From positions 1 through 64,000 of the forward strand of contig SUXW01000017.1 of NCBI GenBank assembly GCA_015060765.1: a stretch of 64,000 nt of DNA, in the 5' to 3' direction. The position numbers and the translations under genes were made by a program. The DNA is from Bacteroides sp. (GTDB lineage: Bacteria > Bacteroidota > Bacteroidia > Bacteroidales > Bacteroidaceae). A model generated the notes under the pieces. The model was not told the origin of the DNA. It did no database searches and saw only the letters and a list, made by a program, of their open reading frames with translations. The first letter of the stretch is position 1. The number at the start of each line of letters is the position of its first letter. Shown piece by piece: positions 1-64,000 of this stretch.

Positions 1-68
1 TTGCCACTTTGCATGTATTCGATGGCAATCTGACGCTTGAGACCTTTACTGAATTTTTGTCTACTCAT
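1..68 (-). CDS. Transposase N-terminus (IS3/IS911 OrfA-like), cut by window edge
   Basis: Reading the minus strand from ATG at 68-66 gives 22 codons that begin MSRQKFSKGLKRQIAIEYM and run off the window. The basic helix-forming start resembles the HTH_Tnp_1 segment of IS3/IS911-type OrfA transposases. Only the extreme N-terminus is visible, so the family is an inference and nothing can be said about whether the element is intact. Confidence 0.5.
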   Translation of the reverse strand, partial: MSRQKFSKGLKRQIAIEYMQSG

Positions 69-100
69 AACTCAAAATTTTAACAATTAAACTTGGTTAT

Positions 101-121
101 GAGTCAACCTATTTCAGTACA
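101..121 (-). mobile_element. Candidate insertion-sequence terminus
   Basis: About 53 bases upstream of the transposase start, the minus strand reads TGTACTGAAATAGGTTGACTC. It begins with TG as IS3-family ends do, and the distance to the start codon is normal for such elements. The opposite end is outside the window, so the inverted repeat and target duplication cannot be confirmed. Confidence 0.3.
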
Positions 122-156
122 AGACATAGGGACTAGAAAAATAATTCCTCAAATAC

Positions 157-188
157 TTGACAACCGCTATACCGATGTTGTATCTTTG
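157..188 (+). promoter_or_regulatory. Bacteroidetes-type promoter with no clear downstream gene
   Basis: A TTG at 157-159 is followed after 21 bases by TATCTTTG at 181-188, a full match to the TAnnTTTG -7 box. It points right, but the next gene on that side ends at 298 on the opposite strand. It could drive a short non-coding transcript through the hairpin at 204-260, or be a promoter left over from an insertion event. Confidence 0.45.
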
Positions 189-203
189 CCACATAACAAA
201 AAG

Positions 204-260
204 AAAACATCGTTTTACGTTGAAGAAAACTATGTTTTCCACCCCGCAAAACGATGTTTT
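204..260. repeat. Nested inverted repeat
   Basis: AAAACATCGTTTT (204-216) is perfectly inverted at 248-260 (AAAACGATGTTTT). Inside the loop lies a second small palindrome, GAAAAC-TAT-GTTTTC. The whole forms a 13-bp stem carrying an internal hairpin. It lies downstream of the lipoprotein gene that ends at 298 and may terminate it, or it may be an intergenic repeat element. Confidence 0.5.
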
Positions 261-297
261 ACTAAACCTAACTAAATCTATGATTCTATTAATTACT

Positions 298-2184
298 TTA
301 CTTTGCCACCTTCAGCAATTCTTCCTTCATCTTGGCTACGCCGGGGAAGCCGACCGACTTGTACTTGACATCGCCTGCCCGGTCGATAACCAGGTAAGTG
401 GGTACACCATCGATGCCGAAAGCCTTGCCCAGGTATTCCCATTGTTCAGCGGTAAGGTAGAAGTGCTCGCCATGAATGTCGGGAATCATATTCTCCCAAG
501 TAGCCTTGGGCGAAGTCTCGCCGGTGATGTAGATGTAGACAATGTCCTTGTCCTTCAGCGATTCCTTCATGGGCACCATTTCCTTGTTGGCCATGCGGCA
601 CGGTCCGCACCAGGTAGCCCAGAAGTCCACCAGGATAGGCTTTCCGCTGAACTTGCTGATGATGGATGCAAAGAGGTCTTCGTTGGCCACCTCGCCCGCC
701 TCGTTGATGCGGAATCCCGACTTCTTCTTGTTGGCTTCGATAGTGGCAAGGAACTTTTCGTTAGCCGCGCTGAGGTATTGCTGGCAGGCTTCGGGTAAGG
801 TCTTCATCTCTTCCTTCTGAGCCTCGGTCAAGGGTTGGAATTCGGTGAGGGTCCCGTATATCGAACGAACCTTTGCCATCTGCTTCAACAATCCGTCTCC
901 TACACCAAAATCTATATAATTTGCTACATTGACTATGGTTGGATATGAATTAGTCATGAAAGCCACAGAAGTATTCAAAAGTTGGTGTACCTCATCTGGC
1001 ACAACATGATATTTGGGTGGAAGTGAGTTCAGCATCTTCTGAACATATGCAACATATTCCTCGCGCGTGACATTACTATTAGCTTTCATATAAGCATCAG
1101 CATAACGGATATGCACATTCGACAAAGACGAAGCCATACGTGTAGCAGCTTCTACCAAGGCAAATTCCTTAGCTGGTTGACTCAAATCAGATTGTTCAAT
1201 AGCTTCTTTCGAAGCTTTCCAAATTTCAATTTCTGCGTTTTTGTAGCCTTCTGCCGAAGTATCCATCAAACCAGGAGTTTGTATATTATATAATACATCA
1301 TACAAAATAGAATTATTTTTTTTAAACTCTTGTACTAAGACCGATAAAGGACCGTTATAATATACTTGTTCTCCATAAGATGCCGCTTCCCAATGGAATT
1401 TAGATTTTAGACGAGAAGATTCACGAATATTGATGCATATATCAGTCGTTTTATTAGGTTCCGCAAAAATAGTAGTTCTATTTCTTGCATACTCAATGTC
1501 TACTTTTGTAAGTCCCAAAGCATCTATCATACAAGCAAAGCTACCATCCGGTTTCAATCGTATTTTCGAATTCTCACCCAAGATATAGCCTGTAAATGGA
1601 TTATATACCATGATAGTGATTTTGTCAGGCATTCCTTCTATATAATCCAGCACGTGTCCTTGAACAATAGCTTGTCCAAAAACTAACTTTTGTTGAAATA
1701 GCGAGACATTCTTATCTGCTTTAGATTCCTTAAAGCCTTTGGGAAACTGAAGTTTTGGAAGTTGGTTTCCTCTTAGCTGGATACCCCATATTTTCCAAGC
1801 GTTTTCATTTTGAGGATTTTCTGAGAAGTGTATATACTCGGCATCTCGTTTCAATGGAGGAAAGACTATTTGGAATTCGGTTACACCTGTCTCTGGCAAC
1901 ATGAATTCCTTGTCGAGTTCAATGCCTTTGCACATTTGTATGGAGTATGTATTTTCCTTATCGTCAATCAACGTACACGTTGAACCCAATTTTAACTGAG
2001 TTCCCGGCCGAAAACTTGCATAAATATCGAGCACCGTGCTAGAGTTAGTCAAAGTTACCTTACTTACTTCGAAAATGGGTGTATTCTTAGTTAGGAATAC
2101 CGGCTTGTCAATCACTCGGTTCTCGGAGGTGCAGCTCACCACGAGCATCAGCAAGCTCCACACATACAGACAAATGTTTTTCAT
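298..2184 (-). CDS. TlpA-like thioredoxin-domain lipoprotein
   Basis: The 628-residue product has a short leader ending LVVSC, a lipobox, so it is probably an outer-membrane or periplasmic lipoprotein. The middle is an uncharacterised alpha/beta region of the kind seen in Bacteroides TlpA/DUF4369-type proteins. The C-terminal 140 residues are a thioredoxin fold with the redox motif WCGPC (Cys526 and Cys529) and a cis-Pro segment, GVPTY. The family transfers reducing power to exported thiols; the substrate is unknown. An upstream in-frame ATG at 2238 would add 18 residues without leader character, so the ATG at 2184 preceding MKNICLY is preferred. It lies downstream of the M56/BlaI pair in the same direction, separated by a terminator-like hairpin. 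Confidence 0.8.
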   Translation of the reverse strand: MKNICLYVWSLLMLVVSCTSENRVIDKPVFLTKNTPIFEVSKVTLTNSSTVLDIYASFRPGTQLKLGSTCTLIDDKENTYSIQMCKGIELDKEFMLPETGVTEFQIVFPPLKRDAEYIHFSENPQNENAWKIWGIQLRGNQLPKLQFPKGFKESKADKNVSLFQQKLVFGQAIVQGHVLDYIEGMPDKITIMVYNPFTGYILGENSKIRLKPDGSFACMIDALGLTKVDIEYARNRTTIFAEPNKTTDICINIRESSRLKSKFHWEAASYGEQVYYNGPLSVLVQEFKKNNSILYDVLYNIQTPGLMDTSAEGYKNAEIEIWKASKEAIEQSDLSQPAKEFALVEAATRMASSLSNVHIRYADAYMKANSNVTREEYVAYVQKMLNSLPPKYHVVPDEVHQLLNTSVAFMTNSYPTIVNVANYIDFGVGDGLLKQMAKVRSIYGTLTEFQPLTEAQKEEMKTLPEACQQYLSAANEKFLATIEANKKKSGFRINEAGEVANEDLFASIISKFSGKPILVDFWATWCGPCRMANKEMVPMKESLKDKDIVYIYITGETSPKATWENMIPDIHGEHFYLTAEQWEYLGKAFGIDGVPTYLVIDRAGDVKYKSVGFPGVAKMKEELLKVAK

Positions 2185-2221
2185 GACAAATGTATAATAT
2201 TCTATATTTTGCGAATATACG

Positions 2222-2267
2222 TATCCCCTACTCACCATCCAAACATTTTAATAGTAGGTAGGGGATA
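2222..2267 (-). terminator. Stem-loop between M56 gene and lipoprotein gene
   Basis: TATCCCCTAC at 2222-2231 pairs perfectly with GTAGGGGATA at 2258-2267, giving a 10-bp stem with a 26-base loop. It lies just past the stop of the M56 gene. There is no long T run, so it may attenuate or process the transcript rather than end it. Confidence 0.4.
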
Positions 2268-2274
2268 TTTAGAA

Positions 2275-4287
2275 TTATTTATTCTTTTTGGTAGTCACAA
2301 GTATCACCCCATTCTTGCCCAGCTCACCAAACTTTTCAATGCCTGTTTTGTCCTTCAGGACCGAAATGCTTTCGATGTCCACCGGATTGAGGGTAGACAA
2401 AACTTCCGAACCATAGCCCTTGAATTCTCCATCCACAACGACAATAGGCTTTTTGTCAGGATTTTCACCTCTGAGGACAATACCATTTTTTACCAACGGA
2501 TTGGTTTCACCTTCTTCCAGCTTTTCATAATTTATACGTGTAACATACCCTTTCCGAAGATAATCTTTCACTTCGGTAACAGTTCCCATCTCCATGTCCT
2601 TGTCAACCTTGAGGTTTACAACAGACACTTGTGGTTCCTGTTGCTTTTGCAAGCGGAACATCACCGGCATGGTGTACTTCACGGCTACGGCTTTGCCACG
2701 TTGCTTGCCCGGGTTCCACTTGGGCATCAAGCCTATCACACGGACGGCTTCGGCATCGAGTTCGGGAGATACGCTACGCACCACTTGGGCATCCTTGATG
2801 GAGCCATCCCTATCCACCACAAACTGAACAATGACACGACCCTCAATCTTGGCTTGTTGGGCGGCCACGGGGTACTTCATGTTCTTGGCAAGGAACATCA
2901 TGCATTCATTCATACCACCGGGGAAACTCGGCATTTCTTCCACCACCTGGAAGACGACTTGTTCTTCGTCGGCCTTAAGAGCAGGCGTTTCTTCTTCCTT
3001 CTTCACACTTGTCACTTGTATCACCCCATCATCTTGCGGGGCATACCCCACAATAACCATTTCTTCCAGGTTCTGTACCTCTTCCTTCATGCTGATAACC
3101 ATCGATTCAGAACCACCCTTGGGCACAATGACCGATTGAGTTTGCAAGCCAATGAAAGAAACCACCAACACATCACCTTCGTTGGCCTCGATAGAGAACT
3201 TGCCATCGATGGCCAAAGTACCGTTTGTAGTACCTCTGATAATGATACTGGCACCAGTAACGGGTTTCCCATTCTTCTCTTCGATAACCTTACCGGCCAC
3301 CTTCACCTTCTTTGGGGAAAGATTTTCCACACTTTTTTCGCCATCGGCTTTCATAATTGAAGCCAAATCGCTAACTTTGACACTTGAAATCTCCTCGAAC
3401 GAGTTGGAGACTTCGGGACGGGCAAATGCCGCTACAGAAGCAGCCGCCAACGGAAGTATATACAGATACTTCAAGCGTGCCCACGGATTTGATTTTTTCT
3501 TGATCATCATAGTGATTCGCTTTTTAAGTGAACTGTGATTCAGGTTGTTGGCCATAGAGTAGAGCCTTGTGCCAACAGCCTTTTTAATTAATAATAGTTG
3601 ATATCTTTTTGCATCGATGCCTTGATTGATAACCCACTCGTCGGCTTCGTACTCGTGGATGTTCTGAAGTTCCTGCTTCAAGAGCCATGCCGCAGGGTTG
3701 AACCATTGGAAAAATACACATACATCGGCCAGGAGCAAATCCCATGAATGAAGATGATGAATGTGTGCGCGCTCGTGTGTAAGAATGGCTTCTCCTCCCT
3801 CCTCGCAATCTTTCTTGGAAAGGACGATGAACTTCATCCAACTGAAAGGCGCTATTTCCTTTTCGTGAACAAACAAGTAAATGCCGTCCTCCAAGCATTC
3901 CTTTTTGCATCCATCCAGCAACCCGAACATGCGGGCCAACGACCACAGAGTGCGAACCAAGAAAAACACAATACCTATCAGGTAGACCAACAACAGCACT
4001 TCCTTCCATCCCCACGACAAAACAGTCTCGGCCTCCGCCACCTCGCTCGTCTGCAATTCGGACATCAAAAGCATCTCTTCCCAAGAGAGGAACTGACGGT
4101 TGATTTCGTTTACTCCTTCACTACCCACTTCGATGAGCGGAACCACACACGAAAGCACCAACAAGCACAAAAGGGCTACCCGATTGAATCGGTGAAAGGT
4201 TTCCCTACTCAGCAACAACCGATAGAACAAGTAAAACAAGGCCAGACAAAAAGCAGACTTCAAAATGTACACAAAAAATGTTCCCAT
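2275..4287 (-). CDS. BlaR1-like M56 metallopeptidase fused to carboxypeptidase-regulatory, TonB-C and plug-like domains
   Basis: The 670-residue membrane protein starts with several transmembrane helices. A zinc-peptidase motif HERAH (His171, Glu172, His175) follows, with a downstream Glu-rich helix, EYEADEW, which identifies the M56/BlaR1 family. After a last transmembrane stretch near LPLAAASVAAF come a CarboxypepD_reg-like beta domain (VAGKVIEEKNGKPVTGASI), a TonB C-terminal domain (PSFPGGMNECMMFL to MPVMFRL) and a tail resembling a TonB-receptor plug (SISVLKDKTGIEKFGELGKNGVILVTT). M56 proteins sense an envelope signal and cleave a BlaI-type repressor. The repressor gene lies immediately upstream with 21 bases between, so the two form a sensor-repressor operon. 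The signal is unknown; a beta-lactam role is not implied. Confidence 0.85.
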   Translation of the reverse strand: MGTFFVYILKSAFCLALFYLFYRLLLSRETFHRFNRVALLCLLVLSCVVPLIEVGSEGVNEINRQFLSWEEMLLMSELQTSEVAEAETVLSWGWKEVLLLVYLIGIVFFLVRTLWSLARMFGLLDGCKKECLEDGIYLFVHEKEIAPFSWMKFIVLSKKDCEEGGEAILTHERAHIHHLHSWDLLLADVCVFFQWFNPAAWLLKQELQNIHEYEADEWVINQGIDAKRYQLLLIKKAVGTRLYSMANNLNHSSLKKRITMMIKKKSNPWARLKYLYILPLAAASVAAFARPEVSNSFEEISSVKVSDLASIMKADGEKSVENLSPKKVKVAGKVIEEKNGKPVTGASIIIRGTTNGTLAIDGKFSIEANEGDVLVVSFIGLQTQSVIVPKGGSESMVISMKEEVQNLEEMVIVGYAPQDDGVIQVTSVKKEEETPALKADEEQVVFQVVEEMPSFPGGMNECMMFLAKNMKYPVAAQQAKIEGRVIVQFVVDRDGSIKDAQVVRSVSPELDAEAVRVIGLMPKWNPGKQRGKAVAVKYTMPVMFRLQKQQEPQVSVVNLKVDKDMEMGTVTEVKDYLRKGYVTRINYEKLEEGETNPLVKNGIVLRGENPDKKPIVVVDGEFKGYGSEVLSTLNPVDIESISVLKDKTGIEKFGELGKNGVILVTTKKNK

Positions 4288-4308
4288 GGTAGATTGATTG
4301 TTTGGTTC

Positions 4309-4671
4309 TTATTTCTTGTTGGCTTTCTCCACCTCGCGAATCAATTCCTTCAACTCGTCCAACGAAATCTCTTCCTGCTTTACAAGGGACGACACCACAC
4401 CCAAATACGAATTGTTGAAATACTTGCTGATAACACCTTTCAGTGTCTTGCTTTTGAACTCATCGCGACTCATCGTTGCGTAATACTGATGAGAACCTCC
4501 GTATACCTTATGAGCCACATACCCCTGCTTTTCCAACCCGCGGACAAAGGTAGAGACGGTATTGAAATGAAGCGGTTCCTCCATCTGTTCCAGCATGTCG
4601 CTCACAAACATCGGTCCGTTTTTCCACAACAATTCCATCACCATTTCTTCTCTTGCACTGAATGTTTTCAT
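4309..4671 (-). CDS. BlaI/MecI/CopY-family repressor
   Basis: The 120-residue protein begins MKTFSAREEMVMELLWKNG and continues with a winged-helix segment (FNTVSTFVRGLEKQGYVAHK), the classic BlaI DNA-binding domain. The C-terminal dimerisation helices carry the site normally cut by the partner peptidase. It is the first gene of a two-gene operon with the M56 protein. By family analogy it represses its own operon until the peptidase inactivates it. The length matches the family norm. Confidence 0.9.
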   Translation of the reverse strand: MKTFSAREEMVMELLWKNGPMFVSDMLEQMEEPLHFNTVSTFVRGLEKQGYVAHKVYGGSHQYYATMSRDEFKSKTLKGVISKYFNNSYLGVVSSLVKQEEISLDELKELIREVEKANKK

Positions 4672-4719
4672 ACGTCAATCATTTGTTCTGTGCAAATAAA
4701 CGAAATGTTTTAGTTATAA

Positions 4720-4736
4720 AACGAATTCTTTTCGTT
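4720..4736. promoter_or_regulatory. Candidate BlaI operator
   Basis: AACGAA-TTCTT-TTCGTT is a perfect 6-bp inverted repeat with a 5-base spacer, about 50 bases upstream of the BlaI-type start. A further AACGAA half-site occurs at 4699-4704 next to the -7-like TTTATTTG. Position and symmetry suit an autoregulatory operator, but the sequence differs from the TACA/TGTA operators of Gram-positive BlaI. Confidence 0.35.
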
Positions 4737-4815
4737 AAATAAAACTAAAGGGTATAGTTTTACTTGGTTAATAACATTATCAAGTAGTAGCGAAGCAATA
4801 ACGGGGAGCATCAAC

Positions 4816-4847
4816 AAAAAAAAGAGAACACTAAAAGCATTCTCTTT
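4816..4847 (-). terminator. Terminator after the tRNA pair
   Basis: On the minus strand, AAAGAGAA (4847-4840) pairs with TTCTCTTT (4828-4821) and runs into eight T residues. It follows the second tRNA(CAT) gene by a few bases. Confidence 0.65.
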
Positions 4848-4852
4848 CTTTG

Positions 4853-4926
4853 TAGCGGGACCCGGGATTGAACCGGGGACCTCATGATTATGAATCATGC
4901 GCTCTAACCAGCTGAGCTATCCCGCC
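4853..4926 (-). tRNA. tRNA(CAT), Met or Ile2, second copy of tandem pair
   Basis: The 74-base cloverleaf has acceptor arm GGCGGGA/TCCCGCT with a G-U first pair, D stem GCTC/GAGC, anticodon stem CATGA/TCATG around loop TTCATAA, and T arm CCCGG-TTCAATC-CCGGG. The anticodon is CAT and CCA is not encoded. It lacks the three G-C anticodon-stem pairs of an initiator tRNA, so it is elongator Met or, if C34 is lysidinylated, tRNA-Ile2. It is identical to the copy at 4986. Confidence 0.93.
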
Positions 4927-4985
4927 ATCTTCCAATAAAAATACCGCCAGGCGTGGAAGCCACCCAACGGCAAACTCTTTCTTTG

Positions 4986-5059
4986 TAGCGGGACCCGGGA
5001 TTGAACCGGGGACCTCATGATTATGAATCATGCGCTCTAACCAGCTGAGCTATCCCGCC
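4986..5059 (-). tRNA. tRNA(CAT), Met or Ile2, first copy of tandem pair
   Basis: This is the same 74-base sequence as the copy at 4853. The two are separated by 59 bases and are probably transcribed together from the promoter at 5081-5111. Identical tandem tRNA genes usually reflect a recent duplication. Confidence 0.93.
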
Positions 5060-5080
5060 ATCATTTCTGAATTGCGGGTG

Positions 5081-5111
5081 CAAAGATAGAATGTTATTTT
5101 CAAATTTACAA
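5081..5111 (-). promoter_or_regulatory. Promoter of the tRNA pair
   Basis: On the minus strand, TTG (5111-5109), a 20-base spacer and TATCTTTG (5088-5081) match the Bacteroidetes consensus. It lies 21 bases upstream of the first tRNA. Confidence 0.7.
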
Positions 5112-5218
5112 GTTATCGGCCAACTTTTTATGTTACATTCATTGAATTTTATTGGCATAATATTAGGGTAATACAAAAAAAATGCCTTATTTTGGCACCT
5201 GAACTTAAATAATGATAC

Positions 5219-5605
5219 ATGGAAAAAGAAAAAATACGCATGGAATACATGCTCAAAGCAGGTTCGCCTAATATTGTATGGTCTATTATCAGTACACCAA
5301 CAGGATTGGAGACCTGGTTTGCCGACAAAGTTTCCGTAAAAGATAAGACCTACACCTTCCAATGGGGGAAAACCGAAAAAAGAGAAGCCGAAGTAACTAA
5401 TATACGTAGCAACAGTTTCATACGTTTCCATTGGTTGGACGACGAAGAAAAACGAAGCTACTTCGAATTGAGACTTATCTACAACGAATTGACCGAAGAC
5501 ATGATGCTCGAAGTAACCGACTGGGCTGAGCCCGATGAAATAGAAGACATGAGGGGGCTTTGGGATTCGGAAATAGAGAAAATGAAGAGGGTCAGCGGAC
5601 TATAA
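5219..5605 (+). CDS. START-like (SRPBCC/AHSA1-type) domain protein
   Basis: The 128-residue cytoplasmic protein has no leader. Its layout is that of a helix-grip START/AHSA1-like domain: an early strand and helix with IVWSIISTPTGLETWFADKV, central beta strands (TYTFQWGKTEKREAEV), and a C-terminal helix ending DSEIEKMKRVSGL. Bacteroidetes carry a conserved single-domain START-like protein of this length; its ligand is unknown. It stands alone before the LptF/G-RibBA cluster. Confidence 0.75.
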   Translation: MEKEKIRMEYMLKAGSPNIVWSIISTPTGLETWFADKVSVKDKTYTFQWGKTEKREAEVTNIRSNSFIRFHWLDDEEKRSYFELRLIYNELTEDMMLEVTDWAEPDEIEDMRGLWDSEIEKMKRVSGL

Positions 5606-5651
5606 TTATAAAAAATAGTCAAAATATACCGCTGCTCTGCATTTTTTATGC

Positions 5652-5659
5652 TACTTTTG
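5652..5659 (+). promoter_or_regulatory. -7 box upstream of the LptF/G permease
   Basis: TACTTTTG matches TAnnTTTG and lies 28 bases before the ATG at 5688. A convincing TTG at -33 is not visible. Confidence 0.45.
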
Positions 5660-5687
5660 TACCTTAATTGTTGTACAAGAAGAAAGC

Positions 5688-7589
5688 ATGCTACGCATAA
5701 AGAAATTAGATTTATTTGTCCTTAAGAGTTTCCTACTACTCTTTGCCGGTACATTTTTCATCTGCCTCTTCATCTTCATGATGCAGTTCTTGTGGAGATA
5801 TGTAGACGAACTAGTCGGCAAAGGGTTGGAGATGAGCGTTTTGGCGCAATTTTTCTTCTACTCGGGACTAACTCTGATTCCATTGTCACTACCATTGGCC
5901 ATTCTATTGGCCGCCCTGATGACTTTTGGGAATTTTGGAGAGCGCTTCGAATTGTTGTCCATGAAAGCGGCCGGCATCCCTTTGTTGCGCATCATACGAC
6001 CGCTTATCATTTTCTGCTTTTTCCTCAGTTGCATATCATTCTATTTCCAAAACGTAATAGCGCCCAAAGCACAACAACAATTGTGGACGCTACTCGTTTC
6101 CATGAAGCAGACTTCTCCGGAGCTGGATATTCCCGAAGGAGTGTTCTATGACGAAATAGACGGATACAACATCTATATCAAGAGCAAAGACCGGGAGACC
6201 GGTATCATGAAGGAAGTGCTTATCTACAATTTCTCCGACGGATTCGAAAATGCACACATCATCTTCGCCTCCGAAGGGAAAATGGAAATGACGGCCGATA
6301 AGCAACACCTTCAATTACATTTATACGAAGGAGAGCAATTCGAAAATCTGAAATCGCAAACCATCTCTTCAAAGAATGTGCCCTACCGAAGGGAGACTTT
6401 CCGTGAAAAGCATATCATCATCGAATTTGATAGCGGATTCAACATGATTGACGGTAGTTTCCTTAGCGAACGTTCGGATAGCAAGAACATGAAGGAAATC
6501 AGTCATTCTATCGACTCACTGAGTCTGAAAGCGGATAGTATAGGACGTTCCATCTACGACAACGCCCGACAAACAGCTTATCAAAAGGTCAAATACTCCA
6601 AACAAGATTCCACCCGACTGGCCGAAGGTAAAATTGCCGGAGTCATCAACATCGATAGTTTGTATCGGGCCTATTCTCTTTCCGAAAAGGAAAAGGCACT
6701 TAAAAACGCAACCGAACGAGTTACTTCTTTAAGTACCGATTGGAATGTAAAAAGTCTGCAAATCGTCGAAACCGACAAAAATATCCGGAAGCATGAAGCC
6801 GATTGGCACAAGAAAATCACCTTGTCACTCAGTTGTCTGATCTTCTTCTTCATCGGTGCTCCACTGGGTGCCATCATCCGTAAAGGTGGATTGGGATTGC
6901 CGGTCGTTATTTCCGTCATCATATTTGTACTTTACTATATCATAGATTCCGGTGCTACCCGTGTCGCCAAAAGTGGAGAGATGAACATGGTATTAGGAGT
7001 ATGGATGAGTACGTTGGTGCTGGCCCCTATCGGCGCTTTCTTCACCTACAAATCCAACAAGGATTCGGTGGTCTTCAACCTGGAAGCATACCTAAACTTC
7101 TTCCGTTGGCTGCTCTGCCTCCGTACGTCCCGCCATGTATCCAAGAAGGAGGTCATCATTGAAGATCCTAACTATCCACGCATTGACAACGATTTGGATG
7201 AACTGAACAATCAATGCGAAACCTATCTGGGAAATCATTCCTTAACCACACTTCCTAATTATTATAAGGTATTCACCAACGACGGACACGACAATGTCAT
7301 CGCATCTATCAGTGAAAAGTTGGAAGAATTGGTGGAAGAATTGTCGAACAGTAAGGATCAGGCTATACTGAATACCCTGAACAATTACCCTATCTTGTCG
7401 ACCAATGCCCATAAGAGTCCTTTCAACGAACGATGGATGAACATCTTGGCAGGAATTATCATACCTATCGGCATATTCTATTACATCCGCATCTGGCATT
7501 TCAGCAAAAGACTGGACAAGGATTTAAGAAGTGTCATTAAATACAATAAAGAGATACAAGAAAGAATAAAAGAACAAGCCACTATATAA
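5688..7589 (+). CDS. LptF/LptG-family permease (YjgP/YjgQ)
   Basis: The 633-residue inner-membrane protein begins with the family signature [24 protein letters not shown] and has three N-terminal transmembrane helices. A periplasmic beta-jellyroll-like region follows (about 110-370), then further helices ([26 protein letters not shown]). LptF/G form the transmembrane pair of the ABC machine that extracts lipopolysaccharide from the inner membrane. It is longer than the roughly 360 residues of E. coli LptF because of a C-terminal cytoplasmic extension with a late extra helix ([18 protein letters not shown]); such extensions are common in Bacteroidetes. It overlaps transcriptionally with ribBA, only 5 bases downstream. 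Confidence 0.9.
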
Positions 7590-7594
7590 AGATT

Positions 7595-8809
7595 ATGGAA
7601 AATTTCAAATTGAATACAATCGAAGAGGCCATAGCCGACTTCCGCGAAGGCAAATTTGTCATCGTTGTCGACGATGAAGACCGCGAAAATGAAGGTGACT
7701 TTATTATTGCCGCAGAAAAGATAACCCCCGAAAAAGTGAACTTCATGTTGAAGGAAGGACGGGGATTGTTGTGCGCACCTATCACCATGCAACGGTGTAT
7801 AGAACTTGAACTCGACAAGCAGGTAAGCAACAATACCTCTATATTAGGCACCCCCTTTACCGTCAGCATCGATAAATTGGAAGGATGCGCCACCGGTGTA
7901 TCGGCACACGACCGCGCCGCTACCATCCAAGCCTTGGCCGATCCGACCTCTACCGCCGCCACCTTTGGACGTCCCGGGCATGTCAACCCCCTTTACGCAC
8001 AAGACAAAGGGGTATTGAAACGTGCCGGACACACCGAAGCCGCCATCGACATGGCCCGATTGGCTGGTTTGCAACCTGCCGCCGCCTTGATCGAAATCAT
8101 GAACGAAGACGGTACCATGGCACGCTTGCCGCAACTGGTAGAAAGAGCCAAAGAATGGAACATGAAGATTATATCCATACGCGACCTGATAGCCTACCGA
8201 CTCACACAAGAGTCTTTGGTTGAGAAAGGTGTGGAAGTGGATATGCCGACCGAATACGGACATTTCCGCCTCATCCCCTTCCGTCAGAAAAGCAACGGAT
8301 TGGAACACATAGCCATCATCAAGGGAGAAATCCAACCCGATGAAGCCGTATTGGTTCGCGTACATTCTTCGTGCATTACCGGCGACATTTTCGGTTCCAA
8401 ACGGTGCGATTGCGGAGACCAGCTACACAAAGCCCTTCAGATGATTGAAAAAGAAGGTAAAGGTGCCGTTGTATACTTGAATCAAGAAGGTAGAGGCATC
8501 GGATTGATGGAAAAGATCAAAGCCTACAAACTTCAAGAAGACGGCATGGATACCGTAGATGCCAACATTCATTTGGGGCACCAAGCCGATGAACGCGATT
8601 ACGGGATAGGAGCTGAAATCCTCCGTAGCATTGGAGTTACCCAAATGCGCCTAATAACCAACAACCCCATCAAGCGCGTGGGATTGGAATCATACGGTCT
8701 TTCGGTAGTGGAGAACGTGGGTATCGAAATTACACCCAACCAGTACAATGAACGCTATTTGAAAACAAAAAAGGACAGAATGGGGCACAATTTGCACTTC
8801 AATAAGTGA
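7595..8809 (+). CDS. ribBA: RibBA: 3,4-dihydroxy-2-butanone-4-phosphate synthase / GTP cyclohydrolase II
   Basis: The 404-residue bifunctional enzyme makes both riboflavin precursors. Residues 1-200 are the DHBP synthase, with the acidic metal-binding loop [10 protein letters not shown] (26-35) and the GRPGHVNPL region. Residues 205-404 are GTP cyclohydrolase II, with zinc-ligand cysteines in [15 protein letters not shown] and the motif [10 protein letters not shown]. Both active sites look intact. It follows the LptF/G gene by 5 bases and is very likely cotranscribed with it. Confidence 0.97.
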
Positions 8810-8881
8810 TTTTACTTTCATATTTCAAATATTATTGCTTATTTTGCAGACAAATTAATATAATTAATAAAAATAACAGCT

Positions 8882-10075
8882 ATGAATCAATTATCAGATC
8901 GTCTGAACCGCTTGTCACCTTCGGCTACATTGGCTATGTCACAAAAGAGTAGCGAATTAAAAGCCCAAGGTGTAGATGTCATCAACTTGAGTGTAGGTGA
9001 ACCCGATTTCAATACTCCCGACCACATCAAGGAAGCAGCCAAACAAGCTATTGACGACAATTTCTCCAGATACTCTCCTGTACCGGGTTATCCGGCATTG
9101 CGCAACGCCATTGTTGCCAAACTGAAGAATGAAAACGGATTGGATTATACTGCTGCACAGATTTCTTGTGCCAATGGTGCAAAGCAATCGGTATGCAATG
9201 CCATCATGGTATTGGTAAACGAAGGCGATGAAGTCATTGTTCCGGCTCCTTATTGGGTTAGTTACCCTGAAATGGTCAAGATGGCCGATGGTACTCCTGT
9301 TATCGTAACAGCCGGTATCGATCAGGATTTCAAAATTACTCCTGCCCAACTTGAAGCCGCTATCACTCCCAAGACCAAGGCATTGATTCTTTGCTCTCCA
9401 TCCAACCCTACCGGTTCGGTTTATAGCAAGGAAGAATTGAAGGGATTGGCCGAAGTTCTGGCCAAGCATCCGCAAGTATTCGTCATTGCCGATGAGATTT
9501 ACGAACATATCAATTATGTAGGTAAGCACGAGAGCATCGCCCAATTCGAAGAAATACGCAACCGTGTAATCATCGTAAACGGTGTATCCAAGGCATATGC
9601 CATGACCGGTTGGCGCATCGGATTTGTAGCTGGTCCTGAATGGTTGGTGAAGGCCATCAACAAGTTACAAGGACAATACACATCCGGTCCTTGTTCGGTA
9701 TCTCAAAAAGCCGCCGAAGCCGCTTATACCGGTACTCAAGCCCCGGTAGAAGAAATGCGTCAGGCATTCGAACGTCGCCGTAATCTAATTGTACAATTGG
9801 CTAAAGAAATCCCGGGATTTGAAGTAAACAACCCGCAAGGTGCTTTTTACCTTTTCCCAAAATGCGATTCGTTTTATGGTAAATCTGTAGAAGGACGGGC
9901 TATCAACAATGCCGACGATTTGGCCATGTATCTTTTGGAAGAAGGTCATGTGGCTTGTGTAGGCGGTACTTCTTTCGGTTCTCCTGAATGCATCCGTATG
10001 AGCTATGCCACTTCTGATGAAAACATCGTAGAAGCCATGCGCCGCATCAAGGAAGCATTGGCTAAATTGAAATAA
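8882..10075 (+). CDS. aspC: Class I pyridoxal-phosphate aminotransferase, aspartate type
   Basis: The 397-residue fold-type I aminotransferase has the family landmarks NLSVGEPDFNTPDHI, SNPTGSVYSKEEL, ADEIYEHINY and the PLP lysine in NGVSKAYAMTGWRIGF. The arginine of GWRIGF and the late FGSPECIRMSYA bind substrate carboxylates. It resembles the subgroup Ib aspartate aminotransferases. Transamination of aspartate and 2-oxoglutarate is the expected reaction. It ends at a shared terminator. Confidence 0.93.
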   Translation: MNQLSDRLNRLSPSATLAMSQKSSELKAQGVDVINLSVGEPDFNTPDHIKEAAKQAIDDNFSRYSPVPGYPALRNAIVAKLKNENGLDYTAAQISCANGAKQSVCNAIMVLVNEGDEVIVPAPYWVSYPEMVKMADGTPVIVTAGIDQDFKITPAQLEAAITPKTKALILCSPSNPTGSVYSKEELKGLAEVLAKHPQVFVIADEIYEHINYVGKHESIAQFEEIRNRVIIVNGVSKAYAMTGWRIGFVAGPEWLVKAINKLQGQYTSGPCSVSQKAAEAAYTGTQAPVEEMRQAFERRRNLIVQLAKEIPGFEVNNPQGAFYLFPKCDSFYGKSVEGRAINNADDLAMYLLEEGHVACVGGTSFGSPECIRMSYATSDENIVEAMRRIKEALAKLK

Positions 10076-10101
10076 GACTTCACTATTTATTTATAAAAAA
10101 G

Positions 10102-10136
10102 AGTGGATGTATCATGTGATACATCCACTTTATTTT
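10102..10136. terminator. Bidirectional terminator between aspC and the S9 peptidase
   Basis: AGTGGATGTATCA and TGATACATCCACT form a 13-bp near-perfect stem (10102-10129). There is an A-rich run before it and TTTATTTTT after it, so it can act on both converging transcripts. Confidence 0.85.
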
Positions 10137-10174
10137 TGGAACCAACTAAAGTATCCTACTTTAGTCTTATACCA

Positions 10175-13075
10175 TTATTCTTCTACCAATTCCAAGCCGT
10201 AGTCGATGCCCTTCATCGTTGAAGGCACACCGTACTTCATCCACTTGGGCATCGGAGCGCCCTTCAAGAAATGATCCATGAATTGTGACAAGCGGATGGT
10301 GTAATCCAACGCATTCACCCGATTGGACAAGTTATGCGTTTCATTGTTATACTGAAGCATCCATACCGGTTTGCCCAAACGACGCAAAGCGGTAAAGTAT
10401 TCAATTCCTTGATACCAGGGCACAGCCTCATCCTTGTCATTGTGCATAATGAGCAAAGGGGTATTTACCTTATCGGCAAAGAACAACGGAGAGTTTTCTA
10501 TGTATAGATCGAAACCACCTTCATCCCATAAGGTCTTGCCAATACGGCTCTGCGTATGTTCGTATTGGAATTGGCGCACCACACCACTTCCCCAACGGAT
10601 ACCTCCATACGCACTGGTCATGTTGGCCACAGGTGCACCCGAGCCCGCACACTTGAACATATTGGTTTGTGTAACCAAGTAAGCCACCTGGTAACCACCC
10701 CAACTCTGACCTTGGATGGCTATGTTGTCCTTATCCACCCAACTGTTCTTGCAAAGGTTCTCCACTCCCGACACGATGCAATTGTAGGCACTCTTGCCCG
10801 GATGGCCCACGGTATAATGAATATCGGGCATGAATACCAAGTAACCGTTGCTCACAAAATATGTAATGTTAATGGTAGAACGGCTCACATCCGGTTTGCG
10901 ATAGTAATGCTTGTATTGCGACGAAGTTTCGTAGAAATACACCACCATCGGATATTTCTTATCCGGATCGAAATTTTCGGGCTTGTAGAGCAAACCTTCC
11001 AGCTCGCGACCATCGTATGCCTTCCAATATACCGATTCACAAGTTCCCCAATTGTAATCCTTCTGTTGCGGATTGGAATGAGTCAGTTTCTTCGATGTCT
11101 TGAACTGGTTGAAAGTAACCCATAGATTTTGACTTTCTACAAAATTGGATTTAGCATAAGTAATGACATTCGCATTCTTGGCTTTGTGCAAATAACCCAA
11201 TTGGAAGTTGGGCTCCATGATCAATTCCTTCATGGGTTGCCACTTGCCCTTACCAGCCTTACGCATGTAATAGCCTGTACCCTTCGTTTTGTTATCGAAA
11301 GCGGTAAAGTAGATGTTATCGGTAGACTTGATTGGCGTTTTCTTCACTCCCGGTGTACCATCAGGCAATTGCATGGCATCCCAACGCATCATTCTGAAGG
11401 TATATTCCTTCTCACGTCCCAAACCTTGAGTCAGCATTTCGGGAGCACGTTCGCCTTTAGGATCTACCGCCCATACATCGTATTTGTCGTAGATGCAGAA
11501 CATCTTTTCATCTTCACTCCATCCTCCATTACCATAAGGACCGGCCATTTGTGGCTTATCGTGTGATTCCTTCCACAAAGGATGTGGAATGCCCTTACTG
11601 ATGTTGACCGGCTTGATTTCAGCGTCAATGTCTTCACCCTTGTTTACCGCACTCATATCCATGGAGTAATACTGATTGTCTTCTGGATTGAACCACACCA
11701 GATAATCACCCGAAGGAGAAGTGTGCATGCCAAATACATAGCTACCCTTGGCCAACAAACGCGAAGAACCGTCCTTCAACGAGATGATATACAAGTCACC
11801 TATCGGATTGGCATCCCATTGCGCCTGAACCAAATACGGCTGACTGGTATGTGTGTAGGCATAGCCTGCGCTCCATTCATCGGGAACGGTAGGAATAGGA
11901 TATTGTTCGGTTGCCAGACGGACCATCTTTCCTTTCAACGAATAATCCAACGTATCCAGTTCCACCACCGACAAATAGCTTCGTTTCTGTAGCATACTCT
12001 TCATGTGCAAATCCTGCGTAGCGATATATGGCGCCTGATAATGCCATACATCCAATTGGGCTTGTTCTTCCTTGATGGTGGTATCCTTTTTGGCTATCGG
12101 ATAAGTGATACCGAAGAACAACTTGTCGCCTTTCTTGCTGAAGTTGATGGCTCTGTTTTTGGACACCAACATTCCTTGGGGCAAGCCCGGCACTTCATTG
12201 GTTATGACCTTTACGGGTTTCGGTTCATCCACATTCATGCGGCAAGTATAGATTTCCACATTCTCGTCGAATTTCTTGGTCGAATCGGTATTGGCATAGA
12301 AAGCAATCCGATTGCCATCATCCGAAATGACCGGCCGTTGCATATCCGCTTTTTTATGAGCCTCCAGAATCATTTTGCTCGAACGCGTAGCAGGATTGTA
12401 GACAAAGAGTTGCTTGGTAGAATCTACCGCAATGCAAAACAATTGTTTTCCGTATTTATCGAAAGCCATTACATCGATATGTCTCAATGTATCGGTCACT
12501 TCCCCTTTCTTGAAATCGTAGACAAGTGTCAGTATTTCTTTCTTGCTTTTGGCCTTTTTCTTCTTTTTATCCGCTACAGAATCAGTAGCAGCTTCTTGTT
12601 TATCCACTTCGATATTGAATGCTATGAAATCACCCATTTCGCGTGGCGACTCCACCCTCTTGAGAGCCGGGAATTTGACAATTTCCTTCGTCTTCAAATT
12701 CAATATACCCAATGTATCCTTAGGAGCCTTGTCTCCTCTCAACTTTTTTTGCTTGGCTTCTTTAGTCTGTTCAAAAAAAGGACGGATGGTAAAATACATG
12801 TATTTTCCATTACCCGAAAACTTGGCTCTTGATCCCCTGTTTACCGTTGTCGTTTCAGAAGTCTTCAAATTCACCACGCTCACCGAACCGTCTCCCTCTC
12901 CCACATTGGTAAGATAAGATGCATACTTGCCATCATCCGTCAATTGGAATCCTCCCACATTCTGCCAAATCTTATAGACAGAATGATCGAGTGCCGGTTT
13001 CTGTTCCTGAGCCTTCACATTCGTGCCACACCATAATGACGCCAACACAAACAAACCATTCAACACTTTTTTCAT
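10175..13075 (-). CDS. Exported S9-family peptidase (prolyl oligopeptidase / DPP-like)
   Basis: The 966-residue product has a signal peptide (MKKVLNGLFVLASLWCG to KAQ) and a long N-terminal beta-propeller-like region. It ends in an alpha/beta-hydrolase domain with nucleophile GQSWGG (Ser791), Asp in HNDKDEAVPW and His in NNETHNL. S9 enzymes cleave short peptides, often after proline. The ATG at 13075 starts the leader; an in-frame ATG at 13105 would precede the signal peptide with charged residues, so it is less likely. Probably periplasmic. Single gene, convergent with aspC. Confidence 0.9.
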   Translation of the reverse strand: MKKVLNGLFVLASLWCGTNVKAQEQKPALDHSVYKIWQNVGGFQLTDDGKYASYLTNVGEGDGSVSVVNLKTSETTTVNRGSRAKFSGNGKYMYFTIRPFFEQTKEAKQKKLRGDKAPKDTLGILNLKTKEIVKFPALKRVESPREMGDFIAFNIEVDKQEAATDSVADKKKKKAKSKKEILTLVYDFKKGEVTDTLRHIDVMAFDKYGKQLFCIAVDSTKQLFVYNPATRSSKMILEAHKKADMQRPVISDDGNRIAFYANTDSTKKFDENVEIYTCRMNVDEPKPVKVITNEVPGLPQGMLVSKNRAINFSKKGDKLFFGITYPIAKKDTTIKEEQAQLDVWHYQAPYIATQDLHMKSMLQKRSYLSVVELDTLDYSLKGKMVRLATEQYPIPTVPDEWSAGYAYTHTSQPYLVQAQWDANPIGDLYIISLKDGSSRLLAKGSYVFGMHTSPSGDYLVWFNPEDNQYYSMDMSAVNKGEDIDAEIKPVNISKGIPHPLWKESHDKPQMAGPYGNGGWSEDEKMFCIYDKYDVWAVDPKGERAPEMLTQGLGREKEYTFRMMRWDAMQLPDGTPGVKKTPIKSTDNIYFTAFDNKTKGTGYYMRKAGKGKWQPMKELIMEPNFQLGYLHKAKNANVITYAKSNFVESQNLWVTFNQFKTSKKLTHSNPQQKDYNWGTCESVYWKAYDGRELEGLLYKPENFDPDKKYPMVVYFYETSSQYKHYYRKPDVSRSTINITYFVSNGYLVFMPDIHYTVGHPGKSAYNCIVSGVENLCKNSWVDKDNIAIQGQSWGGYQVAYLVTQTNMFKCAGSGAPVANMTSAYGGIRWGSGVVRQFQYEHTQSRIGKTLWDEGGFDLYIENSPLFFADKVNTPLLIMHNDKDEAVPWYQGIEYFTALRRLGKPVWMLQYNNETHNLSNRVNALDYTIRLSQFMDHFLKGAPMPKWMKYGVPSTMKGIDYGLELVEE

Positions 13076-13164
13076 TTTATATCCTTTAACAATTTTACTG
13101 ACCAAAAACGGCTACCCTTCTATTTAGGATAGCCGTTAGTAATTCTTCTTTTTCAGATTGTATT

Positions 13165-13332
13165 TTAGCCCAAGCTGATAGCTTCTGACGGACATGCATC
13201 AGCACATGTTCCACATTCTGTACAAGCATCTGGATCAATTGAATACTTATCACCTTCAGAAATTGCGCCAACTGGGCATTCATCGATACAAGTACCGCAA
13301 GCGATACAATCGTCACTAATTACGTAAGCCAT
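13165..13332 (-). CDS. 2[4Fe-4S] ferredoxin
   Basis: A 55-residue product starts MAYVISDDCIACGTC and has two CxxCxxCxxxCP clusters: CIACGTCIDECP near 9-20 and CTECGTCADACP near 37-48. This is the clostridial-type low-potential bacterial ferredoxin, complete at the family's normal size. It carries electrons for enzymes such as pyruvate:ferredoxin oxidoreductase. It is monocistronic with its own promoter. Confidence 0.95.
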   Translation of the reverse strand: MAYVISDDCIACGTCIDECPVGAISEGDKYSIDPDACTECGTCADACPSEAISLG

Positions 13333-13370
13333 TTTGTTTAATATTTAAATTATTAGTACTAATTACTTTG

Positions 13371-13378
13371 CAAATATA
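13371..13378 (-). promoter_or_regulatory. -7 box of the ferredoxin gene
   Basis: TATATTTG on the minus strand matches TAnnTTTG exactly, 38 bases upstream of the ATG. The -33 TTG is degenerate. Confidence 0.55.
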
Positions 13379-13447
13379 CGGTTTTTCTTTGAAAAATTGC
13401 TATCTCCACCTTACAAACATTCTTATTTGTATCGTGTCTAAATACAC

Positions 13448-16417
13448 TCACTTCTTCAGAGCCTGATACATAATCTGTTGGATACGCGGACGGATATTCA
13501 AAGTCATCAGTCCTTTATGGTCGAACACCCGCGGATAGATACGATTGCTCAAGAACACATACACCAGTTGGTTCTTGGGGTCGGCCCATGCGCAAGTACC
13601 CGTAAAGCCCGTATGCCCCACCACTTCGGCGGGTGCCTCCTCGGCACACGGACTCTTGGGCAGGTTCTTCGTGTCGGGTTTGTCGAAACCCAACGAGCGC
13701 CTGCTTATTCTCGACACATGGTTCATGAAAAAGTCGCACGTGTTGGCACTGATATAGCGCTTGCCATCGTACATGCCCTTGTCTACAAACAGTTGGTACA
13801 CCTTGGCCACATCGCGCGCCGTTGAGAAGAGCCCTGCATTGCCCGACACCCCTCCCATGAACGAGGCTATCTCGTCGTGCACCTCGCCTTGCAAGGTTTT
13901 TCCCTTCCGCAAATAGTCTCTCTTCACCGTTGGCACTATCTGTTCCTTCGGGAATCGTTGCAAAGGGCGGTATAGGGTATGTGTCATGCCCATGGGGATA
14001 TAGAATTCCTTTTCCAGGTAGACTTCCATCGGCATGCCGGTTATCTGCTCCACCATCTCCTTCAGGAGCATGAAGTTCAGGCAACTATACCGATAGCGCC
14101 GGTCCCTCAATTCTATTTCATCCGAAGCAATCATTTCAATCATCCTATCAGAGAAAGAAGCACCTACATACATCCCATCGACAATCCGGTGGGGATACTT
14201 TTCTGAAACCTTGTCGGATATCCATTCTTCCTTGTACTTGAAGCGATCTACCACCCATAAACGGCGGTCCACTTGCGTAGTATGCAAGGCATCCCGTCGT
14301 GCCTTGTAAAAAGTAGTCTGATAGCTGCTATCGTCTATCGCTTCTCGATAGAATGGCCAGAAGGCGGGCAATCCCGATTGGTGCAACAACAGTTCTTCGA
14401 TGGTGATACGTGCTTTGGAACTTCCCTTCAGGGCGGGTACGTACTTCGTTATCTTGTCGGTAAGGCCGAACTTTCCTTCATCGTACAGCTTCATCACGGC
14501 CAGCAGGGTAGCCGTAGTTTTGGTGAGCGAGGCGATGTCGTACAAGTCGTCGGGCCTTACCTGACGTTTTCCTTCGTAGGTAAAGGTACCGAAACATTTG
14601 TCGTACACAGGCACTCCGTTCTTCAGTATCAGCACCTGGCATCCGGGGTATGCTTTTTTCTGTATGCCTTCCTTCGCTATTTCATCTATCTTGGCCAGTA
14701 CGGATGCATCCATGTCATAGTCTTCGGGGCGATATACTTTCGATTCCTGCAGAAGAGGCAAGGTCAATCCTTCTCCCGGCTTCCGGAAATTCTGCACTTC
14801 TACCGACATACGTCCTTCGGCCCTCTCTTTTCCTACCAATACCCCGGCAACAAACTCCTGCACTACCTTTGTCGACGAATAGCCCATCACCACGGCACCG
14901 GCCTTTTTCCATTCATTACCTTTATTATATATACGGCGCAAGGGGGTGAGGTACACATACACCACCGGCACCTTGGTGGCCACGGCATCGAGCATGGGCT
15001 TGTAGGCATCGTACTTCTCGGTATAGAGGGCCACCACTACCCTATCGGCCTTGAGCAGGCGGTTGCGATGTGTCACGATAGAATCGGGATGCGCCTGCAC
15101 CACGGTGTGTGCCAGGTATCGTTGCAATTGTTTGGAGAAGAGGTTGCCCTCGGGAGCCTTTCCTATCTGTAGCAGGGTGGTTCCCTGCAAAGTCATTTCC
15201 ATGGGCAGAATACCTCCGTCGTTGCTCACCACCGTTACAGCTGCTTTCTCAAGCTTGCCTATCAGTTCTCCGATAGCCGGTCGGTTCAACCGTTTTTCCA
15301 AGCCCGATAGTTGTATTTGCGGTTTTTCGTTCAATCCAAGTATATACTTGTAGGTCAATACCTTTCGGCATTTCTCGGTAATCTGTTCTTCGGTCAGCTT
15401 TCCGGCCTTGATGGCTCTCATCACCCCGTCCAGTTCGCGCTTCAGGTTGCGGGGTGCCAACAACATGTCATTACCCGCCATCAAGGCACGGGCACATACA
15501 TCCTTGTTGTTCGATACCCCCTTCATTTCCAGCGCATCGGTGAATATCAGTCCTTCGAATCCCATTTCGTTTTTCAGCAAGCCAATAATGTCTTCGGACA
15601 ATGAGGCCGTTTTCTTGCTCAACGCGGGCACTTCCAAATGGCCTATCATCATGCCGTTTGCTCCAGCCTGTACGGCTTTCCGGAAAGGTACTAGTTCGAT
15701 GCTGTCCAACCTTTCACGTGAGAAATTCAGTACGGGCAAGGCCTTGTGCGAATCCACATTCGTATCGCCATGACCGGGGAAATGCTTGCACACCGCCAGT
15801 ACACCCCCATCTTCCAATCCTTTGGCATACGATGCCACCTTTCCGGCCACGTTCATGGGGTCTCCTCCAAACGAACGGGTGTTGATGACGGGATTCTTCG
15901 GGTTGTTGTCCACATCGGCCACCGGAGCAAAGTTCACATGCACCCCTATCTCCCTACATTGACGGGCCACCTCCTTGCCATATTCATAAATCAGGCGGTT
16001 GTCCTGTATGCATCCCAGCACGCGGTTTTTTGGGAAGGCGGGTGTATTCTTCAGTCTCATGGCCAATCCCCATTCACCGTCGAAAGTCATCATCAAAGGT
16101 ATCTCGGCCAACTCCTGCGCATAATTGGTCAGCACCACCTGGTTCATCAGTTCCCCTCCGGAAAACAACAATCCCCCCACCTTGTATTCCTTCACGGCAT
16201 CGGCTATATTCCTCCTGTTCTGTGGCGTATTGAGCGGTGCTACCGTATGGATGAACAACTGACCTATCTTCTCCTTCAGCGACATCTTTGCCAATCGTTC
16301 TTCCACCCATGTCCTACACGCTTCATTGTCCGCTTTGGCTTGCCAATCCTTGTTTTCTTGTGCGAAAGCCAACAAGGTACAAAGCCAAAAACAGATATAT
16401 ATTCCAAATCTTTTCAT
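13448..16417 (-). CDS. GH3 beta-N-acetylglucosaminidase-like / serine beta-lactamase-like fusion
   Basis: The exported protein is about 989 residues long with leader MKRFGIYICFWLCTLLAFAQ. Residues about 30-390 form a GH3 domain of the NagZ type, with KHFPGHGDT (His212), the following VDSH that supplies the Asp/His dyad, and the nucleophile region FTDALEMKGV. A linker domain follows. The last 400 residues are a class C beta-lactamase/esterase-like hydrolase with SLTK (SxxK) and a late HTG. The middle YxN motif is YSC instead. Family knowledge links this fusion to peptidoglycan fragment processing. The start is ATG 16417; ATG 16426 is equally near the promoter and adds three residues. Confidence 0.88.
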   Translation of the reverse strand: MKRFGIYICFWLCTLLAFAQENKDWQAKADNEACRTWVEERLAKMSLKEKIGQLFIHTVAPLNTPQNRRNIADAVKEYKVGGLLFSGGELMNQVVLTNYAQELAEIPLMMTFDGEWGLAMRLKNTPAFPKNRVLGCIQDNRLIYEYGKEVARQCREIGVHVNFAPVADVDNNPKNPVINTRSFGGDPMNVAGKVASYAKGLEDGGVLAVCKHFPGHGDTNVDSHKALPVLNFSRERLDSIELVPFRKAVQAGANGMMIGHLEVPALSKKTASLSEDIIGLLKNEMGFEGLIFTDALEMKGVSNNKDVCARALMAGNDMLLAPRNLKRELDGVMRAIKAGKLTEEQITEKCRKVLTYKYILGLNEKPQIQLSGLEKRLNRPAIGELIGKLEKAAVTVVSNDGGILPMEMTLQGTTLLQIGKAPEGNLFSKQLQRYLAHTVVQAHPDSIVTHRNRLLKADRVVVALYTEKYDAYKPMLDAVATKVPVVYVYLTPLRRIYNKGNEWKKAGAVVMGYSSTKVVQEFVAGVLVGKERAEGRMSVEVQNFRKPGEGLTLPLLQESKVYRPEDYDMDASVLAKIDEIAKEGIQKKAYPGCQVLILKNGVPVYDKCFGTFTYEGKRQVRPDDLYDIASLTKTTATLLAVMKLYDEGKFGLTDKITKYVPALKGSSKARITIEELLLHQSGLPAFWPFYREAIDDSSYQTTFYKARRDALHTTQVDRRLWVVDRFKYKEEWISDKVSEKYPHRIVDGMYVGASFSDRMIEMIASDEIELRDRRYRYSCLNFMLLKEMVEQITGMPMEVYLEKEFYIPMGMTHTLYRPLQRFPKEQIVPTVKRDYLRKGKTLQGEVHDEIASFMGGVSGNAGLFSTARDVAKVYQLFVDKGMYDGKRYISANTCDFFMNHVSRISRRSLGFDKPDTKNLPKSPCAEEAPAEVVGHTGFTGTCAWADPKNQLVYVFLSNRIYPRVFDHKGLMTLNIRPRIQQIMYQALKK

Positions 16418-16438
16418 TTCACTCATGCATTTATTCCC

Positions 16439-16468
16439 CAAAATTACAAAAAAGACACAGTAAGCCAA
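16439..16468 (-). promoter_or_regulatory. Promoter of the GH3 fusion gene
   Basis: The minus strand has TTG (16468-16466), a 19-base spacer and TAATTTTG (16446-16439), a full consensus match 21 bases before ATG 16417. Confidence 0.65.
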
Positions 16469-16498
16469 CCATCTACAACAAAATTATCCGAAATTTAT

Positions 16499-16529
16499 TT
16501 GTACGAATCATAAAAAACAAGTACCTTTG
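16499..16529 (+). promoter_or_regulatory. Promoter of rplS
   Basis: TTG (16499-16501), a 20-base spacer and TACCTTTG (16522-16529) match the consensus. The predicted leader before the ATG at 16614 is about 75-80 bases. It contains a CGCAA/TTGCG pairing that may form a stem, but no known L19 leader fold can be asserted. Confidence 0.7.
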
Positions 16530-16613
16530 CCCCGCTTTCCGCGCAATCGCTGTCATGAAGAGTTACTTGATATGTTGCGTTGGTAACGATAAACAATTTA
16601 ATAATTACAAACA

Positions 16614-16970
16614 ATGGATTTAATTAAAATTGCTGAAGAAGCATTTGCTACCGGTAAGCAACACCCTGCATTCAAGGCTGGTGACACCATTACAGTAGCA
16701 TATCGTATCGTTGAAGGTAACAAGGAACGTGTACAGTTGTACCGTGGTGTTGTTATTAAGATTGCCGGACATGGTGACAAGAAGCGTTTCACCGTTCGTA
16801 AGATGTCTGGTACTGTAGGTGTTGAACGTATTTTCCCGTTGGAATCTCCGGCTATCGACAGTATTGTTGTCAACAAGATCGGTAAGGTTCGTCGCGCTAA
16901 GTTGTACTACTTGCGTGCATTGACTGGTAAGAAGGCCAGAATTCAGGAAAAGCGCGTTAACAACGCATAA
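16614..16970 (+). CDS. rplS: 50S ribosomal protein L19
   Basis: The 118-residue protein has the L19 core: [22 protein letters not shown], the YRGVVI strand, and [15 protein letters not shown]. It sits at the 30S/50S interface. The length is normal. It is transcribed alone here, away from the trmD/rpsP context seen in proteobacteria, and followed by a strong terminator. Confidence 0.98.
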
Positions 16971-16994
16971 TAAGAATGCTTATTATTCCTACAT

Positions 16995-17030
16995 AAAAAA
17001 GGAACATCGGTTGATGTTCCTTTTTTATTT
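16995..17030. terminator. Bidirectional terminator after rplS
   Basis: AAAAAAGGAACATC and GATGTTCCTTTTTT form a 14-bp stem with loop GGTT. It is flanked by A and T runs and serves the converging rplS and TPR-protein genes. Confidence 0.9.
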
Positions 17031-18659
17031 TTACGTTATTTTATGATTTTCAAAAATCATTTGGAAAGTATCTTCGGCCAAATTTCTCTTCAAGCGATTT
17101 TTACGAGCGCGAAGAGCTCCACTCGTTGTTTTCATACAATAACATATAAGACGTTTTCTAAAATGTAGAGCTGATAAAATACAAAAGAGCAAATCTTCTT
17201 CATTTAAATGGGGATATATTTCTAAAAAATCATTTCTAAAATCCCGAAAACAAAACAACAATTCCATATAAAGTTCCTCTTGTCCTTGCTTAATATAATC
17301 TCCAGGATTTATAACTTCATCAACCTTTTCTAATATTATTTTCCATCGCGTTCGTTGGAAAGCTTTAATACCGATCTGTATTTTTCTTTGCTTAAAAGTA
17401 GTAATATCCTCCAACGAAGTTTCTTCGCCTAATTTTTCATTCAAATAACTATGAATATGTTGTGATTGGTCTTTGAAATACAAACATTCTCGTTTCAACA
17501 ATTCTTCTTTATGCCTCTTCCTCATGTATATAAAAAAAATGGCCCCTGCCAACAACATACACAACATAGACAATCTGGTTTTCCACGATTCAAGTTTATT
17601 TTTACTTTCATTTTCCTTTGCTTGAAGAGCCAATTCGTGATTTATTGTTTGTTTTTGGATTTCCTCATGCAATTTCAATACATTGATAGAATCTCTATAT
17701 ACATTAAACGAATCAATATAGGCATAAGCCAAAGCATGTTTCCCTTCTTCCCTCTTTATTTTAGAAAGCAAATCAAAACAACTCGCTTTCGTATAAACGC
17801 TACCCGATTGCAGACCTTCTTCCAAATACATTTGGGCAGAATCCAATTCTTTTTTCAAATATAGAAATTGGCTTTTCCAATAGATACTATAAACATCAAT
17901 ATAATCACGAGCTAAATATTCATATATACCCAAAGCCTTAACCGTATCCTTTTTATAAAAATAAGCTGAGCTCATATCGCTTAATACTATAGCCGTTCTA
18001 TCATCACCATGAAAAGAACGGCTATTATCCAAAGCTTTTTGATAATAGTACAAAGTACTATCATTATTTCCCATTGCCATGTAACATTGACCTATTCCAT
18101 AATAAGGGAAATAAAAAAGCGACGAATCATTCATCAGCACTATTTCTCCCAAGCAGTCCTGATACATATCCAAAGCCTCTTTATAAAGAGATTGAAGGTA
18201 ATATCTTTCAGCCAAATTATAATATATTTGCATTCGTAACTTAGTCCACTCCCCTTGAGGAATTCTTTGCAAAGCTTTATAAAAAGCTTCTACCGCTAAA
18301 GTGGACCGATCACCATTACGATAAATGCAACCTAAATAAAAATAACTTAAAGAAGCATGCCAATCATCTTTTTGTTTACTATAATAATCGACTGCTTTCA
18401 GAATCAATGAATCATTCGTTGGGAACATCTGATTCCTATCACATGCCTGAGAATACAACAATGCATAATCCGCCAATGCTCTTCCTTCCAAAGCAGACGG
18501 ATTGGATATGCTTTCTATTATTTTCAACGCATTATCAGGAGCTACATCCATCAAACAACTTGCGATTTCAAGTTCCTTCGGATAATTAGTATAATTAATA
18601 CAAGAGAAAAGAACACTTCCTATTATACTTATCCAGACGAAATACACTAGTTTTTTCAT
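17031..18659 (-). CDS. TPR lipoprotein with one transmembrane helix and C-terminal HTH-like region
   Basis: The 542-residue product has a leader with lipobox VLFSC. Tetratricopeptide-like helices span about 50-330 (for example ALSYFYLGCIYRNGD and YYGIGQCYMAMGNND). A coiled segment precedes a transmembrane helix (LSMLCMLLAGAIFFIYM, about 370-386). The cytosolic tail is near 150 residues. Its end (DLLFCILSALHFRKRLICYCM to ALRARKNRLKRNL) resembles the LuxR-like HTH found in Bacteroidetes TPR regulators. This topology suggests a membrane-anchored sensor and transcription factor. It is divergent from a DUF3244-like gene across a repeat-rich intergenic region. Whether the lipobox or the transmembrane helix defines topology is open. 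Confidence 0.7.
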   Translation of the reverse strand: MKKLVYFVWISIIGSVLFSCINYTNYPKELEIASCLMDVAPDNALKIIESISNPSALEGRALADYALLYSQACDRNQMFPTNDSLILKAVDYYSKQKDDWHASLSYFYLGCIYRNGDRSTLAVEAFYKALQRIPQGEWTKLRMQIYYNLAERYYLQSLYKEALDMYQDCLGEIVLMNDSSLFYFPYYGIGQCYMAMGNNDSTLYYYQKALDNSRSFHGDDRTAIVLSDMSSAYFYKKDTVKALGIYEYLARDYIDVYSIYWKSQFLYLKKELDSAQMYLEEGLQSGSVYTKASCFDLLSKIKREEGKHALAYAYIDSFNVYRDSINVLKLHEEIQKQTINHELALQAKENESKNKLESWKTRLSMLCMLLAGAIFFIYMRKRHKEELLKRECLYFKDQSQHIHSYLNEKLGEETSLEDITTFKQRKIQIGIKAFQRTRWKIILEKVDEVINPGDYIKQGQEELYMELLFCFRDFRNDFLEIYPHLNEEDLLFCILSALHFRKRLICYCMKTTSGALRARKNRLKRNLAEDTFQMIFENHKIT

Positions 18660-18748
18660 TTTTTCATTTAAGTTTTTTTAGGAGCGCAATATTAATCAAA
18701 TTATTCGAATTTTACAATATATACCCATAAATGAAACATTTTATTCCG

Positions 18749-18800
18749 TGTTACACCATGTAACACATCAAGTGTAACGGTTTTTGGCTTTTTTGTAACG
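18749..18800. promoter_or_regulatory. GTAAC repeat cluster between divergent genes
   Basis: A palindrome TGTTAC-N5-GTAACA (18749-18765) is followed by two exact copies of TGTAACG (18773-18779 and 18794-18800), whose starts are 21 bases apart, two helical turns. The cluster sits just upstream of the -7 box at 18833 and between the TPR/HTH gene and the DUF3244-like gene. This is a plausible binding array for that regulator. Confidence 0.5.
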
Positions 18801-18832
18801 CTTTTTTTGCTACACCTATTAAGACAATACGA

Positions 18833-18840
18833 TAACTTTG
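18833..18840 (+). promoter_or_regulatory. -7 box of the DUF3244-like gene
   Basis: TAACTTTG matches TAnnTTTG, 32 bases before the ATG. The nearest TTG (18807-18809) is 23 bases upstream, slightly wide, which fits a promoter that needs an activator at the GTAAC repeats. Confidence 0.55.
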
Positions 18841-18872
18841 CGACGTATTAATCAACTAAAAAATTAATTATT

Positions 18873-19217
18873 ATGAAAAAATTATTTTTATTAGCGTGTA
18901 GCTTATTTATTATTTCTGCATCCCATGCAGATGAAAAGGAAGAGATTCAACAAAAAAGTCAGTTTCTTCAAAACATTACAGTTCGTCCATATTATTCGGA
19001 AAAAATTTCCACCATTGATGCAACCCTTTATGGACAAACACAAGATTTAAACAATACAACAATTATTATAGAAAATGCGGAAACGCAAGAAGTTGTATAT
19101 TATTACAGATCTGGGAGTTTCGAAAATCAGTTTGATTTAAATGAATTGGAAGAAGGAGTTTACATCATTCGTATTAAATTAGACGGAAAAGAATATTGCG
19201 AATATTTCACTATTTAA
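18873..19217 (+). CDS. Small secreted DUF3244-like protein
   Basis: The 114-residue protein has a signal peptide (MKKLFLLACSLFIISASHA). A compact beta-rich domain of about 75 residues follows, with the pattern TTIIIENAETQEVVYYYRSGSFENQFDL and a closing EGVYIIRIKLDGKEY. This pattern resembles DUF3244 and type-IX-sorting-like beta modules of Bacteroidales. The function is unknown. It is lower in GC than the neighbouring enzymes. Its position opposite the TPR/HTH protein suggests it is a target or partner of that regulator. Confidence 0.65.
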   Translation: MKKLFLLACSLFIISASHADEKEEIQQKSQFLQNITVRPYYSEKISTIDATLYGQTQDLNNTTIIIENAETQEVVYYYRSGSFENQFDLNELEEGVYIIRIKLDGKEYCEYFTI

Positions 19218-19273
19218 TTCCGACAAGACTACCTGAATAATATAAAGGGCGACTACTGTCGCCCTTCATTCTT

Positions 19274-20743
19274 TTATTTCTTCCCCCGACGTTGAGTTTC
19301 ACCTTGCGTATCACCAGGGAAACGTTGTCCCGGTGCCATGCCTTCGGCGGCAAAACCCATGGAGGTGACACCTCCCTTGCGGGGAGCTATCCGCTTCTCG
19401 ATAGGTACCGTGAAATCTTGATATCGAGGTTGGGGATTCTTTGGATCGATGTCTATCAAGTCATCCTTGAGATAAGCTGATAGGCCCAACCGGTTTTCCT
19501 TGATGCCCTTTGCGATGCAGAGGGAGTAAAGATAGCCGCCATAGTCATTGGTATGGGTACCATCGGAGTAGACATGCAACCCATCTTCGCCCACCGCATT
19601 GATAATGTCGATACTCATCCTCCAAAGGTCGATAAAGGCACATTGGGCCAACTGGGCGGCCTTGGGTGCATTCTTACCATACGCATCCATGACGTGAGTA
19701 GGAGCCAGACGGGTACGGTCAAATTTGCTCATAGGAGAAACAATGACGGGAATCACACCGTGACGACGGGCTTCGACTACCATGATGGCGAGTTCCCAAA
19801 TGTAATCGGTTTCGGCATCGGAATGGGTACGAATCCAATCGCCGGCACGGTCGTCGCTGGGCCACATAGGGTCGTGCCCCTTGAGTTTCTCGTCGTTGGT
19901 GCCCAACTGGATGAAGAGGTAATCGCCAGGCTTGACGCTTTCCATCACCTTGTCCCAACGGCGCTGGAAGCGGAAGCCTTTCAATGTTTGGCCCGACTCG
20001 GCATGGTTGGCTATCACCACATTGCCGGTAAACCAACGAGGCAGGTATTGCGCCCAAGTGCCGGCTGCACGCTGGTCGGTCACCGTAGAGTCGCCAATCA
20101 CGAATACGGTAATGGCATCATTCAAGGGAATGATCTCGATGGCACATACACACGGGTGAGTGTCGTTGAAGTGAAGAGTGAGTTTATCGTCCCACGTCAA
20201 GGTCTTGATTTCTCCGGTCGCCGCATCCCATTCGTGCGAATCGAGCTTGATGAAGTTTCCAGCCGAGAGTTTCGGAGTACGGATGTTTACATTGAACGTT
20301 TCCTTTCTAATCTGTCCTTTGCTTGTCTCGATGCTTTCCAACATCAGGCGACGGGTTTCGGCTTTGACGGTGGTGCACGAAGTGCTCATCGGGTCGCCCA
20401 AATAAACGGATACTTGATAGTTGCCTTCGGGCAACTTAACCGAGAAGCTGAAAGGGGTCTCGTCTTCACTGGTGATGAAATCATAACACAAAGAATCGAT
20501 GGCAGCCTTTTTTCTTTTGGGTTTCCGTACGGTATCAATCATTTTGGCGCCGGGCTCAAATCCATAGCCCAAAGTTTCGTTGTATATAGTAGCAGAAGTA
20601 ACTCCTATATATCCTCCGGCTACCTCTCCACTTCCCAAATCAAAGCGGAGAGAAGCCGTTTGTTGGTTATCTGCTTCTTGTGCGGATATTCCAACAAGAA
20701 AGGAAAAGCAACAGAACCATGTCAACAAGAATTCCCTTTTCAT
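19274..20743 (-). CDS. SGNH-family rhamnogalacturonan acetylesterase with N-terminal beta-sandwich
   Basis: The roughly 489-residue exported esterase starts at ATG 20743 (MKREFLLTWFCC), one base after the stop of the nitroreductase gene, so translation is probably coupled. Residues about 25-210 look like a galactose-binding-like beta-sandwich. The SGNH core has block I VIGDSTVTD, block II HAESGQTL, block III QLGTND and block V DGTHTNDYGG. This architecture is typical of CE12-like enzymes that remove acetyl groups from the rhamnogalacturonan backbone. The C-terminal tail is basic and low-complexity. It is the last gene of the minus-strand operon starting at 30049. Confidence 0.85.
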   Translation of the reverse strand: MKREFLLTWFCCFSFLVGISAQEADNQQTASLRFDLGSGEVAGGYIGVTSATIYNETLGYGFEPGAKMIDTVRKPKRKKAAIDSLCYDFITSEDETPFSFSVKLPEGNYQVSVYLGDPMSTSCTTVKAETRRLMLESIETSKGQIRKETFNVNIRTPKLSAGNFIKLDSHEWDAATGEIKTLTWDDKLTLHFNDTHPCVCAIEIIPLNDAITVFVIGDSTVTDQRAAGTWAQYLPRWFTGNVVIANHAESGQTLKGFRFQRRWDKVMESVKPGDYLFIQLGTNDEKLKGHDPMWPSDDRAGDWIRTHSDAETDYIWELAIMVVEARRHGVIPVIVSPMSKFDRTRLAPTHVMDAYGKNAPKAAQLAQCAFIDLWRMSIDIINAVGEDGLHVYSDGTHTNDYGGYLYSLCIAKGIKENRLGLSAYLKDDLIDIDPKNPQPRYQDFTVPIEKRIAPRKGGVTSMGFAAEGMAPGQRFPGDTQGETQRRGKK

Positions 20744-20744
20744 A

Positions 20745-21389
20745 TCATTCACAATAACCTACGGTTTGACCCAAAACAACAATCATGGTTTCTTTCAATC
20801 CCAATGTCTCTACTACTTTCTGCTGGTTCCATCCACCACGAGCGCGACTTCCAATACCTGCATTGGCACAATAGAGATAGACATTTTGGGATACATAGCC
20901 TACATTGACATAGGATACAGTATTGGCATCACCGGGACGATGGCCCGGACCTGTCTTGTCGCTATCGGCAATGAACAGGAGGTTGAGGTAAGCCTTCTGG
21001 GCATCGGCACGGCCGGTAATGGAACGATGGTCGCCCTCGGCCACCAATTCAAGGGTGTGGTCCTTATAATTGTAATAATAGGCACCGGTCTTGAAAAATG
21101 CATAAAGTTCTATTTCCTGACGGTTGGAACCGGTAGGGGCAGTACGCTTGCCATCGGGACGATTCACGCCCAAGGCAGCCCACATCATGTTGGAGATATC
21201 TTGCAACGAGATTTCTTTTTCGGTAAAGCCCTTGGAAGACCGACGATTCTGAAGTGCCTGCATCAAAGTCATGCCTTCGTCGTAGGTAGGAGGAAGCAAC
21301 TTGATGATTTTGGGTGCACTTTGTGCGAACGAAAGGGTAACTGCACCCAATAAAACAACTATAAATGATAAAATTCTTTTCATGTTCAT
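20745..21389 (-). CDS. Exported nitroreductase-family flavoprotein
   Basis: The 214-residue protein has a signal peptide (MKRILSFIVVLLGAVTLSFAQ), which is unusual for the family. A nitroreductase/SagB-like domain follows: NRRSSKGFTEKEISLQDISNMMWAALGVNR, then SVYVNVGYVSQNVYLY-type helices and a final GLKETMIVVLGQTVG. FMN-dependent reduction is the family activity; the substrate is unknown. It sits inside the pectin operon between the CBM9-like/PKD protein and an acetylesterase. The start may be ATG 21389 or 21383. Confidence 0.8.
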   Translation of the reverse strand: MNMKRILSFIVVLLGAVTLSFAQSAPKIIKLLPPTYDEGMTLMQALQNRRSSKGFTEKEISLQDISNMMWAALGVNRPDGKRTAPTGSNRQEIELYAFFKTGAYYYNYKDHTLELVAEGDHRSITGRADAQKAYLNLLFIADSDKTGPGHRPGDANTVSYVNVGYVSQNVYLYCANAGIGSRARGGWNQQKVVETLGLKETMIVVLGQTVGYCE

Positions 21390-21410
21390 AAAATTTAGGA
21401 ATGATATTTT

Positions 21411-22553
21411 TTAATCGTATTGCCCAATGGGATTGTTCTTATCGTATACCAACACTTCCCACACCTTGCAACATTTCGATTCGCCTTCCGGGCCCGAAAC
21501 GGTAAGGGTAACGGTATAGTGCACGCCATCCTTTTGATAGGTATGGATGGGGTTCTGCTCGTTCGAAGTGGTTCCATCGCCAAAATCCCAATGCCAGGAA
21601 GTAATGTTGCCATGACTCTTGTCTTCGAACACTACCTTACGGGTATCTTTGAGGGTGGTATGAGTCCATTTGGCTTCGATGGGCTTGCGGTACTGGACTT
21701 CCAATGGCATCAAGGTAAACAAGCGTTGCATGGATGCATTGCCATACATTTTGTGGTGTTTGGAGAGGTTCCAGAAGCCATTGTTGCCGGGGCCTCCATC
21801 GTAATCGATTACCGCCCAGCAAAGGCCAATCTTCTTGCCTTCGTAAAGTTTGCTCTCGGTCGAAGCAGCCGGTCCTCCATCGGGGCTGGCATAATCAAAC
21901 GGAGTGATGTAAAACTCAAACTTCAACACACCGTCTTCTCCATGCTTGAAGTTGTAATCGTAAGCATAATTGGCATAAGGAAGGTCCTTGAGCCATTGTT
22001 GAGGGCCCCACACCATGGTCCACGACTTGCCTTCGGTGGGTGGTGTCATGATGTGATAGTTCTGGGCATGTACATTCTGATGGAGGAAGAAAGATTCGAA
22101 ACGAGTAAGAGCCTCTTGATTGTGACGGAATTGGTCGATATGAGGACCACCCGAGAGGTCGGCATCCACCACAATCTCGTAGGTATCGTTGCGAAGGTCC
22201 AAAGTATTGAAATCCCAAAAATCATCGTAGGCTTCGTAATAGAAATACAAGCGGTTCAAGCCTTCTACCCAACCCACCTTCACCTTGATATCGAGGGTGG
22301 ACTTGTTGATGCCCTGGTGCTTGCGACTATCGTCCCACATCTCTTCGACGGGCACCACATAGCTATCGGGCACAATATCCCAATCGGCGAAAGTGCCGTC
22401 TATCCGAGGAATTTGATTTTTAGGGAACTGGAAAACCTTGAAACCGGGTTCGGTTACCTGTACATCGGGAATTTGTGCAAGGGCACTTCCTGACAAGAAA
22501 GCACCCAACAACACACAACCTAATCTACTGAAACTATTCTTTAGAGCTGTCAT
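21411..22553 (-). CDS. Exported CBM9-like / PKD-domain protein
   Basis: The roughly 380-residue protein starts at ATG 22553, two bases after the upstream stop. A signal peptide (SGSALAQ) precedes a CBM9/DOMON-like beta-sandwich ([18 protein letters not shown] to [12 protein letters not shown]). The C-terminal 90 residues are a PKD domain ([23 protein letters not shown]). No catalytic motif of a known glycosidase is visible, so binding or presentation of glycan at the cell surface is the likely role. It is tightly coupled to the GH35/42-like gene. Confidence 0.7.
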
Positions 22554-22555
22554 AA

Positions 22556-24268
22556 TCAATATTTATAAAGTTCTACCTTCAAGAATTTAGGAGTGGGCTT
22601 GTCGAAATCCAATCCTTGGCCAGAGAAACCTTCATCGGCAGCAGGCAACAAGTCGTAGCGCAACTGGATATCGTCACCATTGAGCCAACGGCCTTCTACC
22701 CATTTCCCATCCACAAAATTACCTTCTACCGTCTTCGCCAAACCCACAACACCCTTTCCATCTACTGGCAGAAATTGCACACGGATATTAGAGCCCAAGA
22801 ACAAGAATGAATCATTGGACATCTGGATAGCGATAGCATAGCCTTGTGCATCGGGTGCATAGGTACCGCCCAAACGTTGTGGAGCACCACCCTTTCGTTG
22901 TCCACTCGAAACCAATTCATAAACGAGTTTATAATCACCCATCACAACTTCGTCTTTCAAACGAGTAGGATCAAGCGCCTTTACCCAAGTAGCAGAAATA
23001 GTACCTTTAGCTTGGGCATCCAAAATCAAATCGGCCGCACTACCTGCCAATTGATAGAATTGACGAAAGCTCTCATTGGTTGGAGATACAATACTTGCTT
23101 CCACGCCAAACGGAGAATAACCGATACCTCCCATCTGACCGATGGTATAAGCCGCATTAGCCGCTCCCCCTTGTCCTGCACGAGATTCGGGCACAAATAC
23201 CGGATTGCCTGCACGGGCATACATTTGGATAATGGTGGGATAATCGGGCAAATAAATGTCCGGAGAAAGGATGTCGATAGCGGGAGCTGCTGCACGCCAA
23301 ATGTCATGATTCTGTGCTTGAGGTCCACCGGCTGGGTAATTGCCCGGATGCTTATCCTCGGGTTGTACTATCCACGCATTCACGAAAGTAGGTATAGGGT
23401 AAACATCCTTACCTGCTTGAGCAATGGCATTCATATAGTGGCCATAATTCCAAGCCATGAACATTTCGTCGGTATAGTCACCTTTACCAAACACTTCTTC
23501 CCAAGTACCGGAAGTCTTGCAACCTTGTTTCTTCCAAGCATTCAAAGTTTCGGGCAATAATTGTTCCTTGTTCTTGACCAGATAGTCAATCAATGCCTGA
23601 GGTACGAGGCCATTGAATGCCTTTACAGCTTCGGGATGATAATCGCGGGTATATCCATGCAATCCCACTTCATTGTTCACCTGCATCATGATGACGGTTT
23701 GCTCTTCCCGATCGACTTCCGCTATATGTTTCATAGTAGCTGCATAAGCTTTGGCATCGGCCTCCCAGCTAGATTGCGCTAATGTGGTAAGAATAGACAA
23801 TTGTTTGCCATCTTTGGTCAAAGCCAACGGAAAACGCTCCGTATCCTTTTTCACCCATTTGGGAGTATAACTGGTATATCCATTTTTCCAGCTACCAAAC
23901 CAAAGCAAGGCAACCTTCAAATCATTCGCACGTGCATCTTCAATGATTTCATCCACAACTTTAAAATCAAATTTGCCTTCTTCGGGTTCTATCATTTCCC
24001 AAGTGATGACAGCCAAAACCGTATTGACCCCCGACTCTTTCAGTTGAGACCAATAAGGTTTCATATACTCTCTGCTAGAAGAAGCTGAATTGGTAAGTTC
24101 CATAGCCAAAGCTAAATACGGTTTTCCCTCTACAATCAATTGAGTTACATTTCCTCGCTTCTCCAAATGAGGTATAGGAGGCAATTCACGCGGTGCATTT
24201 TCTTTTTGTTCTCCTGTACATGAAATAAAAAGGAACAGGGATACTACTAACAATACTATATTTTTCAT
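22556..24268 (-). CDS. GH35/GH42-like beta-galactosidase lipoprotein with DUF5597-type C-terminus
   Basis: The 570-residue lipoprotein has lipobox LFISC. The clan-A TIM barrel spans about 45-380. The acid/base region is [12 protein letters not shown] and the probable nucleophile is the Glu in [13 protein letters not shown]. The N-terminal [21 protein letters not shown] is shared by GH35 and GH42. The C-terminal 180 residues match the beta-rich DUF5597 that often accompanies such barrels. Expected action is removal of galactose from pectic side chains, but the substrate is inferred. It is part of the 30049-to-19274 operon. Confidence 0.75.
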
Positions 24269-24300
24269 ATTTATTTAAGATTAAAATCTATCATAATGAT

Positions 24301-25908
24301 TTACTTATATTTTCCAAAACGGCAAGCATTGCGGGCAATGGGTTCATCCAACAACTGGAAAGTGGTAGCCGGACCTAAATTACGATCACCCTTCCAGGAA
24401 GATAGTTGCCAAGCCACATATCCGTCGGGGGTTACTTCGACCATCTGCAACGGTGCACGCGAAGGATTGAATTGGATTACATCCTTCTTGTTCCATTCAT
24501 TGAACCAGTTGGTGACAACCGTATTTCCATTGGCCAAACGATAAGCCTTCTGAGGATTAGTCAAACCATAATCTACCGCGTTGATTTCCCATACTACGGT
24601 ACCATCGCGCTTGATTTCCTTTACCGGCCCCTTACGACCTACCATCAGGATGTTTCCATTAGGTAATTCCGATGCCGACCATGGACCAAAGAGTTCCCAA
24701 CGATTGAGTTCCTTACCACGATGATTGTACTCGGCCACAAATCCCATGGCCATATTGGATACCAACAATGTGCCCTTGCTGGTGAGGCGGGCATTGCGGA
24801 ACTGACCATGTACACTACCCTTTTCATCGTATGGCAACACAAATTCATGAACAATCTTCTGATTGGAAATTTTCATGACAACCACCTTGGCAGGTTTGGC
24901 ATTCAAAACATACACCACATGGTTCTTCCCAATGGGTTGGATGGTGTGTATTTCCGTTCCTTTCGGAGCCAACGAACGCCAGATTTCGGCACCTTGTTCA
25001 TCCAATTCGGCTATGCCGTATTGGTCGGCAATCAGGATGTGTCCATCATTCATCAAGACCGCATCACTAATTTCGCCTTTTCCTTTAGCATTATCGTATT
25101 TCCATACAATTTCACCATTCTGAATCTTATAGATACGACGGTTCTTTGACTGACCGGTATACATAAAATCGTGACGGGACAAATCACCCAATTGCAATTC
25201 ATTATACAATTCGCGGATTTCCTTCTCGGTCAAGGCCGAATCGTACATACGGACATCACTGATGTGGGTACCTTTCAGGTAAGAATCGCCTTTGAAAGGT
25301 GCACGACCCATCCAATTATAAATAGGTGCCTCTTTGGGGAAAGTTTCGGACATGGTAAACATTTTGTTATTGAACGCCACCAATTTACCATTCAAGAACA
25401 AACGACCTTCGTCATCGTTTTGGGTATACACCACATATTGCCAATTGCCTTTTTCAGAGGGTTTGCCAATGTCCATCAAGGTTTCGTTCTTCCATCCGCC
25501 TACTGAATTTTCACTACGCTGGACATTCAGTTTATAAGCTTGATACCGACCTTCTGTCTGGGTATTGAGAGGAAGTGTAGAGAAAGCCCAAAGGAAATAG
25601 CCTTGTCCTTTAAGGGAAGCCTCAGCATCTACCTTGTATCTCACGGCAATAGTGAACTGACGCAATTGTTGCAACTTTTCGCCAATGCCCTTTCCCAAAT
25701 CAATGTATCCGTCTTCATTACCCAAATAGACACAACCGGATTCCAACGAGGCAGAGCCTTGCAAGGTACCATCAAAATGGGAAGCACTCTTATCGCGGAC
25801 AACCTTTCCGTTGTCGTTCATAAAATCATAATGCAGAATCAAGTTGTTTTGTGCTATTGCTCCTATAGCAACTACCAACAAACATACAAATAAGATTATT
25901 TTTTTCAT
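24301..25908 (-). CDS. Exported LamG / PQQ-like beta-propeller protein
   Basis: The 535-residue protein has a leader (MKKIILFVCLLVVAIGAIAQ). A concanavalin/LamG jelly roll covers about 22-235 (LILHYDFMNDNGKVVRDKS and a late DVRMYDSALTEKEIRELY). A repeat-built propeller follows at 250-530, with blades carrying NGHILI-like and PNGNILMVG motifs and WE/WK-type strand ends. It resembles arylsulfotransferase or PQQ-dehydrogenase propellers, but no catalytic residue can be assigned. A binding role at the surface is possible. Confidence 0.65.
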   Translation of the reverse strand: MKKIILFVCLLVVAIGAIAQNNLILHYDFMNDNGKVVRDKSASHFDGTLQGSASLESGCVYLGNEDGYIDLGKGIGEKLQQLRQFTIAVRYKVDAEASLKGQGYFLWAFSTLPLNTQTEGRYQAYKLNVQRSENSVGGWKNETLMDIGKPSEKGNWQYVVYTQNDDEGRLFLNGKLVAFNNKMFTMSETFPKEAPIYNWMGRAPFKGDSYLKGTHISDVRMYDSALTEKEIRELYNELQLGDLSRHDFMYTGQSKNRRIYKIQNGEIVWKYDNAKGKGEISDAVLMNDGHILIADQYGIAELDEQGAEIWRSLAPKGTEIHTIQPIGKNHVVYVLNAKPAKVVVMKISNQKIVHEFVLPYDEKGSVHGQFRNARLTSKGTLLVSNMAMGFVAEYNHRGKELNRWELFGPWSASELPNGNILMVGRKGPVKEIKRDGTVVWEINAVDYGLTNPQKAYRLANGNTVVTNWFNEWNKKDVIQFNPSRAPLQMVEVTPDGYVAWQLSSWKGDRNLGPATTFQLLDEPIARNACRFGKYK

Positions 25909-25917
25909 ATCTATTCT

Positions 25918-28776
25918 TTATTTAAAATCGAACCATACATCCATACAGATACCATCATCGCCTTTCTTGATACGTACATTCGAGGCCTGACTACGAGGGC
26001 CCATCTGCGACAGAGGCTTATAAGATCGCATAGCAGGTATTTCGACCAAGAATGAAATATCACCTTCGGGCCAAGGTTCCATGGTATTATCTTTCTCACC
26101 AATATGCATCGGTTCACGAGGAGTAAACACATGCAAATACATACCTTGCATATTACTATACAACGTGAAAGGCATTTGGTCGGACTCTATCTGTGCCCAA
26201 TATACATCGGCATGATAACCCTTGAACTCAGGATAAATAATAGGAGCAGCTCCCTCGCCATACTCACCGGTAATGGTATTGTTATAGTCCTTCTGGTGAA
26301 TACCGAATTGGGTGCCCTTAACACGATTCTTCCATACACGATACGGACCTCTGCCCAACCACTTCATACCCTTCACTTGTTCTTCCGGATACGAAAAAGT
26401 AAGGCCTAAGTTCTTAGCTCCACCGGCATCGACAAACGGGCCTTTGAAACGTTTTCCATTTTCGCTATTCAACAATACGGCATTCATATTAAGCAAACCA
26501 TCGGGATTCATACGCCATACAATGCTATCAATACCGCCCTTATATTTCACCACAAAAAGAGCATCGGCCCCATCTTGTTTGGTATAGCTACCTATTACTT
26601 CAGCTTTCATACCCACCGGACGAGGGCCATTATTGAATGCTATTTCTTTTCCGTTACTCATTACCTTAGTCAGCAAGCCCGTCTTTGCATTGAATGCCGC
26701 TTCTACACCTTGGGCTTTTAACAAAGCAACCTCACCGGCTTCACTCCATTGGGCTTTGCCTGTGGTAGCCTTTCCTTGTTCTGCCCAATAACGGGAAGCA
26801 CGCTTGATAGGTGCTGACCAAGTACATATTTCATGACCAAAAGGATCGATAGCAGTTACTTCCAATACATCGCAATCAAAGAATCCTTCGGGTAAATCGA
26901 AAGATGCTTTGCCTCTTTCACCTGGCTCAATAGCGGGCAACCTCACCTCGCCTTGATGAATACGTACCGAAACAGCCTCACCCTTCAAAGGAGAAGGAGT
27001 GCGATAAGTGGCATATTTCATTTTACAATCCTTCAAGTTGGTATATATATAAGCATTGTCTACCAAGAACTTGCCATCGAACGAAGGAGTTACGTGCAAT
27101 TTCTCCATACGAATAGGCGACCATACCTCACGAATAGTAAAAAAGCTACCTTCCTTTTCACGATAAGCTCCTACAATACCATCGGGGCCATTACGTCCGT
27201 CACTATCCAAAATGCCTCCCTTATCGGTACGTCTTACAGCCTCATCTACATAAGCCCACAAGAATCCACCAGCAAACATCGGGTGACGGGTATAGCTTTC
27301 CCAAAAATCATCCAAACCGGCGCCATGCCCTCTATCGTACAATCCATGCAAGAATTCGGTCGGCATAAAAACCTCATCTCCATTGGCCAGACGATAAGGT
27401 CCCGTTTGATAAGCCGGATAGTGATTGGTATCCAACCCATTAAAATCGGCCCATGGATGAATAACATGGCGTTTCTGAGGATCGAAATCTGCAAAACGTT
27501 CATCAATCGTAGTATTCCAACCTCCTTCATTACCATTGCTCCACATGAACACAGACGGATGATTCACATCGCGTACAATCATTTCTTTCAATTGCTTCAA
27601 TGCGGTGGTATCATCGTAATGGGTTTGCCAACCTGCCAATTCATCCAAATACAACAAGCCCAATGAATCGCAAACATCCAAGAAATGATCATCGGGTGGA
27701 TAATGAGAACGAACGGCATTCATATTCATCTCTTTCATGAGCATAGCATCCTGAATGCTCAATGCTTTTGAAGTTGTACGTCCACTCTCCGGATGGAACG
27801 AATGACGATTGGTTCCTTTGGCAATCACACGTACATTATTAATATATAAACCATCATGGCGACGCAGTTCTACGGTACGAAAACCGATTCGTTCGGTGAT
27901 GGAATGCAATGCTTTTCCTTCGGGAGAAAGCAATGTTAGAGTCAGTTGATACAAATAAGGTTGCTCGGGGTTCCACGACTTGACTCCTTGCCATTGGGTG
28001 TTCAGTACCTGTTTGTTGTCAGATTTCAACTTCAAAATTTGGCTTTGTACCTTTCCCGTTGACTTCCCTTGATTCATCAATGAAGGGGCTTCAACCAAAT
28101 CCATTTTCAAAGTAGTACCCACTTCCAATCCTTCTGTATAAAGTTCAGTAAGCAGAGAGCCATCCATTTGTGCATCCACAGCTATGCGCTCAATATGCAC
28201 TTGTGGCAAGGCCTTCAAATAAACAGGACGATAGATACCTCCAAACAACCACCAATCCGCTTTACGCTCAGCGGAGTTTACAGAGGCATTGGCCGATTCC
28301 TTACTAACGGTCACTTCCAAACGATTCCGCTTACCCGTCTTAATCAATGAAGTGACATCGTATTCAAACTCACAGAATCCTCCTTGATGAATAGAGCCAG
28401 CACTCTGCCCATTTATTTTCACATCGGTATCTGTCATCGATCCTTCGAATACGATATATATAGTACGTCCTTCCCAATTTTGAGGGACCTTAAAATTCAA
28501 ACGATACTCTCCTATTTCACTGGCTGGTTTGGCAGTCTTGTCCAAATAATAACGTCCATAGGTATAGCCGCCATACCCTTGAAGTTCCCAACACGAAGGT
28601 ACCTCAATCTTACCCCATTTCCCGGAGTTCATTCCATCACTACAACGAAACTCCCATGTTTTAGTATCGTCAGAACCTGTCCCCGACAAATAAAGGTATT
28701 CTGTTTCTTGTGCTATAGCCGCCATACCAGCCTGCGCCATTACAATAGCGGCTATCCATTTCAAGTATTTTTTCAT
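25918..28776 (-). CDS. GH2 beta-galactosidase-like glycosidase
   Basis: The 952-residue exported enzyme has a leader ending GMAAIAQ. It has the GH2 order: jelly-roll sugar-binding domain (EVPSCWELQGYGGYTYGRYYLD), Ig-like domain, TIM barrel with NAVRSHYPPDDHFLDVCDSLGLLYLDE, then further beta domains. The acid/base is the Glu of MWSNGNEGGWN, and the nucleophile is probably the Glu in MPTEFLHG. The C-terminal region resembles the beta-galactosidase small-chain domain (WLGRGPYRVWKNR). Removal of beta-galactose from rhamnogalacturonan side chains is the likely role. Confidence 0.88.
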   Translation of the reverse strand: MKKYLKWIAAIVMAQAGMAAIAQETEYLYLSGTGSDDTKTWEFRCSDGMNSGKWGKIEVPSCWELQGYGGYTYGRYYLDKTAKPASEIGEYRLNFKVPQNWEGRTIYIVFEGSMTDTDVKINGQSAGSIHQGGFCEFEYDVTSLIKTGKRNRLEVTVSKESANASVNSAERKADWWLFGGIYRPVYLKALPQVHIERIAVDAQMDGSLLTELYTEGLEVGTTLKMDLVEAPSLMNQGKSTGKVQSQILKLKSDNKQVLNTQWQGVKSWNPEQPYLYQLTLTLLSPEGKALHSITERIGFRTVELRRHDGLYINNVRVIAKGTNRHSFHPESGRTTSKALSIQDAMLMKEMNMNAVRSHYPPDDHFLDVCDSLGLLYLDELAGWQTHYDDTTALKQLKEMIVRDVNHPSVFMWSNGNEGGWNTTIDERFADFDPQKRHVIHPWADFNGLDTNHYPAYQTGPYRLANGDEVFMPTEFLHGLYDRGHGAGLDDFWESYTRHPMFAGGFLWAYVDEAVRRTDKGGILDSDGRNGPDGIVGAYREKEGSFFTIREVWSPIRMEKLHVTPSFDGKFLVDNAYIYTNLKDCKMKYATYRTPSPLKGEAVSVRIHQGEVRLPAIEPGERGKASFDLPEGFFDCDVLEVTAIDPFGHEICTWSAPIKRASRYWAEQGKATTGKAQWSEAGEVALLKAQGVEAAFNAKTGLLTKVMSNGKEIAFNNGPRPVGMKAEVIGSYTKQDGADALFVVKYKGGIDSIVWRMNPDGLLNMNAVLLNSENGKRFKGPFVDAGGAKNLGLTFSYPEEQVKGMKWLGRGPYRVWKNRVKGTQFGIHQKDYNNTITGEYGEGAAPIIYPEFKGYHADVYWAQIESDQMPFTLYSNMQGMYLHVFTPREPMHIGEKDNTMEPWPEGDISFLVEIPAMRSYKPLSQMGPRSQASNVRIKKGDDGICMDVWFDFK

Positions 28777-28792
28777 GATAGCAAGAGATAGA

Positions 28793-30049
28793 TTATTTAA
28801 TCAATCGATAAATCAAGTCCAGCTTGGTATATTTCCGTTCTTGCGCATTGTTCCAATGCTCCATCAAGCCCAATGGAGCAGTTAGAGGCGTACCGTCGCG
28901 TTCTGGGTCGTACACCGTACCACTTACCGGATTAGGAATAGTAGCAGCTTCGCGCAAGTATTCATCACAATAATTGAAATTACGGAATTCCGGCCATTCA
29001 CCTACCAACATATCCAAACCTACGGCATCACATGCCACTTCGTCTTGTGATACAATGATAGAACAACACCAATCATTATTGAAAGGAGGTTTCTGCCACT
29101 TGGGTTGCGGTTTTCCGTTTACATCGCGCGAACCATAGGTACCATCAATCAAGAAAAGCAAAGTCTTTTGTCCCAAATCCTTGTGACCAATAAAATCGAC
29201 AAAAGTCTTGTAACCCGGCTTACCATGACGTTTGTCGGGACTAATATTGTTATGAGCATTCTTTCGCCATTGCAAGAAAATGTCGGTTGCCCCATACCAG
29301 TTCTTGGCAGTAAGTGTTACGCCCGGGCCATTATGAGTTTTCAACAAAGCGGAATTGATGAGATAATCAGCATCGACAATACATTTGGCCAAACCTCTTG
29401 CCATCTTGCCATTGTCTACCGAATACTTGATTTGCTCAGGATAATATTCGCACTTGATTCTTCCATCACCACCGATATTGTCAATGAATATCACTTCGGG
29501 GAATAATCGATGTATCTTGTTGTAGATACTATCTGTAATAGCACGACTGGGTTCACATACAATAATATCATTCTCGGCCACCCTTGCATCGTTTACCAAG
29601 CTTTTGACCAAAGCCAACGTCACAAATGGAGAAGAGTTTAATTCGATGGTATCACGATGAGTCAATGCATTGTTCATATTCAATTTGATGGCAATTTTTT
29701 CTCCCTTCTGATAACCTTTCTTCATTCCTCGTTTGGCTTCATTGAACGAACGGAACAAAGCTTTCCATGCTTTTTTCACATTCTTCTTACCAGTCAACTG
29801 AATAACAGCCTCCTTAATCATCGCATCAGCCTTATCTTGATCATTCCAACGATCTTCCACCCAAAGACCGGTTTCCAAATCCCACTTGGCTACTCCCGGG
29901 CTATGTACCCATACCACTCTACCCGGATGAATACCCTTACCTTCACCCAATGGTTCATTAGGGCCGACAAACAATTTAGGTTGTGCATAAAGTAGTCCCA
30001 CGTTCAAAGACAAGGACAACAAAAACAAAAAGATCCTATTCATTTTCAT
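28793..30049 (-). CDS. Exported DUF362-domain protein
   Basis: The roughly 418-residue protein starts at ATG 30049 and has a signal peptide (IFLFLLSLSLNVGLLYAQ). DUF362 features include GEKIAIKLNMNNAL, ALVKSLVNDARV, IIVCEPSRAI, INSALLKTHNGPGVTLTAKNWYG and DEVACDAVGLDML. The ferredoxin-like Cys cluster found in many cytosolic DUF362 proteins is absent. No biochemical role is established for the exported form. It is the first gene of the minus-strand enzyme operon, which makes a role in pectin use likely but undefined. Confidence 0.75.
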   Translation of the reverse strand: MKMNRIFLFLLSLSLNVGLLYAQPKLFVGPNEPLGEGKGIHPGRVVWVHSPGVAKWDLETGLWVEDRWNDQDKADAMIKEAVIQLTGKKNVKKAWKALFRSFNEAKRGMKKGYQKGEKIAIKLNMNNALTHRDTIELNSSPFVTLALVKSLVNDARVAENDIIVCEPSRAITDSIYNKIHRLFPEVIFIDNIGGDGRIKCEYYPEQIKYSVDNGKMARGLAKCIVDADYLINSALLKTHNGPGVTLTAKNWYGATDIFLQWRKNAHNNISPDKRHGKPGYKTFVDFIGHKDLGQKTLLFLIDGTYGSRDVNGKPQPKWQKPPFNNDWCCSIIVSQDEVACDAVGLDMLVGEWPEFRNFNYCDEYLREAATIPNPVSGTVYDPERDGTPLTAPLGLMEHWNNAQERKYTKLDLIYRLIK

Positions 30050-30078
30050 ACTATTAAATTTAATTATTGTTATTGAAA

Positions 30079-30109
30079 CAAAAATCCGAAATTGTTCATC
30101 ACAAAACAA
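30079..30109 (-). promoter_or_regulatory. Candidate promoter of the DUF362-to-acetylesterase operon
   Basis: The minus strand shows TTG (30109-30107), a 20-base spacer and GATTTTTG (30086-30079), one mismatch from TAnnTTTG, 30 bases before ATG 30049. The imperfect box would suit HTCS-dependent activation. Confidence 0.4.
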
Positions 30110-30185
30110 TGGGAAAACGTACAAAAGGATGTTGAAATGTACATACTGAACAATTATAAACCGTCATGCGACAAAAACAAAGAAA

Positions 30186-30222
30186 GCGTGTCGGATTTCT
30201 TTTTACAAAGAACCAGACACGC
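30186..30222 (-). terminator. Hairpin after the HTCS gene
   Basis: GCGTGTC (30186-30192) and GACACGC (30216-30222) form the base of a long hairpin with inner TTCTTT/AAAGAA-type pairing. On the minus strand it is followed by TTTCTTTGTTTTT. Confidence 0.6.
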
Positions 30223-30249
30223 CTTTATTATAACAATAATGCTCAAAAA

Positions 30250-33200
30250 TTATTCCGCAGTATTTTCCCCATCGGTTGTTTTGGAGAATAGAGAAGGAGC
30301 CACACCAAACTGCTGTTTAAAACATTTACTAAAATAAAATGGGTCATTGATTCCCACCTGATATGACACTTCGGCAACTGTATATTTATTTTCTTTCAAA
30401 AGTTCTACCGCCTTCTTCATACGCATGATACGAATATACTCATTAGGCGAGTACCCTGTAACCCCCCTTACCTTTCGATAGAAAACCGTTCTACCATAAC
30501 CCATCGCAGCAGCAAATTCATCCACCGTAAACTGAGGATTTGCAATCTCACGTTCCAATATTTGCAACAATTTATCAGCAAATTCTTTATCTTTATCCGA
30601 CGTACATATAGCCGGCCGAAGCATAGTAGGATCACTGGAAAACTTTTCTCGCAATTTTTCACGTTGTTCTATCAGCTTGAAAACCCTAGCCAACAGCAAT
30701 TTAGGACTGAACGGCTTTGTAATATAAGCATCCGCGCCACTTTCTACCCCTTCCAAATGACTTTCCGCTGAATGCATTGCTGTCAATAGAATAATTGGTA
30801 TATGACTGGTATTAAAATCATTTTTCATTTTTCGGGTTACCTCAAATCCTGTCATACCAGGCATCAATACATCACAAATAATCAAGTCGGCATCGGATTC
30901 CTTTGCCTTTTCCAAGCCAGACACGCCATCAGATGCCAATTCCACTTCAAAATATCGTCCTATTTCCTCTTTCAAGAAATCACGAACATCATTATCGTCT
31001 TCAATAATCAAGACTTTACGTTTGTTCAATGGAGACGCAAACTCATCCTGCTTACTTTCAAACGTTTCTTGCTCTTCCGCTATAGCTGTATGATGCTTTT
31101 CTTCTTCGGCCATCAATACATTATGAGGTATCAAGAAGTCTTTTTCTTCATACATAGATGTATCAAGAGGCAAAGTAACTATAAAGATAGACCCTCCACC
31201 GTCATTTTCTTTATATTCAATGGTACCTTTATGCACATTGACCAATTCATGTGTCAAATGCAATCCGACCCCCACACTACTACTGGAGAAACTACTTTGC
31301 ATAAACCGTTTAAACAACTCATTTCGTTTTTCCTTCGGAATTCCAACTCCCGTATCCGACACTGAAATGATCAATGTATTGGCTGTTTCATCCACCTTTA
31401 CCGTCAATACAATTTTACCTTCACTTGGAGTATATTTAAACGCATTCGACAACAAATTATACGTCACCTTATCCAAATTACCTTTATCGACAAACATTTT
31501 GTAAGAAGCAACAGAAGGAGAAAATCTAAAGTCCATTCGTTTGGATTCAGCAGCATCATTGAAACTTAAGAATATTTCATAAAGGAAAGCTATTACATCT
31601 GTTTCTTCCAATGATAGAGCCAATTTGTTATTCTGCATTTTCCTGAATTCCAACAATTGATTAATCAAACGGAGCATACGCTGAGTGCTTTTCTCCATCA
31701 CCTTCAACGAATAAGACATCTCCTTAGGAGCCTTACCACTATATTGAATCTTTTCCAAAGCACCTTGTATCAAGGTTAACGGTGTACGGAATTCATGTGA
31801 GATATTAGTAAAGAACACCAATTTATACTCTGTCAATTGTTTTTCCACTTGAATACGATTACGCAAACGAGTAAAATTACGGGCCACTCCATAAGCTATA
31901 TACAACAGGACAGAAATCAAAACGGCATAAATCAGGAACGCCCATGTCGTCTTCCAGAATGGAGGTTTGACTACAATTTTAAGGACTGCTTCCTTTTCTC
32001 CCCAAACTCCTGCACTATTACATGCCTTCACACGCAGTTTATAGGTACCTGGTTGCAAATTCTTGTATGCAGCAAAATTCAAAGAAGAAGGGATACTCCA
32101 TTCTCTATCATAATTATCTAGCTTATAAGTATATTTCGTTTCATTCCCTTTCAAATAATCAAAAATGGAGAAATCGATGACAAATGAATTTTGGAAATGC
32201 TTTAATACAACTTCTTCTGAATAAACCAATGCATATTCCAAAGAAGAATCCACATCACCCGGAGACATTGATATACCGTTAATTTTCAAATCTGTAAATT
32301 CGACTTCAGGAATCACTACAGAAGATGATTCTATCAATTCTGGAGTAATTACTACCAAGCCATAATTCGTTCCAAACAATAATTTGCCCGTTTCACTTAT
32401 ACACCCACTATTTTCACCATAAACATTTCCCAAAGCAAAAGTCGAAAAGAAATAATTCTTGAACGAATGTACTTCTGGATCAAATTTGGAAATCCCATAC
32501 TCTGTTGCAATCCACAATTTCCCAGCAAAATCTTCAACGATGGATTGAACCATATTATTTACAAGACCATCTTGAATATCAAAATGTTTGAATGTCAAAT
32601 TATCATAATCATCTATTTGGTCACACATTGCAAAACCAGCGCCTGTCGTCCCAACCCAAACACGTCCTTTACTATCTTGAAACAAGCATTTGATTTCGCT
32701 ACTTTTCAGTTTGCCATTAGCAAAATTATAAACATTATAATTTTTAGGATCAGCAATTAAAGAGTCTGGGTGAAAGACATGAACTCCGTCACTGGTACCA
32801 ACCCACATCCATCCATTTTGATCTTCCAAGATAGAACGTATCAGACGTTGGCTATAATCTCCATTCAAAAAATGCATAAAAGAATAGCCTTTTTCGCTTT
32901 TTACAGCCAAATCCAGCCCCCCGCCGAAAGTACCTATCCATACCCTTCCTTTCTTATCGCGATACATAGCAAATATGTTATTATTGGACAAGCTCATTGG
33001 ATCGTATGCCTTATTCGTATACCATGTATCTCCAACCAAAAGCCCTTTTCCCCGACTGCCATACCAAACGGTTCCTTCCGTATCTTCTACTACAGCATAG
33101 ATGTTCGATTGAAAATACTTATTATCACCTTTAGGGTTCATATCCGAATCGAACATATACAATCCTCCCTGACGAGACCCAATCCAAATATCCCCATTAC

Positions 33201-34524
33201 TCATTTGAGCCATCATTCTTACCGCATTAGCCCGATTGGATATTCTATCCTTCTCCGGTAAAATACGCATTGCCCCTTCATTCAATACAGATAGAAGAGA
33301 AACCCCGGTATATTCAGAACTTACCCATATACCCCCATTTCTATCTTCCATTACATTCTGCAAATAATTGGAAGCGATATGACTGCTTCCTTCCATGTCC
33401 GCTACTAAATGTTTCATTTGGTCTGTTTTCAGGTCATAAACAAAAAGTCCGTTTCCATAAGTAGTAATCCAAATGATGTTTCTGGAATCATGTACCACAT
33501 GGATTCGTTCTTCATCCAAATAAGGAAGTAAATGATTGGGGATCAATTGGAATGACTTGATTGCATAAGTCGTAGCATTCACATACCAAACGATACCTGT
33601 ATGGTTATGTATCCAATAATTCCCTTTATTGTCAACAACGACCACACCTCTTTTTATATCGAGTTCGTCACTTCGAGTCAATTTAAAAGATTCCAAATCA
33701 AAAGTAAATCCACCCTCTTCTGTAAAAATGATCCATTGTTCCTTCAAACGAATGGTTCCATACACTCTGGCACCACCGGCTCGTTCAGAAGCGTTGGTTA
33801 CAAACCAACAATTACCCGATGTATCACAAACATGGATTTTCCCTGCACCCGACAAAAAGAATATCTTGTCGCCATATTCTACAACTCGAAAAGCTTCACT
33901 ATTGTCTGTCTTCAACACAAATCTGCCGTTTGTCCATTCGGCCACTCCTTCGGAAGTACCGGCCCAAATTCTTTTATGAGCATCCTCATACATATACGTA
34001 ACCCGATTGCTATGAAGAGTTCCATTCTCTACCTTATATACTTCTGAAGCAAATTCGCCATCTTTATAGACCACTTTTCTACAACCATTACCATCATGCC
34101 ACATCCATATATCTCCATTTGAAGTTTCCAGCTTATCCTTATAATATTGAGTATGCTCCCCACATCCTGTAAAATCAACAAAGCAATCCCTTTTCAAGTC
34201 ATAACAACTGAAGATATTGGGAGTCGAAGATATCCATAAAAAGCCATTGCGGTCTTCTGAGATATCACCTATACGATGGTCTGCCAGTGACATCTTACCC
34301 AATTCCGGCCGGAAAGTCATGAATGAATTGCCATCATAACGGCTCAATCCATTCAAGGTACCCATCCATACAAATCCTTTACTATCCTGATACAACGTAC
34401 GTACAGAATTGTTGGCTATACCATCTCCTGTCGTCAAATGACGGGATCGTATTTCAATGTCTGCAAAAACAGACACATCCAAGAATAAGGAAAGGATTAA
34501 TAATAAGAATACAACCTTCTTCAT
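30250..34524 (-). CDS. Hybrid two-component system regulator (HTCS)
   Basis: The 1,424-residue membrane protein combines sensor and regulator. After a signal peptide (SLFLDVSVFA) come repeated Reg_prop blades with the pattern DSKGFVWMGTLNGLSRYDG (about 25-750) and a Y_Y_Y domain (about 760-845). A transmembrane helix follows (AFLIYAVLISVLLYIAYG, near 857-880). The HisKA domain has NISHEFRTPL (His910), then an HATPase. The receiver carries phospho-acceptor Asp1218 in LIICDVLMPG, and an AraC-type HTH ends the protein (NPQFTVDEFAAAMGYGRTVFYRKV). HTCS proteins bind oligosaccharides in the periplasm and activate the adjacent locus. All catalytic residues are present. It lies centrally in the pectin locus. 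Confidence 0.97.
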   Translation of the reverse strand: MKKVVFLLLILSLFLDVSVFADIEIRSRHLTTGDGIANNSVRTLYQDSKGFVWMGTLNGLSRYDGNSFMTFRPELGKMSLADHRIGDISEDRNGFLWISSTPNIFSCYDLKRDCFVDFTGCGEHTQYYKDKLETSNGDIWMWHDGNGCRKVVYKDGEFASEVYKVENGTLHSNRVTYMYEDAHKRIWAGTSEGVAEWTNGRFVLKTDNSEAFRVVEYGDKIFFLSGAGKIHVCDTSGNCWFVTNASERAGGARVYGTIRLKEQWIIFTEEGGFTFDLESFKLTRSDELDIKRGVVVVDNKGNYWIHNHTGIVWYVNATTYAIKSFQLIPNHLLPYLDEERIHVVHDSRNIIWITTYGNGLFVYDLKTDQMKHLVADMEGSSHIASNYLQNVMEDRNGGIWVSSEYTGVSLLSVLNEGAMRILPEKDRISNRANAVRMMAQMSNGDIWIGSRQGGLYMFDSDMNPKGDNKYFQSNIYAVVEDTEGTVWYGSRGKGLLVGDTWYTNKAYDPMSLSNNNIFAMYRDKKGRVWIGTFGGGLDLAVKSEKGYSFMHFLNGDYSQRLIRSILEDQNGWMWVGTSDGVHVFHPDSLIADPKNYNVYNFANGKLKSSEIKCLFQDSKGRVWVGTTGAGFAMCDQIDDYDNLTFKHFDIQDGLVNNMVQSIVEDFAGKLWIATEYGISKFDPEVHSFKNYFFSTFALGNVYGENSGCISETGKLLFGTNYGLVVITPELIESSSVVIPEVEFTDLKINGISMSPGDVDSSLEYALVYSEEVVLKHFQNSFVIDFSIFDYLKGNETKYTYKLDNYDREWSIPSSLNFAAYKNLQPGTYKLRVKACNSAGVWGEKEAVLKIVVKPPFWKTTWAFLIYAVLISVLLYIAYGVARNFTRLRNRIQVEKQLTEYKLVFFTNISHEFRTPLTLIQGALEKIQYSGKAPKEMSYSLKVMEKSTQRMLRLINQLLEFRKMQNNKLALSLEETDVIAFLYEIFLSFNDAAESKRMDFRFSPSVASYKMFVDKGNLDKVTYNLLSNAFKYTPSEGKIVLTVKVDETANTLIISVSDTGVGIPKEKRNELFKRFMQSSFSSSSVGVGLHLTHELVNVHKGTIEYKENDGGGSIFIVTLPLDTSMYEEKDFLIPHNVLMAEEEKHHTAIAEEQETFESKQDEFASPLNKRKVLIIEDDNDVRDFLKEEIGRYFEVELASDGVSGLEKAKESDADLIICDVLMPGMTGFEVTRKMKNDFNTSHIPIILLTAMHSAESHLEGVESGADAYITKPFSPKLLLARVFKLIEQREKLREKFSSDPTMLRPAICTSDKDKEFADKLLQILEREIANPQFTVDEFAAAMGYGRTVFYRKVRGVTGYSPNEYIRIMRMKKAVELLKENKYTVAEVSYQVGINDPFYFSKCFKQQFGVAPSLFSKTTDGENTAE

Positions 34525-34549
34525 GTGTTTTTCATTTTAGATATATATG

Positions 34550-34582
34550 CAAAGATACGAAAAGTTATGTGTCGAAATCCAA
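34550..34582 (-). promoter_or_regulatory. Promoter of the HTCS gene
   Basis: The minus strand has TTG (34582-34580), 22 bases, and TATCTTTG (34557-34550), 26 bases before the ATG. An own promoter means the regulator need not depend on the operon it controls. Confidence 0.6.
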
Positions 34583-34614
34583 CAAACCGTTAAATTTCGA
34601 CACATTCCATCAAA

Positions 34615-34941
34615 TCAATCCATGTGGAAGACTTCTGGCAGTGGGATTGTTACCGGCGAATTATCCGGATTCACCTCCATAATATCCGCCATATAATCCC
34701 ACCATTTCTGTACGATAGGATTATCACCCATATCCTGTGAAGAGCCTTCACCTTTCGTTTTCTGACATGCAAACAAAATATTGGTATCCTTATCCCAATA
34801 GATGGAATAATCATAAACGCCACCGTCCGACAACATCTTTTTCAGTTCCGGCCAAATGGCAGCATGTCTTTTTTCATATTCCTTCTCGAAGCCTGGCTTC
34901 AAGAACATCTTAAAAGCTTCCCGTTTCATGACATTACTCAT
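34615..34941 (-). CDS. rhaM: L-rhamnose mutarotase
   Basis: The 108-residue cytoplasmic protein matches the RhaM/RhaU family: MKREAFKMFLKPGFEKEYEKRHAAIWPELKKML, a YSIYWDKDTNILFAC strand and the end WWDYMADIMEVNPDNSP. It interconverts the anomers of L-rhamnose. The His of RHAAIWPEL is the conserved catalytic residue. It is the last gene of the SGNH-PL11-GH105-rhaM run and processes rhamnose released by the locus. Confidence 0.93.
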   Translation of the reverse strand: MSNVMKREAFKMFLKPGFEKEYEKRHAAIWPELKKMLSDGGVYDYSIYWDKDTNILFACQKTKGEGSSQDMGDNPIVQKWWDYMADIMEVNPDNSPVTIPLPEVFHMD

Positions 34942-34956
34942 TTTATAAGTTATTCC

Positions 34957-36360
34957 TTATCTTTTCTCATGGAAAATTGGAGAATCTGTTTTTTGTTCTG
35001 TTGAATAGAACTGTACCGCACTATCGTTCATCTTCGGATACTGTCTTTTCAACAAATTTATCATTTCAGCACCAGCCCAAATAACCGGTCCATATCCATG
35101 TGCAGCATATACATTAACAGGACGATAATAATAGAAAGCCGGATCAAAGGCCATACCCGTACCTACACATGTACCTTCCACCTGACCCAATTCATTAATT
35201 TGAGTTGTTATGGCATTCCATCCTAATGTAACGACAGGTCCATAAGCTAATGCATCAATCCAACCCTTATTGATTGCATGAGCCATACAATACACATAAA
35301 TGGCTGTTGCCGAAGTTTCTAAATAGGAGTCATTACGGTCGAGCAATTGATGCCACAATCCTTCGCCACTTTGGCAAGCGGCCAACCCCTTTACATGAGC
35401 ACAGAACAAATCCATAATCTTACCTCTTTGAGGATGGTTTTCAGGCAACACATCCAAGACTTCGCACATGGTAAGTAATGCCCAACCATTGGCACGTCCC
35501 CAATGGAAAGCCGGATGATCCTTCATTTCTTCCACCCAACCATGACGGAACAAATTCTTTTCGGGTACCCACATACGTTCTGCAAATTGAAGCACTTGTT
35601 TTACAGCCTCTTCCTGATATTCCGTTTGTTTTTCATTAGCAATACAAGAATACCATGCTATTGGAGGAATTCCCATAAACATATCATCCAACCATAATGT
35701 ATTGTAAAGTGGTCGTGTACGGGCAAATGTTCCATCGCTCAAACGATACTCCTTATTCATTATGAAATCCATATAATTCTGAATAAGAGCATTCAAATCC
35801 AACGATGAATCCTTCATTTGAGCCTTTACCATCGCTGCACACACTGCACCGGCATCGTCCAATGCACGAGGATCAAGAATCTGTCTCATTTGTCCATCCA
35901 ATTTACCACCTTCATCCATCACCTTGCGGAAATGTGGTGCCACTTCAGCCAAGAATTTAAAACGTTTGGTTACATAGTCCATATAAGCTTTGTCGCCCGT
36001 AGCCTCGGCTGCAGCTATCATAGCGGAATAGGTAACTCCCCACTCATAACTTGCCAAGCGGAAAGTGCCACGTTCCAATTGTGCGTCTGCATTGATTTGT
36101 GCATAATCTGTAATGGTTTCCCCTGTATTCTTATTTACAACACGTGCCGGTGTACATTCTTCCAAATAACCAAGTATACGATCCATATCCACCTTGATGG
36201 ATTCTACCGAAGGGACTCCATAAGGATTCTGATAATCCGGTTGCAACAAGTGCAACGGTGTATTGGAATCATTGATTTCTTCTTTTTTCTCTTGAGTCGG
36301 AGCACACGATGAAACCATCATCACCAAAGCCCCCATACATAATAATCCTATGTTTTTCAT
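34957..36360 (-). CDS. GH105 unsaturated rhamnogalacturonyl hydrolase, lipoprotein
   Basis: The 467-residue lipoprotein has lipobox MVSSC. An (alpha/alpha)6 barrel follows with LWLDDMFMGIPPIAWY (catalytic Asp region), HWGRANGWALLTMCEVLDVLP and a late SATAIYVYCMAHAINKG. GH105 enzymes remove the 4,5-unsaturated galacturonate that lyases such as PL11 leave at chain ends. It sits directly downstream of PL11 with 6 bases between, so the two activities are produced together. Confidence 0.9.
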   Translation of the reverse strand: MKNIGLLCMGALVMMVSSCAPTQEKKEEINDSNTPLHLLQPDYQNPYGVPSVESIKVDMDRILGYLEECTPARVVNKNTGETITDYAQINADAQLERGTFRLASYEWGVTYSAMIAAAEATGDKAYMDYVTKRFKFLAEVAPHFRKVMDEGGKLDGQMRQILDPRALDDAGAVCAAMVKAQMKDSSLDLNALIQNYMDFIMNKEYRLSDGTFARTRPLYNTLWLDDMFMGIPPIAWYSCIANEKQTEYQEEAVKQVLQFAERMWVPEKNLFRHGWVEEMKDHPAFHWGRANGWALLTMCEVLDVLPENHPQRGKIMDLFCAHVKGLAACQSGEGLWHQLLDRNDSYLETSATAIYVYCMAHAINKGWIDALAYGPVVTLGWNAITTQINELGQVEGTCVGTGMAFDPAFYYYRPVNVYAAHGYGPVIWAGAEMINLLKRQYPKMNDSAVQFYSTEQKTDSPIFHEKR

Positions 36361-36366
36361 ACTATT

Positions 36367-38334
36367 TTATTTAAATTCATATCCTCTAAAAATACCTTCT
36401 TTCAAATCTGCGCCAAAATAGAATCCCGGTTGTGTAGGTTGGTTGTATGCCACGTTTTGAGTCACAATACTGATTCGATACGCCGGGTCTTCCAAGAATG
36501 TATGGAAACGATAATTGGTCGGTATCGTTGTTACATACAGGCGCAAAGCCGAGTTATCTTCTGTGCGGAGCAATACCTCTTCCCGCCAGTCGCCTATCAT
36601 ATCACCTTGCAAACAAGGAGTCGCTTTAGTGCCATTGTTCCATACAGTACCTTCAAATACTTGCAACGGTTTACAGACACCTTCGTTCCAATCGTATTTA
36701 TCCACTTTATTCTTATCCAATAATTCACGAAGCAAATCACCATCCCACCAAAGGCCCATGTTTACAGAAAGGCCTTCCATGTTCGGATTAACCACTTCTC
36801 CTTTTATATTGCGGATACCTTGCGATTCCCACGACCACATTTCCAGTCCCGGATTCGTAGGATCAATATCTGCAGCCATACAACGGCCTACATCAATTGA
36901 GCTCTTTATTTGGAAAAGCACTTCACCTGTACCGGCATTGCGAAAACTGCTTCCATCTTTTCTGTTCTCATGGCATGCCCATACCTGCAAGCCTTCCAGT
37001 TCCGGACTGAATTTAGTCAAATGAATAGCATCACCGTGATTCATACCTGTAGAATACAGCCCCGTACCATCATGATCGATGGCGCATTGTCCGTAAACAA
37101 TTTCATCCATTCCATCACCGTCCACATCTCCTACACGAAGGTTGTGATTTCCTTGACCGGCATAAGCTTCATTACCTGGGAGGTTACTGTCGAACACCCA
37201 ACGTTGCTTCAACTCCGTTCCATCCCAATCAAATGCAGCCAACACGGCACGGGTATAATATCCTCTACACATGATTACGCTTGGATGGATACCATCCAAA
37301 TAAGCTACCGCCGCCAAATAACGGTCACTACGATTTGCACGATTGTCTCCCCAATCCTCTAAACGACCACGTTGCGGTACATAATCAATGGTCTGCATAG
37401 CTTTACCTGTCAGTCCTTCAAAAACAGTCAAGTATTCATTACCTGTTAAGATACGTCCTTGATTACGAGGAGTCATCTTACGAGGAAGACGCTTGGCATC
37501 GTTCGGACGTTTTTGCATATTGGCAGGACGTTGACGAGGAGGATTGGGAGCAAGGGTATCTCCTTTTTCACGATAATCGGCAGTTATATCTCCGATAACA
37601 TTTCCCAAACCATCTACAGTGCCGTCCGAAGTCTTCATCACCACTTCGGCACATCCATCACCATCCAAATCATATACCATGAATTGAGTATAATGTGCAC
37701 CTGCACGAATATTATGTCCCAAATCAATGCGCCACAACTTTTCGCCGGTCAAACGATAACAATCAAAATACACATTTCCCGTATATCCATCATGGGCATT
37801 ATCATGCGCATTAGAAGGGTCCCATTTCAAGATGATTTCATATTGTCCATCACCATCCACATCACCCATCGATGCATCATTGGCATTATAGGTATAGGTA
37901 TCTCCTGCAGGCGTAACACCTTCAGCCGGACGATCAAGTGGAATATTCAAATAGCCAAACGGCGCATTCTCCGGCAAAGTATAAATACCCTTTACCGTTT
38001 CCTTTTCTTTACCGTCTACTACAGCCTTCACTTCGTAAACTGCTTTTTCCATTCCGGCATAAGCATCTTTATAAAAAGTACCTTGATTGGCTGGAACTTC
38101 TGCTATTTTTTCACCATTCCGATACACATTGAATGATGTTTTCAACGGATCAGAAGACAAATATCTCCAGGATACAATTACAGACTCCGGATTCTCACGA
38201 ACCGCAACTACTCCACGATTCAAACTATCCTTTTGCATTTTCAGTTCGGCTTCCCCACATGATTGTAGAGAAAACCCCAAGAGAGCTACCCACAGCAGAT
38301 GCATTGAACTCAAGCGTTTTTTTTCGTTTTTCAT
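36367..38334 (-). CDS. PL11 rhamnogalacturonan lyase, lipoprotein
   Basis: The 655-residue lipoprotein has lipobox FSLQSC. An N-terminal fibronectin-like domain (SVIVSWRYLSSDPLKTSFNVYRNG) leads into the eight-bladed propeller of PL11. Its calcium-binding DxDGDG repeats (MGDVDGDGQYEIILKWDPSNA, VYDLDGDGCAEVVMK, VGDVDGDGMDEIVYG) and MIGDWREEVLLR are plain. The enzyme splits the rhamnose-galacturonate backbone of rhamnogalacturonan I by beta-elimination. The lipoprotein leader suggests the outer surface or periplasmic face. Its residue pattern is full and uninterrupted. Confidence 0.95.
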   Translation of the reverse strand: MKNEKKRLSSMHLLWVALLGFSLQSCGEAELKMQKDSLNRGVVAVRENPESVIVSWRYLSSDPLKTSFNVYRNGEKIAEVPANQGTFYKDAYAGMEKAVYEVKAVVDGKEKETVKGIYTLPENAPFGYLNIPLDRPAEGVTPAGDTYTYNANDASMGDVDGDGQYEIILKWDPSNAHDNAHDGYTGNVYFDCYRLTGEKLWRIDLGHNIRAGAHYTQFMVYDLDGDGCAEVVMKTSDGTVDGLGNVIGDITADYREKGDTLAPNPPRQRPANMQKRPNDAKRLPRKMTPRNQGRILTGNEYLTVFEGLTGKAMQTIDYVPQRGRLEDWGDNRANRSDRYLAAVAYLDGIHPSVIMCRGYYTRAVLAAFDWDGTELKQRWVFDSNLPGNEAYAGQGNHNLRVGDVDGDGMDEIVYGQCAIDHDGTGLYSTGMNHGDAIHLTKFSPELEGLQVWACHENRKDGSSFRNAGTGEVLFQIKSSIDVGRCMAADIDPTNPGLEMWSWESQGIRNIKGEVVNPNMEGLSVNMGLWWDGDLLRELLDKNKVDKYDWNEGVCKPLQVFEGTVWNNGTKATPCLQGDMIGDWREEVLLRTEDNSALRLYVTTIPTNYRFHTFLEDPAYRISIVTQNVAYNQPTQPGFYFGADLKEGIFRGYEFK

Positions 38335-38355
38335 GGTATTATCATATTATAAATG

Positions 38356-39996
38356 TTATTTCAAATAATCGGCCAACGGACATTCCACTTCCTTCAAGCC
38401 CTCTACTATACTTTCGGCATTCTGTCTGGCCCCTTTCAAAGAGGTATGAGTATGGTCTCTCTTGAAATATTCACCAACCAATCGCAATCCCTTTTCATAT
38501 CCTATTTCCTGCAATTTGTCGGCCGTAATTTTATTCAAGTCCACATAATAGGCTCCCGTAATATCGGCAGCTGCCTTTGTCCATTGACCGAACGAAGAAG
38601 TATTGCGAATAATTTTTCCATTATCCCACATATTACGAGGTGTATGACTCAACACGATAGGAATCGCACCTTTTTCCTGTGCATCGCGAATAAACTTACG
38701 CAAATACCAGCCAAACGTATAAATCACCTGATACTTACCCGTTTTTTCCATCAAGAACACCTTACTTTCATCACCGGCACCACGAAGTTCACCACGAGCT
38801 TTACCCACATTGATATCACCTATATCATTATGACCGAACTGAATCAACACAAAGTCACCAGGTTGCAAGGCATTGTATACCTTATCCCAACGTCCTTCAT
38901 CCAAGAATGTACGGGCACTACGACCAGCCATGGCATGATTCTCTACGGTTATACGTTCCAAATCGAACAGTTCATGAATCACACTTCCCCAACCCCACAT
39001 ATCATCCGGATTCTTATCGGCATTCTTCACTGTACTATCACCAATGGTAAACAGTACCGGACAACCTTTCTTACGGGATGCGCCAGTGATTGTATCCTGC
39101 TCAACGGGTTTCAAATACTTGGCCAATTTCAATCCCTTACAATTACGAATACCTTCAACGGCCGATTCAGCATTGACACGGGCACCGAAAGCACTGGTAT
39201 GGATTCGGTCCAAATAGAACATAGTTTTCACCTTTTCCTTACCAAACTTCTCAAATTTCCGTGCGGTAATTTCATTCAAATCAATGAAAGGGATTCTTTC
39301 TTTTTTAGCCACCTGCTTGGACCACAAACCAAATGTTTTGTTCACACGAGTAATGATGGTACTATCCGCATCCTCCCATGCATTGCGTGGGGTAAGCGAC
39401 ATCAATATCGGATAAGCACCTTTCGCTTTAATATCACGAATATATTTACGCATGTATTCACCAAAGGTATAAACCGTTTCTTGCACGCCGGTTTCTTTAA
39501 TCGTCACATCCAACGTTTCCTTACCTATGCCAGGAATGGAAGCACGTGCACGTCCGCTATCATAAGGGCCATTATCGTTGTGTCCCAATTCAATGATTAC
39601 CCAGTCACCCTTCCGGATACCCTTCAACACATCCGGCCATAAACGATTATAGAAAGTACGGCTACTGGTACCTCCCAACGCATGATTTTCTACGGTTATT
39701 TTATTTTCGTCAAAGTATTCCCTAGCGTAATATCCCCAGCCCCATTGACCGTTGTTTCCGTTACCCAATGTACCGGTACGCATTGTCGAGTTGCCCACCA
39801 AAAACAATACCGGATTGTCGCCTTTCCGAGTGGAGCCCGCTTCGGGGCGTACCGTACGCGCCTTATTCAAGCTATCCAAGGTATTATCAATGACCAAATT
39901 TACATCCTTCATAGGACCTGCCACTTTCTTTTGAGCAGAAACATTCATGCCTGCCATCAACAAAAACAGGCCACATACTATACCAATTCTTTTCAT
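38356..39996 (-). CDS. Tandem SGNH rhamnogalacturonan acetylesterase (two catalytic domains)
   Basis: The 546-residue exported protein has a leader ending GMNVSAQ. It contains two complete CE12-like SGNH domains of about 240 residues. Domain 1 has VGNSTMR, HALGGTSSR, IELGHNDNG and the block V DRIHTSAFG. Domain 2 has IGDSTVK, HAMAGRSAR, IQFGHND and DHTHTSLKG. Both keep Ser, Gly, Asn and Asp-x-x-His. Two domains on one chain could serve different acetyl positions on galacturonate. It heads the SGNH-PL11-GH105-rhaM operon, which has its own -7 box at 40023. Confidence 0.92.
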   Translation of the reverse strand: MKRIGIVCGLFLLMAGMNVSAQKKVAGPMKDVNLVIDNTLDSLNKARTVRPEAGSTRKGDNPVLFLVGNSTMRTGTLGNGNNGQWGWGYYAREYFDENKITVENHALGGTSSRTFYNRLWPDVLKGIRKGDWVIIELGHNDNGPYDSGRARASIPGIGKETLDVTIKETGVQETVYTFGEYMRKYIRDIKAKGAYPILMSLTPRNAWEDADSTIITRVNKTFGLWSKQVAKKERIPFIDLNEITARKFEKFGKEKVKTMFYLDRIHTSAFGARVNAESAVEGIRNCKGLKLAKYLKPVEQDTITGASRKKGCPVLFTIGDSTVKNADKNPDDMWGWGSVIHELFDLERITVENHAMAGRSARTFLDEGRWDKVYNALQPGDFVLIQFGHNDIGDINVGKARGELRGAGDESKVFLMEKTGKYQVIYTFGWYLRKFIRDAQEKGAIPIVLSHTPRNMWDNGKIIRNTSSFGQWTKAAADITGAYYVDLNKITADKLQEIGYEKGLRLVGEYFKRDHTHTSLKGARQNAESIVEGLKEVECPLADYLK

Positions 39997-40022
39997 AATC
40001 CTCTATCTATTGATTGATAGAG

Positions 40023-40030
40023 CAAATATA
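40023..40030 (-). promoter_or_regulatory. -7 box upstream of the tandem acetylesterase
   Basis: TATATTTG on the minus strand is a full match, 26 bases before the ATG. The leader between them holds a small TCTATC/GATAGA palindrome. No clear TTG lies at -33, as expected for an activator-dependent promoter. Confidence 0.5.
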
Positions 40031-40102
40031 GACAATATCGCTTTATCCATAAAATAGAGAATCATCCATTTGCATGTATTTTCGTACAAATACGCACAGA
40101 AC

Positions 40103-40133
40103 AAAAAAAGGCCACCCCATGCGGAGCGGCCTT
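40103..40133 (-). terminator. Terminator of susCD operon A
   Basis: On the minus strand, AAGGCCGCTCC pairs with GGGGTGGCCTT (two G-U pairs, loop GCAT) and runs into seven T residues. It matches the terminator of the other susCD operon at 52893 in both position and flanking sequence. Confidence 0.85.
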
Positions 40134-40172
40134 CATTATCATTTGTTAACCTATTGATATTGATTGGACTGA

Positions 40173-42290
40173 TCACCAACCTTCATTCTGCCATTTTGCT
40201 TTTTCTGCGTCAGACAAGTTATTACCGTTTTCATCCTGCAAAGCATCGATAAATGTTTGTGGAATCGGACGACGGTTATGTCTGTCTTGTACGTTAGCAG
40301 CAGCTTCTGGATTGAATGCCTTGGCACGCTTCACCAATGTTTCTGTACGAGCCAATTCTTCCCAACGGTTCCATTCGCCCAAACATTCACGAGTACGTTC
40401 GTTCAAAATGAAGTGAATCATACGTTCCTTGTCACCGCTTGCACCAATTGCAGTCAAGATAGCTTCGTCTTCAGCTGGAAGTTGGGTATAGCTTGCAATC
40501 TGTAAGTTAGAAGCTTCTGTAGTACGTTCAATACCTGTTGACAAATAGTAAGAGTTCTTTTGTGGGAATGAATACTTAAATGCTTGACGGTTAGTTAAGA
40601 TAGTCTTTCCGTCTAGATCCTTATTCTTCTTCACTGTGTTGGCGTCAGCTGTTGAATTGTCAGAGTCTCCTCCGTATTCTTTCAAGAATGCCATAGAACC
40701 GTCTGTGTAATATTCACGGTCTTCACCAGCTTTCCATTCTGCACGCTTGCGAAGTGTATTAACTGTTGTAATGGCAGCATCGTATTGACCTAAACGTACT
40801 TGACATTCAGCCTTAATCAAGTAAGTTTCACCGGTACGAGCCATGATAACGTCGCGATGAGCATCGCCCTTTTCAGCGGTACGGCTACCATCTTCTGTCT
40901 TGTTGATACCACAGAATACATTTGATGTAGCAGTGTTGCCACTTACACCGTAATTATACATCGCATATTGACCACCCAAGTATACAGGGAATACATTGGG
41001 CACCCACTTTCCAGTTTCAGGATGAACGAAAGAGTGTTCTACACCACCGCGACCGAATGTACCGTAAGTAGTTTCGTCTTGGAAACGTGGATCATCCTTC
41101 TTATTCAAAATAAACAAAATACCATAGTCGCCCAATGTTGGAACATTGTCAGCTGCTACATAATCAGGAGCACCTTGCCAATGATTGATACCATAAATGG
41201 TTTTGAATGTCTTCCACATACGGGCATCGTTTACATTATCAAATGATGCGTAAGCGTATTCTGTAGGACGGCAACGTTGGAAGTCCATACCACCAATATA
41301 CTGACCACGTTGTACCCAACCACCTGAGAAGTTAGAGAATTGCGGAGTGAAGTAGTTGTAAGTACGGTTACCAAAACGACCAACAGCAGAAGAAGTATGT
41401 TGTGCAGACATCAAGATTTCATCCAAGTCTTCATTGGCACAGTCAATACCTGTCCACTTAGCATACAAATCATTGTAGTCAGGAGCTAACGGACAAGCCT
41501 GAATAACTTCGTTACACAAAGTGATTGCCTTGTTCAAGTCTGTATCAGCTGGATAAGAACCGTTGAAATCACTACAACGCTCTGATTGACGATAAAGCAA
41601 TGCCTTAGCCAAGAAGTGGGCAGCAGTGTACTTGGTCCAAGTACCTGTACCACGCCATTTGTCTGTTGGCAACAAGTTGTAGGCTTGTTCGAAATCTGCA
41701 ATTACTTGATTAATCATTTCTTCTTCAGTAGCACGAGTAAAACTTTTTACTACACCTTCTGTTGCTTGCAATTGCAATACAGTAGCACCATACTGAGCAA
41801 AAAGTCGATAGTAATTATAGCCACGAAGGAAGTGAGCTTCACCCAAGCATTTGTTACGTATAGCCTCGTCAGTTACGCGATCTGCATAAGTGATAATGGT
41901 ATTCGCTGTAGAAATACCATAATACATTTGATCCCACAAACCAGATACTGGAGGACAGTTCTTGTTGGCAGCACCATTAGCTTGAGTACAGTCCATGGAT
42001 TGCAAACGGCTATCGTAGGTATTCCAAGGCTCTGCAGTCAAGTCGGCACCATTAGTAAATTCGTCTGTACCATACAATGTGATACCATAGGCCCATTCAT
42101 AACCAAAATGCCAACGGATATTGGCATAAAGAGCAGTAGCCAAGTCCTGCATACCTTGAGCACTTTCAAAGTATTGGGTAGAGTAAGCGGTACGGTTGTC
42201 TTCTTCCAAGAAGCTGTCACCGCAAGAGGAAAAACCGGTCATTGCTGCAACGACCAAGCCCGCTGTAAGAAATTTGTTATATCTTTTCAT
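40173..42290 (-). CDS. SusD-like glycan-binding lipoprotein A
   Basis: The 705-residue lipoprotein has lipobox MTGFSSCGD. It follows the SusD/RagB plan, with LRGYNYYRLFAQYGA, the TPR-like helices around WTKYTAAHFLAKALLYRQ, GETYLIKAECQVRLGQYDAAI, and the C-terminal LNERTRECLGEWNRWEELART. SusD forms the lid over its SusC partner and captures oligosaccharides at the surface. It is larger than classic SusD (about 550 residues), as is its paralogue at 50767. It is cotranscribed with susC A, 47 bases downstream. Confidence 0.95.
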   Translation of the reverse strand: MKRYNKFLTAGLVVAAMTGFSSCGDSFLEEDNRTAYSTQYFESAQGMQDLATALYANIRWHFGYEWAYGITLYGTDEFTNGADLTAEPWNTYDSRLQSMDCTQANGAANKNCPPVSGLWDQMYYGISTANTIITYADRVTDEAIRNKCLGEAHFLRGYNYYRLFAQYGATVLQLQATEGVVKSFTRATEEEMINQVIADFEQAYNLLPTDKWRGTGTWTKYTAAHFLAKALLYRQSERCSDFNGSYPADTDLNKAITLCNEVIQACPLAPDYNDLYAKWTGIDCANEDLDEILMSAQHTSSAVGRFGNRTYNYFTPQFSNFSGGWVQRGQYIGGMDFQRCRPTEYAYASFDNVNDARMWKTFKTIYGINHWQGAPDYVAADNVPTLGDYGILFILNKKDDPRFQDETTYGTFGRGGVEHSFVHPETGKWVPNVFPVYLGGQYAMYNYGVSGNTATSNVFCGINKTEDGSRTAEKGDAHRDVIMARTGETYLIKAECQVRLGQYDAAITTVNTLRKRAEWKAGEDREYYTDGSMAFLKEYGGDSDNSTADANTVKKNKDLDGKTILTNRQAFKYSFPQKNSYYLSTGIERTTEASNLQIASYTQLPAEDEAILTAIGASGDKERMIHFILNERTRECLGEWNRWEELARTETLVKRAKAFNPEAAANVQDRHNRRPIPQTFIDALQDENGNNLSDAEKAKWQNEGW

Positions 42291-42337
42291 AATTCTATTT
42301 TCTATATTCTATAATTAATTAACAATAAATGACCGGA

Positions 42338-45300
42338 TTAGAAACCTAATTGTACACCGAAGGTTACACCACGGTTGTAGTAAGTAGTACCCAAATCAAG
42401 GTCGATAAAGTCAACTGAAGAATAGAGGTTTCCAAGGTTCTTGCCTTGTGCATAAACCTTCAAGGAACCGATACCTAACTTGTTGCAAACGTTCTTCGGG
42501 AAGTTATAACCTAAAGAAATGTTGCGAACTTTGATAAATGATGCATCTTTGTAACCCAACAAAGCAGAGTAAGAGTCACCACCAGCTGTGCTATAGACAG
42601 GCTTTTGCCATTCTGCATCAGTATTATCAGGAGTCCAGTAATCGATTTCACGCTGAGCGTACATACCCAACTGACCTTCACCACCAGTACTAATCATATA
42701 ACCGAAACGGCCATACAGATCAACTGTCAATTCCAATCCTTTCCAAGAGAAGGTATTGCTCCAACCGCCCATAAAGTTTGGATTTCTCTTTCCTAAAATT
42801 ACACGGTCTTCGTCGTCAATCTTGTAGTCACCGTTTTGGTCAACCGGACGAACGCTACCGGCAGAGAACTTATGGCCATTTTCATTGAACTTAGCCATTT
42901 CTGCAGCGTCGCTTTCTTGCCACAAACCGGCATTGTCAATACCATAATATATACTCATAGATTCACCGATGAACCAAGCATTGGCTATGTCGTCTACTTT
43001 ACCATTAGACAATTCAACGATTTCATCTTCGTTGTAAGTTAGATTCAATGTAGTATTCCATTCAAAATCCTTAGTTTGAATAGGGATAGCATTCAAAGTC
43101 AAGTCAAAACCATAACTCTTGGTTTCACCAATATTGGCCATCATGTTCGGGAACCCTGTCAATGTAGGAATCTTCATATTCATCAACACATCAGTAGTTC
43201 TGGAATGATAAATATCCAATGCACCATTGATACGACCGTCCAAGAAACCAAAGTCTACACCATAGTTCCATTGAGTAGTCTTTTCCCATGTCAATTCCTT
43301 ATTGGCCATACCTACAGAATTACTAGTATAATAAGGTTCGTTTGTAGCGTATGCTTGAGTCAAAATGCCACCGAAAGGAACGAAGAATGATTGTATGTTA
43401 CCCAAAGTACCATAAGCACTTACTGATTCATTACCTGTAGTACCTACACCTACACGGAGTTTTAATTGGCTAACCCAATCAATGTCTTTCATAAATTCTT
43501 CTTGATCAATGCGCCAACCAAGTGCTGCAGATGGGAAGAATACCCATTTGTGGCCGGCAGCTAACTGTGAAGCACCGTCATAACGTCCTGATACAGTCAA
43601 CAAATACTTGTCTTTATAGGCATAATTCACACGAGCCATGTAAGAAGCCATTGCTTTTTCTGTTAATCCTGTACCCATACCAGCACCATAAGTTGCAGCA
43701 TCTGTAATATCTACAGAACCCAGATTATACCACCAGAAGTGTTCGTTAGGTATCTGATTAGCACTCATGCTACCACTTTCCTTACTATATTTAGAAGCAC
43801 TTTGGATAAGTGTTAAATCAAAACGATGATCACCAATCGTTTTGTTATACATCAAGAAGTTATCCAATACCCATGAGAAATAAGTATCGTTGGCATATTT
43901 AGCATAATTCTTACTACCGGCCTTGACAGCAGAATCCTTGCTGATGAAGATACCTTGACGGTAATTTCGGAAGTCAGGACCGAATGAAGTCTTGAATGTC
44001 AAACCTTCCAATGGTTCCCAAATCTTACCGAAATCAACTTGTGCATAGAATGAACCAAGTGCACGGAAAGTCTTGCGGTTATCGGTAGACTTGTTCCATT
44101 CGTCGATTACTGTATATACATTAGTTACAGAACCGGCTGGGTTAGTTACGATGCTGCCATCATCTGTATAAGGAACAGCAAAACGAGGAATAGCCTTAGA
44201 AGCCGAGTAAATGTCTACCGGACCAGAAGAAGAAGACTGGCCAGTACGAGAATAACCATAATCTTGAATAGCATAAGAAGCATTGATAGAACCACCCATC
44301 TTGAACCAAGGCTTGGCTTGGATATCTACAGTTGCAGCTACGTTATAACGTTCATATTCCTGTCCCTTCTGAGTACCTTGATTGTTCAAATAACCTACAG
44401 AGAAAGAAGCCTGCATGTTTTCAGTACCACCATTAGCACTCAACGTATGTTCGTGAGTGATACCAGTACGAGTAACAATGTCAGCCCAATCTGTGTTGCT
44501 TACTTTGGAACCATCCCAATTACCGCCTGACCAACCTTTCATAACGTTAGCAGTTGCGTATGGGTCATCACCGCCAAAGTAGTCAGCATCCTTAGTTTGA
44601 GAAGGTTGGTCTCCACGTGGATTGTTCACAGGGTCGGCATTGTAATAAGCCCAACGACGCCATGTGATATAATCGCTTGCGCTCATGGCCGGAGACTTGT
44701 CCACCAAGTTTTCCATAGTCACTGTACCCGAGTAGTTCAACTGAAGAGCTCCTTGCTTACCACGTTTGGTCGTTACCAAAACAACACCATTTGAACCACG
44801 AGCTCCATAGATAGCTGTAGAAGATGCATCCTTCAAAATGTTAATGCTTTCAATGTCACGAGGGTTGATAGATTCAATACCACCTGCACTCAATACTACA
44901 CCGTCTACTACATACAAAGGACCATTACCTCCAGACAAAGAGCGGTTACCACGAATACGGATCGTACCTACGGTACCAGGTCGTTCGCTTGATGTGATAT
45001 CCACACCGGCAGCTTTACCTTGAAGAGCTTCAAAAGCATTGGCTACTGGACGAGCATTCAATTTTTCACTGTCTACGCTAATCAACGCACCGGTTACGTC
45101 AGATTTTTTCTGAACGCCATAACCTACTACTACCACTTCGTCCAGCATTTCAGTATCTTCTGCCAAAGTTACCTTGATAGAAGTCTTGCCTACAACGGAA
45201 ACGTCTTGAGTTTTGTAACCTACGAAGCTGATTTGAATAGTTCCATCGTTAGGAACACCCTGAAGAGAGAAATTACCGTCGAAATCGGTAATTGTACCGT

Positions 45301-45487
45301 TGGTAGTACCTTTCACTACCACACTTGCACCAATTACGGGTTCACCTGTCTTGTCGACCACTGTACCCGAAACAGATTTGCTTTGTGCACTGGCTGTAAT
45401 CGCCAATACTGACAACAAAGCAACAAAGAACAATCGCTGGACTTTGTCCAAGCAATTAAACAGATTTGCATTCTTTCTGTTCTTCAT
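42338..45487 (-). CDS. SusC-like TonB-dependent transporter A
   Basis: The 1,049-residue outer-membrane protein has leader LLSVLAITASAQ. A CarboxypepD_reg-like domain follows (KSVSGTVVDKTGEPVIGASV), then the TonB box region EVVVVGYGVQKKSDVTGA. The plug contains SINILKDASSTAIYGARGSNGVVLVTTKRGK, and the barrel ends in NRGVTFGVQLGF. It imports glycan bound by SusD A, using TonB energy. The first 84 codons are nearly identical in DNA to the divergent paralogue at 47615, while the rest is much more diverged. It has the only perfect -7 box of the pair. Confidence 0.97.
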   Translation of the reverse strand: MKNRKNANLFNCLDKVQRLFFVALLSVLAITASAQSKSVSGTVVDKTGEPVIGASVVVKGTTNGTITDFDGNFSLQGVPNDGTIQISFVGYKTQDVSVVGKTSIKVTLAEDTEMLDEVVVVGYGVQKKSDVTGALISVDSEKLNARPVANAFEALQGKAAGVDITSSERPGTVGTIRIRGNRSLSGGNGPLYVVDGVVLSAGGIESINPRDIESINILKDASSTAIYGARGSNGVVLVTTKRGKQGALQLNYSGTVTMENLVDKSPAMSASDYITWRRWAYYNADPVNNPRGDQPSQTKDADYFGGDDPYATANVMKGWSGGNWDGSKVSNTDWADIVTRTGITHEHTLSANGGTENMQASFSVGYLNNQGTQKGQEYERYNVAATVDIQAKPWFKMGGSINASYAIQDYGYSRTGQSSSSGPVDIYSASKAIPRFAVPYTDDGSIVTNPAGSVTNVYTVIDEWNKSTDNRKTFRALGSFYAQVDFGKIWEPLEGLTFKTSFGPDFRNYRQGIFISKDSAVKAGSKNYAKYANDTYFSWVLDNFLMYNKTIGDHRFDLTLIQSASKYSKESGSMSANQIPNEHFWWYNLGSVDITDAATYGAGMGTGLTEKAMASYMARVNYAYKDKYLLTVSGRYDGASQLAAGHKWVFFPSAALGWRIDQEEFMKDIDWVSQLKLRVGVGTTGNESVSAYGTLGNIQSFFVPFGGILTQAYATNEPYYTSNSVGMANKELTWEKTTQWNYGVDFGFLDGRINGALDIYHSRTTDVLMNMKIPTLTGFPNMMANIGETKSYGFDLTLNAIPIQTKDFEWNTTLNLTYNEDEIVELSNGKVDDIANAWFIGESMSIYYGIDNAGLWQESDAAEMAKFNENGHKFSAGSVRPVDQNGDYKIDDEDRVILGKRNPNFMGGWSNTFSWKGLELTVDLYGRFGYMISTGGEGQLGMYAQREIDYWTPDNTDAEWQKPVYSTAGGDSYSALLGYKDASFIKVRNISLGYNFPKNVCNKLGIGSLKVYAQGKNLGNLYSSVDFIDLDLGTTYYNRGVTFGVQLGF
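45233..45409. repeat. Left arm of 177-bp inverted repeat inside susC A
   Basis: Read on the minus strand this block matches 47690-47866 with only four mismatches, including a 60-base and a 49-base perfect run. It covers codons for the end of the leader and the CarboxypepD_reg-like domain. The two copies face each other across the recombinase gene. Confidence 0.9.
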
Positions 45488-45517
45488 ACTTTAATTATTA
45501 AGTTAAACAAAAGTTAA
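45470..45517. repeat. Left arm of 48-bp inverted repeat at the susC A start codon
   Basis: It matches 47585-47632 in inverted orientation with a single mismatch. It spans the 30 bases before the ATG, including TTAACTTTTGTTTAAC, and the first six codons. Outside it, the upstream sequences are unrelated. Confidence 0.9.
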
Positions 45518-45834
45518 TTAAATCTCTTTTTCATGTAGCACATACAAATATGCATGGAAACACGGTGCAAATATATCCGAGAATTTAATCAATTAAAATG
45601 AAGAATCGTACAAAAACATGGAAAAAATGGTCACATGATAGCTTGTATGCAAGATATAATGAAATACAATATCAAAATATATAGAGTGAAGAGCATTTTG
45701 GATATATCCTCTTTGTAAAATGTGGAATATTTGTTATCCGATTAAAAAATTAAGACGCATGATGCAATGAAATGTCGATGAAATGGCTTATTTTTAAAGA
45801 AAAAATATTGTTTATCCATTAAATTATTTTGCAA
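45488..45834. other. Intergenic region between susC A and the recombinase gene
   Basis: This 347-bp A/T-rich stretch holds the susC A leader and promoter near 45568 and the start side of the 48-bp inverted repeat. Beyond 45600 there are only weak -7-like strings such as AATATTTG and the TTATTTTG touching the recombinase start. No small gene, terminator or tandem repeat was seen. Confidence 0.6.
45568..45575 (-). promoter_or_regulatory. -7 box of susC A
   Basis: TATATTTG on the minus strand is a perfect TAnnTTTG, 80 bases upstream of the ATG, giving a leader of about 74 bases. No TTG is found at the usual -33 distance, so activation by the HTCS or another factor is likely. The divergent susC B has no perfect box at all. 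Confidence 0.55.
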
Positions 45835-47013
45835 ATGGCTATTTTATCCATTGTTGTTGTACCAACGAAAGAAATGGCGAATGGACGGAACCGGATACGT
45901 ATATCCGTTGCACATCGTTCACAAACAAGGTACATTTCCACTCAATTTGTCCTTGACTCTTCCAAACAATTGAAAAACGGGAAAGTAGTAAAACATGAAA
46001 ATGCTGATAGGATCAATCATGCTTTGCGGAAGATAATTTATGAGTACGAAGAAATCCTTTCGGAAGCAAGTGGATTATCTTCGTTGTCGTGCACGGAGGT
46101 TGTACATCTCTTATTGAACAAGAGAGAAAAAAAAGAGAAAACGTTCAATGACGTCATGCAAGAATACCTATCCACCATGCAAACGGAAGATCGGCATAAA
46201 TCTTATAAATTGTATAAAATAGCAGGTGGCAAATTGATGAAATATATGAAAGGGAATTTTGCACTTTCTATCGTTTCACCAGCATTGATTGAAAAATATT
46301 CTCATAGTCTGGAAGAAGAAAAGCTATCTTCTACGTCCATCCGTATTTATCTGTCTTTAATAAAAGTCTTATTGAATTATGCCATAAAGATGAACTATGT
46401 GAACTACTCCGTCCACCCTTTCACATTTTTTAAGATGCCCATAGCACACATTCGTGAGATTGACTTATCGGTGGAGGAAATAAGGCTCATTCGAGATGTG
46501 AATCTTACAAAAAGCGTTCATGTTTATACGCGTGACGTTTTTTTGCTTACCTATTATTTAGGAGGTATGAATTTGCGCGATTTAATGGCATATAATTTTC
46601 AAAATCAGACAGAAATGCGTTATATCCGCCATAAGACTCGCCAAAACAAAAAAGACAAAACTTTCATTACATTTACCATTCAGCCCGAAGCGACAGAAAT
46701 CATTAATAGATATATACAATCAGACGGCAAATTGTCTTTTGGCCCCTATCATACCTACGAGAAAGTATATAGCATGGTGTTCCGCTATTTGAATACAGTA
46801 GCTTGTTTGGCTGGAATTACTCGTAAAGTATCCTATTATTCAGCCCGTAAAAGCTTTGCGCAGCATGGATATGAATTGGGTATTCCCATAGAGCGGATAG
46901 AGTATTGTATCGGACATAGCATGAAAACCAACCGCCCCATATTCAACTACATACGGATTATGCGCGAACATGCCGACAAGGCTTTCCGTATGATATTGGA
47001 TGAATTACGATAA
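45835..47013 (+). CDS. Tyrosine recombinase between the divergent susC genes
   Basis: The 392-residue product starts at ATG 45835; the TTG two codons earlier is less likely. It has an N-terminal arm-binding region, a SAM-like core-binding domain (TFNDVMQEYLSTMQ to NYVNYSVHPF) and a catalytic domain. Visible active-site residues are Arg248 in GGMNLRDLMAYN, a Lys in KTRQNKKDKTF, Arg338 in YYSARKSF, His361 in CIGHS and Tyr372 in FNYIRI. The usual HxxR has Tyr335 in place of His, as in some Bacteroidetes relatives. Enzymes of this class invert promoters or shuffle surface genes in Bacteroides. No phage, conjugation or tRNA attachment context is present. Confidence 0.9.
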   Translation: MAILSIVVVPTKEMANGRNRIRISVAHRSQTRYISTQFVLDSSKQLKNGKVVKHENADRINHALRKIIYEYEEILSEASGLSSLSCTEVVHLLLNKREKKEKTFNDVMQEYLSTMQTEDRHKSYKLYKIAGGKLMKYMKGNFALSIVSPALIEKYSHSLEEEKLSSTSIRIYLSLIKVLLNYAIKMNYVNYSVHPFTFFKMPIAHIREIDLSVEEIRLIRDVNLTKSVHVYTRDVFLLTYYLGGMNLRDLMAYNFQNQTEMRYIRHKTRQNKKDKTFITFTIQPEATEIINRYIQSDGKLSFGPYHTYEKVYSMVFRYLNTVACLAGITRKVSYYSARKSFAQHGYELGIPIERIEYCIGHSMKTNRPIFNYIRIMREHADKAFRMILDELR

Positions 47014-47063
47014 TTCTCACCCGTTTCTGTAATAACTCAGGGAATTCCTTTTTCTCATGCCAT

Positions 47064-47074
47064 TCTTGCAACAG
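47064..47074. repeat. Outer inverted repeat, left arm
   Basis: TCTTGCAACAG is matched exactly in reverse complement at 47474-47484. Weaker similarity of roughly 70 percent by eye extends inward for about 90 bases on each side. Confidence 0.6.
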
Positions 47075-47133
47075 TCCTTTAACTCATTGAAAATCACGAC
47101 AGATACGGTGGCAAGAGGCTACAATCTCTTGCA

Positions 47134-47145
47134 ACCCTTGCAACA
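47134..47145. repeat. Inner inverted repeat, left arm
   Basis: ACCCTTGCAACA is matched exactly in reverse complement at 47402-47413. The arms enclose 256 bases. Confidence 0.6.
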
Positions 47146-47215
47146 AGTTGCTCTAAGCACTATAAAAAGCCATTTCTTATATATGAATTTTAGGATAAAT
47201 CAAGATGAAAATCCT

Positions 47216-47278
47216 AATCAGCGTCGGCGATCAACGAATCAGCGTCGGCGATTAACGGATCAGCGTCGGCAATCGGGC
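47216..47278. repeat. Three-copy 21-bp tandem repeat
   Basis: Units start at 47216, 47237 and 47258. Copies 1 and 2 differ by one base; copy 3 is degenerate in its last third. The core is ATCAGCGTCGGC. The array is bracketed by CCTAATCAGCGTCG and the near-complementary CGACGCGGATTAGG at 47285-47298, so it could fold as one large hairpin. It is GC-rich compared with its A/T-rich surroundings. Confidence 0.8.
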
Positions 47279-47401
47279 GATCCGCGACGCGGATTAGGTT
47301 TTAAAGTCCTATTATTCTAATTTTACATAGAGAAAAATAGCTTTTTTTCAGCCTTTAAAAAGGATTATAGTTATCTCCTTAGAAGAGGGCCTAAAAACAA
47401 G

Positions 47402-47413
47402 TGTTGCAAGGGT
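47402..47413. repeat. Inner inverted repeat, right arm
   Basis: TGTTGCAAGGGT is the exact reverse complement of 47134-47145. Confidence 0.6.
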
Positions 47414-47473
47414 GACAAGGCGTTGCAAAGCTCTTGCCACATTATTTGCAGTGGAAATCAATTTGTTAGGAGG

Positions 47474-47484
47474 CTGTTGCAAGA
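47474..47484. repeat. Outer inverted repeat, right arm
   Basis: CTGTTGCAAGA is the exact reverse complement of 47064-47074. Confidence 0.6.
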
Positions 47485-47584
47485 GTGGCAAGAGAATTTT
47501 CTTTATGTAGAGAGTAAAGAATGAAGTTAACTTTTGTTTAAATTTATTCCTTTAATCGAGAAGAAAAAATGACTTTCTGTTCAG

Positions 47585-47632
47585 TTAACTTTTGTTTAAC
47601 TTAATAATTGAAGTATGAAGAACAGAAAGAAT
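47585..47632. repeat. Right arm of 48-bp inverted repeat at the susC B start codon
   Basis: It pairs with 45470-45517 with one mismatch (47610). It contains TTAAC-N6-TTAAC and the first codons of susC B. Confidence 0.9.
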
Positions 47633-50600
47633 TCTCTGTTTAACTGCTTGGGTAAAGCCCAACGGTTGTTCTTTGTTGCTTTGTTATCTGTATTGGCGAT
47701 TACAGCCAGTGCACAAAGCAAATCTGTTTCGGGTACAGTGGTCGACAAGGCAGGTGAACCCGTAATTGGTGCAAGTGTGGTAGTGAAAGGTACTACCAAT
47801 GGTACAATTACCGACTTCGACGGTAATTTTTCTCTTCAGGGTGTTCCTAACGATGGAACTATTCAAGTAAGCTTCGTAGGTTACAAGACTCAAGACATTT
47901 CTGTTGCCGGAAAATCGTCCGTAAAAATTACTTTAGCGGAAGACACTGAAATGTTGGATGAAGTGGTGGTTGTAGGTTATGGTGTTCAAAAGAAATCCGA
48001 CGTAACTGGTGCGTTGACACGTGTGGATGCTGAGCAATTGAATGCGCGTCCCGTAAGTAACGCATTCGAAGCCTTGCAAGGTAAAGCAGCTGGTGTGGAC
48101 ATTACATCAAGTCAACGTCCGGGTACTTTGGGAACAATTCGTATCCGTGGTCAACGTTCTTTGAATGCAACAAGTGAACCGCTATATGTAGTAGACGGTG
48201 TACCCTTGAGCGCAGGTGGTATTGAATCATTGAATCCACGTGATATTGAATCTATCGACATTTTGAAGGATGCTTCTTCTACAGCTATCTACGGTTCTCG
48301 CGGTGCCAATGGTGTTATTTTGGTAACAACCAAGCGTGGTAAGGTAGGTCAATTCGCACTGAATTATTCAGGTACATTGACTTTAGAATCAATCGATGAT
48401 AAGTCTCCGGTTATGTCAGCCAGCGAATATATCACATGGAAGCGTTGGGCACATTATAATAATAACAGCGAAAAATATGCTCCAGGTAATGCACCGACTT
48501 ATGAAAACGACCAAATGATATTTGCCGGTGACACTAATGCTCTTGCTAATATTAATAAAGGATGGGCTGGCGGTTCTTGGGACCCTTCCAAGGTTGCTAA
48601 CACCGATTGGATAGATTTTGTAACTCAAACGGGTATTACTCACGAACATACATTAAGTGCTAATGGGGGTACTGAAAATTTGCAAGCTTCTTTCTCTTTC
48701 GGTTACTTGAACAACGAAGGTACGCAGAAAGGACAAGAATATGAACGTTACACTATTTCTACAACAGTAGACGTTACTCCGAAACCATGGTTAAAATTGG
48801 GTGCTTCTATCAATATGTCGTATGCAACCCAACAATATGGTGTTGACCGTATGGCAGGAACTAGCAGTGGCCCTAAGGATATTTATGGATTGGCAAAGGC
48901 TATTCCTCGTTATGCAGTTCCATTTGACGAAGATGGTGATATTATCGCTACTCCGCATACCGAATCTCGTACATATACAGTAGTGGACGAATGGAAAAAG
49001 GTAAATGATGAACGTCAGAACTATCGTGCATTGGGTAGCTTCTATGCTCAAGTTGATTTTGGTAAAATTTGGGCACCGTTGGAAGGCTTGAGCTATAAGT
49101 TTGCGTTCGGTCCGGATTTCCGTTATAACCGTAATGGTATTTTCCGCGATTCTTCTTCTGCATCTTTGGCCGGTTCCAAGAACTATGCAAGTTGGGGCAA
49201 TAACCGTTATTTCTCTTGGACATTGGATAACATGATTCTGTATAACAAGAAATTTGGCAAACATAATATTGGTGTTACTTTATTGCAAACAGCTTCAAAG
49301 AATAGCCATGAAAGAGGTTCTATGAGTGCATCAGATATCTTGGTCCCTGAAATGCTTTGGAATAACATGGGTATCGTTGATATTACACAGGCTCGTTATT
49401 CTGCGGGCATGAGCACAGGATTGACTGAAAGTCAGTTGGCTTCTTATATGGCTCGTGTCAACTACTCATTCAATGATCGCTACTTGTTGACTGTTTCTGG
49501 TCGTTATGATGGTTCTTCTGTATTGGCAGCCGGTAACAAGTGGGACTTTTTCCCATCTGCAGCACTTGGTTGGCGTATGGATCAGGAAGATTTCATGAAG
49601 GATATCAATTGGATTGATCAGTTGAAACTTCGCGTAGGTATGGGTACTACAGGTAATGCTTCCGTGAATGCTTATGGAACACTTGGTGCCATCAGTTCAT
49701 ACTGGATGCCGTTCAGCACCGGTAATACCATGATTTTTGTAACCAACGAACCTTACTACTCATCTGGTAGCAACAAGATGCCTAACAAGGAATTGGGTTG
49801 GGAAAAAACCACTCAATGGAACTACGGGGTAGATTATAGCTTCTTGAACGGACGTATCAACGGTAGTGTTGATGTATATCATTCTATAACAAGTGATTTG
49901 TTGATGCAAGTAACCATTCCATCTTTGTCGGGTTATCCTTCTATGATGCAGAATATCGGTAAGACCAAGAACTTTGGTGTGGATTTGTCATTGAATGTAA
50001 TTCCAATCCAATACAAAGACTTTGAATGGACATCTTCTATCAATGCTGCTTATCAAAAAGAAAAGATTGAAGAACTTGCCAATGGTAAGAACGATATGGT
50101 AGACAACAGATGGTTCATCGGTGAATCAATCAATGTTCTCTATGACTTTGAAGTAGATGGCATTTGGAAAGAAGAAGATGCTGCAGAAATGGCCAAATGG
50201 AACGAAAATGGCAACAAGTTCAAAGTGGGTATGGTAAAACCAGTTGACCAAAACGGCGACTACAAGCTCGACGCTAATGACGACAAAGTAATCTTGGGTA
50301 GCAGAACTCCACGCTGGACTTTGGGATGGTCGAATACATTCACATGGAAAGGTTTGGAATTGGGTATTGAACTCTATGGTCGCTTTGGCTATATGATTTC
50401 AACAGGCGGTGAATCACAAACCGGTCAATTCCAACAACGTCAAATTGACTATTGGACTCCAGAAAACAAAAATGCTGAATGGCAAATGCCTATCTACGGT
50501 TCAGGTGACTCTTATGCAGGCTTGTTAGGTTACAAGGATGCTTCTTTCTTGAAGTTGCGCAACATTTCATTAGGTTACAACATTCCTAAGAATATTTGCA

Positions 50601-50746
50601 ATAAGATGGGTATCAGTTCTGTAAAGGTTTATGTTCAGGGTAAGAACCTCGGTAACGTCTATTCATCCATTGATTATATCGACCTTGACCTTGGAACATC
50701 ATACTATAACCGTGGTGTAACCTTTGGTTTGAATGTAGGATTCTAA
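47615..50746 (+). CDS. SusC-like TonB-dependent transporter B
   Basis: The 1,043-residue paralogue of susC A has the same leader, CarboxypepD_reg-like domain, EVVVVGYGVQKKSDVTGA segment, plug (SIDILKDASSTAIYGSRGANG) and barrel ending NRGVTFGLNVGF. Synonymous codons differ often in the barrel but hardly at all in codons 26-84. This indicates recombination or gene conversion between the two 5' ends. The differing barrels and plug loops suggest related but distinct ligands. It is followed by susD B after 20 bases. Confidence 0.97.
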   Translation: MKNRKNSLFNCLGKAQRLFFVALLSVLAITASAQSKSVSGTVVDKAGEPVIGASVVVKGTTNGTITDFDGNFSLQGVPNDGTIQVSFVGYKTQDISVAGKSSVKITLAEDTEMLDEVVVVGYGVQKKSDVTGALTRVDAEQLNARPVSNAFEALQGKAAGVDITSSQRPGTLGTIRIRGQRSLNATSEPLYVVDGVPLSAGGIESLNPRDIESIDILKDASSTAIYGSRGANGVILVTTKRGKVGQFALNYSGTLTLESIDDKSPVMSASEYITWKRWAHYNNNSEKYAPGNAPTYENDQMIFAGDTNALANINKGWAGGSWDPSKVANTDWIDFVTQTGITHEHTLSANGGTENLQASFSFGYLNNEGTQKGQEYERYTISTTVDVTPKPWLKLGASINMSYATQQYGVDRMAGTSSGPKDIYGLAKAIPRYAVPFDEDGDIIATPHTESRTYTVVDEWKKVNDERQNYRALGSFYAQVDFGKIWAPLEGLSYKFAFGPDFRYNRNGIFRDSSSASLAGSKNYASWGNNRYFSWTLDNMILYNKKFGKHNIGVTLLQTASKNSHERGSMSASDILVPEMLWNNMGIVDITQARYSAGMSTGLTESQLASYMARVNYSFNDRYLLTVSGRYDGSSVLAAGNKWDFFPSAALGWRMDQEDFMKDINWIDQLKLRVGMGTTGNASVNAYGTLGAISSYWMPFSTGNTMIFVTNEPYYSSGSNKMPNKELGWEKTTQWNYGVDYSFLNGRINGSVDVYHSITSDLLMQVTIPSLSGYPSMMQNIGKTKNFGVDLSLNVIPIQYKDFEWTSSINAAYQKEKIEELANGKNDMVDNRWFIGESINVLYDFEVDGIWKEEDAAEMAKWNENGNKFKVGMVKPVDQNGDYKLDANDDKVILGSRTPRWTLGWSNTFTWKGLELGIELYGRFGYMISTGGESQTGQFQQRQIDYWTPENKNAEWQMPIYGSGDSYAGLLGYKDASFLKLRNISLGYNIPKNICNKMGISSVKVYVQGKNLGNVYSSIDYIDLDLGTSYYNRGVTFGLNVGF
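47690..47866. repeat. Right arm of 177-bp inverted repeat inside susC B
   Basis: It matches 45233-45409 inverted. Mismatches are at 47750, 47800, 47815 and 47830; only the first changes an amino acid. Confidence 0.9.
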
Positions 50747-50766
50747 TATTTATTGTTAAACATTAA

Positions 50767-52857
50767 ATGAAAGTGATTATGAAAAATATAAATAAAGTAT
50801 TGTCGGGCGTTCTTATTGCCTCACTGACATTAGGAGCAACCTCATGTGGTGACGGTTTCTTGGAAGAGAATGCAAGTCACACTACTACCGATGCATTGCT
50901 CGAAACCGGTCAGGGAGCATTGGCTATGGCTGCCGGTCTGTATGGTAACTTACGTTGGCATTTTGGTTACGAACATGCTTATGCTACTACTCTTTATGGT
51001 TGTGATGAATTCTCCATGGGATCGGACGAAACCTCATTGGGCTGGATGGATTATAACTCGGCTGAAATGAATCCTGCCGGTTCTTCTCGTCGTAATCATC
51101 CATCGCCAGCAGATTTGTGGAATGAACTCTATTATGGTATTTCTACCGCCAACTTGCTTTTGCAGAAAGCACCCAACATTGCTTCAGAACAAGACCGTAA
51201 ATCCGCTATGGGTGAAGCTTATTTCTTGCGTGGTTATAACTACTATCGTTTGTTCTGTCAGTATGAACGTTGTCCGTTACAATTGGAACCATTGGATGTA
51301 AGTGGTGGTGTACCTCGTAACTTTAAATTGGCAAGCGGTGAAGAAGTCTTGAATCAAGTAATTGATGACTTGCAGAATGCTTATGAGAATTTAAAAACAG
51401 ACAATTGGCGTGGTGCCGGTACATGGACTAAGTATACCGCAGCTCATTTCTTGGCAAAGGCTTTGTTGTATCGTCAATCTGAACGTTGTACATGGAAGAG
51501 CAATTATCCTGCCAAGGCCGATTTGGACCGTGCTATCAAGCTTTGCGATGAAGTTATCTCTGCTCGTGGTTTGGAAGCTGATTACAACAATCTTTATGCT
51601 AATTGGACAGGCGTGGATTGTGCTATTGAAAAGTCTTCAGAAGTATTGATGGCCGCTTTGCATAACGAAGCTTCTACAACCCAAGGTCGTTTCGGTAACC
51701 GTTCATACAACTATTTCTCACCACAATTCAATACTTTCTCTGCAGGTTGGGTACCTCGTGGTCAGTATATTGGTGCTATGGACTTCCAACGCTGTCGTCC
51801 TACAGAATATACTTATGCCTTGTTTGACAACGTGAACGACTCACGTATGTGGAAAACGTTCAAGACTGTATATGGTATTTGTAGTTATGTAAAGACTCCG
51901 GATTATGTCGCTCCAGAAAACGCACCGACTTTGGGTGACCAAGGTATTGTTTTCTTGCTTAACAAGAAAGATGATATGCGTTTCCGTAAATCAGAATTTG
52001 GTAATGGTAAAACAGAACATACATTTATAAACCCGGAAACAGGTAAATGGGTTCCTAACGTTGTTCCTATTTATGCAGATGGTGAATATGTAATGAACCA
52101 ATATGGTACTACAGCTCCTAACCGTGCAAATATGTATTGCGGTATCAACAAGACCGATGACGGTAGCCGTACAGCTGAAAAGGGTGATGCACACCGTGAC
52201 GTAACCATGGCACGTGTAGGTGAAACTTACCTTGTAAAGGCTGAATGTCAGGTTCGTAATGGTGACGATGCCGGTGCATTGGAAACAATCAATGCTCTCC
52301 GTAAGCGTGCTGAATGGAAAGAAGGTGAAGACCGCGAATACTATGTAGACGGTTCTATCGCATTCAAGAAGAATTCAACAGCTTCCAGCAATACCGCAAA
52401 GAAAAATAAAGCGGCTGATGGTAAGACATTATTGACCAACCAACAAGCATTCGAATATTCATTCATCCAGAAGAACTCTTACTATTTGTCAACAGGCATT
52501 GAACGCACTACAGCTGCTTCTAATTTGCAAATTGCAAGTTGGAATGAAATCCCAGAAGCAGATAAAGCCGTTCTTGACAAAATGGGATTGAACATCAGTA
52601 CAGTTGAAGGTAAGGTTAATTTCATCTTGAATGAACGTACTCGTGAATTGTTGGGTGAATGGAACCGTTGGGATGAATTGAGCCGCACAAAGACTTTGAT
52701 CAAACGTGCTAAGCTCTTTAACCCTGAAGTTCTCTATATTCAAGAGCACCACAATCTTCGTCCAATACCTCAAGTATTCCTTGATGGTTTGACAAACGAT
52801 GCTGGTGAACCTTTGACAGATCAGGAAAAGAAAGAAATGCAGAATCCTGGATATTAA
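50767..52857 (+). CDS. SusD-like glycan-binding lipoprotein B
   Basis: The product is 696 residues from the first ATG; an ATG at 50779 (MKNINKVLSG) gives a cleaner leader. The lipobox is LGATSCGD. It is collinear with SusD A throughout, sharing WTKYTAAHFLAKALLYRQSERC, GTRAEKGDAHRD-like text and the ending LNERTRELLGEWNRWDELSRTKTL. It is the surface lid for SusC B. The pair is an inverted duplicate of operon A. Confidence 0.95.
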   Translation: MKVIMKNINKVLSGVLIASLTLGATSCGDGFLEENASHTTTDALLETGQGALAMAAGLYGNLRWHFGYEHAYATTLYGCDEFSMGSDETSLGWMDYNSAEMNPAGSSRRNHPSPADLWNELYYGISTANLLLQKAPNIASEQDRKSAMGEAYFLRGYNYYRLFCQYERCPLQLEPLDVSGGVPRNFKLASGEEVLNQVIDDLQNAYENLKTDNWRGAGTWTKYTAAHFLAKALLYRQSERCTWKSNYPAKADLDRAIKLCDEVISARGLEADYNNLYANWTGVDCAIEKSSEVLMAALHNEASTTQGRFGNRSYNYFSPQFNTFSAGWVPRGQYIGAMDFQRCRPTEYTYALFDNVNDSRMWKTFKTVYGICSYVKTPDYVAPENAPTLGDQGIVFLLNKKDDMRFRKSEFGNGKTEHTFINPETGKWVPNVVPIYADGEYVMNQYGTTAPNRANMYCGINKTDDGSRTAEKGDAHRDVTMARVGETYLVKAECQVRNGDDAGALETINALRKRAEWKEGEDREYYVDGSIAFKKNSTASSNTAKKNKAADGKTLLTNQQAFEYSFIQKNSYYLSTGIERTTAASNLQIASWNEIPEADKAVLDKMGLNISTVEGKVNFILNERTRELLGEWNRWDELSRTKTLIKRAKLFNPEVLYIQEHHNLRPIPQVFLDGLTNDAGEPLTDQEKKEMQNPGY

Positions 52858-52892
52858 TTCCAGTATCAATAGGTTAACAATCGATAATGAAG

Positions 52893-52922
52893 GCTGCTCC
52901 ACGTGGAGCAGCTTTTTTTTTG
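52893..52922 (+). terminator. Terminator of susCD operon B
   Basis: GCTGCTCCAC-GTGGAGCAGC is a perfect 20-base palindrome followed by ten T residues. The sequence just before it (52865-52900) is conserved in operon A. Confidence 0.9.
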
Positions 52923-52977
52923 AACAAAATTCCATTACTTTGAATAATAATCTATTTTCATTCAAACCACGACACGC

Positions 52978-52985
52978 TATTTTTG
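52978..52985 (+). promoter_or_regulatory. -7 box of the PL22 gene
   Basis: TATTTTTG matches TAnnTTTG, 16 bases before the ATG. The -33 region is poor. Confidence 0.45.
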
Positions 52986-53001
52986 TCAAAAAATTAATAT
53001 T

Positions 53002-54330
53002 ATGAAAAAGACATTATTGACAATGGCGGTTGCATTAGGATTCACCGCCCCTTCTTTCGCCCAATTCGGGAATTGTACTCCTTCTGAAAAATGGCAATAT
53101 ATAGATAAGGTAACGGGACAAACCATTACCGTGCTAACCGATACTACTAAGAACGACCGATTCTTGTATCAAACCGACCCCATGTGGACGGCCGACGGAA
53201 AGTATCTCTTGTTCCGTTCTTCAAGCAGAGGCGATGACAAGATGATTGAACAAACCACACGCGACGGAAAGAAACGTAGCTATCGGCCTACTCAAATCTA
53301 TTTCATCGAAATGGAAACAGGCAATATCATACAAGCTACAGAAGGGCCCAACTTAGGCAATGCATTTCTTGCCAACAAGACCAACCGCATGTTCATGAGC
53401 CGCCGGGAAGAAGGCAACTGGAATATGTACGTGATGGATTTGGACAAATTCTTTGCCGATGTCAAGAAAGGGAAAGTTAAGAAAGCCAAGAACTACGAAA
53501 CATTCATCGGTACCTTCCCTACAGAAATGGGTAAGCCTGGAGGTTATGCCGTAGATTGCAACGACGACTATGCCTATATCGGCGTGGAACGCGAAGGAAC
53601 CGAAGAAGAAAAGGAACGCATGAACAAGAATGCTTTTCTACCTCTGACCAACCAACCCATCAAAATCAAGCCCGTACTTTCAGGATTGCGCAAAATGAAT
53701 TTGCAAACGGGAGAAGTGACCAAAATCATTGATACCGAATTCAAAATCGGACATATACAAGCCAGCCGCTTTACACCCGGTGAAATTGTATTCTGCAACG
53801 AAACCGGTGGAGATGCACACCAACGCATGTGGTTCTGTACAGCCGATGGTTCCGTATTCAAACCTTTATATAAGGAAACTCCGCTCGATTGGGTTACACA
53901 CGAAACATTCGGAACTAAAGACTTCGTTTACTTCAACATTCTTGGCTTCCAACCACGTCTCCGTAAACAAGTGAGCGGCATTGTACGCATCAATCTTCGT
54001 ACCGACGATGTGGAACTGATCGGTCAAGTGGAATTGGGAATGGACCAAAATGCCATGGAAGGCCAACTGACCGGTAGAGGTTTCTGGCATTGCAACTCCA
54101 GCCGCGACAACAAATGGGCCGCAGGCGATACATTTGCAGGAAATGTATGGGTTATCAATGTAGAGACAGGACAACGTCATCAATTGGTATCGGATACCAA
54201 GATGAAACCCGACCATGCACATCCAAGTTTCAGCCCCGACGGTACTAAAGTGCTGTTCCAATCGGGACATTTCACCAACGGAAAACGGTTGAATTTGATG
54301 ATGGTCGACATCCAATCGCTCAACAAATAA
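53002..54330 (+). CDS. PL22 oligogalacturonate lyase-like protein, exported
   Basis: The 442-residue protein has a signal peptide (ALGFTAPSFAQ). A seven-bladed propeller follows, with DPMWTADGKYLLFRSSSRG, IGHIQASRFTPGEIVFCNETGG, WVTHETFG and DHAHPSFSPDGTKVLFQS. The histidines in GHIQ, THE and DHAH fit the metal site and catalytic region of oligogalacturonate lyase. PL22 cleaves short galacturonides to unsaturated monomers. Related proteins can be cytosolic, so export here is worth noting. It starts the plus-strand operon with GH105. Confidence 0.85.
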   Translation: MKKTLLTMAVALGFTAPSFAQFGNCTPSEKWQYIDKVTGQTITVLTDTTKNDRFLYQTDPMWTADGKYLLFRSSSRGDDKMIEQTTRDGKKRSYRPTQIYFIEMETGNIIQATEGPNLGNAFLANKTNRMFMSRREEGNWNMYVMDLDKFFADVKKGKVKKAKNYETFIGTFPTEMGKPGGYAVDCNDDYAYIGVEREGTEEEKERMNKNAFLPLTNQPIKIKPVLSGLRKMNLQTGEVTKIIDTEFKIGHIQASRFTPGEIVFCNETGGDAHQRMWFCTADGSVFKPLYKETPLDWVTHETFGTKDFVYFNILGFQPRLRKQVSGIVRINLRTDDVELIGQVELGMDQNAMEGQLTGRGFWHCNSSRDNKWAAGDTFAGNVWVINVETGQRHQLVSDTKMKPDHAHPSFSPDGTKVLFQSGHFTNGKRLNLMMVDIQSLNK

Positions 54331-54422
54331 TAAAAATGCATAATCTTTTATGCTTATGTACATTTTTCCATTGCAAAAGATACAAATTCTATGTTCCTTT
54401 GCATAAATCTAAAAAAAATTAC

Positions 54423-55556
54423 ATGAAAAGAAATCTTATCATATCCTTTCTCCTCGTTGCATTAGGAATAGGAACCATCAACGCCCAGGAATTACCTGAC
54501 AGAAGAGAGACCATGAAGGCTATTGTCAAAGTAAACGACTATTTCATGAAGAAATGGCCGGATCCGGGACTTGCAACTTTCGTTGGGAACAAAGTACGTC
54601 CCAGTAGCTTATGGACTCGTGCCGTATATTATGAAGGTTTGATGGCACTTTACACCATCAATCCGCAAGACAGATATTTTAAATATATGTATGATTGGGG
54701 TGAAGCCCACAAATGGACTCCTCGTGGAGGAAACACCACCCGCGATGCCGACAACTATTGTTGTAGCCAGACCTATATTGACATGTATCGCATTACCCGC
54801 GATTGGCGCATGATTCAGAATGCCAAGGTGAATGCCGACATGATTGTAAATACACCTCAAAATGGTGACTGGTGGTGGATCGATGCCATTCAGATGGGTA
54901 TGCCCGTATTGGCCAAGTTGGGTAATGTAACCGGTGAACAGAAATACTACGACAAGATGTGGGATATGTATGAACACACCCGCAACATTGAAGGCGGAAA
55001 TGGTATGTACAACCCCAAGGATGGTTTGTGGTGGCGTGATCGCGACTTCGATCCTCCTTACAAGGAACCCAACGGTGAAGATTGCTACTGGAGCCGTGGT
55101 AACGGATGGGTATATGCCGCATTGGTACGTGTATTGGACGAAATTCCAGCCAACGAAGCACATCGTCAAGATTACATCAACGATTTTATCGCTATGAGTA
55201 AGGCTCTAAAGAAATGCCAACGCAAGGACGGTTATTGGAATGTAAGTCTGCACGATGAAAGCAACTTTGGCGGCAAGGAAGTATCTGGCACCTCTTTATT
55301 CGTCTACGGTATGGCTTGGGGTATCAGAAACGGTTTGCTCGACCGCAATGAATATCTTCCAGTATTGACCAAAGCTTGGAATGCCATGCTGAAAGATGCT
55401 GTTCATGCAGACAACGGATGTTTAGGATTTGTACAAGGAACCGGTAAAGAACCGAAAGACGGACAACCTGTAGGATATAACAATCTTCCTGACTTTGAAG
55501 ATTATGGTATCGGTTGTTTCATCCTGGCGGGAACAGAAGTTTATAAATTGAAATGA
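54423..55556 (+). CDS. GH105 unsaturated glucuronyl/galacturonyl hydrolase, exported
   Basis: The 377-residue protein starts at ATG 54423 with leader MKRNLIISFLLVALGIGTINAQ. An upstream in-frame ATG at 54336 would place a poor leader before it. The (alpha/alpha)6 barrel shows WWWIDAIQMGMPVLAKLG with the catalytic Asp, WSRGNGWVYAALVRVLDEIP, and SGTSLFVYGMAWGIRNG. It removes unsaturated uronate from lyase products. It is only distantly similar to the lipoprotein GH105 at 34957, so the two probably differ in chain length or linkage preference. Confidence 0.92.
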   Translation: MKRNLIISFLLVALGIGTINAQELPDRRETMKAIVKVNDYFMKKWPDPGLATFVGNKVRPSSLWTRAVYYEGLMALYTINPQDRYFKYMYDWGEAHKWTPRGGNTTRDADNYCCSQTYIDMYRITRDWRMIQNAKVNADMIVNTPQNGDWWWIDAIQMGMPVLAKLGNVTGEQKYYDKMWDMYEHTRNIEGGNGMYNPKDGLWWRDRDFDPPYKEPNGEDCYWSRGNGWVYAALVRVLDEIPANEAHRQDYINDFIAMSKALKKCQRKDGYWNVSLHDESNFGGKEVSGTSLFVYGMAWGIRNGLLDRNEYLPVLTKAWNAMLKDAVHADNGCLGFVQGTGKEPKDGQPVGYNNLPDFEDYGIGCFILAGTEVYKLK

Positions 55557-55627
55557 TTAAGGGTTTACAATAGATTCATAAATTTGGTTTTTCATAGACA
55601 GATTAAATTAGAATTAGGTTAGTTGGG

Positions 55628-55660
55628 AAGGAGTGACTGTGAAGCCACTCCTTTTATTTT
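55628..55660. terminator. Bidirectional terminator between GH105 and GH42
   Basis: AAGGAGTG (55628-55635) pairs with CACTCCTT (55646-55653), followed by TTATTTTTAT. It serves both converging genes. Confidence 0.65.
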
Positions 55661-55662
55661 TA

Positions 55663-57738
55663 TCATTTGCTCTTGAAGACCAACACTCCTGCGGTAGGTA
55701 TGATTGTTTCACCAATCAAAACCTTTGCACCTTCCGGCAAAGTAAATGTATAAGGCTTGTCACCATAATTCAGCACAATACCCATACCGTTTCTGTATTC
55801 CATGGTCACTCCGTAAGGAAGATCCATCACCGGAATATCCAATTGAGCATAAAGTTTCTTCAGCAAGTCCTTTTCCAATGTACCATCCGTACTGTCCACA
55901 CCCATATAAGTGATGGTTCCCTTACCCAATTGACGGGTAGTGATAGCCGGTTTGCCTTCATAAAACTCATCCGTATAAGTAGCCCAAACCCGACAATCTT
56001 TTCCTGGTTTCAGAATTTCGCCCCATGTGTTCCAAGTATAAGTCTTTCCATCCATGACCACTTTACCCGGTTCTTCGGGCAACAACAAGTCGTAGAATTC
56101 CATTTCATTACCAGTCAGTTCATTGATCATGGCACCAAAGGAAGTTTCGGGCAAACGTCCGTAACGGTCTTTCTGCGCCGTCCGACAAGTCAAAACCAGG
56201 TTACCACCTTGTTTCACATACTCCATCCACCGATTCACAAGTTCCTGATCGGCCATCTGGTAGGCCGGTGCTATGACAACGGGATAATCCGTCAAATCCT
56301 TGTCTTCGCCAATAAAATCGACGGGAGCACCAAACGATTTCAATGTACGGTAATACTTTTCTATATGTCCGAATGTATCCCATGTATGATTCTGCTTCTG
56401 ACGGGAGATACTCCAGGAATTCTCATGATTGAACAAGATAGCCGTACGACGAGCCAAATAATCGGCAGGCTTGTCTTCGCGAGCAGATACCTTACCCCGC
56501 AATTCCTTGATTTCTTTCATGAATTGGGCATACTCGTATCCACCGGGAGTTACGGTCACGCCATCCGTACCCACAATACCATAGTGATATTGTTCCGTAC
56601 CATACAGGGGTTGGCGGAAACGATACGTACAGATAAAATCACTACCACCGGCAAAAACGCTCCACATCCACAAGCGGACGGCACCCGGCAACGGTTGCGG
56701 ATTGATGCTTCCCCAGTTCACCTGTCCCGGTTGAAGCTCCATCACTCCATAAGTTCCTTGTATCGGACGGAAAAAGTCATTGGCCAAAGCGATTCGCAAC
56801 GGATTTCCCACCCGATAGCCACGACGTCCGATACCTTCATTGTCGCCATACACCATGTATCGGGTATAACTCTGGAAATCCAGATCCGGACTTCCACCAA
56901 TGTGTCCTTCCTCGTAATTAGGAATGTAATTGGTTGTCACCCATTGGTTCTTGGCATATTTCTTGATAAGCAGGCATTGTTCATTCAGAAACTCGTTGGT
57001 CTGACCGGCGGCAAACCGACGGTAATCCAATATTTGATGATGGTTCATAAACATCTGAGCCGTTTTAGGAAGTGTAATTTCATCAAACGAAGCATATACT
57101 TCACTCCAGAAAGCGGTACCCCATGCTTTGTTCAATGCTTGGATATCGTCATTGTATTTCCGACGGAGATAATCGCGGAAAGCCACTTCTGCTTTCGGAT
57201 TATAATCGTGTTGAACCGCCGGTTCATTATCCAATTGCCATCCTACGATGCGTGAATCGTTTCCATAATGTTGAGCCAATTTCTCAATCATTCTATATGC
57301 CAGTTCCCGATACTTGGGAGAAGCAAACGAAGCATGTTGACGAGCTCCATGATCGAGTACCGTACCATCCTCCTGCTTGATCAATATTTCAGGATACTTG
57401 CGGCTCAACCATACGGGAGGAGTAGCCGTCGAGGTACACATGATGACTTTCAAGTCATATTTAGCGGCCAGAGCCACCGCTCTGTCCAACCAGGCAAAAT
57501 CATACTTACCCTCTTCCGGTTCCAGTTGCGCCCAAGCAAATTCAGCGAAGTGCGTAAACTCGAATCCCAATTCGTGCATTTTCTTGAAATCCCTCTCCCA
57601 TTGGCTTTCGTCCCAATGTTCAGGATAATAATACACCCCTGTCAATGTCAAGTCCTTGTCATCGAACCAAGGTGATTGCGCCCATAATCCGCTTAAAAGC
57701 GCACAGGCACACAATACGGTCAATATTCTTTTTCTCAT
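55663..57738 (-). CDS. GH42 beta-galactosidase, exported
   Basis: The 691-residue enzyme has leader ALLSGLWAQ. The GH42 barrel begins GVYYYPEHWDESQWERDFKKM and has acid/base Glu172 in GWQLDNEPAV and probable nucleophile in YGVMELQPGQVNWG. The trimerisation domain (TAILFNHENSWSI) and a C-terminal beta domain follow. It releases galactose from galactan or rhamnogalacturonan side chains. It stands alone on the minus strand with a strong promoter, unlike the other enzymes. Confidence 0.95.
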   Translation of the reverse strand: MRKRILTVLCACALLSGLWAQSPWFDDKDLTLTGVYYYPEHWDESQWERDFKKMHELGFEFTHFAEFAWAQLEPEEGKYDFAWLDRAVALAAKYDLKVIMCTSTATPPVWLSRKYPEILIKQEDGTVLDHGARQHASFASPKYRELAYRMIEKLAQHYGNDSRIVGWQLDNEPAVQHDYNPKAEVAFRDYLRRKYNDDIQALNKAWGTAFWSEVYASFDEITLPKTAQMFMNHHQILDYRRFAAGQTNEFLNEQCLLIKKYAKNQWVTTNYIPNYEEGHIGGSPDLDFQSYTRYMVYGDNEGIGRRGYRVGNPLRIALANDFFRPIQGTYGVMELQPGQVNWGSINPQPLPGAVRLWMWSVFAGGSDFICTYRFRQPLYGTEQYHYGIVGTDGVTVTPGGYEYAQFMKEIKELRGKVSAREDKPADYLARRTAILFNHENSWSISRQKQNHTWDTFGHIEKYYRTLKSFGAPVDFIGEDKDLTDYPVVIAPAYQMADQELVNRWMEYVKQGGNLVLTCRTAQKDRYGRLPETSFGAMINELTGNEMEFYDLLLPEEPGKVVMDGKTYTWNTWGEILKPGKDCRVWATYTDEFYEGKPAITTRQLGKGTITYMGVDSTDGTLEKDLLKKLYAQLDIPVMDLPYGVTMEYRNGMGIVLNYGDKPYTFTLPEGAKVLIGETIIPTAGVLVFKSK

Positions 57739-57754
57739 AACGATTAGTTTTCAA

Positions 57755-57784
57755 CAAAGATAACGATTTCCCCTCCGAGAGCAA
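57755..57784 (-). promoter_or_regulatory. Promoter of the GH42 gene
   Basis: The minus strand has TTG (57784-57782), a 19-base spacer and TATCTTTG (57762-57755), 17 bases before the ATG. It is a full consensus match. Confidence 0.7.
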
Positions 57785-57883
57785 ACAAACTATACAAATA
57801 TCCATGCATTTGTATGGGTTTACATGCAAGAATACACAAAAAAACATTAAATTAGCGACATAAAAAAAACAATTAAAAAACTC

Positions 57884-59161
57884 ATGAAAAAGACACTTCT
57901 TTTTGGTATGGCAATTGCCATCTGCACCTCCACCTTATCAGCTCAAAGCTATAAGTTTGATTTCACAAACAGTAAAAAAGTCAAGGAAGGATACATCAAG
58001 GTCACTTCCGCCGACCGATATTCCGAAGACAAAGGATACGGATACGATCTTCAGGCCTCGCCCGATGGGAAAACCAATGCACCCTTTTTCTTCTCGGTCC
58101 AAGTGCCCGACGGTAATTATCATGTAACGGCCGTGGTAGGCAACAAGAAAAAGGCAAGCATCACTTGCGTTCGTGGAGAATCACGACGCTTGTTCTTTGA
58201 AGGCATCGCCACGGGCAAAAAGAAATTCGCGAATTGCGAATTCACCATCAACAAACGGAACACCCGCATTTCCGACAAGGAACATGTACGTATAAAGGCT
58301 CGCGAACGGGGCAAACTGAATTGGGACGACAAGCTCACGTTTGAATTCAACGGCGAATGGCCTGCCTTGAGCGAACTAGTTATCGAAAAGGTAGAAAATG
58401 TGCCGACCATTTTCTTGTGCGGTAACTCCACCGTAGTCGATCAGGATTACGAGCCATGGGCCAGCTGGGGACAAATCATTCCTCGTTTCTTCAACGACCA
58501 AGTCTGCTTTGCCAACTATGCAGAATCGGGAGAATCGGCCAACACCTTCATCGCCGCGGGACGTTTGAAAAAGGCGCTTTCCCAGATGAAGAAGGGCGAT
58601 TACATTTTCATGGAATTCGGTCACAACGACCAAAAGCAAAAAGGTCCTGGCAAAGGAGCCTATTATTCCTATATGACCAGTCTGAAGACCTTCATCGACG
58701 AAGCACGCGCACGTGGTGCACACCCCGTTCTGGTCACTCCCACCCAACGTCGTTCTTTCGGTCCCGACGGTAAAATCAAAGACACTCATGAAGACTATCC
58801 GGAAGCCATGAGATGGTTGGCCGCCAAGGAAAACATCCCTTTGATCGACCTCAATGAAATGACCCGTACCTTCTACGAAGCCATGGGAGTAGAAGAATCC
58901 AAGAAAGCATTCGTACACTATCCGGCCGGCACCTATCCTAACCAGACCAAGGATTTTGCCGACAACACCCACTTCAATCCATACGGTGCTTACGAAATAG
59001 CGAAATGCATCATCGAAGGGATGAAAAAGCTGAATCTGCCCATCATCCAACATTTGCGTGAAGATTATGTGACATATAATCCCGCCCAACCGGATGATTG
59101 GAATACCTTCCAATGGTACGACAGTCCGTTTACCGAAACGGAAAAACCTGACGGAAATTAA
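57884..59161 (+). CDS. SGNH rhamnogalacturonan acetylesterase with N-terminal beta-sandwich
   Basis: The 425-residue protein has a leader (AICTSTLSAQ). A galactose-binding-like domain of about 150 residues follows (YKFDFTNSKKVKEGYIKV), then a CE12-like SGNH domain with LCGNSTVVD, YAESGESA, MEFGHNDQK and DNTHFNPYG. The architecture matches the esterase at 19274, but the two are diverged. It removes acetyl groups so that lyases and rhamnosidase can act. First of three plus-strand genes ending at a strong terminator. Confidence 0.92.
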   Translation: MKKTLLFGMAIAICTSTLSAQSYKFDFTNSKKVKEGYIKVTSADRYSEDKGYGYDLQASPDGKTNAPFFFSVQVPDGNYHVTAVVGNKKKASITCVRGESRRLFFEGIATGKKKFANCEFTINKRNTRISDKEHVRIKARERGKLNWDDKLTFEFNGEWPALSELVIEKVENVPTIFLCGNSTVVDQDYEPWASWGQIIPRFFNDQVCFANYAESGESANTFIAAGRLKKALSQMKKGDYIFMEFGHNDQKQKGPGKGAYYSYMTSLKTFIDEARARGAHPVLVTPTQRRSFGPDGKIKDTHEDYPEAMRWLAAKENIPLIDLNEMTRTFYEAMGVEESKKAFVHYPAGTYPNQTKDFADNTHFNPYGAYEIAKCIIEGMKKLNLPIIQHLREDYVTYNPAQPDDWNTFQWYDSPFTETEKPDGN

Positions 59162-59197
59162 AAATAGAGACTTGAAAATTAATAATTAGGGTACTAT

Positions 59198-61951
59198 ATG
59201 AAAAAAACATTATTAATAAGCTGCCTGTTGGTAGCAAGCGGTTCGGCCCTCGCACAAAATTGGCCAGCCATACAACCCGAAGCACGTCCCGGTGCCCGTT
59301 GGTGGTGGTTGGGTAGTGCCGTCGATGCCAAGAACATTACATACAACTTGGAAGAATATGCCAAAGCCGGATTGGGAGCCGTAGAAATCACTCCCATCTA
59401 TGGTGTGCAAGGCAATGACAAGAATAACATTCCTTTCTTGAGTCCGCAATGGATGGACATGTTGAAACACACCCAAGCCGAAGGCAATCGGGTGGGAATC
59501 GAGATTGATATGAACACCGGTACCGGTTGGCCTTTCGGAGGTCCTACCGTCAGCATAGCCGATGCCGCTACCAAAGCCCTCTTCCAGACCTACGAAGTAC
59601 AGGGCGGTACAAAAGTATCCTTGGATATAGCCGTACAAGACAAGAAGCAACAACCTCACGCTATTCTTAGTAGGGTGATGGCCTATTCGGACAAGGGCAC
59701 TTGCCTGAACCTGACATCCAAGGCCTCCAACGGCACCCTGAATTGGAATGCCCCAGCCGGTAAATGGGACATCGTAGTATTATATATAGGTAAGTCCTTA
59801 CAAAAAGTGAAGCGTGCCGCCCCGGGTGGAGAAGGCTATGTCATGGACCACTTCAACAAGAATGCCGTGAAGCGTTATTTTTCTCGCTTTGATCAGGCAT
59901 TCAAGAGAAACAAGTCCGCTATCCCGCATACTTTCTTCAACGACTCCTACGAAGTGTATGGAGCCGACTGGACACCCGATTTGCTTGAACAATTCGCCAA
60001 GCGCAGAGGATATAAGCTCGAAAATCATTTCCCTGAATTCTTGAGCAAGGAACGCACCGATGCTACCGCACGTATCGTAGCCGATTATCGTGAAACCATT
60101 TCGGACATGCTTTTGGAGAACTTCACCCGTCAGTGGACAGATTGGGCGCACAAGCACGGAAGCATCACCCGTAATCAGGCACACGGCTCGCCTGCTAATC
60201 TGATTGATACTTATGCGGCCGTAGATATCCCCGAATGCGAAGGATTCGGTTTGTCACAATTCCACATCAAGGGATTGCGTCAGGACTCGCTCACCCGTAA
60301 GAACGATTCCGACCTTTCCATGCTGAAGTATGCCTCATCGGCTGCTCACATTGCCGGAAAGCCCTATACCTCTTCGGAAACCTTCACTTGGTTGACCGAG
60401 CATTTCCGTACCTCGTTGGCACAATGCAAGCCCGATATGGATTTGATGTTCGTTTCGGGAGTGAACCACATGTTCTTCCACGGAGCCACCTATTCACCCA
60501 AGGAAGCCAAGTGGCCGGGATGGAAGTTCTATGCATCCATCGACATGTCACCCACCAACAGCATTTGGCGCGATGCCCCCGCTTTCTTCGATTACATCAG
60601 CCGATGCCAATCATTCCTACAATGGGGTAAGCCCGACAATGATTTCTTGGTATACTTGCCCGTATACGACATGTGGCAAGAACAACCGGGCCGTTTCCTT
60701 ACCTTCAGCATCCACGAAATGGCACACCGTGCACCCAAGTTCATCGAGACCGTCAACACTATCAACCGTTGCGGTTATGACATGGACTACATCTCGGATG
60801 CTTTTGTCAAGAGTACCCGTTGCGTGGATGGCAAATTGCTGACCAAAGGCGGAACCAGCTATAAAGCCATCATCATCCCTGCCGTCAAACTGATGCCCAC
60901 TGAAGTTTTAGCACACCTCATGAAGTTGGCCCAACAAGGTGCTACCCTTATCTTTACCGAAAACTATCCGCAAGATGTGCCGGGTTATGGTCAATTGGAA
61001 AACCGTAGAAAAGCGTTTAGTCAAATCAGTCGTGCACTACCTGCCGTATCCTTCGGTCAAACTACCGTAACTCCTTGTCAGAAAGGAACCATCATTACAG
61101 GTAGCGACTATCAGTCGGCTCTTGCCAAGAGCGGTGTCGTTTCTGAAGAGATGAAGACCCGATACGGCTTGCAAAGCATCCGTCGTCAAAACCCAACGGG
61201 GCACCATTACTTCATCTCCTCCTTGCAGGACAAGGGCATGGACGGATGGGTAACCCTGGCCGTAGATGGTAAGGATGCCATGTTGTTCAACCCCATGAAT
61301 GGCGAAAAGGGTAAAGCCAAGACACGGGTGGAAAACGGAAAGATTCAAGTCTATCTGCAACTCCAATCGGGCGAAAGCATCATCTTGCAAACCTTCGACC
61401 ATCCATTAAGCAATGTAGCCGAGTGGAAGTATACCCAGGAACAACCCGTCAGCCTCAGCCTTGACCATGGTTGGGAACTTACCTTTGTAGAAAGTACTCC
61501 GGCCGTAGGAGGTACCTTCCACATCGATACTCCTTCTTCGTGGACAATCCTGAATCATCCTAATGCCAAGACCACCATGGCTACCGGTTTGTATACCAAC
61601 GAGTTTACCTTACCAGCTATGTCGGCCGACGATTGGATACTCGATTTGGGCGACGTGCGCGAAAGTGCACGTGTACGCATCAACGGACAATTGGTAGGCA
61701 CTGCATGGGCCGTTCCTTACCAGCTGAAAGTAGGCAAATGGTTGAAGCCCGGCAAGAATGTCATCGAAGTAGAAGTAACCAACCTCCCCGCCAACCGCAT
61801 CACCGATATGGACAAGCGCGGCGAAATATGGCGCATCTTCAACGAAATCAATGTAGTGGATTTGAATTACAAAAAAAGTATCTATAATTGGGAACCGCTT
61901 CCATCCGGCCTCAATAGTGCCGTCAGACTGATTCCTGTAAATAACAAGTAA
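59198..61951 (+). CDS. GH106 alpha-L-rhamnosidase
   Basis: The 917-residue exported enzyme has leader SCLLVASGSALAQ. The N-terminal GH106 signature RPGARWWWLGSAVDAKNI is followed by GLGAVEITPIYGVQG and EIDMNTGTGWPFGG. The barrel contains FFNDSYEVYGADWT and SSETFTWLTEHFR. A C-terminal galactose-binding-like domain (WILDLGDVRESARVRINGQ) ends the protein. It releases terminal rhamnose from rhamnogalacturonan oligosaccharides once unsaturated galacturonate is gone. It feeds RhaM-dependent rhamnose metabolism. Confidence 0.93.
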   Translation: MKKTLLISCLLVASGSALAQNWPAIQPEARPGARWWWLGSAVDAKNITYNLEEYAKAGLGAVEITPIYGVQGNDKNNIPFLSPQWMDMLKHTQAEGNRVGIEIDMNTGTGWPFGGPTVSIADAATKALFQTYEVQGGTKVSLDIAVQDKKQQPHAILSRVMAYSDKGTCLNLTSKASNGTLNWNAPAGKWDIVVLYIGKSLQKVKRAAPGGEGYVMDHFNKNAVKRYFSRFDQAFKRNKSAIPHTFFNDSYEVYGADWTPDLLEQFAKRRGYKLENHFPEFLSKERTDATARIVADYRETISDMLLENFTRQWTDWAHKHGSITRNQAHGSPANLIDTYAAVDIPECEGFGLSQFHIKGLRQDSLTRKNDSDLSMLKYASSAAHIAGKPYTSSETFTWLTEHFRTSLAQCKPDMDLMFVSGVNHMFFHGATYSPKEAKWPGWKFYASIDMSPTNSIWRDAPAFFDYISRCQSFLQWGKPDNDFLVYLPVYDMWQEQPGRFLTFSIHEMAHRAPKFIETVNTINRCGYDMDYISDAFVKSTRCVDGKLLTKGGTSYKAIIIPAVKLMPTEVLAHLMKLAQQGATLIFTENYPQDVPGYGQLENRRKAFSQISRALPAVSFGQTTVTPCQKGTIITGSDYQSALAKSGVVSEEMKTRYGLQSIRRQNPTGHHYFISSLQDKGMDGWVTLAVDGKDAMLFNPMNGEKGKAKTRVENGKIQVYLQLQSGESIILQTFDHPLSNVAEWKYTQEQPVSLSLDHGWELTFVESTPAVGGTFHIDTPSSWTILNHPNAKTTMATGLYTNEFTLPAMSADDWILDLGDVRESARVRINGQLVGTAWAVPYQLKVGKWLKPGKNVIEVEVTNLPANRITDMDKRGEIWRIFNEINVVDLNYKKSIYNWEPLPSGLNSAVRLIPVNNK

Positions 61952-61955
61952 CAAA

Positions 61956-63257
61956 ATGAAAAAGCTTACAATATTAATATGCACTTTATTCACCCTCACG
62001 GTCTCAGCTCAAATTTCCAAGCCACGCCGTGAGTACGTGGAATACCTGGTCGGCACCGACCACATCGATCGCAATTACCAGACGGGGCAACCCGCTTACG
62101 TCAAGCTACAAGCTTTTGCCGGAGGGGTTCCCTTGGAAAATGTATATGTACACTACACACACGGTGATGAGATGATGCCCCTATCGGCCAACGACTCCAT
62201 CCTTATCCAGAGTGGTGAAGCCCTGATACCCATCGGTACCCGTCAAGAGCCCGGTTTCCGCACCTGCCACCTCCGTTTTACGGTAGACGGTAAGGAGTAC
62301 AAGGACATGGTCAAGGTAGGCTATTCTACGGAAAGTATCCGTCCAGTCATCCCCATGCCCCAAGACTTCGAGAAGTTCTGGAGCAAGGTGCTCAAGAAAG
62401 TCCGTTCCATCCCCATGGATGTAGAAGTCACTCCCCTGCCCCAATACGATAGTCCTACGGTCAAGGTATCGCTGGTAAAAATAGTTTGTGGCGAAAACGG
62501 GCGTTCCATCTACGGTTATTTGGCCCAGCCTAAGAAAGAGGGTAAATATCCCGTATTGTTCAGCCCTCCCGGTGCCGGAGTGAAAAAGATAGGTCCCAGT
62601 ACAAGTTATGCCGAAAAGGGATTCATTTCTCTCCACATCGAGATTCACGGAATCCTGCCCTACCTCAGTGCAGAGGAATACAAGGATTTGAATCAGAAGT
62701 ATGGCGACTATATGTACGAAGGTCTCGACAATCCGCAAGACTATTATTACAAGAATGTTTATGCCGGTTGCGTGCGAGCCATTGATTACCTTTGTTCGCT
62801 TCCACAATTCGATGGCAAGAACGTATGCGTTACCGGTGGTAGCCAGGGCGGTGCACTGAGCATCGTTACGACCGCCCTTCATCCACAAGTTACTTGTGTA
62901 TCGGCCTTCTATCCCGCCATGAGCGACATGAACGGCTTCGTTCACGAACGTGCCGGCGGATGGCCCAAGTTCTTCCGCGACGAGAAGGCCATAGCCAATA
63001 TGAATGGAGTTTCCATCGACCAAGCCGTACAGACCTTATCCTACTACGATGTAGTGAACTTTGCCAAACTGATCAAAGTGCCCGGCTTCTACTCCTTCGG
63101 TTACAACGACGAGACCTGTTCGGCCACTTCCATCATGTCGGTTATAAATAGTGTCAGCGCCCCTAAGAAGGTGGTCATCACTCCCACCTCCGGTCATTGG
63201 CGGTTCCCTACCACCAACGAAGAGTCTATTCAGTGGATGAAGGAACAATGCAGATAA
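61956..63257 (+). CDS. Acetyl-xylan-esterase-like (CE7/AXE1-type) alpha/beta hydrolase, exported
   Basis: The 433-residue protein starts 4 bases after the GH106 stop. A leader (FTLTVSAQ) and an N-terminal beta domain of about 120 residues precede the hydrolase. The hydrolase has VLFSPPGAG, VCVTGGSQGGALSI (nucleophile Ser), GYNDETCSATS (Asp) and TSGHWRFP (His). AXE1-like enzymes deacetylate small acetylated sugars. In this setting the substrate is probably acetylated rhamnogalacturonan fragments. Confidence 0.85.
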   Translation: MKKLTILICTLFTLTVSAQISKPRREYVEYLVGTDHIDRNYQTGQPAYVKLQAFAGGVPLENVYVHYTHGDEMMPLSANDSILIQSGEALIPIGTRQEPGFRTCHLRFTVDGKEYKDMVKVGYSTESIRPVIPMPQDFEKFWSKVLKKVRSIPMDVEVTPLPQYDSPTVKVSLVKIVCGENGRSIYGYLAQPKKEGKYPVLFSPPGAGVKKIGPSTSYAEKGFISLHIEIHGILPYLSAEEYKDLNQKYGDYMYEGLDNPQDYYYKNVYAGCVRAIDYLCSLPQFDGKNVCVTGGSQGGALSIVTTALHPQVTCVSAFYPAMSDMNGFVHERAGGWPKFFRDEKAIANMNGVSIDQAVQTLSYYDVVNFAKLIKVPGFYSFGYNDETCSATSIMSVINSVSAPKKVVITPTSGHWRFPTTNEESIQWMKEQCR

Positions 63258-63263
63258 ATGACA

Positions 63264-63296
63264 AAAGGATGCTTTTCGCGAAGCATCCTTTTTTTT
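63264..63296 (+). terminator. Terminator after the esterase operon
   Basis: AAAAGGATGCTT and AAGCATCCTTTT form a 12-bp stem around TTCGCG, followed by more T residues. It marks the right end of the pectin locus. Confidence 0.92.
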
Positions 63297-63419
63297 GTAT
63301 TGTAGTACACCATGCAGGAAATCCCCCGAAGGTGGCCGCAATTCCTTTTTCAAACATTACAATGATAATGCATGCAAGTATCTTCGTGTAACAAAATTTG
63401 AAACAAATAAAATATTCTA

Positions 63420-63448
63420 TTGTTATTCAAGAAAAACACTTATCTTTG
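63420..63448 (+). promoter_or_regulatory. Promoter of the toxin-antitoxin pair
   Basis: TTG (63420-63422), 18 bases, and TATCTTTG (63441-63448) lie 30 bases before the ATG. A palindrome ATTATA-N7-TATAAT (63455-63473) sits between the box and the start and could be an autoregulatory operator. Confidence 0.55.
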
Positions 63449-63477
63449 CCACAGATTATAACTAAGATATAATACGT

Positions 63478-63714
63478 ATGACACAGATTCTTGTAACTTT
63501 AGAAGACAATTCTTTAGCTCCCAAAATCATGAAAGCTATAGAAATGCTAAAAGGAGTGGTGCATACTTCTCTCTATGAGAAAGAAGAGGAAATTACCTCA
63601 AATCCTACGCAAGTCCATTCCTCGCGCATCCAGCGCTTGCGAGGTGTCGCAAAAGGAATTACCAAGCAACAAATTGAAGAAGATGAACGATTGGCCTATC
63701 TATTAAGCAAATGA
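63478..63714 (+). CDS. Putative antitoxin of a PIN-domain module
   Basis: The 78-residue protein is charged and mostly helical. An N-terminal beta strand and helix (MTQILVTLEDNSLAPKIMKAIEMLKGV) are followed by a flexible tail ending KQQIEEDERLAYLLSK. It is not a known DNA-binding fold by eye. The antitoxin call rests on its size and its ATGA overlap with the PIN gene, which is typical of toxin-antitoxin operons. Confidence 0.65.
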   Translation: MTQILVTLEDNSLAPKIMKAIEMLKGVVHTSLYEKEEEITSNPTQVHSSRIQRLRGVAKGITKQQIEEDERLAYLLSK

Positions 63715-64000
63715 AACGGATTTTTCTTGACACTAATATTATCATAGATTTCATTTTCGAAAGAGATGGTGCAGAAGATGCAGCCAATATACTACAATTG
63801 GGAGAAGATGGCAAAATTGAATTGGCCGTATCATTTCTTACAATGGCAAATACTGCATACATTACCCGAAAAGGACATACACAAGAACAACTTTATAGCA
63901 TAATGGCCGACTTGTCTGCTATATTGAAAACCTTGCCAATGGATGAACCGCAATTACGGCAAGCATTGGAACAACCTGCTACAGATTTTGAAGATATGTT
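63711..64000 (+). CDS. PIN-domain toxin (VapC-like), 3' end outside window
   Basis: The frame starts at ATG 63711, overlapping the previous stop by four bases. It reads MKRIFLDTNIIIDFIFERDG, with the first PIN acidic residue in LDTN. About 96 codons are present and the later acidic residues lie beyond the edge. PIN toxins are Mg-dependent ribonucleases that cut tRNA or rRNA and are held by the cognate antitoxin. Confidence 0.85.
   Translation, partial: MKRIFLDTNIIIDFIFERDGAEDAANILQLGEDGKIELAVSFLTMANTAYITRKGHTQEQLYSIMADLSAILKTLPMDEPQLRQALEQPATDFEDM

Follow-up and report, generated by a model that had tools for sequence, protein, structure and literature searches.

The window, a 64,000-nucleotide stretch of Bacteroides sp. 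DNA, belongs to contig 3 of a genome that measures 2.89 Mb and is 84% complete. It contains two paralogous susC-susD units arranged as mirror images with a tyrosine recombinase gene between the two susC starts. This layout had been proposed in a preliminary description, and Pfam and NCBIfam assignments agree with it:

40173..42290, minus strand: susD_L, SusD-family lipoprotein (Pfam SusD_RagB and SusD-like_3)
42338..45487, minus strand: susC_L, SusC/RagA importer (TIGR04056), downstream of the putative cassette promoter in the assembly
45835..47013, plus strand: tyrosine recombinase, 392 aa, within the predicted invertible segment; identified by Pfam, alignments and fold matches
47615..50746, plus strand: susC_R, importer (TIGR04056), without an outward promoter box in the assembled orientation
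50767..52857, plus strand: susD_R, SusD-family lipoprotein (Pfam SusD_RagB)

The same window holds an HTCS gene (30250-34524) and a gene for a family-11 rhamnogalacturonan lyase (36367-38334), and neighbouring genes encode a PL22-type lyase, GH88, GH42, GH106 and GH2 enzymes, and esterases. By gene content this looks like a rhamnogalacturonan locus, and the HTCS and rhamnogalacturonan enzyme genes bear out the earlier claim of a pectin locus with an HTCS. Pectin fragments are probably the cargo of both SusCD importers. Inverted similarity of about 70-83% spans the two operons, including their terminator-like ends (40103-40162 and 52861-52920), and is simply paralogy alone. The long susC inverted repeat was therefore discounted and dropped as evidence for inversion, since paralogues alone produce such repeats.

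The recombinase carries the Pfam domains Phage_int_SAM_5, Arm-DNA-bind_5 and Phage_integrase, the last scoring 27.2 bits against a cut-off of 27.1. Its predicted structure is of moderate quality with a poor C-terminal part (mean pLDDT 68.9, pTM 0.45); the best fold matches of this model are lambda Int and XerA (E 4e-5, TM about 0.3-0.5), and XerH is also among the matches. Together, the catalytic domain and the modelled fold place the protein in the tyrosine recombinase superfamily. A sequence search against the PDB gave no matches. Because the methionine at 45835 is invariant in all 13 aligned recombinases (the window and 12 relatives), the TTG listed as the start (45829) probably lies two codons upstream of the true one, and a start at 45835 gives the 392-aa protein. 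K269, Y337, R340, H363 and Y374 are likewise invariant across the 13 sequences and are presumably catalytic, with Y337 standing where His is usual; the first catalytic Arg was not located in this alignment. The window gene is intact. Two related loci, L016 (8001-9175) and L017 (8001-8880), have recombinase matches split over two reading frames, so these copies may be decayed or mis-sequenced.

Sites and promoter of the predicted cassette

The segment between the operons is bounded by an inverted pair of short sites. We call the arm on the recombinase 5' side the P arm and the opposite one the T arm:

45498..45516, minus strand: P-site, the predicted left recombination site; exact 19-mer, 10 bp before the susC_L ATG
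47586..47604, plus strand: T-site, the predicted right recombination site; exact 19-mer, 10 bp before the susC_R ATG
47528..47546, plus strand: degenerate extra site copy, 2 mismatches, 58 bp inside the T-site; found by sequence search
45498..47604, no strand: predicted invertible cassette, 2,088 bp between site centres; relatives have the opposite orientation
45568..45575, minus strand: candidate -7 box TATATTTG, Bacteroides-type, facing susC_L; the sole outward TAnnTTTG in the arm
45597..45622, minus strand: operator-like element TCCATGTTTTTGTACGATTCTTCATT, upstream of the promoter; from the P-arm alignment

The 19-mer TAACTTTTGTTTAACTTAA has exactly two perfect copies in the 2.89-Mb genome, the inverted pair listed above, and window shuffles yield on average 0.02 matches to it when up to 3 mismatches are allowed. 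Its sequence divides into AGTTAA, CTTTTGT and TTAACT, which would make it a pair of inverted half-sites, GTTAA and TTAAC, separated by a 7-bp asymmetric spacer, CTTTTGT. It lies within a longer match, 45470-45522 against 47580-47632, which is 94% complementary and extends 35 nt upstream of the susC start codons; together with the exact site pair, this match upholds the proposal that the susC 5' ends form inverted repeats. L004 also has an extra site copy similar to that of the window.

The site follows the recombinase through related genomes. An inverted site pair (at most 2 mismatches) surrounds the recombinase gene in 18 of 19 related loci whose recombinase is at least 50% identical, the sole exception being G438, where the contig ends and leaves a single site copy. 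The recombinase led to 14 genomes (50-68% identity to that of the window); in 13 of them, all but G438, a 20-bp form of the site (at most 2 mismatches) is present as the flanking inverted pair and, one additional degenerate copy in G427 aside, is absent elsewhere. Five further loci have the site pair (L060, L061, L062, L067 and L092). The sites of L010 and L067 do not adjoin the ATG but lie about 200-240 nt from susC. More broadly, exact copies occur in 8 of 399 sampled genomes of the family, our own included. The genus of the window also contains G060, whose site coordinates coincide with those of P. vulgatus ATCC 8482, and is therefore probably Phocaeicola. In the genus to which L005 belongs, 23 of 149 sampled genomes have copies that differ from the site at one position at most. 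G458 and G558 each have one-mismatch sites distant from the locus; these have no susC or susD match within the 14 kb examined and were judged to be chance. Where the spacer differs, the two copies of a locus share the change (CATTTGT in L011 and L060, CTTTGGT in L092), as expected of a crossover region. More distant recombinase relatives (L086-L091, L093 and L094; 30-46% identity), for two of which, L089 and L091, the stretches covered are short, show within those stretches neither a susC or susD match reaching 60 bits nor, near the recombinase gene, an exact inverted repeat of at least 13 bp; the association is thus one of the closer clade.

A scan for E. coli-type sigma-70 promoters found them no more often than in shuffles (8 versus a mean of 8.8), and we therefore adopted TAnnTTTG, which we take to be the Bacteroides -7 promoter consensus. 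Across 19 loci, a set that leaves L092 outside, 17 of 19 P arms have an outward-facing TAnnTTTG located 58-61 nt ahead of the P-site (L014 and L015 do not), compared with 0 of 18 T arms and 5.7% of random 130-mers drawn from three loci. A TTG occurs 15-25 nt upstream of the box in 12 of the 17 box-bearing arms and is absent from that of the window. On the other side, the plus strand of 47014-47585 contains no TAnnTTTG facing susC_R. By this motif, a single cassette promoter appears to face susC_L in the assembly, with susC_R lacking a recognisable one. It had been suggested that inversion would exchange the promoters of the two operons. A swap of promoter and leader stands, but because only one outward box was found, the promoter would move rather than two being exchanged.

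Upstream of the box, the operator-like element has a single match in the genome when up to 2 mismatches are allowed, and it is conserved within the examined part of the P-arm alignment; a stricter form of it is absent from the G428 and G430 cassettes. HTCS operators are described as direct repeats in an excerpted account (PMC3878776), and TCCATGTTTTTGTACGATTCTTCATT is a putative operator of this kind. The arm between the recombinase and the T-site has two other features, a 21-nt unit (ATCAGCGTCGGCGAT...) repeated three times in tandem at 47217-47296 and a 66-nt imperfect inverted repeat (47052-47117 and 47431-47496; 74%) that is rich in TTGCAAG and is perhaps an insulating hairpin behind the recombinase.

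Both orientations among relatives

We compared flanks, defined as everything outside the sites, among 14 named loci plus the window, and then extended the comparison to 20 loci (190 pairs, 49 of them above the score threshold), counting L018, L020 and L022 as repeats of L004, L008 and L015, and L021 as a repeat of L092. The 49 scorable pairs comprise 18 in opposite orientation, 25 in the same orientation and 6 that are ambiguous, with the proviso that pairs are not independent and that paralogous susC flanks can blur single calls.

The clearest cases are close relatives. L005 (B. stercorirosoris) and L006 (a Bacteroides MAG) have cassettes that are 97.8% identical, and the PL22 flank, which adjoins the T arm in L005 and the P arm in L006, is 99.09% identical over 7,554 bp from base 1. 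Similarly, the P flank of L015 (P. intestinalis) matches the T flank of L092 (G026) at 98.98% over 6,670 bp from base 1. At both pairs of junctions the crossover is confined to about 20-24 bp of the shared site. Both flanks are exchanged between L013 and L016 (81% for L013 P with L016 T and 78% for L013 T with L016 P, from base 1). L010 is opposite in orientation to L011 and L012; its P flank matches the T flank of L011 at 82% from 238 nt beyond the L010 site, and its T flank matches the P flank of L011 at 70-72% from about 95 nt beyond. The strain names of L010, L011 and L012 suggest isolates, which makes MAG misassembly unlikely as a general explanation. In orientation the window agrees with L004, which is closest to it among the loci, and with L005 and L008. 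The T flank of the window matches the P flank of L092 at 75% over 5.2 kb, from about 110 nt beyond the site; the susC_R operon, apparently silent in the window, has as its counterpart the operon on the promoter side in L092. Relatives are thus not fixed in one orientation, and the oppositely oriented ones back the proposed inversion of 2.1-2.6 kb that takes in the recombinase and both upstream regions.

Based on these data, we propose that the 2.1-kb segment between the inverted sites is, with high probability, an invertible cassette with its own recombinase and a single outward promoter. Recombination between the two inverted site copies, with the crossover 10-30 bp before the ATG, would flip the cassette and so join promoter and leader either to susC_L-susD_L, the state of the assembly, or to susC_R-susD_R. 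The recombinase encoded within the same 2.1 kb would do the flipping, presumably at random, and expression would follow orientation, so that cells probably alternate which importer is made. Flipping may be ongoing in the window strain. The nearby HTCS might act through the cassette, setting when the locus is on, while the cassette would set which SusCD pair is made.

In a separate observation, two contigs of G488 (L072, 1-275, and L073, 8339-8480) end in a near-identical promoter arm next to different susC genes. Since the arms differ at 4 of 157 aligned positions and G488 has no recombinase match, the presence of both switch states in this one assembly is only suggestive.

Turnover and exchange at the sites

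Another reading treats the site as a place where whole susCD modules are gained and lost between direct site copies, with inversion as a side effect. It draws on G008 (probably P. dorei; 97% identity to P. vulgatus), where the site has a third copy and an extra 11.7-kb susCD block lies between two direct copies; without the block, the order would resemble that of P. vulgatus. Likewise, L006 has a different susCD at the position of the L005 susCD, followed by a susD 3' remnant that matches L005 over 583 bp at 98.1% and 230 bp at 91.7%. Orphan sites also lie 10-14 nt before susC in other genomes. However, direct copies occur in one genome only, and the susC at the distal copy of G008 resembles P. 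vulgatus at 85% over its first 866 nt and at only 67.6% beyond, so that ordinary recombination is possible there too. As the primary function of the site we regard module gain and loss as improbable. As an addition to the invertible cassette it fares somewhat better, and we tentatively entertain a combined switch and docking port, whose recombinase might also insert, excise or swap susCD modules at direct sites.

The partners of the cassette vary in other ways. Both flanks of L009 (B. faecis) begin with a fasciclin-domain gene followed by susC and susD (5271-7598 and 9497-11830), and the P flank of L011 has two fimbrillin-like genes before susC. TAnnTTTG lies upstream of 9 of 12 orphan, split or distal sites, including L074, where the spacing is different. 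No recombinase match at E <= 1e-40 was found in 8 of the 10 genomes with orphan or split sites, and the other two have only matches of 29-31% identity; these sites look like cassettes locked on after recombinase loss.

The susC genes themselves bear on a different alternative, in which inversion proceeds by homologous recombination between the long susC inverted repeats and the recombinase is a passenger. In the window, dS between susC_L and susC_R is about 0.06-0.4 in intervals that span codons 1-100 and about 0.6-3.7 or undefined further on, so the first 95 or so codons are near-identical at silent sites and the rest saturated. In L008 (P. vulgatus ATCC 8482), the first 120 codons of two susC genes that otherwise differ greatly are identical at the DNA level, followed by identity of 70% and below; the 5' ends are 95-98% identical in L017 and 96-98% over the 87 codons compared in L014, and L004 is intermediate (93%, then 84%). 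Homologous exchange or gene conversion would homogenise 5' ends in this manner, fully in the window, L008, L014 and L017 and partly in L004. The susC 5' ends are not homogenised in L007, L013, L016 or L062, and L006 has susC on one side only. Against homologous recombination as the flipping mechanism, L005 and L006 are flipped although one flank starts without susC and the repeat found is about 42 bp, L013 and L016 have only about 55 bp of near-identical sequence, and the site spacers vary jointly in both copies. We therefore give this alternative little credence. Because silent-site identity is confined to the susC 5' ends, the arms of some lineages must also exchange sequence, whether through gene conversion or through crossing over repeatedly. 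The possibility raised earlier that inversion swaps N-terminal domains is not upheld: the site lies 10 bp upstream of the ATG, so inversion would swap promoter and leader and spare the coding sequence, while the homogenised 5' coding ends indicate that some exchange reaches into the genes.

Finally, that these are static divergent paralogous operons with the recombinase a non-flipping remnant of the duplication fits the shared orientation of L004 and the window, and many Bacteroides integrase genes are mobile-element remnants, but this is already contradicted for the group by relatives (18 of 49 scorable pairs opposite, two with flanks about 99% identical), the recombinase is intact in the window and susC is found in all 14 named loci, leaving it highly implausible.

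As a minor point, the promoter-side susC of L008 is split at about 5102-6126 by roughly 1 kb of sequence that the G008 copy lacks. About 6 bp are common to the ends of this insert, which is likely an insertion sequence.

Relation to known inversion systems

Nakayama-Imaohji reportedly described a SusC/SusD shufflon with the tyrosine recombinase Tsr0667 in B. fragilis (J Bacteriol, 2009). In the flagellar Hin/fljBA switch of Salmonella, as in the predicted cassette, the recombinase gene and an outward promoter lie inside the flipping segment; Hin is a serine recombinase and unrelated to the one studied here. According to excerpts of two reports, Tsr0667 switches SusC/SusD clusters and is a master invertase acting on three such clusters and nine other regions (PMC4747536, PMC11852207). 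Inversion by a tyrosine recombinase that chooses a SusC/SusD pair would be common to both systems, and the susC arrangement and orientation differences among our relatives fit a choice among susC genes. As Tsr0667 is described in those excerpts, the cassette differs in having its recombinase inside the segment and its exact site solely as the flanking pair; rather than many regions under one recombinase, the window genome has this pair and one degenerate neighbour.

Region EE of B. fragilis is an intergenic shufflon whose inverted repeats overlap susC/ragA start codons, and one promoter serves alternative genes, as we propose for the cassette (PMC5729914). There the alternative genes are brought downstream of an invertible promoter, whereas in the cassette promoter and recombinase would turn between two stationary operons. 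Nutrient-receptor shufflons of B. thetaiotaomicron, as outlined in PMC12548429, are likewise a phase-variable choice of surface receptors. The Bacteroides capsule-promoter invertons, as excerpted from PMC12118408, have palindromic GTTAC/GTAAC repeats (for example, GTTACTTCTTAGGTAACGGA) and resemble the cassette in their inverted half-sites, 7-bp spacer, nearby tyrosine invertase and internal promoter. They differ in half-site (GTTAC/GTAAC versus GTTAA/TTAAC), in size (about 180-345 bp) and in having the recombinase precede the inverton, whereas the cassette contains it. In the open-access literature searched, TAACTTTTGTTTAACTTAA appears in no paper, and we found no description of a self-contained cassette with its own site, one promoter and two importer operons. 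SusC/SusD inversion being already known in B. fragilis, the self-contained recombinase and promoter cassette is best called a variant.

If our proposal is true, a heritable coin-toss operates within a substrate-induced pectin locus, with the HTCS deciding when and the cassette deciding which importer. Recombinase, promoter and site move as a unit that recurs in genomes bearing the labels Bacteroides, Phocaeicola and Mediterranea, so the reason why importers are phase-varied, be it phage escape, immune escape or bet-hedging on glycans, becomes directly testable. Turnover of susCD against the site suggests a route by which new importers enter old loci, and a combined switch and docking port, if true, would amount to an integron-like renewal of nutrient importers across gut Bacteroidaceae.

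According to an excerpt of PMC11892184, TonB-receptor and SusD-family genes have one group of invertons enriched in their vicinity in a defined community. In human gut metagenomes, regions near SusC/SusD and PUL promoters invert, Phocaeicola dorei included, and some of these invertible regions could be the cassette described here (PMC10939037).
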